Origin: Bacteroidota bacterium
GTDB lineage: Bacteria > Bacteroidota > Bacteroidia > Chitinophagales > JADIYW01
DNA length: 46,060 nucleotides
Reading direction: 5' to 3'
Assembly: GCA_028288625.1 (NCBI GenBank)
Contig: JAQBNI010000032.1
Location: 1 to 46,060 of the forward strand
Part shown: piece by piece, positions 1 through 46,060 of the stretch
Layout of the letters: each line of letters begins with the position of its first letter
How positions within the stretch are numbered: position 1 is the stretch's first letter
Position numbers and translations under genes: made by a program
The notes under the pieces: model-generated
The model's input: only the letters and a program-made list of their open reading frames with translations
The model's database searches: none
What the model was told of the DNA's origin: nothing

Positions 1-447
1 ACACAAAACTGGTTAGTGACGGCTTCTAAATTGACAGGAGGATCTTTTTATACTTTGGGCGACATAGAATATACCACTACAGGAATGCTAAAAATATTTC
101 CGAAAGCAGTGAATGTGGCGCTATTCCGCCCCTACCTCTGGGAGGCGCGAAAACCCATGCTTATACCGGCTGCAATCGAAGGTGTTTTTACCTTTTTTCT
201 TACCGTAAGGTTGTTGTTTAAAGCAGGATTTATTAATTTTTTTAAATTGATAGCGGCAAACCCCGAAGTCCAGTTTTGTATGGTCTTTTCCATCATATTT
301 GCTTTTGCCGTAGGATTTACCAGTTACAATTTCGGCGCCCTCGCAAGGTATAAAATCCCTTTTATGCCTTTCTATTATGTCGCCTTGTTTATATTATCCG
401 ATTCGCAGAAAAAAGCGGAAAAACAGGAATTGAAAATTGCCAACTAA
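1..447 (+). CDS. C-terminal part of a multi-pass membrane protein (cut by the window edge)
   Basis: The reading frame is open from base 1, so this is the 3' part of a longer gene; a GTG at 16 is in frame but need not be the start. The visible piece has two hydrophobic segments (around IPAAIEGVFTFFLTVRLLF and VQFCMVFSIIFAFAVGFT) and then NFGALARYKIPFMPFYYVAL and a charged tail rich in Lys and Glu. The phrase RYKIPFMPFYY resembles the C-terminal ends of large envelope membrane proteins found beside polysaccharide genes in Bacteroidota. That resemblance is from memory and is not a family assignment. A good promoter overlaps its last codons and starts the next gene, so it probably ends its own operon. 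The function is unknown. Confidence 0.6.
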   Translation, partial: TQNWLVTASKLTGGSFYTLGDIEYTTTGMLKIFPKAVNVALFRPYLWEARKPMLIPAAIEGVFTFFLTVRLLFKAGFINFFKLIAANPEVQFCMVFSIIFAFAVGFTSYNFGALARYKIPFMPFYYVALFILSDSQKKAEKQELKIAN

Positions 448-459
448 TGCATATCTTTG
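430..459 (+). promoter_or_regulatory. Bacteroidota-type promoter upstream of ugd
   Basis: A -33 TTG at 430-432 is followed by a 19-nt spacer and TATCTTTG at 452-459. This matches the Bacteroidota sigma-A consensus TTG-N19-TAnnTTTG. It lies 40 nt before the ugd ATG, and its -33 part falls inside the end of the preceding gene. It is the best-matching promoter I found in the window. Confidence 0.7.
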
Positions 460-499
460 CAATCCGATTTTAGAATCATCTTAGAATAAATATTAAGAA

Positions 500-1834
500 A
501 TGAATATAGCTGTTATTGGAACAGGATATGTTGGTTTAGTTACAGGAACTTGCTTGTCAGAAATGGGTAATAACGTAACCTGTGTAGATATTGATGCAGG
601 CAAAGTGGAGAAATTACAATCGGGGCAAATAACGATTTACGAACCCGGATTGGATGTATTATTTCAGCGAAATATAAAAGAAGGCAGATTGCATTTTACG
701 ACAAAGCTCGAACAAGCTATTGAAAATACAACATTGATCTTTCTAGCATTGCCAACTCCTCCAGGTGGCGATGGCTCTGCAGATCTATCATTTGTCCTTG
801 GCGTTGCGGAACAGCTCGGTAAAGTGATAAAAGATTATAAAGTGATCATTAATAAAAGTACAGTGCCTGTTGGAACCGCTGAACGCACTAAAGCTGTCGT
901 TGCTAAAAATGCTAAAGTGGAATTCGATGTTATATCAAATCCGGAATTTCTGCGTGAAGGTGTGGCTGTAGATGATTTTATGAAACCGGACCGTGTGGTG
1001 ATCGGAACAACGTCTGAGAGAGCGCGTAAATTAATGGAGGAGTTATACCGACCGTTTGTGCGACAAGGGAACCCGATCGTATTTATGGATGAACGCAGTT
1101 CTGAAATGACTAAATACGCTGCCAATTCTTACCTCGCTACACGAATTTCTTTCATGAATGAACTGGCGAATCTATGTGAAAAGACTGGTGCTGACGTGGA
1201 AACAGTAAGAATGGGAATGGGCAGCGACAACAGGATTGGAAAAAGATTTTTATTCCCCGGCATCGGCTACGGCGGAAGCTGTTTCCCGAAGGACGTTCAG
1301 GCATTAGCTAAAACGGCAGAAGAAAATAATTACGATTTCAAAATACTGAAAGCTGTAATGAATGTAAATGAAATTCAAAAACATATTCTCGTTGAAAAGA
1401 TCATCAATCATTATGGAAGTGATCTAACTGGCAAGAAAATAGCACTTTGGGGATTGGCTTTTAAACCGAATACAGATGATATCCGAGAAGCACCGGCGTT
1501 ATACATTATCGAGGACCTGCTAAATGCCGGCGCGCAACTCAGTGCATACGATCCCGAAGGAATGAAAAATGTTGAACAGCATTTTACTAATTTGTCCGAT
1601 GATAAAAAATCAAGATTATCTTATTCTGATAACTATTATGAAGTTTTAAAGGATGCTGATTTTTTAGCGATCCTTACAGAGTGGACAGAATTCAGAACAC
1701 CTGATTTCACTAAGGTAAAATCGATGCTTAAAGAGCCTGTAATATTCGACGGAAGAAATTTGTACGATCTTGACGCCATGAAAACGGAAGGATTTCATTA
1801 CAACAGTATCGGCAGAAAAACAATTACTATATAA
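500..1834 (+). CDS. ugd: UDP-glucose 6-dehydrogenase
   Basis: The enzyme oxidises UDP-glucose twice with NAD+ to UDP-glucuronate in the cytoplasm, the entry to UDP-glucuronate and UDP-xylose. The 444-residue length is normal for the family. The N-terminal Rossmann motif GTGYVGLVTGTC lies at residues 7-18, NPEFLREG follows near residue 149, and the catalytic cysteine is C261 in GYGGSCFPKD. The C-terminal UDP-binding domain begins near residue 315 (KKIALWGLAFKPNTDDIREAP). It is preceded by a strong TTG-N19-TATCTTTG promoter and followed after 6 nt by a UDP-glucuronate decarboxylase gene, so the pair is very likely one transcript making UDP-xylose. A UDP-N-acetyl-hexosamine dehydrogenase is the main alternative, but the motifs and the neighbour favour UDP-glucose. 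Confidence 0.93.
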   Translation: MNIAVIGTGYVGLVTGTCLSEMGNNVTCVDIDAGKVEKLQSGQITIYEPGLDVLFQRNIKEGRLHFTTKLEQAIENTTLIFLALPTPPGGDGSADLSFVLGVAEQLGKVIKDYKVIINKSTVPVGTAERTKAVVAKNAKVEFDVISNPEFLREGVAVDDFMKPDRVVIGTTSERARKLMEELYRPFVRQGNPIVFMDERSSEMTKYAANSYLATRISFMNELANLCEKTGADVETVRMGMGSDNRIGKRFLFPGIGYGGSCFPKDVQALAKTAEENNYDFKILKAVMNVNEIQKHILVEKIINHYGSDLTGKKIALWGLAFKPNTDDIREAPALYIIEDLLNAGAQLSAYDPEGMKNVEQHFTNLSDDKKSRLSYSDNYYEVLKDADFLAILTEWTEFRTPDFTKVKSMLKEPVIFDGRNLYDLDAMKTEGFHYNSIGRKTITI

Positions 1835-1840
1835 TTTACG

Positions 1841-2797
1841 ATGAGCGAAAAAGCAGATAAGAAAAGAGTATTAATTACAGGCGCTGCCGGTTTTTTAGGT
1901 TCGCATTTATGTGATAGATTTTTAAAGGAAGGCTATCATGTGATCGGCATGGATAACCTCATCACCGGCAACATAAAAAATATAGAGCATCTCTTTCCGT
2001 CCAAAGATTTTGAATATTATCACCACGATGTAAGTCGCTTTGTACACGTTCCGGGAAAGCTGGATTATATTTTACATTTTGCTTCGCCTGCATCCCCGAT
2101 CGATTATTTGAAAATGCCGATCCAGACTTTAAAAGTGGGTTCGTTAGGCACACATCATTTGTTAGGACTTGCAAAAGAAAAACGCTCGCGAATGCTGATC
2201 GCTTCCACTTCCGAAGTTTATGGCGATCCTACTATTCATCCGCAGCCTGAAGAATATTGGGGAAATGTAAATCCTGTCGGACCGCGTGGAGTATACGATG
2301 AAGCAAAGCGTTTCCAGGAAGCTATCACGATGGCGTATCATAATTTCCACGGAATTGAAACGCGCATCGTCAGAATATTTAATACTTACGGACCAAGAAT
2401 GCGTTTAGATGATGGTCGCGCGTTGCCTGCATTTATGAGCCAGGCGCTGAACGGCGAGGACCTGACTGTATTCGGCGATGGATCGCAAACGCGCTCATTT
2501 TGTTATGTCGATGATTTGGTGGAAGGTATTTACAGGTTGCTCCTGAGTGATTACCATTTGCCAGTAAACATTGGCAATCCGCAGGAAATAACTTTAATGC
2601 AATTCGCTGAAGAAATACTAAAATTAATTCCGGGAAAATCCAAAATAGTTTATCGTCCGTTGCCAACAGATGATCCGAAACAGCGAAGACCGGACATCAC
2701 GAAAGCAAAAAATATTTTAGGATGGGAACCTAAAGTAGAAAGAGCTGAAGGCTTAAAGATCACGCTCGATTATTTCAAAAAAGAATTAGGGAAGTAA
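1841..2797 (+). CDS. uxs: UDP-glucuronate decarboxylase (UDP-xylose synthase)
   Basis: This is an extended short-chain dehydrogenase/reductase that converts UDP-glucuronate to UDP-xylose through a 4-keto intermediate, with bound NAD+. The 318 residues show GAAGFLG at 14-20 (NAD binding), [10 protein letters not shown] at 121-130 with the Glu typical of the decarboxylating family, and YDEAK at 152-156 (catalytic Tyr152 and Lys156). [13 protein letters not shown] and NTYGPRM are also characteristic of UXS. It lies 6 nt after ugd, whose product is its substrate. A plain UDP-glucose 4-epimerase is unlikely because TSEVYGDP and PEEYWG are decarboxylase hallmarks. Downstream, bases 2798-2851 hold only a short repetitive GTAAGTC-like tract. 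Confidence 0.92.
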
Positions 2798-2851
2798 GTT
2801 GTAAGTCATAAGTCGTAAGAATTTCATTCTCACTTTCATACTTCACTTTCA

Positions 2852-3364
2852 CTATTTAAACCAGTCCGCATACTTCACGTAATTATTTGCAATGCGCTCA
2901 TTCTGGTCTTTGAATGTTTCTTCATCCAGTTGCTTAACTTTCTTTGCAGGAACACCTGCATAAATACTACCAGCCTCCACTCTTGTATTTTCTAACACCA
3001 CAGCGCCTGCAGCAATTAACGCATTCTTTTCGATATAACAATTATCCATTACGATCGCGCCCATCCCGATCAGTACATTATCCTCGATCGTGCAGCCGTG
3101 CACTAACGCATGATGCCCGATGGAAACATTATTTCCGATAATTGTTTTTGTTTTTTCAAATGTGCAATGCAACACGGCATTGTCCTGAATATTTACTTTG
3201 TTACCAATCCTTATGGAGTTCACATCGCCGCGGATCACTGCATTAAACCATACACTGCAATCATCTCCGATTTCCACATCTCCAACGACTGTACAATTCG
3301 GAGCTAAATAAATATTGTTTCCAAATTTTGGTGAAAAGCCTCTGCACGTTAAAATTAAAGACAT
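2852..3364 (-). CDS. Gamma-carbonic anhydrase family protein (left-handed beta-helix)
   Basis: This is a 170-residue hexapeptide-repeat protein of the YrdA/PaaY/gamma-carbonic anhydrase family, usually a cytoplasmic trimer. Repeats run from about residue 18 to 150, with the family signature RGDVNSIRIGNKVNIQD. The three zinc ligands expected from the family are all present: H66 in VLHC, then H84 and H89 in GHHALVHGC, with the same 5-residue spacing as in Cam. A C-terminal helix closes the chain. Members with all ligands bind metal, but many show little carbonic anhydrase activity, so the substrate is uncertain. The gene stands alone, facing the ugd-uxs operon and divergent from the small lipoprotein gene. 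Confidence 0.88.
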   Translation of the reverse strand: MSLILTCRGFSPKFGNNIYLAPNCTVVGDVEIGDDCSVWFNAVIRGDVNSIRIGNKVNIQDNAVLHCTFEKTKTIIGNNVSIGHHALVHGCTIEDNVLIGMGAIVMDNCYIEKNALIAAGAVVLENTRVEAGSIYAGVPAKKVKQLDEETFKDQNERIANNYVKYADWFK

Positions 3365-3430
3365 ACTTTTTCGTTCTATTTAGTAAATTTAATGAATGAT
3401 CAGCGATAACCGCAGCTCAAAAAAATTATT

Positions 3431-3586
3431 ATGAAAATATCTTCGCATCTTATTTTTCTTTTCTTAATTACTATCCTGCTGTCTTCCTGTGCAGCGTCCA
3501 AATCAAAAAAATGCAATTGTCCAACATTTGGAAAAAATAAATCTCACGGACAAGTACTTCACTCCACAAAAACAAAAACGGCTTAA
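3431..3586 (+). CDS. Small (51 aa) lipoprotein
   Basis: The ATG at 3431 opens a 51-codon frame ending TAA at 3584-3586. The product has a positive N-terminus, a hydrophobic stretch and a lipobox LLSSC with Cys20 as the lipidation site. The mature part of about 32 residues is Lys-rich and carries a CNCP pair of cysteines. The hydrophobic signal and lipobox make it credible despite its size. It overlaps by 4 nt the stop end of the convergent transporter gene. Similar tiny Cys-rich lipoproteins are common in Bacteroidota and have no known function. Confidence 0.65.
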   Translation: MKISSHLIFLFLITILLSSCAASKSKKCNCPTFGKNKSHGQVLHSTKTKTA

Positions 3587-4470
3587 TTTCTCGATCCGAC
3601 ATACACCCCGATCAGGATGATCATCAATCCTCCAAAATGAATCGGCAATATTTTTTCATTATCCAGCAAGCCGACAATAATTGAAACCAGCGGAATTAAA
3701 TAAGTCGTCATCGTAGCAAATAATGCTGATGTCCGCTGCGTTAAAATATTGAAAATAACCTGCGCATATGCAGTACCGAGAATTCCCAGTAACAGCAAGT
3801 ATTTCAGGCTATGCCAGCAAATTACCGGTTGTTGTATCATTTGATGAAAGGCGCCTGTAAAATATAAATATGCCAGGGCAAAAGGCGCCACAAAAGTATA
3901 TTGTAATAATGCGAGGACAATTGGATTTTCATCCTGGAAATTAGCTTTAAAAATATTCGCATTGATGCCGTAACAAATGGTTGCAACGAGCGGCATCAGA
4001 ATATAAATATTGATTTCTGTTATGCTGGTTTGTTTTGACAAGACAATAATAAGTGCGCCGATAAATCCTACAGCAACACCAATGATTTTATTTTGTGTGA
4101 GTGGCACGCGAAAAAACAGGCTGCCGAACAACAATGCAAATAAGGGCGTCGTACCATTCATGATGCCGGTGAGTCCACTGTCGATCTTTGTTTCAGCAGT
4201 GCAAAAAAGAATTGCCGGAATTAAATTTCCGAACAACCCCAGAAGCGGAATAAATTTCCATTTAGACGCAGGAATATTTAATTTTTTATAATTCCAGATG
4301 ATCAATGGTACAAGGGAAAGAAAAGCAATCGACATGCGAAAAGCAGCTACCTGCACCGGGTGAAATACCTCCAGTCCCTTCTTGATAAAATAGAAAGAAA
4401 ATCCCCAAACCACAGACAATGCTGTAAACATTATCCAATCTCCCCCGCCGATCTTTTTATGCTGTTCCAT
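3583..4470 (-). CDS. EamA/DMT-superfamily membrane transporter
   Basis: This 295-residue protein has about ten hydrophobic segments arranged as two EamA repeats, roughly residues 14-142 and 152-290. The first repeat opens with ALSVVWGFSFYFIKKG, typical of the RhaT/YdcZ-like drug/metabolite transporters. These proteins usually export amino acids, nucleosides or other small metabolites across the inner membrane, and the substrate cannot be read from the sequence. A TAnnTTTG element ends 7 nt before the ATG, giving a very short leader. The 3' end overlaps the convergent small lipoprotein gene by 4 nt. Confidence 0.85.
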   Translation of the reverse strand: MEQHKKIGGGDWIMFTALSVVWGFSFYFIKKGLEVFHPVQVAAFRMSIAFLSLVPLIIWNYKKLNIPASKWKFIPLLGLFGNLIPAILFCTAETKIDSGLTGIMNGTTPLFALLFGSLFFRVPLTQNKIIGVAVGFIGALIIVLSKQTSITEINIYILMPLVATICYGINANIFKANFQDENPIVLALLQYTFVAPFALAYLYFTGAFHQMIQQPVICWHSLKYLLLLGILGTAYAQVIFNILTQRTSALFATMTTYLIPLVSIIVGLLDNEKILPIHFGGLMIILIGVYVGSRN

Positions 4471-4477
4471 GAATTGG

Positions 4478-4485
4478 CAAAAGTA
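4478..4485 (-). promoter_or_regulatory. Candidate -7 element for the EamA transporter gene
   Basis: On the minus strand the bases read TACTTTTG, a full match to TAnnTTTG, ending 7 nt upstream of the transporter ATG. No clear -33 TTG is present at the expected spacing. The transcript would be almost leaderless. Confidence 0.35.
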
Positions 4486-4562
4486 AGAATTAACTATAAC
4501 ATAGAAGGTTGCAGTTATTAACGGAACATTGTGTTTGGCAAACTATTTGTATATTTCAATTG

Positions 4563-5042
4563 ATGAAAAAATGCAGCCTGTTTTTAATGACTTGTTTCTT
4601 CCTGTTGAGATCATATGCTCAGGAGATCACCATAGTAAAAATTGAAGATCTCAAAAAAGTATATGAAAAGCCGAATGATACGACGTACATCATCAACTTT
4701 TTTGCAACCTGGTGCGGACCATGCATGATGGAAATGCCTGTGCTCAATGAGTTTTATCGAAACAATAAAAACACAAGCAAGCAGCTCATTTTTGTTAGCC
4801 TCGACAACTCAAAATATCTCAAAAAACTTCCGTCATTCATTAAAAAATTAAAGATCGAAGCTCCCGTTTATTTATTAAATGAAAGCAGTGATTTCTCCTG
4901 GCTGCCGCTGATCGATAAGCGCTGGCAGGGCAGTATTCCCGCAACGATGGTCGTGAACAACAAGAAACATATCCAGGCTTTTTTCGAAACTCCTTTGGAG
5001 CAAGGTCAGCTGGAATTCTATTTAAAGAAGTTGGGTTTATAA
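4563..5042 (+). CDS. Exported thioredoxin-like (TlpA/ResA type) protein
   Basis: The frame is open further upstream to 4509, but the ATG at 4563 gives a proper signal peptide (MKKCSLFLMTCFFLLRSYAQ) and is the likely start, for a 159-residue protein. The mature part has a thioredoxin fold with the active site WCGPC at residues 50-54 after INFFAT, and a cis-Pro region near GSIPATMV. Single-domain periplasmic thioredoxins of this kind reduce or shuffle disulfides, for example in cytochrome c maturation or envelope repair. It has no obvious partner gene nearby, so its target is unknown. Confidence 0.85.
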   Translation: MKKCSLFLMTCFFLLRSYAQEITIVKIEDLKKVYEKPNDTTYIINFFATWCGPCMMEMPVLNEFYRNNKNTSKQLIFVSLDNSKYLKKLPSFIKKLKIEAPVYLLNESSDFSWLPLIDKRWQGSIPATMVVNNKKHIQAFFETPLEQGQLEFYLKKLGL

Positions 5043-5067
5043 TTTTCTCTTACTTACGACTTAATAG

Positions 5068-5075
5068 TACATTTG
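5068..5075 (+). promoter_or_regulatory. Candidate -7 element upstream of the DUF4403-like gene
   Basis: TACATTTG matches TAnnTTTG and ends 16 nt before the ATG at 5092. There is no clear -33 TTG at 19 nt spacing, only a T-rich stretch. Confidence 0.35.
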
Positions 5076-5091
5076 CGTAACAGCAGATCTT

Positions 5092-5931
5092 ATGACCATT
5101 TTAGAGCGCGTTTTAGGTGGAAATATTTTTTATGATTTTTGGAAACAGGTCCAGCAATATATTTTTTCTGAAAAAAGATTTATTCAGCTGATCACGCTGC
5201 AGCCAATAGAAATTTACAATACATCAAGCGAGCTCGAAATAGATAATGCAAAGATCAGCTTGTTTATCAGGAGCACTGTGGAAAATATTATGCAGCGCAG
5301 GATCGATAAAACAATAAACCTGCTCACCTTTAATCTTGCTGGAAATCAAAAGAAAGATTCTTTCACTTATGATTTTGACGTATTGATCAGGGCACAAATG
5401 TTATACAAGGATGTTTCTGTTTTTTTTAATCATCATTTTTCAAACCAGTCTTACCCGATCGAAGAAAAAAAATATTATCTCACTATTGAGAATTTTCACT
5501 TTCATAATCACGGCACAAAGGCAGTTGTAGATGTGCCTTTCACATTGGATGCAAAATGGTGGATATTTAAAAGGAAGATGACGGGAACAGCAATATTTAA
5601 AGGCTCTGTCAACTTTCATCATCCTAAATATGTTGTAAAGACACGCAACCTGAATTACGAACTCGAAACAAAAAGTTTTATTTTACAAGTGATTGATAAA
5701 TTTTATCACAAAGAGCTGATTAAGTTTCTCGCAGAATTCTTACAATATAATTTTAAAGAAGAATTATTTCACGCAAAAACAGAAGCGCAATTGCAGATCA
5801 ACGAAGTGCAAAGTCAATCCAACTGGATCAACGGCAGCATAAACGATCTCGATCTGGAGCGCATCACCATTGAAAATGACGGCATCCATGGAGTCTTTCT
5901 CGCAAAAGGAAAATTGCACATGATAAGATAA
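5092..5931 (+). CDS. Hypothetical protein, DUF4403-like
   Basis: This is a 279-residue soluble protein with no signal peptide and no membrane segment. The sequence alternates short beta strands with polar turns. Its second half follows the layout I associate with the C-terminal half of DUF4403: a beta strand, a helix like FYHKELIKFLAEFLQYNF, then GSINDLDLERITIENDGIHGVFLAKGKL at the end. DUF4403 proteins are normally about 450-500 residues, so this would be a half-length relative or a different family of similar fold. It has its own TACATTTG element and is followed by a sugar epimerase gene after 29 nt, which may be a shared transcript. The function is unknown. Confidence 0.7.
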   Translation: MTILERVLGGNIFYDFWKQVQQYIFSEKRFIQLITLQPIEIYNTSSELEIDNAKISLFIRSTVENIMQRRIDKTINLLTFNLAGNQKKDSFTYDFDVLIRAQMLYKDVSVFFNHHFSNQSYPIEEKKYYLTIENFHFHNHGTKAVVDVPFTLDAKWWIFKRKMTGTAIFKGSVNFHHPKYVVKTRNLNYELETKSFILQVIDKFYHKELIKFLAEFLQYNFKEELFHAKTEAQLQINEVQSQSNWINGSINDLDLERITIENDGIHGVFLAKGKLHMIR

Positions 5932-5960
5932 ACAACAAAAATTCCTAATTTCACCTTCTC

Positions 5961-6950
5961 ATGTATACGCAGTCATTACATAAAACGCCGGTAGAAAATA
6001 AACGGTTCCTCGTCACCGGCGGAGCAGGATTTATTGGCGCTAACATAACAGAATATTTATTGCTGCATGGCGCAAAGGTTCGTGTACTTGATAATCTTGC
6101 AACAGGGAATATTGAAAACCTGAAAGAGTTTGAGTCTAATCCCAATTTCGATTTTTTTGAAGGAGACCTGCGAAATGTAAATGATTGCGTAAATGCATGT
6201 AAAGAAATTGATGCCGTTTGTCACCAGGCTGCAATTGGCTCCGTTCCGCGTTCCATTAAAGATCCCGTCACAACAAACGATGTGAATATTGGCGGTTTCA
6301 TCAATATACTCACAGCCGCAAAAGATGCAGGAATAAAACGGTTTGTGTACGCATCTTCATCTTCCGTTTATGGCGACGAACCCAATCTTCCTAAAAAAGA
6401 AGAAAAGATCGGCAACCCGTTATCGCCGTATGCTGTAACGAAATTTGCAAATGAAGTGTATGCAAATGTTTTTGCAAGAGTCTATCAACTGGAATTGATC
6501 GGCTTGAGGTATTTTAATATTTTCGGACCGAAGCAAGATCCTTATGGAGAATATGCAGCGGTGATGCCATTGTTTATAAAATCGTTGCTGAATAATGAAG
6601 CGCCATTCATTAACGGCGATGGAGAACAAACGCGCGATTTCACCTTCATACATAACGCCGTTCAGGCAAATATTCTCAGCTTAACCTGCGACAATTCCTC
6701 AGCATACAACCACGTTTATAACGTTGCCTTTGGTCAACGCTTTACCATCAACCAGATGTATGAAGCGATCAAAATTTCACTTGGAAAAAATATTCCTGCG
6801 CAGCATCGCGAACCGCGGCAAGGAGACATTAGAGATTCACTTGCGGATATCTCCAAAGCTCAGCAACTCTTAGACTATAAACCACAGTATTCCTTTGAAC
6901 AAGGACTGCCATTAACCATTGCTTATTTCAAAAAAGTATTTGGCAGCTAA
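5961..6950 (+). CDS. UDP-N-acetylhexosamine 4-epimerase-like (WbpP/TviC type) SDR
   Basis: This 329-residue extended SDR has an NAD motif GGAGFIG at 20-26 and catalytic Tyr157/Lys161 in SPYAVTK. Blocks AAIGSVPRSI, SSSSVYGD, LRYFNIFGPKQDPYGEYAAVMP and NGDGEQTRDFTFI match the WbpP/TviC group, which interconverts UDP-GlcNAc and UDP-GalNAc or their uronates for O-antigen and Vi-type polysaccharide. The start at 5961 gives 11 residues before the first strand. A second ATG is not needed. It sits apart from the large polysaccharide locus but probably feeds it or lipopolysaccharide. UDP-glucose 4-epimerase is an alternative substrate assignment. Confidence 0.82.
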   Translation: MYTQSLHKTPVENKRFLVTGGAGFIGANITEYLLLHGAKVRVLDNLATGNIENLKEFESNPNFDFFEGDLRNVNDCVNACKEIDAVCHQAAIGSVPRSIKDPVTTNDVNIGGFINILTAAKDAGIKRFVYASSSSVYGDEPNLPKKEEKIGNPLSPYAVTKFANEVYANVFARVYQLELIGLRYFNIFGPKQDPYGEYAAVMPLFIKSLLNNEAPFINGDGEQTRDFTFIHNAVQANILSLTCDNSSAYNHVYNVAFGQRFTINQMYEAIKISLGKNIPAQHREPRQGDIRDSLADISKAQQLLDYKPQYSFEQGLPLTIAYFKKVFGS

Positions 6951-7053
6951 CCCAAAACTTCCGTATTGACTTAAAAAATGTGAATTTTGCAATATATTCA
7001 TTAATAAAACCTTATAACACGATGGTCGCGTGCTCTTTTCTACCCTAAAAATG

Positions 7054-7061
7054 TATCTTTG
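7054..7061 (+). promoter_or_regulatory. Candidate -7 element upstream of the DUF6089-uppS-bamA operon
   Basis: TATCTTTG matches TAnnTTTG and lies 23 nt before the TTG start at 7085. There is an in-frame TAA at 7046, just upstream, so translation cannot begin earlier. No good -33 TTG is visible. It would drive the envelope biogenesis cluster. Confidence 0.5.
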
Positions 7062-7084
7062 TTCCTCTTTTTAAACCACTCTTT

Positions 7085-7927
7085 TTGACTAAGAGCTTAA
7101 AAATAATTTGTCTGCTGTTAACCATGCATCTTGGTAATAAAAATTTGTTCTCACAAGAGAATGAGTTTGGCTATTGGGCGGGCACTGCGGTCTATCTTGG
7201 AGACCTCAATCCTACACTTTCATTCAAAGACGCGCGTTGGGCAACCGGCGTTTTTTACAGGTACAACCTGAACAACAGGATGGCGGTAAGAGCAGAAATA
7301 AATTATGGCTTTCTCGACGCAGCGGATAGCCGGATCAAGAACTATCCTTACCTGCAGGCGCGCAACCTCAGTTTTCAATCACATATTGTAGAGCTTGCAG
7401 CAACTTTCGAATTGAATTTCTTTAAGTATTCATTGGTGAAGTCGCGTGACACCCGCAACTGGACGCCTTATATTTTTTTAGGTGGAAGTCTGTTTTACTA
7501 TAATCCAACTATCTCTTTCGGAGGACAAACCATTAAACTGGAATCCGTGGGAACGGAAGGACAAAAGACGCCTAACCGTCCTGTAAAAAATAAAGGTTAC
7601 GATCAATATGCGTTTGCAATCCCTTACGGAGGCGGCGTGAAGATCGGCTTAACGCAAAATTGGGCGTTGAATGTTGAAGTGAGCAGCCGGCTGACCTTTT
7701 CAGATTATTTAGATGATGTCAGCAATAATTATCCCGATGAAATAGATGTGAATTATTTTCTAAACGGAACAAACCTCGGTCTGGATATCTACGACAGGTC
7801 TGTTACAAAGGTCGGGATTGCCGGCAAGCAGCGTGGCACCAGCAAGGATAAAGACAGGTTTATGTTCGTTGGAGTAGGCGTAACCTATACTATCCAAACC
7901 ACTAAATGTCCAAAAGTTTTTAATTGA
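7085..7927 (+). CDS. DUF6089 family outer membrane beta-barrel protein
   Basis: This 280-residue protein has an N-terminal signal-like segment (LKIICLLLTMHL) followed by ENEFGYWAGTAVYLGDLNPTLSF and many amphipathic beta strands, as in small outer membrane barrels. DUF6089 proteins are regularly found just before the isoprenyl transferase and bamA genes in Bacteroidota, and the gene order here agrees. The start is TTG at 7085: an in-frame stop at 7046 blocks anything much longer, and the next ATG (7124) would cut off the hydrophobic signal. The stop overlaps the uppS start by 4 nt (TTGA), which suggests translational coupling. Its molecular role is unknown. Confidence 0.82.
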   Translation: MTKSLKIICLLLTMHLGNKNLFSQENEFGYWAGTAVYLGDLNPTLSFKDARWATGVFYRYNLNNRMAVRAEINYGFLDAADSRIKNYPYLQARNLSFQSHIVELAATFELNFFKYSLVKSRDTRNWTPYIFLGGSLFYYNPTISFGGQTIKLESVGTEGQKTPNRPVKNKGYDQYAFAIPYGGGVKIGLTQNWALNVEVSSRLTFSDYLDDVSNNYPDEIDVNYFLNGTNLGLDIYDRSVTKVGIAGKQRGTSKDKDRFMFVGVGVTYTIQTTKCPKVFN

Positions 7928-8703
7928 GTACAGGTTCTTCCATATCATACAAAGAAAAAATTGACCTGTCGCGGTTGCCGCAGCATATCGCAATTATCAT
8001 GGATGGAAACGGGCGTTGGGCGAAAGCACAGGGCAAGCATCGCATTTTCGGACATAAGAACGGCGTGAAAGCTGTGCGGGAAGTTTCTGAAGGATGTGCA
8101 GAAATTGGCGTGAAGCATCTTACACTGTATGCTTTTTCTACGGAAAACTGGAATCGACCTAAAACAGAAGTGAATGCTTTGATGGAATTATTATTCCTGA
8201 CGATCGGAAGAGAAATTAAAACACTTCAGAAAAATAACATCCGCTTAAATGCAATCGGTCATATTGAAGATCTTCCTGCTGCAAATAAAAAAGCATTGCT
8301 GGAAGTAATGAAAGCGACAAGCAAAAATACAAGGATGACACTAACGCTTGCATTGAGTTATGGATCGAGAGAAGAATTGACAGAAGCTGCAATTAAGTTA
8401 GCAGTAGATTATAAAGCGGGAAAAATATCATTAAAAGAAATTAACGAGCAATCTATCAGCAATCACTTATATACGAAGGATATTCCCGATCCTGAATTGA
8501 TGATAAGGACGAGCGGCGAGCACAGGATCAGCAACTTTTTATTGTGGCAGGCTGCATACACGGAATTATATTTCACAGAAAAATTCTGGCCGGAATTTGA
8601 CAGGCAGGAACTCTATAAAGCAATTTTAGATTACCAGCAGCGCGAAAGGCGCTTCGGAAAAACCAGCGAACAAATCAACCAACAAATAACCAATACCAAC
8701 TAA
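7924..8703 (+). CDS. uppS: Isoprenyl transferase (undecaprenyl diphosphate synthase)
   Basis: The enzyme condenses isopentenyl diphosphate units in cis onto farnesyl diphosphate to make the C55 carrier lipid for peptidoglycan and surface polysaccharides. The 259 residues carry the hallmark IIMDGNGRWAKAQG with catalytic D27, then AFSTENWNRP, and the C-terminal block DPELMIRTSGEHRISNFLLWQ that contains the dimer-interface and diphosphate-binding arginines. The start is a TTG overlapping the previous stop as TTGA, and the stop overlaps the bamA start as TAATG. Such tight packing implies coupled expression within the DUF6089-uppS-bamA operon. Confidence 0.95.
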   Translation: MSTGSSISYKEKIDLSRLPQHIAIIMDGNGRWAKAQGKHRIFGHKNGVKAVREVSEGCAEIGVKHLTLYAFSTENWNRPKTEVNALMELLFLTIGREIKTLQKNNIRLNAIGHIEDLPAANKKALLEVMKATSKNTRMTLTLALSYGSREELTEAAIKLAVDYKAGKISLKEINEQSISNHLYTKDIPDPELMIRTSGEHRISNFLLWQAAYTELYFTEKFWPEFDRQELYKAILDYQQRERRFGKTSEQINQQITNTN

Positions 8704-11357
8704 TGAAAATGACATTCCGTTTACACTTATCCCTTTTATTAATGCTTGGTTGTTGGTTCTTTATTCACCCGGCTGTTGCTGAACAAATAGATACTACTAT
8801 AGTCAATTATAAAGATCCTAAAAAATATAAAGTTGCTGCACTCGAAATAAACGGCACGCAATTCCTTGACAAAAATATTATCCGTTCACTAACAGGAATA
8901 AAAATTGGCGAAGACATTTCAATTCCGGGTGATGAAATTACAAAGTGTATTAAAAACTTATGGAAACAAGGACTCTTTGGAAATGTAAAAATTTATGCAG
9001 ATAAGTTTGTCGGAGACAGTGTTTACCTGGCGATTGATGTGCTGGAAAAACCCAGGCTAAATGAGATCACGATCAAGGGCGTGAAAAAAAGTGAAGGCGA
9101 TGATCTGAAAAAGAAATTGGAAGTGATGAAAGGCAAACCGCTCACCGATGCTTTAAAGCTCAATATAAAAAATACGATCGCAGATCACTATGAAGATAAA
9201 TCATATTTGCACCCGGTCATTAATGTGGTGGAAAAGAAAGATGAAGGACTGATCAACAGTATGTCTGTTATTGTGAATATAGATAAAGGCTCTAAAGTGA
9301 AAATTGATGATCTTATATTTCTTGGAAGAGTGAATGGCGAGATCACGAAAATGAGAAAGGTGATGAAGGATACACGCGAACGCTCTAAAGTTGAACTTCG
9401 TGTTCCCGATGGAAGAAGCAGGAAACAAAAAGCGAAAGATGCTTTATATACATTGGCTAACCTGAACTATACTTCTACCGGAGATTTCTTTTTGGAAAGA
9501 TTCAGGATCACCTTTAAAGGATCTAAGTTTAACGAAAGAAAATACGAGGACGACAAACAAAAATTAATCGACTATTATAACAACAATGGTTTTCGCGATG
9601 CGAAAATAACTGCAGATACTGTCATCGACAACGAAAACGGAAACGTAACTATTGTTATACAGCTGGATGAAGGACATAAATATTATTTCAGGGATATCGT
9701 GTTTAAAGGCAATTCAAAATTCCCAACGGAAACATTACAAAGAGTTTTAAATATTAAAAAGGGTGATGTCTACAATGCGGAATTATTACAAAAACGCTTA
9801 ACGATGGACCAGGATGGCGGCGACGTGAGCTCTTTATATTATGATGACGGATACTTGTTCTTCAATATAAATCCTGTTGAAACTGCAGTAGAAAATGATT
9901 CGATAGATCTCGAGATCCGCATCAACGAAGGTCCGCAGGCAACTATAAAAAATGTGATCATCGAAGGAAATAATAAAACCAACGAGCATGTTATCCGCCG
10001 TGAGTTAAGAACCTTCCCGGGTGATAAATTCAGCCGCTCGGATCTCATCAGGTCGCAGCGTGAGATTGCAAACTTAGGCTTCTTCGATCCGCAGGAAACA
10101 AAGGTGGAACCAATTCCAAATCCGACGGACGGAACAGTAGACATCAAATATACCGTGAAAGAAAAATCAGCAGACCAGGTAGAATTATCTGCAGGCTGGG
10201 GCGGTAAAGAAGGCGGATTGATCGGTACACTTGGTTTAAAATTCAATAACTTTTCACTGCGGAATATTTTCAATAAAAAAGCATGGTCTCCGCTGCCAAC
10301 CGGCGACGGACAACAACTCACCATTCGCGTAGAAAGCAACGGAAGAGCTTACCAAAACTATAATTTTTCATTTACGGAGCCTTGGCTCGGCGGCAAGAAA
10401 CCGAATGCATTTACATTCGCAGCTTTCCGTTCGCGTATACAGGATATCGTGGACAAAGATGTGCTCGGAAAACAGATCACCAATGGTCTTTCCGTTTCTC
10501 TTGCAACGCGTTTGAAAAAACCGGATGACTTCTTCATTGTTCAGGCTTCAGGAAATTATTATGGATACTCGTTAACCACATTCAGGAACAGGTACTTCGT
10601 AGATAATGTCGCACTGGATAGCGGGAAGTTTAATAACCTCAATTTTAAAATTTCTCTTTCCAGGAATTCCATCAATCAGCCTGTGTTTCCTACAGGAGGC
10701 GCGAAGATAGAAGTATCGGTGCAGTTTACGCCGCCGTATTCGTTATTCAGAAAAGACAATAATTTTGACGGAAAAACAGTAGCGGAGAAATACAAGTTAA
10801 TAGAATATCATAAATGGAAATTCTCTGTTGACTGGTACCAGCAATTAGGCAAATCCAAACTCGTGTTGCGTACAGCTGCGAAATTCGGATTCCTCGGCAC
10901 GTTCAATAAAAAGATCGGTATCACGCCGTTTGAAAGATTTGAAGTCGGCGGAAACGGTATTCCTTCCAACGTAACATTATTCGGTACAGATATCATTGCG
11001 CATCGCGGTTATGAAGGCGCTTATTCTTCAACGGGCGGCGATCCGATCTACAACAAATTCTTGCTCGAATTGCGTTATCCTTTTTCACTGAATCCGTCAG
11101 CAACTATTTATGGTCTGGCATTCTTTGAAGCAGCAAATACATATACCACTTTTAAGGATTACAATCCATTTAAATTAAAGAAAAGTGTAGGTCTGGGTGT
11201 ACGTGCAATTCTGCCGATGTTCGGATTAATTGGTATTGACTATGGCATACGGTTTGATAGTGCTAATGGTAGCCCGATAAAAGCAAGTAACGGGTTCTTT
11301 GACTACATCGGAAAAAATGGAAATATTTCCTTTATCCTTGGATTTGAACCGGAATAA
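8703..11357 (+). CDS. bamA: Outer membrane protein assembly factor BamA
   Basis: BamA is the core of the BAM complex, which folds and inserts beta-barrel proteins in the outer membrane. The 884-residue protein has a signal peptide (about 1-26), five POTRA repeats (roughly 43-116, 118-200, 201-330, 331-415 and 416-495, the third expanded by a Lys-rich insertion) and a 16-strand barrel to the end. The loop-6 signature appears as HRGYEG near residue 767, in place of VRGF. The chain ends ISFILGFEPE, so the usual terminal aromatic residue is followed by three more residues. It starts on the last base of uppS and leads into two skp genes whose products chaperone its clients. Confidence 0.94.
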   Translation: MKMTFRLHLSLLLMLGCWFFIHPAVAEQIDTTIVNYKDPKKYKVAALEINGTQFLDKNIIRSLTGIKIGEDISIPGDEITKCIKNLWKQGLFGNVKIYADKFVGDSVYLAIDVLEKPRLNEITIKGVKKSEGDDLKKKLEVMKGKPLTDALKLNIKNTIADHYEDKSYLHPVINVVEKKDEGLINSMSVIVNIDKGSKVKIDDLIFLGRVNGEITKMRKVMKDTRERSKVELRVPDGRSRKQKAKDALYTLANLNYTSTGDFFLERFRITFKGSKFNERKYEDDKQKLIDYYNNNGFRDAKITADTVIDNENGNVTIVIQLDEGHKYYFRDIVFKGNSKFPTETLQRVLNIKKGDVYNAELLQKRLTMDQDGGDVSSLYYDDGYLFFNINPVETAVENDSIDLEIRINEGPQATIKNVIIEGNNKTNEHVIRRELRTFPGDKFSRSDLIRSQREIANLGFFDPQETKVEPIPNPTDGTVDIKYTVKEKSADQVELSAGWGGKEGGLIGTLGLKFNNFSLRNIFNKKAWSPLPTGDGQQLTIRVESNGRAYQNYNFSFTEPWLGGKKPNAFTFAAFRSRIQDIVDKDVLGKQITNGLSVSLATRLKKPDDFFIVQASGNYYGYSLTTFRNRYFVDNVALDSGKFNNLNFKISLSRNSINQPVFPTGGAKIEVSVQFTPPYSLFRKDNNFDGKTVAEKYKLIEYHKWKFSVDWYQQLGKSKLVLRTAAKFGFLGTFNKKIGITPFERFEVGGNGIPSNVTLFGTDIIAHRGYEGAYSSTGGDPIYNKFLLELRYPFSLNPSATIYGLAFFEAANTYTTFKDYNPFKLKKSVGLGVRAILPMFGLIGIDYGIRFDSANGSPIKASNGFFDYIGKNGNISFILGFEPE

Positions 11358-11455
11358 TTTTAATTTAATTTTAGAATTAGAATCTTAGAATTAGTAAATA
11401 AATTAAAAATGGAGATGGCAACTCCGATTGATGAACAACTTTTAAAGACAACATT

Positions 11456-11968
11456 ATGAATAAGAAATTGATCGTCACCTTAGCATTACTGATCAGCATT
11501 GCTTCCTCTTATGCGCAACGATTTGCGTATGTGGATACGAAGTATATCCTGGAGAAATTAAGCGACTATAAAATGGCGCAGCAGAAACTCGACGAGCAGG
11601 CTGCTACATGGCAAAAAGATATTGATTCGAAAAGTGAAGCGTTGAAAAAAATGTATTCAAAATACCAGGCGGAAGAATTTTTGCTGACTGCTGATCTTAA
11701 AAAACAGCGCGAGGATGAGATCGTTAAAGCAGAAGATGTATTGAAAGATCTTCAAAAGAACCGCTTCGGATATAACGGCGACTTGTTCAAGAAACGCCAG
11801 GAATTGATTCAGCCCATACAGGATAAAGTTTTTGATGCCGTACAAAAACTGGCAATAAGCCGCTCTTATGATTTTATATTTGATAAAGCTTCCGGAAGCG
11901 CTGCCATGTTGTATACCAACCCGCAGTATGATATCAGCGAAGAAGTATTGAAAAAATTAGGAATGTAA
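11456..11968 (+). CDS. OmpH/Skp family periplasmic chaperone (first copy)
   Basis: The 170-residue protein has a signal peptide (MNKKLIVTLALLISIASSYAQ) followed by FAYVDTKYILEKL, the conserved first strand of Skp. A long helical, charged middle (about 40-125) would form the tentacle coiled coils, and a last strand pair SYDFIFDKASGSAAMLY completes the core. Skp trimers hold unfolded outer membrane proteins for BamA. A second, divergent copy follows after 46 nt, the usual tandem arrangement after bamA in this phylum. A 16-codon frame at 11409-11459 ends on this gene's start codon (ATGA). Confidence 0.9.
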   Translation: MNKKLIVTLALLISIASSYAQRFAYVDTKYILEKLSDYKMAQQKLDEQAATWQKDIDSKSEALKKMYSKYQAEEFLLTADLKKQREDEIVKAEDVLKDLQKNRFGYNGDLFKKRQELIQPIQDKVFDAVQKLAISRSYDFIFDKASGSAAMLYTNPQYDISEEVLKKLGM

Positions 11969-12014
11969 TTGAATAACTAAAAACAAATAAATTAAAATTT
12001 TAAACAAACAAAAA

Positions 12015-12578
12015 ATGATGAGTAAAAGATTAACCGCAGTAATTATCGTGATGTTTGCAATAGTAGCAAGCACGTACGCACAAAAAGCAAACAAATTCGG
12101 ATATCTAAATTCTTCGGAATTATTGAGCCTGATGCCGGAAGTGATCAAGGCAGATTCGGCAGTAGACAAATATGCAGGAGAGTTAGACGCACTGGGACAG
12201 CAAATGTATGCTGAATATCAGAAGAAGGCAGCCGATGCACAGGATAAAAAACAAAAAAATGTTTTGACTGCAGAACAGGAAGAACTTGTTGTGAAAGAAT
12301 TAGCGGACATGGAAAAACGCATCACTGATTTTCAACAATCTGCACAGGATAAGATCGGCGCAAGAAAAGAAAAGCTGTATGCGCCTATTATGCTAAAAGC
12401 AAATGATGGCATTAAGGCAGTAGCGAAAGCAAATGGTTACACATATATTTTTGATACCGGTGCGGGATCAATTTTATATGCAGATGAAACCGATAATATT
12501 TTACCATTGGTAAAAACTTACTTGAAATTGCCGGATGTAAAGCCTGGAATGGCTCCTAAACCAACGGTAAAACCATAA
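12015..12578 (+). CDS. OmpH/Skp family periplasmic chaperone (second copy)
   Basis: The 187-residue protein starts MMSKRLTAVIIVMFAIVASTYAQ (signal peptide) and continues KFGYLNSSELLSLMPE, the Skp first strand. Its helical region (about 45-130) is rich in Lys, Gln and Glu, and the closing strand is YTYIFDTGAGSILYADE. It differs from the first copy and carries a Pro/Lys-rich tail (GMAPKPTVKP). The two may form hetero-trimers or serve different clients; the sequence does not tell. murI begins 15 nt downstream. Confidence 0.9.
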   Translation: MMSKRLTAVIIVMFAIVASTYAQKANKFGYLNSSELLSLMPEVIKADSAVDKYAGELDALGQQMYAEYQKKAADAQDKKQKNVLTAEQEELVVKELADMEKRITDFQQSAQDKIGARKEKLYAPIMLKANDGIKAVAKANGYTYIFDTGAGSILYADETDNILPLVKTYLKLPDVKPGMAPKPTVKP

Positions 12579-12593
12579 CAACAAAACAAAACA

Positions 12594-13409
12594 ATGCCAG
12601 AGGCTAAACAAGCTATCGGTTTATTTGATTCAGGTATTGGCGGCTTAACAGTCGCCAATGCTATTTTAAAGCAATTGCCAAATGAGTCTTTAATTTATTT
12701 TGGTGATACCGCGCATTTGCCTTACGGCGATAAATCTCCGGATACTATCCGTTATTTCACTAAAACGATCGGCGCATTCCTGTTGTCAAAAGAATGTAAG
12801 ATGATCGTCATCGCCTGTAATACCGCATCTTCTGTGGCTTATGAAATGCTTGAAAATATGGCAGGCGATAAAGCGTATGTTTTTAATGTGATCGATCCCG
12901 TAGTGGAAGAGATCATTAATAAAAAATATAAAAAAGTTGGCGTGATCGGAACATTGGGCACGATCAATTCAAATGTTTACCAGGCAAAAATAAAAGAGAA
13001 AGACAGCAGCATCGATGTCAGGCAGCTGGCTACACCGTTGCTGGTTCCAATGATTGAATCGGGCTTTGTAGATGGACAAATCTCACACCTTGTAATTGAA
13101 GAATATTTAAATGCTCCTGAACTGCAGGATATAGATACATTGATCCTCGCGTGCACGCATTATCCTTTAATTAAAAAAGAAATAGAAACATTCTACGCGG
13201 AGAAAAATAAAAAAGTAAGCGTATTGGCTACTAACGAGATCGTAGCCATCCATATCAAAAAATTTATGATCGAGCACGGATTAATCAATTACGAGAAGAA
13301 AGGAAAGAATGCTTTTTATGTTTCTGATTATACCGAAAGCTTCGAAAAAACTACACAGCTATTTTATAAAGAATCTGTGGATCTCATCCACCTGCCGTTA
13401 TTTAAGTAA
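12594..13409 (+). CDS. murI: Glutamate racemase
   Basis: The enzyme interconverts L- and D-glutamate and supplies D-Glu for the peptidoglycan peptide. The 271 residues show LFDSGIGGLTV (10-20), FGDTAHLPYG (36-45), catalytic C75 in VIACNTASS and catalytic C187 in LACTHYPLI, a complete set. It closes the envelope operon, 15 nt after the second skp gene. Its 3' end overlaps the convergent glycosyltransferase gene by 8 nt. Confidence 0.95.
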   Translation: MPEAKQAIGLFDSGIGGLTVANAILKQLPNESLIYFGDTAHLPYGDKSPDTIRYFTKTIGAFLLSKECKMIVIACNTASSVAYEMLENMAGDKAYVFNVIDPVVEEIINKKYKKVGVIGTLGTINSNVYQAKIKEKDSSIDVRQLATPLLVPMIESGFVDGQISHLVIEEYLNAPELQDIDTLILACTHYPLIKKEIETFYAEKNKKVSVLATNEIVAIHIKKFMIEHGLINYEKKGKNAFYVSDYTESFEKTTQLFYKESVDLIHLPLFK

Positions 13410-14490
13410 GATATTTCTCCAGCTCCATTTCCATTTTATCAGTCGAAGTTTTATACGCCGGAAAACCGGGTATAGTTTCCTGTTGTTTTAATGCCGAATC
13501 AAGATCAAGCTTATCCTGGTCGCATAACACTACAAATCCTTTCTCCGATAAAGACTTTCCCAAATATTCCTGTTCCGTTTGTCCGTTAGCTGGAATACAA
13601 ATCGCTTTCTTTCCTAAAACAGCTAAATCCATTACCGTACTATAACCCGAGCGGCAAATAATTACCGATGCTTTTTGTAATGCGGTAAATAAGTCGTTTG
13701 TGTTCAGGTAAGATACAGTTGTAATATTGCCTTCCGTTGAATTGGTTTGTTTTTCAGTTCTTCCTTCAACAAATAAAACTTTATCAGGAAGCCAGGATAA
13801 TTTGCGCATTAATTCCTGTTGAAGAAAACTGCGTTGAGGTTCAGGTCCGGAAAGTACTGCAAGCATAGTGAAATCAAGCTCATCTACAAAGGAAGTTGTT
13901 TTATTAAAGTTGAAAAACCTGCTTTGGATTCCAACATAAGTGTGAGGAATTTTAAAAGAAATATCATGTGATAATTTTCCCGATAAATTATTTTCACCTT
14001 CTTCATCGGGGATCCATAAGGCATCAAATTTATTTATTTGCTGCAAATGTAATTTTAAAAAAAGAGGATTCATAAACCGCAAATGATGTGGCGCCTGCAT
14101 CGCGATATGGTGACAAATTAAAATGCTCTTCACACCCGCGCTTCGCACGCCATACCTGTTATCGGAAATAATAAGATCGATCTTTTCAACTTTTAATATT
14201 TTTTCAATTGCTTTATTTTCTTTCTGAATAGTTTGTAAAATTTTAGGCGCCTGGAATAAACTTGCGGTGGCGGCATTCTTTCCCGCGGGATAGGAAATAT
14301 TATATCCCGGGAGTTCGTAAAAAGTTAACTGCGGATATTGTTCTTTCAATAAAAAAAAAGAATCTGCGTTGCCGGCAATAATTACGCGATGATCTTTTTT
14401 CAGCAAGAGATCTATTAACGGCATGCACCGCGTAGCGTGACCTAAACCCCAGTCCAATGGAGCAACGAGTACTGTTTTCTGCGGCTTCAA
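13402..14490 (-). CDS. MurG-like glycosyltransferase family protein
   Basis: The 362-residue protein has a GT-B layout. Its N-terminal domain starts VLVAPLDWGLGHATRCMPLIDLL, with the GHATR loop in the place of the MurG GGTGGH loop. The C-terminal domain contains ICRSGYSTVMDLAVLGKKAICIP and GQTEQEYLG, the nucleotide-sugar binding region of GT28-like enzymes. True MurG is longer on motif match and sits in the dcw cluster, so this is a paralogous family common in Bacteroidota whose acceptor is unknown. It follows the helical-repeat gene after 8 nt, probably in one transcript, and converges on murI. Confidence 0.8.
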   Translation of the reverse strand: MKPQKTVLVAPLDWGLGHATRCMPLIDLLLKKDHRVIIAGNADSFFLLKEQYPQLTFYELPGYNISYPAGKNAATASLFQAPKILQTIQKENKAIEKILKVEKIDLIISDNRYGVRSAGVKSILICHHIAMQAPHHLRFMNPLFLKLHLQQINKFDALWIPDEEGENNLSGKLSHDISFKIPHTYVGIQSRFFNFNKTTSFVDELDFTMLAVLSGPEPQRSFLQQELMRKLSWLPDKVLFVEGRTEKQTNSTEGNITTVSYLNTNDLFTALQKASVIICRSGYSTVMDLAVLGKKAICIPANGQTEQEYLGKSLSEKGFVVLCDQDKLDLDSALKQQETIPGFPAYKTSTDKMEMELEKYLT

Positions 14491-14498
14491 TGATGGAA

Positions 14499-15929
14499 CT
14501 ATTTGATCATTTCAAGGTGCTCTAAGAGCCATTTCTTTTCAAAGCATGGATTGGTTTCTTCAATTATTTTCCTTGTAATATCTTTTCGTTTTTCAAGGTG
14601 CTTTCTCTGGCTCATGGTCAATGTTTTCAGGCTGATCAGCCGTTTTGTAAGCTTGGCAATATTGATGTAATTATTTTTATATACCTGTTCCAGTTTCTTT
14701 CTTTTCAATAATGTCAGTACACTCCCCAGCAAATATTCAAGCGGCTCAATATATTCCAGCTCGTAATAAATTTTCATCAGGATGTTTTTTGCAGCTAGGT
14801 TCAACAGCAGGTCGTCGTAATCTGCTTTCTGCAATAACTTGATTGCTGCAGAATAATTTTTTCTTTCATATTCAAGGAACGCTTTGTTGTAACAGTAAGT
14901 ACTTTCCTGGTATTTTTCTTCCAGCAAACCTTTGTATTGTTCGATGAATTTTTCCGTCCATTTATATTCCTGCAAGCGTATTCCAACGGTAACAATATTT
15001 TTGTAAGTAAATCTTGAGAGAAATCCTTTTTCTAAAAATGCACCGCTTTCAATTCCGATCTTATTAATGTCAAATGATTTTCGCGCGTATCCTTCCTTTC
15101 CCATATTGTTCATCTTGATACAATAATTATTTGCATAGATCAGAATATCGCGCGCTTCAATTTTCGGGAACAGCTTTAAATATTTATTGATCAGCACTAA
15201 CAACTGATCAAAATTTTCCTGCTTATCGGAAAATTGAATGATCTGGTAAATGTAGTAGTAGATGGCAATCGCGGGCGTATCCAGTAAATTTTTATCCTCC
15301 ACATGTTTTATTACGATATCAAACATGCCGTAGTCATATTTGATCTGGTGCACCTGTTCATGGGATACAAGAATGCAGCCCTGCTTTAATTTCTCTGCAA
15401 TAAAATAAATATCAAAATTAGTGGTGAGCAGCTGGAAATTATATTCAGACGTTCTGCTCAGATTCCTTTTTTCATTGTATCGCTCAGTTTCAATGTTGTA
15501 ATAACTTTCATAATAGTATGCATTTTTGTAAGGAAATTCTTCCAGCAGCTTTGCAGCATCTTCATATGTTTTATGAAAGTTTTTGTGATGATTGTGCTGG
15601 TTATATGCACTCATCAATTTTAATTTCTGAAGGAAGGGATCGTCTTCAATTTGCTCTATGATCAGGAACTTTTCAATGGTTTTGAACAGGTAACTCATGT
15701 ATAACCTGAACTGCTGATCATTGTAAGCCTGTCGCGGATGCAACTTTTTGTAAATGGCTTCCTTGTCCGGAAATGGGATATCCTTATCGATACATTCATT
15801 CAATATTTTATACAGTATCGATACCTCTTCCTGGTGATTGAAATATACCGACTGAACGAACTTATCCAGTCCTCTTCTTTCCCATTTATTCAAAACAACT
15901 AATGCATTAAAAACTTTGCTGTTTTCCAT
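14499..15929 (-). CDS. Hypothetical helical-repeat (TPR-like) protein
   Basis: This 476-residue protein is nearly all alpha-helical by composition: rich in Lys, Leu, Tyr, Glu and Ile, with repeated helix pairs such as YQESTYCYNKAFLEYERKNY followed by AAIKLLQKADY, as in divergent TPR arrays. It has no signal peptide or membrane segment. The N-terminus (KVFNALVVLNKWERRGLDKF) looks like a separate helical domain. I do not recognise a named family. It is cotranscribed with the MurG-like gene (8 nt gap) and could be a scaffold for it, which is inference from position only. The region upstream (15930-16054) is AT-rich and holds the divergent starts of this gene and the first T9SS gene. Confidence 0.75.
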   Translation of the reverse strand: MENSKVFNALVVLNKWERRGLDKFVQSVYFNHQEEVSILYKILNECIDKDIPFPDKEAIYKKLHPRQAYNDQQFRLYMSYLFKTIEKFLIIEQIEDDPFLQKLKLMSAYNQHNHHKNFHKTYEDAAKLLEEFPYKNAYYYESYYNIETERYNEKRNLSRTSEYNFQLLTTNFDIYFIAEKLKQGCILVSHEQVHQIKYDYGMFDIVIKHVEDKNLLDTPAIAIYYYIYQIIQFSDKQENFDQLLVLINKYLKLFPKIEARDILIYANNYCIKMNNMGKEGYARKSFDINKIGIESGAFLEKGFLSRFTYKNIVTVGIRLQEYKWTEKFIEQYKGLLEEKYQESTYCYNKAFLEYERKNYSAAIKLLQKADYDDLLLNLAAKNILMKIYYELEYIEPLEYLLGSVLTLLKRKKLEQVYKNNYINIAKLTKRLISLKTLTMSQRKHLEKRKDITRKIIEETNPCFEKKWLLEHLEMIK

Positions 15930-16054
15930 TTTACATAATTAATTGTATTACAATGTGATACGAAATATAGTAATTTAATTTCATTATACAAAGAGAAAAA
16001 TTTGTATCTAATATTTCTCTGTAATATTTTTAATTTTAGAAGAGATAAAATTGT

Positions 16055-18982
16055 ATGCACCATTTTTACCGATTACTCATTGTCACTTTTCTATTAAATC
16101 CTGTTTTAGCAAAAGCAAATTCGGGTTTTGTGAAATTGCTGTTCGGCATAGAGCCGAAAGAAGTTTTGGAAAGCAAGGATAAGAGTGCTGTTGTACTTAC
16201 CGAAGGAAGTTTGGGAAATAAAGGTTTTTTTTACCTGCAGCAAACAGATTCATTGGGAAATATACAATGGCTTGTAAATTTATTCCCCATACAGGATACA
16301 TCCGTACAGTTTGGTGTGGATATGCAAACAGATAACAACGGGAACATTTTTGTCATCACACATCACAAAAACGGAAATAACGGATTGCTTCAAAAAGTTT
16401 CCAAGATCAGGGATGGCGTAATTTTGTATACAAGAATATTACCGAACATTGATTCTTTGCAACCCGTTCCGTTTATTAGAACTTATGCGAAAACGGAAGA
16501 CAGCGGATTGATCCATATCCTCTATAATAAATTCACAAATACTTTTTATTTACAGAAGTTCGATGCGCAGGCAAGTATTGTATGGACGAAAATATTGGAT
16601 CATGTTAATTTTAATGCCTCCTTAGACAGCGTCGCTTTATTTGGTTTGCAATTTCAAACACGAATAAAGAAAGTTAACCCGAATAAATATGCGATCACCG
16701 GAATTGGATTTAATACTTCGGGAAATAAATATGAATTATTCCAGGCTATTTATGATAATACAAGCCAGACATTTCAATACAATCATTTTCAATTACCAGA
16801 AATCATTGTAAGTACTTCAAGCAAGCCGATCTTATTTGATGAAGCGATTACCAACCTGGATAAAATGCGAATTGCAATTTTAAATTATAATACTTCCGTA
16901 GCATTGAATTCTTATTTTATCAGCGATCTCAATATGGATAACGGCACAAAAAACATTGCTTATACTTTCCAGGACTCCAGCAACAATGCACATTTCCCCC
17001 AAAGATTATATATTGACAAAGCCGGCAATTTATTTTTTCTGAAACCGAATTCATTATATAAAAGAAATCCTGCAGGCGCCATGGTCTGGAATCGCATCAT
17101 GTTCCCGGACCGGGTGATTTCCGCGAATGTTATCGAACAGGATTTTGTATTCATGCAGAATTTTACAGAACTCAGCGATAGCTCCTTTTATATTATAGGC
17201 AGAGGTGGCAAGGGTTATCCCGGAAATTTTTGTTTTTGTTTCGGCGCATTAATTAAAGCGAATAAGAATGGGGTCATTTACGAACGCCTGATCAACGGTA
17301 ATGTATTTGTTGATGAAAATAAAAACTGCAGTTCTGATAATGAAGCGGGATTAAAACAAATACTTGTTGAAGCCACCACGGGAACGGCTTCATTTTATGC
17401 AACAACAGATTCCACCGGAAATTATTCTATTCCTGTAGACATCGGTGTGTACACGGTAAAGATCTATCTCAACAACAACACTTACTGGCAGGCATGTACC
17501 CCATCTGTACAAGTCAACACTTTAAATGATACCACGATTGCAGATTTTGCCGTACAAAAACAAATCGAATGCCCATATCTCGATGTAGATGTCGCAACGC
17601 CGTTTCTCCGCAGATGTTTTGAAAATACATACAATATTCATTATTGCAATTACGGAACTGCAACTGCCCAAAATGCTTACGTAAAAATTGTGTTCGATTC
17701 ATTATTACAAGTAACATCGTCTTCTATTCCATGGACAAGCGTTAACGGGAATACATATACTTTTCTATTGGGAAATATTAATGAACAGCAGTGCGGTGAT
17801 TTTAATATACATGCATATTTAAGCTGCGATTCCTCTGTGTTAGGACAGACACATTGTGTGCAGGCATTTATTTTTCCTGACTCATTGTGTGGAAACCAAG
17901 CCGGCTGGGATGGCGCAATTATACAAGTTACGGGAAGATGTGTTGGAGATTCTGTAATACTGCTGATAAAAAATATCGGAACGGGAAATATGACCGCCCC
18001 GAAAAAATATTATGTGCTTGAAGGAGATTTTTTAAAACTGGCGCCTAATGATTTTCAGCTGAATGCAAGCGACAGTAAAATAGTAACAGTTCCTGTAAAT
18101 GGAAATACGATCACATTGCTTGCGCAGCAAACAGACAATTACCCTTTCCCCGGAATGCCCGCCGTTTCTATTGAAGGGTGCAATGGCGCATTACAGCCCG
18201 GCTATGTAAACGATGTGTCGCAAAATAATTCTTCCCCATTCGTTGCTAATAACTGCATGCAAAACATCGGCTCATACGATCCGAATTTTAAAGCCGCGTT
18301 GCCAACAGGTTTAGATACGATGCATTTCGTAAACAATAAAACTCCGCTTGAATATATCATTCATTTTCAAAACACCGGAACGGATACTGCTTTCTCTGTT
18401 GCAGTAACAGATACGATATCAAAGATGCTCAATATCTCTACTTTAAAAATGGGCGCTTCGTCACATCCGTATTCCTACAATGTATCAGGTACAGGTGTGC
18501 TCAATGTAAATTTCAACAACATTCAGTTACCCGATTCTTCAACAGATCCGTCAGCATCGCAGGGATTTTTTAAATTTACTATCCAGCCAAAAAATACGCT
18601 GCCGGATTACAATAGAATTAATAATGATGCAAACATCTATTTCGATTTCAATAATGGCGTAAAAACAAATTCAGTTTTTCACACGGTGAAGGAAAATTTA
18701 TTCAACGTGATTTCTTCTGTTTCGAATACTTATAAAGATCATGTCAGTATACGTGTTTTCCCAAATCCTTTCAGTGATGTCGTTACGTTTAAAATGGCAG
18801 ATGAAAATCAAAACTATCTTTATGAATTTCACCTAACAGATTTGCAGGGAAAGCTCTTATGGTCACAATATTTCCGCTCTTCTCTTACCATTAATGGCAA
18901 GGATTTAAACAGTGATCTTTATCTCTACACCATAACCCACAATAATTCTATTGTAGCTGCCGGAAAGCTAATCAGACAATAA
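16055..18982 (+). CDS. Secreted T9SS cargo protein with type A sorting domain (paralogue 1)
   Basis: This is a 975-residue protein. A signal peptide (about 1-22) is followed by a 390-residue region of beta repeats with phrases like KVSKIRDG and DKAGNLFFLKPN, as in propeller-type extracellular domains. At about 413-500 lies an SdrD/B-type domain opening NGNVFVDENKNCSSDNEAG, which often binds calcium. Two further beta domains rich in Cys follow. At about 740-890 is a DUF7619-like conserved domain (SYDPNFKAALPTG, HFQNTGTDTAF, NIQLPDSS, IYFDFNNG). The end (about 898-975, VFPNPFSDVVTF to KLIRQ) is a type A T9SS sorting domain. The protein should cross the outer membrane and be anchored at the surface or released. 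It may be an adhesin, but no activity is visible. Confidence 0.85.
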   Translation: MHHFYRLLIVTFLLNPVLAKANSGFVKLLFGIEPKEVLESKDKSAVVLTEGSLGNKGFFYLQQTDSLGNIQWLVNLFPIQDTSVQFGVDMQTDNNGNIFVITHHKNGNNGLLQKVSKIRDGVILYTRILPNIDSLQPVPFIRTYAKTEDSGLIHILYNKFTNTFYLQKFDAQASIVWTKILDHVNFNASLDSVALFGLQFQTRIKKVNPNKYAITGIGFNTSGNKYELFQAIYDNTSQTFQYNHFQLPEIIVSTSSKPILFDEAITNLDKMRIAILNYNTSVALNSYFISDLNMDNGTKNIAYTFQDSSNNAHFPQRLYIDKAGNLFFLKPNSLYKRNPAGAMVWNRIMFPDRVISANVIEQDFVFMQNFTELSDSSFYIIGRGGKGYPGNFCFCFGALIKANKNGVIYERLINGNVFVDENKNCSSDNEAGLKQILVEATTGTASFYATTDSTGNYSIPVDIGVYTVKIYLNNNTYWQACTPSVQVNTLNDTTIADFAVQKQIECPYLDVDVATPFLRRCFENTYNIHYCNYGTATAQNAYVKIVFDSLLQVTSSSIPWTSVNGNTYTFLLGNINEQQCGDFNIHAYLSCDSSVLGQTHCVQAFIFPDSLCGNQAGWDGAIIQVTGRCVGDSVILLIKNIGTGNMTAPKKYYVLEGDFLKLAPNDFQLNASDSKIVTVPVNGNTITLLAQQTDNYPFPGMPAVSIEGCNGALQPGYVNDVSQNNSSPFVANNCMQNIGSYDPNFKAALPTGLDTMHFVNNKTPLEYIIHFQNTGTDTAFSVAVTDTISKMLNISTLKMGASSHPYSYNVSGTGVLNVNFNNIQLPDSSTDPSASQGFFKFTIQPKNTLPDYNRINNDANIYFDFNNGVKTNSVFHTVKENLFNVISSVSNTYKDHVSIRVFPNPFSDVVTFKMADENQNYLYEFHLTDLQGKLLWSQYFRSSLTINGKDLNSDLYLYTITHNNSIVAAGKLIRQ

Positions 18983-19121
18983 TTACTATTAAGAATATAA
19001 ACAATTGAATGCTAACCTTTTAGTGTAATTGGTATATTTTCATTTAATACAATGGATTTTTTTTGTATTATTTTTTCCGAATAATTTATTATAATATTGG
19101 TTACTGTTTTAATGCACCGCT

Positions 19122-22103
19122 ATGAAATCTAATTTTACAACTCTCTTCCTGTTGCTTTTTTGTTTTTGCAGTCTGCCTTCTGTTAGTGCTGTAGAAATGC
19201 CGCGTTCTTATCAGCCACAATCCTTTAGCTACGTCAGCAGTATCATCCCGAATGCGGACAACGGTTTCACAATTATGGGTTATTTTAAAACGGCACCGAC
19301 AGATGCATTTGTCCCTAAAGTTGTGAAGTTTGATCAGAAAGGCGACCAGCAATGGGAAAAGAATTTCAGCAACCTTCCATTATTTGATTTTTCCGGAGTA
19401 GATGAAGGAGTGATGTATAAGACACCTGACAACGGTTACCTCTTACTCAATACTTATCCGTCACCCACTAACAACGGACGCTATGGTGTGATAAGAAAAT
19501 TTAATAAAAACTATGATTCCGTATATACCGTTTTTACGGGAATAGACAGTATCGGTCTTGATGAAACTTTTATAAACGGATGGAATTTATCCGTAAATAA
19601 AATTGTGCCAACAGCAGACGGCGGTTTCGCAATTGCAGGAAGTAATCTGCGCGACTGCTACAACAAGGGATATATCCTGGCAACATATTCTAATACCGGG
19701 CATTTAACATGGAAGGAGATCACGCCGCTGACGAATGGCTGTATTCAATTCCGATACGATGCTGCAATTTGCGATAGGGCATCGAACAATGGTTTTATAT
19801 TTGGTATTGCAAATCGTGTGCAGGTTGCACCAAATAAATTTAACGGAATTTTCAACCTTGTCAGGAAAAATTCCGCTGGGACAACAATGTGGTTAAAAGT
19901 GATCAACACCAACTATGATGTAAGCCAGGTTGCCAACAAAAATGTTTTGCTCGCACAAAAAGAATTGACAAACGGCAATTATAAATTTCTTACGCTGTAT
20001 GATGTTAACGGCGGCGATTATACCGGCGGAACATTTTTACAATACACACTTTCGCCAACAGACTCGCTTCTGCAAACAGATACGTTTAGTTTTTATCTGC
20101 CGCTTGCAGGAAGCGAAAATCTTAGAAAAATTGTGATCGATAAAAATGAGAATATTATTATCCTCGGACAAAAATCTATAACGAAATTGAATAAGACAGG
20201 TCATGTGATCTGGCAGCGCGAGCCTTTTGATGAATTACGCATTTATGATAATCCCGGTATAAAATATCATTTAACCTGCTATGCGGAAACTGCGGATGGT
20301 AATTATATTGTTGCAGGAAATTCTACACAAACTACTAATACCAACAATAGCAGTGTTGCATTATTTTATATTACTGCAGATGGGAAAATGAAAACAAAGA
20401 TCCTGTACGGAAATGTTTTTGTTGATATTGACAACAGCTGTACTTACAACTCCGGCGAAAAAGGATACCAGAACCTGATCGTCAAAGCACAAAAATATAA
20501 CCAGTCCTTTTATACTATAACGGATACACTTGGCAATTATAATTTGCCGTTGGACTCAGGGGTTTATAAAGTTTCGATACAATTACCCAACACCGTTTAC
20601 TGGCAGGGTTGTACGGATCATTATACCACTAACCTCACTTCATTTAATCCTTCTGCAAATATCAATATTCCTTTGCAGCCGAAAGTAAGTTGTCCGTTTC
20701 TAAATGTGGAAATATCAACTCCTTACCTGAGAAAATGTTTTCCAAATACATATTCCGTGTACTATTGTAACAGCGGTACCGACACTGCAAAAAATGCATA
20801 CATCTTAATTGATTTCGATGGCGACTTACAAGTCAACAGTTCTTCCTTGCCATGGACATCCGTTAGTGGAAATCAATACCGGTTCAATATCGGAAACATA
20901 CCTCCTCAAACGTGCGGCAACTTTAGAATCAACGCAACTGTAAAATGCAGCGCGATTGATGGCAAGACACATTGTGTGACTGCACACATTTTTCCTGATC
21001 AATTGTGTACGGCAAACAGCGTCTTGTATGACGGATCAAACATCGTGATCAAAGGAAGTTGTGCAGGAGATACGGCAGTGTTCGTGATCACTAATACCGG
21101 AATAGGAAATATGAGTGCGCCGAGAAGGTATATTGTAATTGAAGGAGATTTCCTTCGTGTTGCTCCGCAGAATTTTCAATTAGCAGTAAACGACAGCATT
21201 GTTTTAAGAATCCCCGCCAATGGAAAAACGATTTATGTGCAAGCCCAGCAGGATCCCAATTATCCATATCCAAGCTTGCCAAGCCTTGTGATAGAAAGCT
21301 GCAGCGGTAATATTGACAGCCTGAATCTTGTCAATCAATTTCCTCAAAATGATGGGGTAGCATTTTTATCGACTTCATGCGTACAAAACAGGAATTCTTA
21401 TGATCCGAATGAAAAAACAGCCCAGCCCACCGGATATTTGCAGGAGCATGTGGTGAGCAGGCAAACAGAAATTAAATACACACTACATTTCCAGAATACC
21501 GGTACCGATACCGCTTACAATGTTATTTTGCTGGATACCATTTCACCGGCTTTAGATTTGACAACATTAGTTATGGGTGATGCATCACACGATTATACTT
21601 ATGCTGTTTATGCAGGCAATGTTTTACAAATCACTTTCAATCATATCAACCTCCCGGATTCTTCCGCAAACAGTGACGGCTCAAATGGTTTCGTTACATT
21701 CCATTTGCTGCCTTCCAACGATGTTCCGAATGGTACGTTAGCTACAAACAGCGCGCAAATATATTTTGATTATAACAGTGCGATAAACACTAACCAGGTT
21801 TATCATACTATTGATTCTGTTCAATACAGGATCACGGCGATAAAGACGAATAAAGAATTTGTGGCGGGTATAAAAATTTATCCAAATCCTTTCTCCGATA
21901 AAACTACCATCGCATTAAAGCTGGAAAAACCACTCAATGATATTGTGATGAAAGTATTTGATATGACCGGTAAATTAATTGAAAACCGGAAAGTAGATGC
22001 GATCTTTGAATTCGAAGGAAATAATTTCATGAACGGCATGTACCTGTTGCAGTTTTATTCCGGGGATAAAGTGATCGCTACTGCCAAGCTGGTGAAGCAA
22101 TAA
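19122..22103 (+). CDS. Secreted T9SS cargo protein with type A sorting domain (paralogue 2)
   Basis: The 993-residue protein shares the architecture of its upstream neighbour: signal peptide (1-23), a roughly 400-residue beta-repeat region, an SdrD/B-type domain at about 429-520 (GNVFVDIDNSCTYNSGEKG), Cys-containing beta domains, a DUF7619-like domain at about 757-905 (SYDPNEKTAQPTG, LHFQNTGTDTAYNV, NHINLPDSS, IYFDYNSA) and a sorting domain from about 916 (IYPNPFSDKTTIAL to KLVKQ). The two align almost end to end after the first 400 residues, with the N-terminal region more divergent. The 139-nt gap between them is AT-rich, without a clear terminator, so they could be read together or from separate promoters. 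Confidence 0.85.
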   Translation: MKSNFTTLFLLLFCFCSLPSVSAVEMPRSYQPQSFSYVSSIIPNADNGFTIMGYFKTAPTDAFVPKVVKFDQKGDQQWEKNFSNLPLFDFSGVDEGVMYKTPDNGYLLLNTYPSPTNNGRYGVIRKFNKNYDSVYTVFTGIDSIGLDETFINGWNLSVNKIVPTADGGFAIAGSNLRDCYNKGYILATYSNTGHLTWKEITPLTNGCIQFRYDAAICDRASNNGFIFGIANRVQVAPNKFNGIFNLVRKNSAGTTMWLKVINTNYDVSQVANKNVLLAQKELTNGNYKFLTLYDVNGGDYTGGTFLQYTLSPTDSLLQTDTFSFYLPLAGSENLRKIVIDKNENIIILGQKSITKLNKTGHVIWQREPFDELRIYDNPGIKYHLTCYAETADGNYIVAGNSTQTTNTNNSSVALFYITADGKMKTKILYGNVFVDIDNSCTYNSGEKGYQNLIVKAQKYNQSFYTITDTLGNYNLPLDSGVYKVSIQLPNTVYWQGCTDHYTTNLTSFNPSANINIPLQPKVSCPFLNVEISTPYLRKCFPNTYSVYYCNSGTDTAKNAYILIDFDGDLQVNSSSLPWTSVSGNQYRFNIGNIPPQTCGNFRINATVKCSAIDGKTHCVTAHIFPDQLCTANSVLYDGSNIVIKGSCAGDTAVFVITNTGIGNMSAPRRYIVIEGDFLRVAPQNFQLAVNDSIVLRIPANGKTIYVQAQQDPNYPYPSLPSLVIESCSGNIDSLNLVNQFPQNDGVAFLSTSCVQNRNSYDPNEKTAQPTGYLQEHVVSRQTEIKYTLHFQNTGTDTAYNVILLDTISPALDLTTLVMGDASHDYTYAVYAGNVLQITFNHINLPDSSANSDGSNGFVTFHLLPSNDVPNGTLATNSAQIYFDYNSAINTNQVYHTIDSVQYRITAIKTNKEFVAGIKIYPNPFSDKTTIALKLEKPLNDIVMKVFDMTGKLIENRKVDAIFEFEGNNFMNGMYLLQFYSGDKVIATAKLVKQ

Positions 22104-22142
22104 GATTTTCGAGTTATATTAGAGGAAGCAAAACGTTAACTA

Positions 22143-22649
22143 ATGAAATATAAAGTCCTTGTTTTTTGTATGTGCATTTCCTTATGGAGTTGCAAAAAAA
22201 AGCATGATTGCACTGCTGAAAGTTGCAAAGGAAGCTTGAATTGCGATGAAAGCTCTTATACGGGATCTTATGGTGGCTATATTGATTTTCAAGGAGGAGG
22301 AGATTGGCAATCCGATGAGCAGCTAACTATTCAAACAGGTTCCAATACTCATGACGGGATACTGGAAGTTTCCAGCAGAACATTTGGTTCTTTCAAAATA
22401 ATTCTTGATAAAAACAACTGCGGAAAATTTAGTTTTGATTCTACGAGTGTCAGTAAGATCGGATCAAATTTAATTGGAACAAACACCTTTTATAATCTGC
22501 ATTCATTTGTAAACTCCGGTTATTTTGATGGATGCAGTGAATGTGGCGCTAATGTATTACAGTTCTTTAATTCTGTTGTCTCGGATTCTTCTGAGCAATT
22601 TGGATATTTACCAATTGGCATCAGTTTCACAGGAACGTTGACAAAATAA
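22143..22649 (+). CDS. Lipoprotein of unknown function
   Basis: The 168-residue protein has a short signal (MKYKVLVFCMCISLWSC) with a lipobox ending in Cys17, followed by KKKHDC. The mature part holds several Cys (HDCTAESCKGSLNCDES, NNCGKF, DGCSECGAN) that could form disulfides, and a Gly-rich beta-type stretch GSYGGYIDFQGGGDW. I recognise no domain. It follows the second T9SS gene after 39 nt on the same strand and may share its transcript. Its stop lies 1 nt from the stop of the convergent glycosyltransferase gene. Confidence 0.75.
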   Translation: MKYKVLVFCMCISLWSCKKKHDCTAESCKGSLNCDESSYTGSYGGYIDFQGGGDWQSDEQLTIQTGSNTHDGILEVSSRTFGSFKIILDKNNCGKFSFDSTSVSKIGSNLIGTNTFYNLHSFVNSGYFDGCSECGANVLQFFNSVVSDSSEQFGYLPIGISFTGTLTK

Positions 22650-22650
22650 A

Positions 22651-23823
22651 TTATTTTAGTTTCCTGCCCTTCCAGTTGTACGGCAAAATATTTCCGAAAG
22701 TTCCCACAAAAGGAATATACCAGAGATGTAATAATTCACTGCTGACAAAGCTTTTCATTAAATCTTTCCTTCCAAAGAATCCGGAAGCTGATGAAAGAAA
22801 AAAATAATCTGTAATGCTTTTTGCTGCCAGTTGAAAAAGCAATAAAGGAAACAGGTCACTGCCAAAAGTAAGAACATGGAAAGTAGAACTGAATAAGAAA
22901 CAAAATGCATTGATCCAGATACTTAGCACAAAGAGATACACCAACCCTAAAATAATAGTGATGCGTTTGTCTTGGTAAGACCCGGATTTGCTGGTCCAGC
23001 GAAAACGTTGCTGCAAAAATTCTTGTATGTTCTTGCAAGGTTCTGTATAAACAATGGCTTCTTTATTTTTTAAAAAACGAATGCTGTCCGGGAATTTTTG
23101 CGCGATCTTATACACGAGCAGCATGTCGTCACCGCTGGCTTTGTCATCTATTTTATGATAACCCTTCACGCTTAAGAATGCTTCTTTTTCATACGCTAAA
23201 TTCGCGCCGTTCGCCATGTTGAATATTTTTAATTCCAGTGACGCTGCAGTGATTGCCTGCATACCGCAAAAATCCAATGCCTGGAATTTTTGAAATTTTG
23301 TTTTATCGTGATGAAAACATACCGGTGCAGCGATCAATTTACATTGTTCTGTTTCATAAAAAGATGCGATACTTCGCAGCCAGTTTTCCTGTACCCTGCA
23401 ATCCGCATCGGTCGTGATGATCAAAGTGCCTTTGGCTAAATTCACCGCGCTTTCGATGGCTTGTTTTTTGTATGCGGAAGTTTTATTGTTCTTATCGGAT
23501 AACTCACTCAACTTAAAAACACGGACCTGGGAATGACGGGTTGCAAATTGTGAACTGATCGCGAAAGTTTTATCGTCGGAATTATCATCTATTACAATCA
23601 CTTCAAATAATGATGAAGGATAGTTTTGCGCAAGGACATCATTTAAAATATTTGAAATCGAAGCTGCTTCGTTTCTTGCAGGAATGATCACGGAGATATG
23701 CGTTGCCACTCTGTCAGAAAATCCTGTGGTTTCTATTAATTCATTCCATTTGTTCCTGTATAGAAACATAATGCCGGTATAAAAAAGAGTAAACAGGAAG
23801 GAAATCAAAAAGAACACAGACAC
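22651..23823 (-). CDS. Membrane-bound GT2 family glycosyltransferase
   Basis: The 390-residue protein has an N-terminal membrane helix (about 2-20), a GT-A domain (about 42-270) and three or four C-terminal membrane helices. The catalytic motifs are VIDDNSDD for nucleotide binding, TTDADCRV with the DxD, GDDMLL, and QQRFRWTSK with the processive-type QxxRW. This resembles hyaluronan/cellulose synthase-like and N-glycosyltransferase proteins that act at the inner membrane. It lies 4 nt after the YdeI/OmdA-family gene. The sugar and acceptor are unknown. Confidence 0.87.
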   Translation of the reverse strand: MSVFFLISFLFTLFYTGIMFLYRNKWNELIETTGFSDRVATHISVIIPARNEAASISNILNDVLAQNYPSSLFEVIVIDDNSDDKTFAISSQFATRHSQVRVFKLSELSDKNNKTSAYKKQAIESAVNLAKGTLIITTDADCRVQENWLRSIASFYETEQCKLIAAPVCFHHDKTKFQKFQALDFCGMQAITAASLELKIFNMANGANLAYEKEAFLSVKGYHKIDDKASGDDMLLVYKIAQKFPDSIRFLKNKEAIVYTEPCKNIQEFLQQRFRWTSKSGSYQDKRITIILGLVYLFVLSIWINAFCFLFSSTFHVLTFGSDLFPLLLFQLAAKSITDYFFLSSASGFFGRKDLMKSFVSSELLHLWYIPFVGTFGNILPYNWKGRKLK

Positions 23824-23827
23824 ACAG

Positions 23828-24295
23828 TTATTTTTTCTTTTTTGCCGATAGCAGCTCCTTAAATTTAATTAATCTATTTTGTAATGTCTCTTCTTTCTTG
23901 GCGGAGGTGATCCATTGTGTGTATTCTTTCTGATGTGTGAAGGACATTCCATCAAAAATTGCTTTCAAATCTTTTTCTTTCTTAAAATAATTCTTCAGTA
24001 TTTCGGGAAGCTCTACCGTTCTATCATCGAGATCTTCTTCGATCTTAATATTTACAGTATCTCCGGGCTGCTTTCCTACCTGTTCGCGAATTGTCTTATT
24101 CATCATCAGGTTATATTCCCCGCCATACTTTGTAAGCAACCCGCGGTACAATACATCATCATACCAGATCTTTACTTTCAATCTTTTTTTGCCAAATGTT
24201 TTCTCCACATCAAATGTAACCGGGATGTAAAACACATCCATGTCGGTTGCTCTTTGTATGACTGCTTTAAATTGGGTGGATTTAGATTTTGACAT
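23828..24295 (-). CDS. YdeI/OmpD-associated (DUF1905-OmdA) family protein
   Basis: The 155-residue soluble protein has an N-terminal beta domain of the DUF1905 type (FKAVIQRATDMDVFYIPVTFDV, RGLLTKYGGEYNLMMNKTIR, VGKQPGDTVNIKIEEDLDDR) and a C-terminal helical OmdA-type region (FDGMSFTHQKEYTQWITSAKK, LQNRLIKFKELL). YdeI relatives have been linked to stress and antimicrobial peptide tolerance, but the mechanism is not known. It is the first gene of a two-gene unit with the membrane glycosyltransferase. The 220 nt upstream hold a self-complementary element described separately. Confidence 0.82.
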   Translation of the reverse strand: MSKSKSTQFKAVIQRATDMDVFYIPVTFDVEKTFGKKRLKVKIWYDDVLYRGLLTKYGGEYNLMMNKTIREQVGKQPGDTVNIKIEEDLDDRTVELPEILKNYFKKEKDLKAIFDGMSFTHQKEYTQWITSAKKEETLQNRLIKFKELLSAKKKK

Positions 24296-24363
24296 AGCGG
24301 ATTCTTTCAGTTTAAATTTAGTGAAAAGATTTTAAGAGTAGAATGTTGAATTAACAGTTACTT

Positions 24364-24498
24364 CTGTGGCGCGAGCATGCAGCCGGTAATTAGCGTTGGG
24401 TGCTTGTGCCATTTAATTAAAGACATTGTATCAATAATAAACTTTTGATAAGGCACAAGTACGCAACCGCACCAAGATATGTGGCTCATTCGCCAGAG
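24364..24498. repeat. Nested imperfect inverted repeat (135 nt)
   Basis: Inner arms 24395-24410 and 24452-24467 pair over 16 positions with one mismatch and one G-T wobble, around a 41-nt AT-rich loop. Outer arms 24364-24371 (CTGTGGCG) and 24491-24498 (CGCCAGAG) pair at 7 of 8 positions, and 24372-24376 with 24484-24488 at 4 of 5. The arms are clearly richer in G+C than the flanks. It fills most of the gap between the YdeI/OmdA-family gene and the broken nuclease-like gene. It could be a structured RNA, a relic of a mobile element or a repeated palindromic unit. It is not a simple terminator because no T-run follows the arms. Confidence 0.55.
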
Positions 24499-24515
24499 TA
24501 AGGGTTTGTAATCAA

Positions 24516-25568
24516 TTAAATGTTTTTTTTGTAAAAGTATTCCATTTCACCGTTCTTGTTTTCACCAGCATAATACTTATTGTTTTTTCCGTTAAAAATC
24601 ACTAATTGATCAATTAGCAATCGCATTTCACCACAATCAATATATACTAATTTATTCCTTACCAATGATTCGATAATTTTATTGATATCTAAATTATGTT
24701 TAACTGCATAATCCAGAAGTACTTCATTATGTTCAAGTTTAATGCTTTCCATTGTCAGTAGTAAGCTTAAAATTACAAATTCGTGTTCATCAATTTCCGC
24801 TGGTTTCCACTCAGCATTTTTCAGTGGTTTATTAAGTACTTCTTTTGATAATTCGATATAATTGTATTCCCAACCCCAAGTATCATTAATTTTTGTTTCC
24901 TTGCAAGATATAAATGGATGTACTGCTTCCACGAAATCATCTCCAAATATTTCTGAGCTAATCTCGAACATATAAGATAGCCTTGTCCATATCAATTCTA
25001 GCAAATGATACATTGGCTTTCCCGTGGAAGAACAAAACAAATGCCAATAAAAATATTCTTCTCTATATGGATTTCCATAAGGCATCCCGTTACATTTTAT
25101 AATACTATTATTGCCACAAATAAAAAGATTAGGAAAACTGACTGGTCCGTATCCTTGTACCTCACCTTTTTGAATTTTTTCTTCCAATTTATTAACAAAG
25201 CCATTTCTTAAGCTATATTCAGTTGAATAGCCATAATACCCAATCACAATTCGTAAAGGAAGAAACGCTTCCATGGTTAATAAGTGGTAAATTAATTGCG
25301 TTCGATCTGGTAATAAATGTAATTTTTCTCGTTTCGGGAGTTCAGAAGAGGTGAAAAGCTTATAAGCGTCTCTGTGTAACAAAGTAACATATGGCTCTGC
25401 ATCTCTAGGTTCAGAAACTTTAATTACGGATTTCAAATTTTTATGTGCATCATCTAAGTCGTTTGCAAATAAATTCTTTTTAACTTGAAATACTGCAATA
25501 ACATCTTTGATGTGATACTTGAATTGATTAGTAAATAATATTTGTTCTCCATCTCCTATTACTAGCAT
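24516..25568 (-). CDS. Main (C-terminal) fragment of the frameshifted DUF6602-like gene
   Basis: As an isolated frame this gives 350 residues from an ATG at 25568. The ATG is internal to the conserved region: the in-frame codons before it still read as the family (SDEIDC), so it is not a natural start. It contains the putative catalytic Q-x-K (AVFQVKKN, about residues 26-33), then a region with FICGNNSIIKC, and a tail with WGWEYNYIELSKE and a winged-helix-like end (EFVILSLLLTMESIKLEHNEV). The overall gene is AT-rich and reads unlike its housekeeping neighbours. Confidence 0.6.
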   Translation of the reverse strand: MLVIGDGEQILFTNQFKYHIKDVIAVFQVKKNLFANDLDDAHKNLKSVIKVSEPRDAEPYVTLLHRDAYKLFTSSELPKREKLHLLPDRTQLIYHLLTMEAFLPLRIVIGYYGYSTEYSLRNGFVNKLEEKIQKGEVQGYGPVSFPNLFICGNNSIIKCNGMPYGNPYREEYFYWHLFCSSTGKPMYHLLELIWTRLSYMFEISSEIFGDDFVEAVHPFISCKETKINDTWGWEYNYIELSKEVLNKPLKNAEWKPAEIDEHEFVILSLLLTMESIKLEHNEVLLDYAVKHNLDINKIIESLVRNKLVYIDCGEMRLLIDQLVIFNGKNNKYYAGENKNGEMEYFYKKNI

Positions 25569-25795
25569 GCAATCAATTTCATCACTAAGACTTTTGCTAT
25601 CATTATAAATAAAGCTATTCTGGACAATTTTAATTTCAAACCTTCGAATACACTTTTGTTTAATAGCTCTTTAGTGAGCCCTTCATAAATATTGCCAATG
25701 GTTGTCCTATGAGTTATATCACTTTCATCGTTGCCAATTTTTTTAAGTGCATAATCTCTAAATTGTTCTAATAAATCTGATACAGTAACAATCAT
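25562..25795 (-). CDS. N-terminal fragment of the frameshifted DUF6602-like gene
   Basis: The ATG at 25795 opens a 77-codon frame. The first 56 residues (MIVTVSDLLEQFRDY, then ITHRTTIGNIYEGL) look like a genuine protein start. The last 21 residues (LSRIALFIMIAKVLVMKLIAC) are out of frame and meaningless, running into a TAG. It overlaps the downstream fragment by 7 nt. Its 5' side (25796-25855) shows nothing I recognise. Confidence 0.5.
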   Translation of the reverse strand: MIVTVSDLLEQFRDYALKKIGNDESDITHRTTIGNIYEGLTKELLNKSVFEGLKLKLSRIALFIMIAKVLVMKLIAC

Positions 25796-25855
25796 AGATA
25801 ATGATTTACAAGCTCACAACTAATACAGGTACAGAGTGATCATGTTAGCAGAAAA

Positions 25856-26845
25856 TTAAACCTCAACTCCCACGTACTCATTCAAAATATCTTCGAGTAT
25901 CGAATGTAATTCATCGATATCATTTGTAGTCACCAGTTTTAATCGGTATGGTTTTATATTCGGTAAGCCTTTCAGGTAGTTGGAATAATGCGGGCGCATT
26001 TCCAGTATGCCGAGTGCATTGCCTTTCCATTCTATCGATTTTTGTAAATGCGTTCGGATGATGGTAATTTTTTCTTCTATGGATGGTTCTTCCAATATCT
26101 CTCCATTAAATAAAAATGCTTTCACCTGGTTAAAGATCCACGGCGAACCAATTGCCGCGCGTCCGATCATGATTCCATCAACACCGTATTTATTTTTATA
26201 TTCCAGTGCTTTTTGCGGAGAATCAATATCGCCGTTACCGAAAATCGGAATATGTATTCGTGGATTCTCTTTCACCTTCGCAATGAGTTCCCATTGAGCA
26301 TCGCCCTTATACATTTGCTTGCGCGTGCGACCGTGAATGCTCAATGCCTGTATGCCGATATCCTGCAAGCGCTCTGCGACTTCAACAATATTTTTAGTTT
26401 CTTCATCCCAACCGAGTCGCGTTTTTACAGTCACCGGCAAATTTGTTGCATTCACTACTTGTTGTGTTAACCGCACCATCTTTGGAATATCCTGCAAGAT
26501 TCCGGCGCCTGCCATCTTGCAAACCACTTTGTTTACGGGACAGCCATAATTAATATCGATGAGATCCGGATTTGCCTGTTCTACAATTCGCGTACTTTCC
26601 ACCATTGCATCTTCCTCACCGCCGAAGATCTGAATGCCGATCGGTCGCTCGTAATCATAGATATCTAATTTCTGAATACTTTTCGCAGCGTTACGGATCA
26701 AGCCTTCAGAAGAAATAAATTCCGTATACATAAGATCAGCGCCATACTGCTTGCACACCGCGCGAAAAGGCGGATCGCTCACATCTTCCATAGGCGCAAG
26801 TAACAAAGGGAATTCACCCAGATTTATATTGCCGATCTTTACCAT
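25856..26845 (-). CDS. dusB: tRNA-dihydrouridine synthase (DusB type)
   Basis: This FMN enzyme reduces specific uridines in tRNA to dihydrouridine using NADPH. With the start at 26845 it has 329 residues. It begins KIGNINLGEFPLLLAPMEDVSD (FMN barrel, first strand), carries the catalytic Cys102 in INYGCPVNKV, and shows IHGRTRKQMYKG, GNGDI and MIGRAAIGSPWIF of the phosphate-binding end. The frame runs back to 26890, but a TATCTTTG promoter at 26887-26880 overlaps that extension and the family starts near MVKIGNI, so the internal ATG is right. The gene is divergent from the CPBP protease gene with 47 nt between starts. Confidence 0.93.
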   Translation of the reverse strand: MVKIGNINLGEFPLLLAPMEDVSDPPFRAVCKQYGADLMYTEFISSEGLIRNAAKSIQKLDIYDYERPIGIQIFGGEEDAMVESTRIVEQANPDLIDINYGCPVNKVVCKMAGAGILQDIPKMVRLTQQVVNATNLPVTVKTRLGWDEETKNIVEVAERLQDIGIQALSIHGRTRKQMYKGDAQWELIAKVKENPRIHIPIFGNGDIDSPQKALEYKNKYGVDGIMIGRAAIGSPWIFNQVKAFLFNGEILEEPSIEEKITIIRTHLQKSIEWKGNALGILEMRPHYSNYLKGLPNIKPYRLKLVTTNDIDELHSILEDILNEYVGVEV

Positions 26846-26879
26846 ATAAGTTATAGGACAACAAATTCCTATCTTCGTA

Positions 26880-26887
26880 CAAAGATA
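26880..26887 (-). promoter_or_regulatory. Bacteroidota-type -7 element for dusB
   Basis: On the minus strand the bases read TATCTTTG, a full TAnnTTTG match, 34 nt before the chosen dusB ATG at 26845. On the plus strand a weaker TATCTTCG at 26870-26877 precedes the CPBP gene, so the two promoters interleave. The position argues against the longer dusB start at 26890. Confidence 0.5.
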
Positions 26888-26892
26888 CAATA

Positions 26893-27837
26893 ATGGCAGA
26901 AAGTATGATAGACGCGGATGGGAATAAACCGTTAAATCAGGTTACAGGGATTAATAAATACAGCTTTGAAGTGCAGTTATTGATATGGCTGGGAATTTTT
27001 ACCGGCTGTTTTATTGCTGCGCAACTGGTGTGTGGCGGCATCATCATTGCGTATTATAAAAGCGCGGACCTCACCACTATTGCTTCCCGTGTTTCAGACC
27101 TGAATGTGCTGCGTTACACGCAGATGCTTTCTTCTGTTTTAGGATTTCTACTCCCCGCATTAATCTTCAGCAAATTAAAAGATACTCCCATCACCAAATT
27201 TTCTAATGCAAATAAAGGTTTCCATCCGATATTGCTGATCCTTGTGCCGCTGTTGATCTTTACAATTTACCCGTTGATCAATGCCTCTTATTTTATAAAT
27301 AAATGGATGCCGTGGAGCAATTGGATGCAGGATTCGCAAGGCGAGTATAAAGCGATCGTTGATGCATTATTAAAAGACAAAACGATATTCGTTTTTATAT
27401 TAAACCTGTTTACTGTTGCCATGCTGCCTGCGGTTTGTGAAGAATGGATCTTCAGGGGAACACTGCAAAAACAATTGTGTGAAAAATTAAATATTCATAT
27501 CGCAGTTCTATTGTCCGCTGTTTTTTTCAGTCTTATACATTTTGAGTTTTCCGGATTTCTCCCAAGAGTTTTTCTGGGAATTTTTCTTGGCTACCTGTTT
27601 TATTATTCCGGAAGCTTATGGACAAATATCTTTGCCCACGTTGTAAATAATACAGCACAAATTGTCATCATGTACCTGAGTACTGTTGGAATTTATAAAG
27701 GTGATGTGGAGAATCCCGAAATGCCGAAAACATGGGAATTAATAATTTATACCCTTGGCTTTATTGCACTCTGGTATGTATTTTATATATTTTCACAAAA
27801 AAGAAATCCACGCTTTGTAAAATTGAACCGGGAATGA
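26893..27837 (+). CDS. CPBP family intramembrane glutamic endopeptidase
   Basis: The 314-residue protein has about eight membrane segments. The CPBP (Abi/Rce1) catalytic motifs are complete: EEWIFRG with E183, E184 and R188; H216 in FSLIHFEF; and HVVNN with H249 and N253. Such proteases cut substrates within the membrane; in bacteria they mature bacteriocins or act in self-immunity, and many are unassigned. The N-terminus (MAESMIDADGNKP) is cytoplasmic and polar. No bacteriocin gene is visible nearby. cdsA follows after 71 nt on the same strand. Confidence 0.88.
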   Translation: MAESMIDADGNKPLNQVTGINKYSFEVQLLIWLGIFTGCFIAAQLVCGGIIIAYYKSADLTTIASRVSDLNVLRYTQMLSSVLGFLLPALIFSKLKDTPITKFSNANKGFHPILLILVPLLIFTIYPLINASYFINKWMPWSNWMQDSQGEYKAIVDALLKDKTIFVFILNLFTVAMLPAVCEEWIFRGTLQKQLCEKLNIHIAVLLSAVFFSLIHFEFSGFLPRVFLGIFLGYLFYYSGSLWTNIFAHVVNNTAQIVIMYLSTVGIYKGDVENPEMPKTWELIIYTLGFIALWYVFYIFSQKRNPRFVKLNRE

Positions 27838-27908
27838 TAATGACTTTCTTATACTTGAAAAAGTTGTAACTTGGTGAAATTTGTGATCACAAAGAATTAG
27901 TTTAAAAT

Positions 27909-28751
27909 ATGAATAACCTAGTTACAAGAATAACCACCGGCATTTTATTTTTAATCGTGATGATCGGCAGTGTTGTGCTGAGTGAATATTCTTTCCTGAT
28001 CTTATTTTCCTTATTAGTTGTTTTATGTATCAACGAGTATTATTTTATTACACATGATCTTTTGCGTGCAAGTGAAAAGTGGAAAACAATTTATAAGCTT
28101 ATCAATACGGTTTTCAGCGTTGTTATATTCGGAATTGTTTTCCTTGTAGCCAGCAATAAAATTCCGTTGATCTCCCTTTCATTGGTATGCGGCTTCCCGC
28201 TGACATGGCTCGTGATTGAAATGTATACAAAAAGCGAAAGACCTTTTTATAATGTATGTTTAAACTCCATGGCAATTTTTTACTTAGCCATTCCTTTGTC
28301 ATCGGCATCGCTATTGTCATTTCACGATGGAAATTACAGCTGGCATTTCCTGCTCGCAATCATGGTCTTCGCATGGAGCAATGACTCGCTGGCTTTCGTA
28401 TTCGGAAAACTTTTCGGGAAGCATAAATTATTTGAGCGTATCTCTCCAAAGAAAACCTGGGAAGGATTTTTCGGCGGAGTGGCGGGCTCGCTGTTGTTTG
28501 CATATATCGTGTGGTTATTGTTTCCCGCATGGACAGGTTATCATGTAAGCCTTACCACTTATATGATCTTAGCAATGATCACTTCTATAACGAGTACTTA
28601 CGGAGATCTTGCAGAAAGCATGATCAAGCGAAACCTGCAAATTAAGGATTCCGGGACTGCATTGCCCGGTCACGGAGGCTTTCTCGATCGCTTTGACGGC
28701 TTGATCTTTTCATTACCCGCCTGTACTTTATATCTCACATTTTTTCAATAA
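27909..28751 (+). CDS. cdsA: Phosphatidate cytidylyltransferase
   Basis: The enzyme makes CDP-diacylglycerol from phosphatidate and CTP in the inner membrane, the branch point of phospholipid synthesis. The 280-residue protein has seven to eight membrane helices and the CdsA signature near residues 235-262: SMIKRNLQIKDSG followed by LPGHGGFLDRFDG. The start at 27909 gives MNNLVTRITTGILFLIVMIG, a normal family start. A weak promoter-like pair (TTG at 27855, GAAATTTG at 27876) lies upstream. Its stop directly abuts the terminator of the convergent sigma factor gene. Confidence 0.94.
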   Translation: MNNLVTRITTGILFLIVMIGSVVLSEYSFLILFSLLVVLCINEYYFITHDLLRASEKWKTIYKLINTVFSVVIFGIVFLVASNKIPLISLSLVCGFPLTWLVIEMYTKSERPFYNVCLNSMAIFYLAIPLSSASLLSFHDGNYSWHFLLAIMVFAWSNDSLAFVFGKLFGKHKLFERISPKKTWEGFFGGVAGSLLFAYIVWLLFPAWTGYHVSLTTYMILAMITSITSTYGDLAESMIKRNLQIKDSGTALPGHGGFLDRFDGLIFSLPACTLYLTFFQ

Positions 28752-28775
28752 AAAAACCAACCTTGCGGCTGGCTT
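28750..28775 (-). terminator. Intrinsic terminator of the ECF sigma factor gene
   Basis: On the minus strand the transcript reads AAGCCAGCC, a GCAA loop, GGUUGGUUU and a run of U. The stem pairs six central positions (one G-U), extended by AAG/UUU, and the loop is a GNRA tetraloop. The T-run occupies 28756 down to 28750, touching the cdsA stop codon. On the plus strand the stem has an A-C mismatch and is followed by A-rich sequence, so it acts mainly for the minus gene. Confidence 0.75.
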
Positions 28776-28801
28776 AAAAAATCAGAAACTTCAGTCTATT
28801 T

Positions 28802-29380
28802 TTATATCACGACAGCTTTTTCGCCGATCATCTTTCTTAAATTTAATAACGCGTATCGCATTCTTCCCAGCGCAGTATTAATATTTGTGCCGGTCATTTC
28901 CGCAATTTCTTTAAAGCTGAGATCTGCATAATGGCGCAGGATCAAAACTTCTTTCTGATCAGCCGGCAATAACTCGATCAACTCCTTTACTTGTTTTATA
29001 GTTTGGTCACGGATGATCACGTCTTCCTTGCTTTCTTCTGCAAATCGCAAAACATTCAGAATATCTTTTCCTTCGCTGTCAACAATTGTAGGCATACGCT
29101 TGTTTCTCCTGAAATGATCCATGCATAGATTGTGTGAGATCATCATTACCCACGGAAGGAATTTTCCTTCTTCATTATATTTTCCGGATTTTAAACTATC
29201 AATTACTTTCACAAAAGTATCCTGGAAAATATCTTCGGATAACGCACGGTCTTTGACGCGCATCATAATGAAGGAAAAGATCTTTCGTTGATATTTATTC
29301 AGTAAAAAGGAGAGAGCGTTTTCATCACCGATTATATATCTTTGGATGAGCTCATTGTCAGTTTGAACAATAGAATACAT
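28802..29380 (-). CDS. ECF-type RNA polymerase sigma factor
   Basis: The 192-residue protein (start at the ATG 29380; the frame reaches back only to a TTG at 29407) has sigma-2 at about 20-85 (YQRKIFSFIMMRVKDRALSEDIFQDTFVKV, shown here in pieces: LLNKYQRKIF, SEDIFQDTFV, WVMMISHNLCMDHFRR) and sigma-4 at about 125-182 (LPADQKEVLILRHYADLSF, KEIAEMTGTNINTALGRM). It directs RNA polymerase to a subset of promoters. No anti-sigma gene adjoins it, so it is of the kind controlled in another way, as often seen in Bacteroidota. It has a clear intrinsic terminator. The 219-246 nt upstream are shared with the divergent uvrA region. Confidence 0.92.
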   Translation of the reverse strand: MYSIVQTDNELIQRYIIGDENALSFLLNKYQRKIFSFIMMRVKDRALSEDIFQDTFVKVIDSLKSGKYNEEGKFLPWVMMISHNLCMDHFRRNKRMPTIVDSEGKDILNVLRFAEESKEDVIIRDQTIKQVKELIELLPADQKEVLILRHYADLSFKEIAEMTGTNINTALGRMRYALLNLRKMIGEKAVVI

Positions 29381-29626
29381 GGTACCATTTTTTTGCGTGT
29401 TAAACAATTCAACGTCATGTAAACTTTGTTCAAATAATTTATTGTGTTGGGTGAGTTAATTTATTTCAAATTAGCAAAGAAAAATCACTTTTGTATTCAA
29501 CTTAACAGTATTTAACGCAAAATTCATTATAAACAGGGAATACAAAAATGGTTAAAGTTGAAGAATTGGACATACAAAATGTGGGTTTAATTGTTAATCA
29601 AGATAATATATTACTGATAAAATAAA

Positions 29627-32422
29627 ATGCAGACTTCAAAATCATTAAAAAAAAATAATACAGAAGCAGATAAAAAGATCTTTATTAAGGGAGCCCGAAC
29701 GCATAATCTGAAAAATATTGATGTAGAAATTCCAAGAAATAAGCTGGTCGTTATTACCGGTGTTTCCGGGTCGGGAAAATCATCGTTAACCATTGATACG
29801 CTGTATGCCGAAGGACAGCGCAGGTATGTGGAATCGCTATCGTCTTATGCAAGGCAATTTTTAAACCGGATGGACAAGCCTGATGTAGATTATATTAAAG
29901 GATTATCGCCGGCAATTGCTATTGAGCAGAAGACCACTACGGGAACTACGCGCTCTACGGTTGGCACATTGACGGAAATATATGATTACCTGCGACTGAT
30001 GTACGCGAAGATCGGCAAGACATATTCTCCCATTTCAAATAAGGTCGTACAAAAACAGGATGTTGCAGATGTGATCGATCATATTAAGAAGCTGGAAGAA
30101 AATACCAAGATTCAAATTCTTTCACCTTTAAAAGAGCTCACTAAAAATAAATTAGATACGCTCTTACAGGATGGCATCCAGCGGCTCCTTATAAATGATG
30201 AAGTGGTCAAAACTGAAGAAATAGAAGAGAAAGATATCGTGTCACTGAGTAAGAAAAAAGAAAAATTTATTTTGATCGACCGCGCCACTGCAGAACAAAG
30301 TGAAGATAATTTATACCGTCTTGCGGATTCGATCAGTCTTGCTTTTTCTGAAAGTGATGGTTATTGCACCATAGATATTCCGGGTAAAGAGAAGAAAACT
30401 TTCAGCAACCGTTTTGAACTGGATGGTTTGCAATTTGAAATTCCTTCTCCGCAATTTTTTAATTTCAATTCACCGTACGGCGCGTGCAGTAAATGCCAGG
30501 GGTTTGGTACAATTTTAGGAATTGATCATGATCTCGTTATTCCCAATAAAAATTTGTCTATTTATGAAGATGCGGTTGCTTCGTGGAAGGGAGAAAAAAT
30601 GAGCTGGTGGAAAAAGCAATTGATCAAGGGTGCGCCTGCTTGTAATTTTCCGATACATAAACCAATTATAGATCTTACCCCTGCGCAATATAAAACCTTA
30701 TGGGATGGCAACGAACATTTTCTTGGTATCAAGGCATTTTTTAAAGATGTAGAATCTCAAACATATAAGATACAATATCGCGTGATGCTCGCAAAATACC
30801 GCGGACGTACGGCTTGCGATCAGTGCAACGGCACGCGATTACGACCCGATGCAGATTATGTGAAAGTTGCAAATAAATCCATTGGAGAGTTATTGCAAAT
30901 GACCGTGAAAAATTTGTTTGAACATTTTCAAAAATATAAACCGGATAAGCAAGATCAGCAAATTGCCTCACGAATTTTATTGGAAGTGAATAACCGTTTA
31001 CAATTTATGGTCGATGTAGGATTGGAATATTTATCACTGCAGCGTTTTTCAAATACACTTTCGGGAGGAGAATCGCAACGGATAAATTTGACGAGAACAC
31101 TTGGAAGCAACCTAACGGGTTCCTTATATATTCTTGACGAGCCCAGTGTTGGCTTACATCCGCACGATACCGGCAGGTTGATCAACGTTTTAAAATATCT
31201 TCGCGATCTCGGTAATACGGTTATCGTTGTGGAGCATGAAGAAGAAGCCATTCGCGCCGCGGATTATCTCATTGATGTCGGTCCGTTTGCGGGAACATTG
31301 GGTGGTGAAATTGTTTTTGCGGGAAATGCAAAGGATATTATTAAAAATCCAAAAAGCTTAACCACGCAATACCTGACAGGAAAGATGGAGATCGCTGTTC
31401 CTGTAATGCGTCGAAAGCCGATCAACTTTATTGAAATAAAAGGCGCCAAACAAAACAATCTGAAAGATATTGATATCAGAATTCCATTGAACGCGCTGAC
31501 TGTAATTACAGGGGTTTCGGGCTCAGGTAAGACAACGCTTATCAAACAGATCTTATATCCTTATTTAAAAATTCAATTGGAAGGATTCGGTGGGAAGCCG
31601 GGTTTATTCAGAGAAATATCCGGCTATAAAAACAAAATAAAAAAGATAGAATTTGTAGATCAAAATCCTATTGGAAGAAGTTCGCGAAGTAATCCTGTAA
31701 CATACATTAAGGCATATGATGCCATAAGAGATCTTTTTGCAAATCAATCTCTATCAAAAATCCGCGGTTATCAATCCAAACATTTTTCATTCAATGTTGA
31801 AGGCGGAAGATGCGATGCGTGTGAAGGAGAAGGAGAACAAGTTGTGGAGATGCAATTTCTTGCAGATGTGCATTTGGTTTGCGAAGTGTGCAACGGAAAG
31901 CGTTTTAAGCAGGAAATACTGGAGGTGACGTACAATCAAAAAAATATTGCTGAAATTTTAGACATGACGGTAGATGAGGCGATTGATTTTTTTGCGGATA
32001 AAAAAGAAGTCGTCAATAAAATAAAACCGCTGCAAGATGTTGGTTTAGGATATGTGCATTTAGGTCAGAGCAGTTCCACACTCAGCGGAGGGGAAGCACA
32101 GCGCGTAAAGCTTGCATCGTTTTTAACAAAGGGAATTGCGAAAGAACCGGTATTATTTATTTTTGATGAGCCGACAACGGGTTTGCATTTTCACGATATC
32201 AATAAATTGCTGAAAGCTTTCAATGCATTGATAGAGATCGGTCATAGTGTTTTGGTCGTAGAGCATAATATAGATGTCATTAAATGCGCAGACTGGGTAA
32301 TAGACCTTGGTCCGAAAGGCGGAGAGGACGGCGGACAGCTAGTATTTGAAGGCACTCCGGAGAATCTCGTGAAAAATAAAGATTCGATCACTGCGAAATA
32401 TCTGAAAGAGAAATTGAAGTAG
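29627..32422 (+). CDS. uvrA: Excinuclease ABC subunit A
   Basis: UvrA is the damage-sensing ATPase of nucleotide excision repair and loads UvrB. The 931-residue length is standard. It has two ABC ATPases: Walker [10 protein letters not shown] at about 45-53 and GVSGSGKTT near 629, signatures LSGGESQRI and LSGGEAQRV. There are zinc-binding CxxC pairs CSKCQG with CDQCNG in the first half and CDACEGEG with CEVCNG in the second. The start at 29627 follows one base after a 25-codon open frame (29548-29625). The stop lies 1 nt from the stop of the convergent lipoprotein gene. Confidence 0.96.
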
Positions 32423-32423
32423 C

Positions 32424-32795
32424 TTAAAGTGTATATTCAAATTTTCTGACACCTGTTCTTTCACCACCCTTACCATCCTTTGCAACAATGATCACTGTAG
32501 TTGGCTCATTTGAAGTAACATAATGATATGTTGTGGAAGATAAATTTTCCGCCACTTTGAATTTTGAAACATATACGTTATCCATCAAATACACGTCATA
32601 GGTTACAGCATCCCCATCCGGATCTGAAGCAGCATTCCAATTGATATTAAACCCGTCAGCTAAAGCATCTCCATACTGGATAGTGGGTACATCGGGATTA
32701 TGATTTTGCGTAAGCGTTTCCTTCTTGCAAGATGTCATGAATATTACAGTGAATACTGCTGCGATCATCATCATTGTTTTAGTTACCTTTTTCAT
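32424..32795 (-). CDS. Small lipoprotein with a fibronectin type III-like domain
   Basis: The 123-residue protein has a signal with repeated Met (MKKVTKTMMMIAAVFTVIF) and a lipobox MTSC with Cys23, then KKETLTQNHNP. The mature part looks like one FN3-type beta sandwich: FNINWNAASDPDGDAVTYDVYL, a tail STTYHYVTS and TVIIVAKDGKGGERTGVR. Such domains mediate binding in many Bacteroidota lipoproteins, but no partner is indicated. A TTG-N20-CATCTTTG pair upstream is a likely promoter. Confidence 0.8.
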   Translation of the reverse strand: MKKVTKTMMMIAAVFTVIFMTSCKKETLTQNHNPDVPTIQYGDALADGFNINWNAASDPDGDAVTYDVYLMDNVYVSKFKVAENLSSTTYHYVTSNEPTTVIIVAKDGKGGERTGVRKFEYTL

Positions 32796-32823
32796 AAAAT
32801 TATTTTAATTGTTATTGATACAC

Positions 32824-32854
32824 CAAAGATGTACCTGTTTTAAATCACAGACAA
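32824..32854 (-). promoter_or_regulatory. Candidate promoter of the FN3-like lipoprotein gene
   Basis: On the minus strand TTG (32854-32852) is followed by 20 nt and CATCTTTG (32831-32824), one base off TAnnTTTG. The element ends 28 nt before the ATG at 32795. Confidence 0.4.
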
Positions 32855-32931
32855 TTTTATTTAGTATTTGAAAGATATGGATGAGAATTCGGGAATGATC
32901 GTGAAACAATCATCTTAAATTTCGCACTGAA

Positions 32932-34275
32932 TTATTCTTCAGTCAATTCAAAGTCTTCGAGAAATTTCGTAGTAAAATTTCCCTTTCGGAATTCTTCATT
33001 ATCCATTAATTGTAAATGGAAAGGAATAGTGGTCTTTATGCCGTCAATTTTTATTTCGTGAAGTGCGCGCTTCATCCTGTCGATTGCTTCGTCACGTGTT
33101 TTTCCGCGCGTGATCAGTTTAGCGATCATAGAATCATAAAATGGCGGGATCACATACCCGTTATAAATATGAGAATCGATGCGAACGCCGTAACCGCCGC
33201 CGGGTTGATAATTAATTATTTTCCCGGGACTTGGTTTAAAATTATTAAAAGGATCTTCCGCATTTATCCTGCATTCCATCGCGTGACCGGTTGGCAGATA
33301 TTCAGATTGCTCCAGTTTTTTGCCAGCAGCTAATTCGATCTGCAAACGAATAAGATCCATACCTACAACTTCTTCCGTTACCGGATGTTCCACCTGGATA
33401 CGTGTATTCATTTCCATAAAATAAAAATCTTTGTTCTTATCTACAAGAAACTCTACCGTTCCGACGCCCTCATACTTAATTGACCTCACTGCTTTCAAAG
33501 CAGCGTCGCCTAATTTTTTTCTCAATGCTTCGTCGACAAAGGGTGAAGGACTTTCTTCCACCAACTTTTGATGACGTCGCTGAATAGAGCAATCTCTTTC
33601 GCTAAAGTGTGCAGCATTGCCGAACTGGTCGCCCGCAACCTGCACTTCGATATGATGAGGCTCTTCAATATATTTCTCCAGGTACATTCCGGCATTCCCG
33701 AAAGCTGCGCCTGCTTCCGTTTGCGCATTTTGCAGGCTGGATTCAAATTCTTCTTCATTAAAAACAATACGCATTCCTTTTCCGCCGCCGCCTGCTGTTG
33801 CTTTTAAAATCACGGGATAGCCAATTTTTGCTGCAAGTTTTTTTCCAGCTCCAATATCAGTGATCAATCCTTCAGAACCCGGTATAACAGGCACCTTAGC
33901 CTTGATCATCGTTTCTTTCGCAGTAATTTTATCGCCCATGGAGCGTATTTGATTTGGCTGCGGACCAATAAATTTTATATTTTTTTCCGCGCATTTGATA
34001 GCAAACATTTCATTCTCTGCAAGGAAACCATATCCGGGATGAATAGCGTCTGCCTTGGAAATTTCAGCAGCCATGAGAATGCTATCCATATTTAAGTAGG
34101 AATTTTTACTTGCGGGCGGACCGATACAAAAAGCTTCATCGGCTTGTTTTACGTGCATGCTTTCTTTGTCTGCAGTAGAAAAAACAGCAACTGTTTTAAT
34201 ACCCATTTCCCTGCAGGTGCGTATGATACGCAATGCAATTTCTCCCCGATTAGCTATGAGTACTTTTTTGAACAT
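32932..34275 (-). CDS. accC: Acetyl-CoA carboxylase, biotin carboxylase subunit
   Basis: AccC carboxylates the biotin on AccB with ATP and bicarbonate, the first half of malonyl-CoA synthesis. The 447 residues open [20 protein letters not shown], carry the ATP-grasp loop GGGGKGMR at 162-169, [12 protein letters not shown], and the [15 protein letters not shown] block near 287-301 with metal-binding Glu and catalytic Arg. Relatives that are longer (pyruvate or propionyl-CoA carboxylases) are excluded by length only for fused forms; a stand-alone biotin carboxylase of another acyl-CoA carboxylase remains possible. No accB adjoins it here, unlike the common accB-accC pair. It is divergent from the wzm gene. 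Confidence 0.9.
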
Positions 34276-34386
34276 TATAGTTGCGTGAAATTATGGAATT
34301 AATATTTAAAGCAATGTGTAGGTTTAAAGATTTTCATTATAAAGATTTCAATTAAATAGTATCTAACCTTCATCTTTTAATATTTG

Positions 34387-34394
34387 TATCTTTG
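34387..34394 (+). promoter_or_regulatory. Bacteroidota-type -7 element of the polysaccharide export operon
   Basis: TATCTTTG is a full TAnnTTTG match ending 8 nt before the wzm ATG at 34403, so the leader would be very short. No clear -33 TTG is seen. It would drive the seven-gene operon to 41070. Confidence 0.5.
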
Positions 34395-34402
34395 CATTTA
34401 TA

Positions 34403-35257
34403 ATGCAACAAGAAGAAAGCTGGTCATATACAATACACAGCCATTCAGGGTTTTCGTTCGCAAGTTTAACTGAAGCCTGGCACTATCGCGACCTTTTATG
34501 GATGTTCGTTAAACGGGATATTGTAACTAATTATAAACAAACAATTTTAGGTCCGCTGTGGTTCTTTATTCAACCCATCCTCACTACTGCAATGTTTATG
34601 CTGATATTTAATCGCGTTGCAAAACTACCAACCGACCAGGTGCCACCGGTACTTTTTTATTTATCAGGAATAACTGCGTGGAATTATTTTTCAGAATGCC
34701 TGGTCAAAACTTCAACGACATTTAAAGATAACGCGTACATTTTTGGCAAAGTTTATTTTCCCCGGTTGATACTTCCCCTATCATTAATATTATCCAATTT
34801 ATTAAAGTTTGCGATCCAGTTCGGATTATTCATTGCTGTATTGTTATTTTATATTTTTTGCCGTGGGTTTCAAATTCATTTACAACCTTATATATTATTA
34901 ACGCCTGTCCTCGTATTTTTAATGGCAGGAATAGCACTTGGCTCCGGAATGATCATCACTTCACTCACCACTAAGTATCGCGACCTTTCTTTTCTCGTAC
35001 AATTTAGTGTGCAGTTGTTAATGTATGCAACACCGGTTATATATCCATTATCGACAGTCATAAATAGCCGGTACAAAATATTGATACTTGCAAACCCATT
35101 AACGCCAATAGTAGAAACATTCAGAGTTGCATTTCTTGGAAAAGGAATTTTTAGCTGGTCGGCTCTTGGCTATAGTTTCCTGGTGATGACAATTTTATTA
35201 TTAGCGGGATTTTATATTTTTAATAAAACCGAAAGGTCATTTACAGATACTGTATAA
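34403..35257 (+). CDS. wzm: ABC-2 type polysaccharide exporter permease (Wzm-like)
   Basis: The 284-residue protein has a cytoplasmic N-terminus with the amphipathic stretch typical of the family (HYRDLLWMFVKRDIVTNYKQTILGPLW, cited here as HYRDLLWMFVKRD and YKQTILGPLWFFIQP) and six membrane helices. It matches the Wzm/TagG/KpsM group, which passes lipid-linked O-antigen, teichoic acid or capsule across the inner membrane. The Wzt-like ATPase gene follows with a 1-nt gap, so they form the exporter. The operon contains glycosyltransferases and tailoring enzymes. The substrate is an undefined surface glycan. Confidence 0.9.
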   Translation: MQQEESWSYTIHSHSGFSFASLTEAWHYRDLLWMFVKRDIVTNYKQTILGPLWFFIQPILTTAMFMLIFNRVAKLPTDQVPPVLFYLSGITAWNYFSECLVKTSTTFKDNAYIFGKVYFPRLILPLSLILSNLLKFAIQFGLFIAVLLFYIFCRGFQIHLQPYILLTPVLVFLMAGIALGSGMIITSLTTKYRDLSFLVQFSVQLLMYATPVIYPLSTVINSRYKILILANPLTPIVETFRVAFLGKGIFSWSALGYSFLVMTILLLAGFYIFNKTERSFTDTV

Positions 35258-35258
35258 C

Positions 35259-36542
35259 ATGTCGGAGATAATTATAAAAGTTGAAAATTTAAGTAAGCAG
35301 TACCGGTTAGGAGAAATCGGAACCGGCTCTCTTAGCCATGATTTGAACCGATGGTGGTATAAGATGCGTGGAAAGGAAGACCCTTATTTAAAGATCGGAG
35401 AAGTAAACGACAGAACCAAGAAAGGCGAATCGGATTATGTGTGGGCATTGAAGGATGTAAACTTTGAAATAAAGAAAGGTGAAGTATGGGGAGTGATCGG
35501 AAAAAATGGCGCGGGCAAATCCACCTTGCTGAAATTATTATCCAGAGTAACTTCGCCATCAACAGGAAAAATAAATATAAAAGGAAAGATGGCTTCTTTG
35601 CTGGAAGTAGGCACGGGTTTTCACGGTGAACTGACAGGAAGAGAAAATGTATTCCTGAACGGTGCGATCCTCGGTATGAGGCGGAGAGAGATCGCTTCCA
35701 AAATGGATGAGATCATTGCATTTTCCGGCGTAGAAAAATATATTGATACGCCTGTCAAGCGTTATTCTTCGGGCATGTACGTGCGACTGGCATTTTCTGT
35801 TGCCGCGCATTTAGATACAGATATCCTGATCCTTGATGAAGTGCTGGCTGTTGGTGATGCGAGCTTCCAGCAGAAATGTTTAGGAAAGATGAATGATGCG
35901 GCAACAAACCAGGGAAAAACTGTTTTGTTCGTCAGTCATAATTTATTACAGGTCCAGGGAATTTGCAAAAAAGGAATGCTGCTCGAACATGGTGAATTGA
36001 AAATGATGGGAGATATTAACAAGGTGGTCAGTGAGTATACCATTACCGGAAAAAATAATTCTGAGATCGATGTAACAAAGATCCCGCGGCTCGGACCAAA
36101 GGTGGATTATTTTAATATCACAAGAGTGAAAATTATTAACGCAACGGATCCGGGCGACCAGCTTTTTCGCGAGGAGGATGAGATGATGCTGGAGATCAGT
36201 TTTATTTCACGGGAAGAAATTAAAGATTGTGTGATTGCATTTTCTGTTTCTGATGTACACGGCAACGCGTTGATGGATTGCAGATCAACACAGGACCATC
36301 CGGCAATAAATGTATCACGTGATATTGAATATACCATCACAGCTAAATTTGATCTGCCATTGCGTGCAGGAAACTACCAGCTAAACCTAGGGGCGGCATG
36401 TTTTTACGGGATCATGGAATATGTGCCAAGCGTAGCAAATATTGAGATCCTGCCTAAAATAGATGAAAATGATAATACGCTCTATAAGCCTACCGTTGGC
36501 ATATTGTTATTCTATCCAAAATGGGAATTAATTAATCAATGA
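35259..36542 (+). CDS. wzt: Polysaccharide ABC exporter ATPase with C-terminal carbohydrate-binding domain (Wzt-like)
   Basis: The 427-residue protein has an ABC ATPase domain (about 1-260) with Walker A GKNGAGKST at 81-89, signature YSSGMYVRLAFSVA and Walker B ILILDEVLAVGD. An insertion of about 25 residues with GSLSHDLNRWWYKMRGKE precedes the fold, as in Wzt and TagH. After residue 280 comes a beta-sandwich Wzt_C domain (ISREEIKDCVIAFSVSDVHG, LPLRAGNYQLNLGAACF). In Wzt this domain recognises the capped end of a finished O-antigen chain, so the glycan is probably polymerised inside, end-capped and then exported. The next gene overlaps by 4 nt (ATGA). Confidence 0.9.
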   Translation: MSEIIIKVENLSKQYRLGEIGTGSLSHDLNRWWYKMRGKEDPYLKIGEVNDRTKKGESDYVWALKDVNFEIKKGEVWGVIGKNGAGKSTLLKLLSRVTSPSTGKINIKGKMASLLEVGTGFHGELTGRENVFLNGAILGMRRREIASKMDEIIAFSGVEKYIDTPVKRYSSGMYVRLAFSVAAHLDTDILILDEVLAVGDASFQQKCLGKMNDAATNQGKTVLFVSHNLLQVQGICKKGMLLEHGELKMMGDINKVVSEYTITGKNNSEIDVTKIPRLGPKVDYFNITRVKIINATDPGDQLFREEDEMMLEISFISREEIKDCVIAFSVSDVHGNALMDCRSTQDHPAINVSRDIEYTITAKFDLPLRAGNYQLNLGAACFYGIMEYVPSVANIEILPKIDENDNTLYKPTVGILLFYPKWELINQ

Positions 36543-37375
36543 TCAAAAAAATTCTAGAGAAAGCTGCAAAATATATTGCCGGATCACGGGTATTATTAAA
36601 ACCGTTTACACCGCTGATCTATTTATCTAATCACATACAGGCTAACAAACAAAAAACTCAACCTGAAACAATTGCGGATCCAATCCTGGTTAAACATTTA
36701 GGCGCTCCTGTTGTGAAGAACGGTCCATTTAAAGGATTGGTCTATCCTTCTTATCAATCTGTAGGTAGTACGATCTTTCCGAAAATTATAGGAAGTTATG
36801 AAGCGGAATTACATCAAACTATTGAAGCATTTATACAAAAGAATTTCGATATCATCATTGATATAGGCTGTGCCGAAGGATACTATGCGATTGGATTCGC
36901 TTTGAAAAATAAAAACGCAAAAATATATGCATATGATACGGATGAAACAGCGCGGATCTTATGTGATGAAATGAGTAAACTCAATCATGTTGAGGGTCGC
37001 ATCTCTATAAAAAATGAATTCACTCCTGATTCGTTCAAAGAAATTGATCCTTCAAAAAAAACACTCCTCATTTGTGATTGCGAAGGATATGAAGCAAAAT
37101 TATTTAATGCAGATGCGCTTCCTTATATAAAAGACATTACCCTCCTGATAGAAACGCATGATTTTATTGATCCGGAAATTTCTATCAATTTGCAAAAATT
37201 ACTTGCGGGTACACATAAGCTAGAGATCGTGCAAACTATAGACGACCTTCTGAAAGCAAAATATTATAAATATCCTGAACTGGAATCTTTAACACTTCAG
37301 CAACGCAAAGAGATCTTGCAGGAAAAAAGACCGGCGATTATGGAATGGATCATTGCTTCACCCAAATTTATTTAG
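36539..37375 (+). CDS. FkbM-like SAM-dependent methyltransferase
   Basis: The 278-residue protein has an N-terminal extension with a hydrophobic helix (VLLKPFTPLIYLSNHI) and then a class I methyltransferase core from about residue 95: the SAM motif DIIIDIGCAEGYYAIG at 103-118, acidic YAYDTDE (motif II), and CDCEGYEAKLF resembling the FkbM motif. The methyl acceptor is probably a sugar or terminal residue of the glycan. In ABC-exported O-antigens a terminal methyl or phosphate group stops the chain and is read by the Wzt C-terminal domain. Its place directly after wzt fits such a capping role, which is inference. Confidence 0.75.
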   Translation: MIKKILEKAAKYIAGSRVLLKPFTPLIYLSNHIQANKQKTQPETIADPILVKHLGAPVVKNGPFKGLVYPSYQSVGSTIFPKIIGSYEAELHQTIEAFIQKNFDIIIDIGCAEGYYAIGFALKNKNAKIYAYDTDETARILCDEMSKLNHVEGRISIKNEFTPDSFKEIDPSKKTLLICDCEGYEAKLFNADALPYIKDITLLIETHDFIDPEISINLQKLLAGTHKLEIVQTIDDLLKAKYYKYPELESLTLQQRKEILQEKRPAIMEWIIASPKFI

Positions 37376-37376
37376 G

Positions 37377-38216
37377 ATGAATAAGCCGGAGATGCAAATT
37401 GCCATTACGCTTAACGAAAAATATCTCATTCCTGCCTGCGTGATGCTTACTTCACTTTTTGAAAATAATCCGCAAAATAACTTTCACGTACATGTCATCA
37501 CTGATTTCAAATCTTCAAAAATATCATTGCTAAAATATATCCTCAATAAATACAAACAGCAGTATACAATTTATAACCTCGATGAAAAATTTCTCAGAAA
37601 TATTCAACAATTTAAGATCACACTGCACGCGCAATTAGCAAACTATTACCGCTTATTCTTAACAGAGATCTTATCGCCCGGTTTAAATAAGATCTTGTAC
37701 CTGGATGTCGACATGATCATAACATCTGATATCACGCCACTTTATAACATCAACCTGGATAATGCTCCGCTTGCCGCGGTATCATCCAACAATAAAGAGT
37801 TAAACAGCGTTTTAAATATTCCCCAATCTTTTGAATACTTTAATTCAGGTGTGTTGCTGATCAACCTGCAGTATTTCAGGGAACATCACCTTGCAGAACA
37901 ATTTGCAAAATACATCACGCAAAATCCCGATAAAATTACTTTCTGGGATCAGGATGTATTAAATGCATTGCTTTATGAAAAGCGTATTCCGGTTGGAAGA
38001 GAATGGAATGTAGCTGAAGATACACTTGCAACCAATGTCATTCCATCTGTCAATATCATTCATTATACCGGTATGCATAAGCCGTGGAATAAACCTTATT
38101 GCTCTCACCCGTTAAGAGATGAATATTTTAAATACCTTGCGAAGAATAAAATCATTTACCTGGCAGATAAATTTTTATCGCTTCGATCAAGAATCATCAA
38201 CAAGCTAAAGAAATAA
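37377..38216 (+). CDS. GT8 family glycosyltransferase
   Basis: The 279-residue enzyme (ATG at 37377, one base after the previous stop; the frame also extends to a TTG at 37353 inside that gene, less likely) is a GT-A retaining transferase of the LgtC/GatL type. It shows IAITLNEKYLIPACVMLTSL at the N-terminus, the DxD motif LYLDVDMIITSDI with D110 and D112, FNSGVLLINL, WDQDVLN, and IHYTGMHKPW near 236-245, all characteristic. It would add galactose or glucose to the glycan from UDP-sugar in the cytoplasm; the sugar cannot be fixed. It is followed 26 nt later by the epimerase gene. Confidence 0.88.
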   Translation: MNKPEMQIAITLNEKYLIPACVMLTSLFENNPQNNFHVHVITDFKSSKISLLKYILNKYKQQYTIYNLDEKFLRNIQQFKITLHAQLANYYRLFLTEILSPGLNKILYLDVDMIITSDITPLYNINLDNAPLAAVSSNNKELNSVLNIPQSFEYFNSGVLLINLQYFREHHLAEQFAKYITQNPDKITFWDQDVLNALLYEKRIPVGREWNVAEDTLATNVIPSVNIIHYTGMHKPWNKPYCSHPLRDEYFKYLAKNKIIYLADKFLSLRSRIINKLKK

Positions 38217-38242
38217 CAGGAATTGCGTAATTTAGTGTTCGA

Positions 38243-39313
38243 ATGAGCAAAAAGAATATTCTTATCACAGGAGGTGCCGGCTTTGTTGGCTCCACCATGG
38301 CTATCTCTCTCAAATCAAAATATCCCGAGTACGAGATATATGTTTTGGATAACCTGAAAAGAAGAGGATCGGAATTAAATATTCCTCGTTTAAAAAAAGC
38401 CGGTGTGCATTTTATTCATGGCGATATACGCAACAAGGAAGATTTTGACGGGCTGCCTAAAATAGATTGTATTCTTGAAGCCAGTGCAGAACCTTCCGTT
38501 TTATCCGGCATCAATTCCACTCCGGATTATCTCATCAACACTAATCTTTCGGGAACAATCAATTGTCTCAACTTTGCAACAAAAAATAAATCCGATTTTA
38601 TTTTTCTTTCTACTTCAAGAATTTATCCGATAGAAAGAATTGAAAATATTGCATACAGCGAAACTGATACCCGTTTTGAAATTTCTGCTTCGCAAAGCTT
38701 CCCTGGAATTTCTGAGAAAGGATTAAGCGAACAGTTTCCGCTGGAGGGTTATCGTTCTTTATACGGCACAACTAAACTTGCATCGGAATATTTTATCCAG
38801 GAATACAAGCAGTTCTTCGGATTGCGAACAGTGATTAACCGCTGCGGTGTTCTGACCGGACCGTGGCAAATGGGAAAGATTGATCAGGGTGTTGTAGTAC
38901 TTTGGGTCGCACGCCATTTTTGGAAACAACCTTTGAACTATATCGGGTATGGTGGAAACGGAAAACAAGTGCGCGATATGCTGCACACGGATGATCTCTT
39001 TCGGTTAATAGACTGGCAAATGCACCACCTCGATGAAGTGAACGGCGAGATCTTTAATGTTGGCGGAGGTAGAGAGATCAGTGTTTCGTTAATGGAACTT
39101 ACAAAACTCAGCGAAAAAGTTACCGGAAATAAGATCACGATCCAGCAGGTGCCCGAAAATCGCACCGCGGATATCCGCATCTATATTACTGACAATTCCA
39201 GGGTAACTCATCGAACCGGATGGAAGCCCGAAATCTTACCGGAACAAATCATCAAAGAAATTTACGACTGGATAAAAGAAAACTCCTCGCAGTTAGAAGC
39301 CATCCTAAAATAA
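38243..39313 (+). CDS. NAD-dependent epimerase resembling CDP-paratose 2-epimerase
   Basis: The 356-residue extended SDR has GGAGFVG at 10-16 and catalytic Tyr174 and Lys178 in YGTTK. The blocks LEASAEPSVLSGI, NTNLSGTINCLNF and NRCGVLTGPWQMGKIDQG are those of the RfbE/CDP-tyvelose epimerase group. The serine position is in FLSTSRIYP. That group converts CDP-paratose to CDP-tyvelose; relatives act on other nucleotide sugars, so the exact substrate is open. No CDP-sugar synthesis genes are seen in the window. The next gene begins 5 nt later. Confidence 0.83.
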   Translation: MSKKNILITGGAGFVGSTMAISLKSKYPEYEIYVLDNLKRRGSELNIPRLKKAGVHFIHGDIRNKEDFDGLPKIDCILEASAEPSVLSGINSTPDYLINTNLSGTINCLNFATKNKSDFIFLSTSRIYPIERIENIAYSETDTRFEISASQSFPGISEKGLSEQFPLEGYRSLYGTTKLASEYFIQEYKQFFGLRTVINRCGVLTGPWQMGKIDQGVVVLWVARHFWKQPLNYIGYGGNGKQVRDMLHTDDLFRLIDWQMHHLDEVNGEIFNVGGGREISVSLMELTKLSEKVTGNKITIQQVPENRTADIRIYITDNSRVTHRTGWKPEILPEQIIKEIYDWIKENSSQLEAILK

Positions 39314-39317
39314 TATC

Positions 39318-40331
39318 TTGAAAAAAACTTTGTTATATCCTGAGTTGAAAGTTATCCGTGATCTTCCCCCCGGTTATGAGGAAATGCATCTCTTAAAAAA
39401 AGATTTTATTCATCTTACGGAAACTATACCACCTGTATTTTTAGTGGAAGTTGACAATGCATATATATCTCCGTTTGGTGTCGTATACAAACACGGGTTT
39501 GTAGTGAAAGAGTCCGTGTACTCCATGTTTAATGCGAGATCGTTTTACGCAAGTTTCTATAAAAAATTGTTGCTAAATAAAATAATTCATATTGATGGAA
39601 AGTGTACGATCGTACATAATTCTTATTTCCAAAATTATTATCACTGGCTCCTCGAAGCTGTTCCGCGCCTTTATTTATTGAAGGAGCAGGCGCCGCAGCT
39701 TACACTGATCCTAAATGAAGATTCACCGGGGTTTATTAAACAATATGTAAAATTATTCCGGTTTAAAGAAGTGGTCTATGTAAACGAAAGACACCTCGTG
39801 AAAGCAGATCATGCCATTTTTCCTACTTTCACTTCGCGGGGATTAGCCATGTATGAACCGATCATCAGGGAAATGGCGACATGGCTACTGAAAGAAAATA
39901 ATATTCGCACAGGAAATCCTCTTTCCAAAAATATTTTTATTACAAGAAAAAGTGCAAAATATCGCAGGCTGATCAACGAGCAGGAAGTCATTGATTATCT
40001 ATCTTCAAGGAACGTTGAAATAGTAACGCTGGAAGATCTTAGTATCCGGGAACAAATGCAATTATTTGCTGAAGCTAAAAATGTAATCGGAGTGCAGGGC
40101 GCGGGAATGTCAAATATGATCTACGCGCAACACGCAAAACTATTGGTCACTATTATCCATGAAGAACATCCCGATGATGCCTATTTTAACCTGGCAAATA
40201 TCAATAATACCGGGTGTTATTATTTTCAATGCAAGGGCACGGGCAATTTCGATTACAAAAACAATGACGATCTTGTAGCGGATATGAATAAATTTACGGA
40301 GGTTTGTGAAAAATATATCTTCATCGATTGA
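39318..40331 (+). CDS. GT61 (DUF563) family glycosyltransferase
   Basis: The 337-residue protein contains the GT61 blocks: HNSYFQNYYHWLLEAVPRLY (about 96-115), IFITRKSAKYRRLINEQEVI, and VIGVQGAGMSNMIYA near 259-273, where the GxGAG-type loop lies. Family members add xylose, arabinose or GlcNAc in plant and bacterial glycans, so this could use the UDP-xylose made by ugd-uxs, an inference only. The start is TTG at 39318, 5 nt after the epimerase stop; the next in-frame Met (residue 23) would remove part of the first strand. Confidence 0.82.
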   Translation: MKKTLLYPELKVIRDLPPGYEEMHLLKKDFIHLTETIPPVFLVEVDNAYISPFGVVYKHGFVVKESVYSMFNARSFYASFYKKLLLNKIIHIDGKCTIVHNSYFQNYYHWLLEAVPRLYLLKEQAPQLTLILNEDSPGFIKQYVKLFRFKEVVYVNERHLVKADHAIFPTFTSRGLAMYEPIIREMATWLLKENNIRTGNPLSKNIFITRKSAKYRRLINEQEVIDYLSSRNVEIVTLEDLSIREQMQLFAEAKNVIGVQGAGMSNMIYAQHAKLLVTIIHEEHPDDAYFNLANINNTGCYYFQCKGTGNFDYKNNDDLVADMNKFTEVCEKYIFID

Positions 40332-40332
40332 A

Positions 40333-41070
40333 ATGAAATTAAGCATCGTCATACCCGCGCATAATGAAGAAGAGAGTTTGCCTGAAACGCTGAACACTTT
40401 ATACACTACATTAAAAAAAGAGAATGTGGAGCATGAGATCGTAGTGATCAATGATAATTCCGGTGATAATACTTTGACCGTTTTAGATGCATTACAAAGA
40501 GATATCCCGAGCCTGGTTTTTTATTCGAACCCCGGTGCAAACGGATTTGGTCATGCAGTGCGATATGGTTTGGAAAGATTTAATGGCGATTATGTAGCCA
40601 TTATGATGGCTGATCTTTCTGACGATCCGAATGATCTCGTTAAATTTTACCGCAAAGCGATTGAAGGAAATTATGATTGTGTTTTCGGCACACGCTGGTC
40701 CGATGGCGGTAAAGTAATAGATTACCCTCCGTTGAAAAGAAGAATAAACAGGCTGTCTAATTTTATTGTAAGACTTCTTTTCCGTTTTAAATATAATGAT
40801 TGTACCAACGCATTTAAATTATATCGCCGCGAAACCATAGAAGGGCTAAAGCCATTTTTATCCCCGCATTTTAATCTCACTTTAGAGCTTCCGCTGAAAG
40901 CAATAGTACGTGGTTACAGTTATGCAATTGTGCCAAATTCCTGGACAAACAGGAAATACGGAGAATCAAAATTGAAGATCAAAGAAATGGGAAGCCGTTA
41001 TTTTTTTATATTGATGTACTGCTGGATCGAAAAAAGATTTTCGCGCGGTGATTTTAATAAGAAAAGCTAA
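40333..41070 (+). CDS. GT2 glycosyltransferase, polyprenyl-phosphate mannosyltransferase (DPM1)-like
   Basis: With the ATG at 40333 the protein has 245 residues (a GTG at 40306 lies inside the previous gene). It is a single GT-A domain without membrane helices. It begins LSIVIPAHNEEESLPETL, has VVINDNSGDNT at 38-48, GHAVRYGLERFNGDYVAIMM and the DxD-type ADLSDDP at 93-99, and ends in NSWTNRKYGESKLKIKEMG. This fits enzymes that load a sugar on polyprenyl phosphate. The sugar-lipid would feed membrane-embedded transferases; the paired membrane proteins in the opposite operon are candidates. Its stop overlaps the convergent gene by 4 nt. Confidence 0.86.
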   Translation: MKLSIVIPAHNEEESLPETLNTLYTTLKKENVEHEIVVINDNSGDNTLTVLDALQRDIPSLVFYSNPGANGFGHAVRYGLERFNGDYVAIMMADLSDDPNDLVKFYRKAIEGNYDCVFGTRWSDGGKVIDYPPLKRRINRLSNFIVRLLFRFKYNDCTNAFKLYRRETIEGLKPFLSPHFNLTLELPLKAIVRGYSYAIVPNSWTNRKYGESKLKIKEMGSRYFFILMYCWIEKRFSRGDFNKKS

Positions 41071-43001
41071 ATCTCTTTTAAAGTATACAATGTTATCTTT
41101 CCGGTGCTATCCGTTACAGAAGATAGAACAAGAGGCACCACACTTTTTGGCAATTTCGAGTTTGGAAAAGTGAAAGCAAATCTCACATTAAATTTCTTAA
41201 TAAAATCGAGCTGACTTTGTTCTATAGAAGTATATTGATGATTTATCTTCTGCAGTTGAACAAATTTATAAAAGGAGGAATTAGCGATATATTCATCCTC
41301 TGTCCGGCGTAAAACTTCTGTTTCACTTTTCGGAATTTCAAAATAAGTCAGGCATATAGGGTTGTACTCTTTATAATACATTTTTAAAAATCCGCACGGT
41401 CCATACATGTTAATGTTCTTTGTAAAAAAAGAAGTAAAGTCTTCCTTTGCTTTAAAATACACCATTGTACTTCCATCATATATTTTACGAACTTCCGAAG
41501 TAAATTTTTCATTTATCCCTGGTCCTCTTGTAAAGATTGCTGCCTGTTTAACGGAAAAGATAAATAATACAATAACTAAGATTTTTACAACAAGATTATC
41601 CTGCGAGAAGAGATATCCCATCATAAGAAAAATCACGATACAGGTTAAAGGCACATACACGATGGTCCATAATTGCACTGCGTCAAATAAATTTGAAAAA
41701 ATTGCATAAGCTACAATTGACGAAATGTGAATAATAATAAATAAGACAGCAAGAGCTGCTAATAAGAAATTGTTTTTTATATTCTTCCACATTGCAATAA
41801 AGAATAACAGCAAGTATGGCAACAAGCTCAATAGGCTTTTAATAACCTGCCCGGCAAAAGAATTGATTAATGTCTTGAAATAATAAAATCCGGAGAAAGA
41901 AACAGGATGAGTAGGAAAAGTACCCGGTAAAGTATTTTTATCGTTGATAATATGAATCCACCACGTGTATATTCCCAGGAAAATACAGACTGAAAGTATA
42001 ATGAGACTATAACGGATAAAATTATTTAAAGTGATCTTGTGAAAAGTGATGAGGTACAGCAAATAGATTCCTATAGAAATTAATATCGCCGGGGCTGCTA
42101 CTGTACATACTATTACAACTGCAAGAGCAATTAATATAATTGGAATGATCTTTTGAAACCGAATGAATATAAAGCTGTAGAAGACAAATATTGCCGGAAA
42201 TAAATATTTGGGCTGTGATATAAGTCCGGTATCCCACCAATCGCCACGTGTAAATAATGTATTGCGCGGAATATAAAAAGATAAGCCGCAGAGTACAAGG
42301 ATTGCAATAGCATTAAAATAAAACAGCTTGCTTTTAGGTTGAATAAAAACTTCAATCAATGCACATGCCCCTAAGAAATATACCACGAGAGAATGGGAGA
42401 ACAATTGAAAGTAAAAAGTGAAAAAAGCGTTTTGTCCCGTGATCCATGTATAAAATGCAGCGTACCAGTGGTCTCCAAAATGGTATAATGTTCGCGGTGG
42501 ATCAATTCCGCTTTTCCAATCGAAGAAGAAACCTTCAATACCTGTTTTGTTCAGGTGCTCTATTACAGTTCCGTAACTGTAAAAATCCCCGTTCACAATA
42601 TACGTTTGCTGAACGAAGGGATCTTTTATTTTCAGGTATAAATAAAGAAAAGAGATAAGTAAAATGATAAGCTCAAAGAATAAATAAGGGAGAAATGAAA
42701 ATGATATAGTTTGTTTTATCGCTTCATTCCAAGTATTTAAATAATTATTCTTTCTTAACCAGTACAATAAAAACAGACAGATGAGAATCAATCCGGTATT
42801 TATTGTGATGCCGCGAGTTTGATATAAGGAATAAAGGGTAATGATCGAATAAAACCCCACACATAACTTTGTAAACTCTTTTAAGAATGGATGCTTCGCA
42901 GGAATCCGTAAAAAAGCAATAAGCGTGTGACCGATGGCATAAGTCACCAAATAACTGACAATAGCATAAAATAAAGATTGTATATATATGGAGGACATCA
43001 T
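41067..43001 (-). CDS. Large multi-pass membrane protein, unknown (paralogue B)
   Basis: The 644-residue protein has about eleven hydrophobic segments in the first 470 residues and a soluble C-terminal part (about 490-644). After the third or fourth segment is a loop with VNGDFYSYGTVIEHL, then GDHWYAAFYTWITG and GDWWDTGLISQPKY. The C-terminus holds YKFVQLQKINHQYTSIEQSQ and NVRFAFTFPNSKLP. It aligns with the upstream neighbour in the same order of motifs. The shape (many helices, an early acidic loop, a C-terminal outer domain) is that of GT-C glycosyltransferases or ligases, but I recognise no named family. It overlaps its neighbour by 4 nt (ATGA) and is the last gene of the minus operon. Confidence 0.8.
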   Translation of the reverse strand: MMSSIYIQSLFYAIVSYLVTYAIGHTLIAFLRIPAKHPFLKEFTKLCVGFYSIITLYSLYQTRGITINTGLILICLFLLYWLRKNNYLNTWNEAIKQTISFSFLPYLFFELIILLISFLYLYLKIKDPFVQQTYIVNGDFYSYGTVIEHLNKTGIEGFFFDWKSGIDPPRTLYHFGDHWYAAFYTWITGQNAFFTFYFQLFSHSLVVYFLGACALIEVFIQPKSKLFYFNAIAILVLCGLSFYIPRNTLFTRGDWWDTGLISQPKYLFPAIFVFYSFIFIRFQKIIPIILIALAVVIVCTVAAPAILISIGIYLLYLITFHKITLNNFIRYSLIILSVCIFLGIYTWWIHIINDKNTLPGTFPTHPVSFSGFYYFKTLINSFAGQVIKSLLSLLPYLLLFFIAMWKNIKNNFLLAALAVLFIIIHISSIVAYAIFSNLFDAVQLWTIVYVPLTCIVIFLMMGYLFSQDNLVVKILVIVLFIFSVKQAAIFTRGPGINEKFTSEVRKIYDGSTMVYFKAKEDFTSFFTKNINMYGPCGFLKMYYKEYNPICLTYFEIPKSETEVLRRTEDEYIANSSFYKFVQLQKINHQYTSIEQSQLDFIKKFNVRFAFTFPNSKLPKSVVPLVLSSVTDSTGKITLYTLKEI

Positions 43002-44911
43002 TTTAAAATCAAAAATTCATATGAACTGTCATTATTGAAAATTCTTTCTTTCACGAGCGTATCAATACTTACGGGTAATTTGTTTTCATGCAATTTTATA
43101 ATATACCTGATATTAGCTTGTTTGATCAAATCAATCCTGCTTCGTTCAATTGATACAAATCTGCTTTCCTTTTTCTGCCGTTGTACAAATTTGTAAAGAG
43201 TTGAATTTTCTAAAAACATTAACTGGTATTGTCGTATAAGATTATCCTGGCTCAATAACACTTCAAATGAATTTAAATAAATCGGTTGATAATTATCGAA
43301 ATATAAACGAATATTATCAATAGGAACATATGCATTGTAATTCTGTCCGTATACCAGGGTAAGAGGGGAGGCAGATTTAGAAAAAATCCCAAAATTAATT
43401 TTCGGATCATTTAAGGCTTTGAGTTTTATTTTCAACAAAAATGCGGAATCTGCCTTTGTGTATTTATTGTTATTAATTATATTCTGGAAGACGCATATCA
43501 GAAAATAAAGAGGAAACAGAACTAAAAAGATACGCCTGTTATAGTATAATAAAAGCAAGAATGCAATGGTGGTCAGCAATGAAATTATAGATTGATAAAA
43601 TATCACCCATATCTGAATCCCATCCACTAAAAAATAGAAGAGTGAAAAAGAGAACATTGTAGAAAACGAAAACAAAACCAAAAATAGAAGCGTTAATTTT
43701 TCCGTGCCGGAAAGAACGAATTGTTTTCGAAACAAAATTATAAGCAAAATCAGTGGAATAGCAGAGATAAAAAATTTAATCGTAAGACCAGCAAAAATAT
43801 TAAAGACCAACCTGTAATATTGTAATGACGATAACATTTTCAGTATTGGGTAAGTCACCGTGTAATGGGGATATTTTGAATTATGATGAAGTAAAAGCCT
43901 GCTGTATATTATTAAGAATATCCCTGATAAAAAAATAGGAATAATAAATTTATGCGCCTGCCGGATGTCTACTTTTTTTATATAAATTAATACTCCTGTA
44001 AACACAGTGCTGGCTATCAATATAGAAGGGATGCCTAAAGGAGTTATGAAAATGCCTGATAAAAAAACAATAATAAACTTATTATACTTGTTCTTTAATA
44101 GATATACGGTAGCAAGCAACAATGAATGTCCATAAAAACAATACTTAGGCATAACAAATAAAGAGGCAATCCCCCAATCCGTGTCAAAAAATGGAACTGA
44201 CTTTGGGAGGTAAAAATAAACCGGCGATATCACCAAAGCGGATATTGCCAGAATATATTCCCAATTACTAAACTTTTTATCCTTTTTAAAAAGAGATAGG
44301 ACAGCAAGAACACCGAGTGAAAACACAGACAATCCGTATGTCCACACTAACAGATAAAAACATCTTAATGCATTTATTTTAAACAGCCACGTTAAAAATG
44401 CGCCATACCATAATTCCGTATAATGGTATAAACTAATTATTGGTTCTTTATAAAAAAAGTCTGTACTTATGGTTTCTGCATTCAGGAGATTCATCCGATA
44501 TATGTGGGTGGCATACAGCGAAAAATCCCCTTCCAGATAATAAAACTCTTTTGTAAAAGGATTGTATAGCCTGAAATATAAATAAGAGTATATCAAGATT
44601 AAAGTAACAGACTGGAAAATAAGGACAGGGTAATTAAAGGGAAGAGATCTTATTTTTATCTTTACTTTATTCAGGATTATTGCCGCTAAAAAAAGAATCA
44701 CAAAGCCAAAGTTCATCGTAAAGAACATTGTCTTCACAATAGAATATACAACTACGATGATCCATAATCCGAATATATTCTTTTTGAATTCAGCAGAAAT
44801 ATCAGATTCACCCTCTTCAGAAAAAAGACTATAAAATATATGACCAACCATATAAGTGACAAAGAATGCACCAAAAACAAGTCCCAAATATTTAAAATAG
44901 GAGATCTCCAT
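42998..44911 (-). CDS. Large multi-pass membrane protein, unknown (paralogue A)
   Basis: The 637-residue protein has about eleven membrane segments and a soluble C-terminal part (about 490-637). Corresponding blocks to the next gene are LEGDFSLYATHIYRM, YHYTELWYGAFLTWLFKIN, DTDWGIASLFVMPKYCF, and at the end YKFVQRQKKESRFVSIERSR with IRYIIKLHENKLPVSID. It begins right at the stop of the DegT gene (TAAATG) and overlaps the next by 4 nt, so the three genes are translated together. It could be a GT-C type transferase that uses lipid-linked sugars, or another glycan-processing membrane protein. The sequence is very AT-rich, more so than in the housekeeping genes. Confidence 0.8.
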   Translation of the reverse strand: MEISYFKYLGLVFGAFFVTYMVGHIFYSLFSEEGESDISAEFKKNIFGLWIIVVVYSIVKTMFFTMNFGFVILFLAAIILNKVKIKIRSLPFNYPVLIFQSVTLILIYSYLYFRLYNPFTKEFYYLEGDFSLYATHIYRMNLLNAETISTDFFYKEPIISLYHYTELWYGAFLTWLFKINALRCFYLLVWTYGLSVFSLGVLAVLSLFKKDKKFSNWEYILAISALVISPVYFYLPKSVPFFDTDWGIASLFVMPKYCFYGHSLLLATVYLLKNKYNKFIIVFLSGIFITPLGIPSILIASTVFTGVLIYIKKVDIRQAHKFIIPIFLSGIFLIIYSRLLLHHNSKYPHYTVTYPILKMLSSLQYYRLVFNIFAGLTIKFFISAIPLILLIILFRKQFVLSGTEKLTLLFLVLFSFSTMFSFSLFYFLVDGIQIWVIFYQSIISLLTTIAFLLLLYYNRRIFLVLFPLYFLICVFQNIINNNKYTKADSAFLLKIKLKALNDPKINFGIFSKSASPLTLVYGQNYNAYVPIDNIRLYFDNYQPIYLNSFEVLLSQDNLIRQYQLMFLENSTLYKFVQRQKKESRFVSIERSRIDLIKQANIRYIIKLHENKLPVSIDTLVKERIFNNDSSYEFLILK

Positions 44912-46042
44912 TTATTTAACCAGCGATTTAAAAATATTGATGACATAATCAATTTCTTCCTGCGCCATAGGGTAATATAGAGGAATGACAATGCTCCTGT
45001 CACTTGCGTCTTCAGAAACCGGCAACGACAAATTTTTGCTGTAATCTTTGTAAGCAGTTTCCCGGTGTGTAGTGACCACGCCCCTTCGTGTAGAAATTCC
45101 TTTGTCGAGCATTGCCTGCATCAAATCATTGCGGCTTATTTTACAAGCGGGCTTTAAATAAATGCTGTAGGATTGATAATTGGTAAAATATCCTTCTTCC
45201 TCAAAAGGCAAGCGAATATGTTCTATATCTTTAAATGCTTCGTGATATTGAAAAGCGATCTTTCTCCGCTCTTCAACAAGATGATCTAGTTTTTCAAGCT
45301 GCTTAATTCCTACAGCAGCTTGTATATCTGTAAGGCGATAATTATATCCTAACTCGAGATGGTCATCAAAAATAACTTTATCGGATTCGTGGCGAATACG
45401 ATCGTTTACACTCATTGCATGTTGACGCAATAATTTTAATCTATTGTAATACGCTTCGTTAGACGTAGTGATCATTCCGCCGTCTCCTGTTGTGATGACT
45501 TTGCGGGGATGAAAAGAGAAGCATACTAAATCGGAATGGCTTCCGATCTTCTTCCCTTTATATGCTGATCCTGCAGCACATGCAGCATCTTCAATTAAAA
45601 TAATACTCTTTTCTGAACACAATTTTTTGAACGCGTCAATATCGGCAGGCATTCCGATCTGGTGCACTAATAATATCGCTTTTGTTCTTGGGGTGATCAA
45701 TTTTCTGACGTGGTTGATATCAAGATTATAGGTCAATGGATTTACTTCGGCAAAAACCACCTTAGCATCCACATAGCGTATGGAATTTGCAGTAGCTACG
45801 TAACTCATCGAAGGGCAAATGACTTCATCATCTTTTCCAACTCCGGCAACGATCATCGCCAGATGTAACGCAGTGGTGCAATTAGATAATGCTACAGCAT
45901 ATTTGCTCCCGGTATACTTTGCAAATTTTTCTTCGAACTCCTGCACGCGCGGTCCTTGCGTAACCCATCCCGTTAAAATAGTATCATACGCGTTTTGCGC
46001 ATCCTCTTTATCGAGGAAAGGTTTCGCTACCGGTATCTTCAT
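44912..46042 (-). CDS. DegT/DnrJ/EryC1/StrS family sugar aminotransferase
   Basis: This 376-residue PLP enzyme transfers an amino group, usually from glutamate, to a keto nucleotide sugar in the cytoplasm. It starts MKIPVAKPFLDKEDAQNAY, has the cofactor-binding ALSNCTTALHLAM at 51-63, D152 in LIEDAACAAG and the Schiff-base Lys181 in SFHPRKVITTGDGG. The downstream part shows ELGYNYRLTDIQAAVGIKQL. It heads the minus operon with the two membrane proteins, so the amino sugar probably belongs to the same glycan. The start is 18 nt from the window edge, so its promoter is not visible. The exact keto sugar cannot be read. Confidence 0.92.
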   Translation of the reverse strand: MKIPVAKPFLDKEDAQNAYDTILTGWVTQGPRVQEFEEKFAKYTGSKYAVALSNCTTALHLAMIVAGVGKDDEVICPSMSYVATANSIRYVDAKVVFAEVNPLTYNLDINHVRKLITPRTKAILLVHQIGMPADIDAFKKLCSEKSIILIEDAACAAGSAYKGKKIGSHSDLVCFSFHPRKVITTGDGGMITTSNEAYYNRLKLLRQHAMSVNDRIRHESDKVIFDDHLELGYNYRLTDIQAAVGIKQLEKLDHLVEERRKIAFQYHEAFKDIEHIRLPFEEEGYFTNYQSYSIYLKPACKISRNDLMQAMLDKGISTRRGVVTTHRETAYKDYSKNLSLPVSEDASDRSIVIPLYYPMAQEEIDYVINIFKSLVK

Positions 46043-46060
46043 TTTATTATTTTTCCCAGT

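What the first reader, a model, noticed from the sequence alone, without database searches (positions are those of the whole stretch)
24516..25795. Nuclease-fold DUF6602-like gene broken by a single-base frameshift
Two overlapping minus-strand frames rebuild one protein of about 426 residues if one A is restored in the AAAA run at 25628-25631. The hidden stretch IVQNSFIYNDSKSLSDEIDC in the second frame continues directly into MLVIGDGEQ. The rebuilt N-terminus carries Glu (YEGLTKE), EID and QVKK in the order of a PD-(D/E)XK nuclease core. It stands alone in an AT-rich patch between housekeeping genes, beside a palindromic element, as accessory or defence genes often do. The AAA codon can slip by one base, but the run of four A is short for programmed frameshifting, so mutation or sequence error is more likely.
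Basis: partly seen in the sequence, partly recalled or inferred. Interest (0 to 1): 0.6.

Follow-up and report, generated by a model that had tools for sequence, protein, structure and literature searches.

The report
Broken stand-alone NucC-like nuclease gene
A recently acquired gene for a DNA-cutting enzyme related to the phage-defence nuclease NucC sits between two ordinary genes of a Bacteroidetes bacterium, but a one-base change of reading frame has split it, so as sequenced it cannot make the active enzyme.

Summary
Two minus-strand frames, offset by one base and meeting at the A-run 25628-25631, are parts of one gene of about 426 codons: relatives up to 58% identical run through the junction in one open frame. 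The N-terminal domain is Pfam DUF6602, and what that domain does is clearer than its name: the V. metoecus NucC core itself scores 113 bits against DUF6602, a profile of 74 rows of this family finds NucC structures at 3e-10, and the model of the closest intact relative (pLDDT 92) aligns residues 1-277 with nearly all of NucC at Z 17. Unlike NucC it has about 155 further residues, probably a winged helix, no fixed partner gene, and no cyclic-nucleotide synthase of the types sought in this genome. It is absent from all seven genus-mates, so it was acquired. The break parts Glu38 from Asp75 and Gln104-x-Lys106, and the only common downstream start lies after Asp75: a pseudogene or a sequence error, not programmed frameshifting. 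A defence role is inferred; some relatives lie beside Gabija, pAgo-SIR2 or SoFic genes and, in six Bacteroidetes, beside integron-type attC sites.

The parts
25628..25795 (-). first part of the gene, codons 1-56, with catalytic-type Glu38 (25682-25684)
   Evidence: DUF6602 positions 3-36; alignment with intact relatives
25628..25631 (-). A-run at which the two reading frames (offset by one base) meet
   Evidence: sequence; relatives continue in one frame here
24519..25628 (-). second part of the gene, 370 codons in the shifted frame (residues 57-426 of the family numbering); stop codon 24516-24518
25562..25795 (-). ORF as actually readable from the first ATG: 77 aa, last 21 out of the family frame
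24516..25568 (-). ORF readable from the first common internal start (ATG 25568): lacks Glu38 and Asp75 (25572-25574), keeps Gln104 (25485-25487) and Lys106 (25479-25481)
24963..25795 (-). NucC-like region (residues 1-278)
   Evidence: relative's model aligns 1-277 with NucC, Z 17.1
24588..24809 (-). probable winged-helix domain (residues about 330-403)
   Evidence: own sequence modelled, pLDDT 90; all leading matches are winged helices but Z only 6-7.4

Best explanation
It is an acquired, now inactive copy of a single-gene anti-invader nuclease: a NucC-type PD-(D/E)XK DNA endonuclease (residues 1-278) fused to a C-terminal module with a probable winged helix (about 330-403). In intact relatives I think the NucC-like part cuts double-stranded DNA and is held off until the C-terminal module, instead of a cyclic trinucleotide, meets a trigger from an invading phage or plasmid (inferred). 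In this genome the frame changes at codon 56-57, so neither readable product holds a complete active site (shown from the sequence); unless the base call is wrong, the locus is a pseudogene.
For: Shown: one gene in two frames; DUF6602, which also contains NucC itself; homology to NucC by sequence profile, E 3e-10; fold of the nearest intact relative matches NucC over 204 of 240 residues, Z 17.1, next family Z 9.8, Foldseek 1.2e-9; catalytic-type residues kept in all relatives; added C-terminal domain, own sequence modelled with pLDDT 90; no SMODS synthase and no Cas10 palm domain in this genome; absent from all 7 genus-mates, whose dus and glycosyltransferase genes lie close together without it; no constant neighbour in about 80 loci. 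Inferred: the defence role, from NucC (PMC8682760, PMC10419184), from relatives beside Gabija (GajA 3e-261, GajB 1e-286), PifA, pAgo-SIR2 and SoFic, on plasmids and in a tra-gene element, and from repeated independent loss: six other copies carry different lesions.
Against: No experiment on any member was found; no paper held mentions DUF6602. Defence genes are neighbours in only a minority of loci, and genes further away show defence hits too. The winged helix is supported by middling Z only. Gln at position 104 replaces the usual acidic residue in this branch, so cutting is not certain even in intact relatives. The trigger is a guess.
Confidence: 0.6

Rival explanations
1. Sequence or assembly error: the gene is intact in the living cell and the frame change lies only in the assembly.
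For: Only one lesion in 1,280 bases, no in-frame stop, codon-like divergence in both pieces, as expected of a gene under selection until very recently.
Against: No other split gene is apparent among the ORFs that tile this 46-kb contig; a run of only four bases is an unlikely place for an indel error; other family members are truly broken, one identically in three public records of Bacillus glycinifermentans.
Confidence: 0.33
2. Programmed -1 ribosomal frameshifting makes the full protein in controlled amounts.
For: AAA can re-pair one base back in the A-run.
Against: No X-XXY-YYZ heptamer at the site (sequence); none of the intact relatives has the shift; the broken ones break elsewhere.
Confidence: 0.03
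3. It belongs to a type of effector switched on by cyclic tri-adenylate made elsewhere in the cell, like NucC in CBASS or type III CRISPR.
For: NucC homology over the whole NucC length.
Against: No SMODS synthase or Cas10 palm domain in this genome; no synthase stands out among the neighbours of relatives; two pocket residues of E. coli NucC (Arg53 and Tyr81, recalled from the literature, not checked) align with a variable position and a conserved Gly; extra C-terminal module.
Confidence: 0.1
4. The C-terminal fragment alone (from ATG 25568) still serves, for example as a DNA-binding regulator.
For: It keeps the whole C-terminal module; in B. glycinifermentans the break lies near the border of the NucC-like part, leaving both parts as ORFs.
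Against: It would begin inside a strand of the nuclease core; no sign of its own conservation apart from the nuclease.
Confidence: 0.07

Closest known systems
NucC (cA3-activated PD-(D/E)XK DNase of CBASS and type III CRISPR; PDB 6p7p, 6q1h, 6uxf, 7zgw)
   Same: Same Pfam domain DUF6602; same fold over nearly all of NucC; Asp and (E/Q)xK residues at equivalent positions
   Different: About 155 extra C-terminal residues; no synthase or CRISPR partner of the tested kinds in this genome; Gln in place of the acidic residue before xK in this branch; the PADLOC NucC model scores weakly at best (E 0.017 for L045, no hit at E 1 for the window piece)
Pfam DUF6602 proteins annotated on plasmids (for example WP_061301081, next to Gabija)
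   Same: Same full-length architecture, about 31% identity over 99% of the C piece
   Different: Those are intact; this copy is split
PADLOC PD_DExK (PDLC01495, CRISPR-associated)
   Same: Core domain matches, E 9e-7 (window), 1.3e-10 (L045)
   Different: No CRISPR context seen near this gene
Type II restriction enzymes NgoMIV, BbvCI, Bse634I
   Same: Share the PD-(D/E)XK core, Z about 8-10
   Different: Much weaker match than NucC; no modification enzyme beside this gene

Membership tests
Pfam DUF6602 (PF20247) | Score above the curated cut-off (27 bits) | tested here: met
   C piece alone 38.7 bits; both pieces read together 60.6 bits
PD-(D/E)XK nucleases | Glu ... Asp ... (D/E/Q)-x-Lys in order, in the right elements | tested here: met
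   Glu38, Asp75, Gln104, Lys106; conserved in 73/73 (Gln or Glu at 104); helix 30-48, strands 74-80 and 99-109 in the relative's model
PD-(D/E)XK nucleases | Fold | tested here: met
   Nearest relative's model: NucC Z 17, NgoMIV Z 9.8; tested on a relative, not on the split gene
NucC proper | Fold over the whole NucC length | tested here: met
   204 residues, 2.9 A, chain 5-225 of 240, in the relative L045
NucC proper | Compact protein of about 240 residues without a further domain | tested here: not met
   about 426-435 residues with C-terminal module
NucC proper | cA3 pocket residues (Arg53, Tyr81 of E. coli NucC, recalled) | tested here: inconclusive
   Align with a variable position and a conserved Gly; pocket identity not verified from a held paper
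NucC proper | Trimer, hexamer on activation | not testable with these tools
   needs purified protein
CBASS or type III CRISPR effector | CD-NTase or Cas10 in the genome | tested here: not met
   SMODS PF18144: 0 matches; Cas10 palm PF22335: 0 matches; other synthase families not tried
Programmed -1 frameshift gene | Slippery heptamer, shift kept in relatives | tested here: not met
Integron gene cassette | attC site next to the gene | tested here: not met
   None in the window (0 hits, 1 in each shuffle); present next to six relatives
Experimentally shown anti-phage systems | Protection against phage | not testable with these tools
   needs bench work

The most novel reading that the evidence does not exclude
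Full-length proteins of this type are a one-gene immune system in which a NucC-type DNase carries its own sensor domain and needs no cyclic nucleotide, and which spreads by plasmids, conjugative elements and integron-like cassettes across phyla; the copy in the window is a recently silenced one.
Probability: 0.4. Interest if true: 0.6.

Novelty: new variant of a known kind. Interest (0 to 1): 0.38.

Why it matters
A domain still listed as of unknown function contains NucC, a well studied phage-defence DNase, and many proteins annotated only as 'DUF6602' may be stand-alone nucleases of that kind with a built-in sensor. If so, they are testable at once with one gene in a laboratory strain. The window copy itself is of small interest: an acquired accessory gene that is broken.

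Tried and rejected
First genome-contig scan with the C piece alone found nothing; a family alignment was needed. Phage records: no match; viral predicted structures: nothing significant. Conserved partner gene: none, the clusters shared by loci reflect related host genomes or elements. Near and far neighbours scanned against PADLOC: no clear gradient, so guilt by association is weak. attC next to the window gene: rejected; the dispersed 44-bp repeat at about 24305-24352 lies just before the DUF1905-like start and has copies before other genes, so I read it as belonging to that gene. A covariance model of attC sites came out without base pairs and was not used. Rfam: nothing credible. Literature: no held paper names DUF6602 or a stand-alone NucC with winged helix.

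Full report
Observation. The shifted frame is open through the junction and joins IVQNSFIYNDSKSLSDEIDC to MLVIGDGEQ. The A-run is at 25628-25631. The pieces match complementary parts of Pfam DUF6602 (PF20247): positions 3-36 for the N piece (E 0.014), 35-102 for the C piece (9.6e-10), and 3-102 when the protein is read through (1.5e-16). Intact relatives decide the matter: two of 394 other genomes of the class have one, and a family-level scan gave 80 loci, the nearest 54-58% identical over the C piece (L045 Flavobacterium stagni, L049, L047, L051) and open through the junction. The gene is real and is split here.

Surroundings. It lies between dus (25856-26890) and a gene I take for a DUF1905-type protein (23828-24295; named from memory, not searched). 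In all seven genus-mates dus and the glycosyltransferase gene are close neighbours and nothing of this family is present there or elsewhere. The gene is AT-richer than its surroundings (30.5% against 37.6% GC; GC3 0.21-0.25 against 0.44 in dus). It was most likely gained in this lineage.

What it encodes. The V. metoecus NucC core, taken from the printed alignment, scores 113 bits (7e-33) against DUF6602, so NucC belongs to that Pfam family. A profile of 74 rows (A5) finds NucC structures and nothing else: 6uxf 3e-10, 7zgv 8e-6, 6p7o 1.3e-4. The model of L045 (pLDDT 92.4, pTM 0.91) matches NucC first by Foldseek (1.2e-9) and by VIA-align 2 with Z 17.1 over 204 residues, model 1-277 against chain 5-225; the next family, NgoMIV, has Z 9.8. 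Glu38, Asp75, Lys106 and Lys107 are kept in 73 of 73 aligned sequences; position 104 is Glu in 46 and Gln in 27, the window being of the Gln kind. Thus the whole NucC fold is present in family members, followed by about 155 residues. The window's own C-terminal 148 residues, modelled with 55 relatives, give pLDDT 89.9; nearly every leading match is a winged helix (MecI, MarR, AbfR), but Z is only 6-7.4 and no Foldseek E-value is below 0.046, so I call it probable.

What the break does. The change comes after codon 56. The product from the first ATG has Glu38 only; the first ATG, GTG or TTG downstream in the family frame is the ATG at 25568, two codons after Asp75 (25572-25574). Neither product holds a complete active site. 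There is no slippery heptamer, no relative has the shift, and broken relatives break elsewhere: B. glycinifermentans near residue 280 (same sequence in L074, L113 and L023), L036 by a stop at a Trp position, L107 by a stop, L097, L118 and L026 by frame changes. Loss is therefore recurrent and independent in this family. No other gene of the 46-kb contig looks split, which speaks a little for a true mutation, but without reads an error cannot be excluded.

How it may work. Shown: NucC homology, residues, extra domain, stand-alone nature (no constant partner), mobility (plasmids; tra-gene element; absent from genus-mates). NucC is activated by cA3 made by a CD-NTase or Cas10 and degrades dsDNA (PMC8682760; PMC10419184; PMC7854544). 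This genome has neither a SMODS domain nor a Cas10 palm domain. I infer that the C-terminal module takes the place of the cyclic-nucleotide signal. Relatives stand next to GajA and GajB, PifA, pAgo-SIR2, SoFic and a ThsB-like TIR gene, but only in a minority, and distant genes of the same loci also include defence genes.

Mobility. In six Bacteroidetes relatives an attC-like site stands directly beside the gene, so the family appears among integron-like cassettes. The window copy has no such site, although its genome holds a recombinase followed by four attC-like sites on another contig. How the window copy arrived is open.

Classification. Member of DUF6602 and of the PD-(D/E)XK nucleases; NucC-like; not NucC proper by size and by the lack of the tested partners. 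Family: a new variant of a known kind. This copy: a broken member.

Noticed in passing
L032:854-987 and 2318-2512; L035:1111-1235 and 3086-3210; L039:2262-2385; L045:7830-7954; L048:9354-9478; L088:7144-7266 and 7833-7957: Integron-type attC-like sites, mostly 122-125 bases from AAC to GTT with paired arms, lie directly beside the DUF6602 gene in six Bacteroidetes relatives (random controls: 2 of 104 stretches passed the score and neither had this geometry). The gene seems to travel as an integron-like cassette.
   Followed up: partly
L144 (own genome, contig C55:10500-16384), recombinase 2247-3320, sites 4085-4163, 4913-4990, 5186-5307, 5577-5698: A tyrosine recombinase (best NCBIfam match the XerA/integron integrase type, 223.6 bits; below the integron integrase cut-off) is followed by small ORFs separated by four attC-like sites: a possible integron-like array in this Bacteroidetes genome.
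   Followed up: partly
window 24305-24352 and own-genome contigs C86, C56, C23, C55: A 44-bp sequence upstream of the gene at 23828-24295 has 4-6 dispersed copies, several before other ORFs and two inside attC-like sites; role unknown.
   Followed up: partly
window 24393-24470: Inverted repeat with 18-19-base arms and a 41-base loop downstream of the split gene; the region folds better than shuffles (z -3.0) and has no other copy in the genome.
   Followed up: partly
L023:262-1547, L074:2308-3593, L113:8001-9286: The Bacillus glycinifermentans copy of the gene is split near the border between the NucC-like part and the C-terminal module, identical in three public records.
   Followed up: partly
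window 16055-18982 and 19122-22103: Two neighbouring large proteins with signal-peptide-like starts are 40% identical over 666 residues: a tandem duplication, probably of surface proteins.
   Followed up: no
window 41067-43001 and 42998-44911: Two neighbouring, apparently membrane-bound proteins of about 640 residues are 27% identical, stop and start codons overlapping: an old tandem duplication.
   Followed up: no
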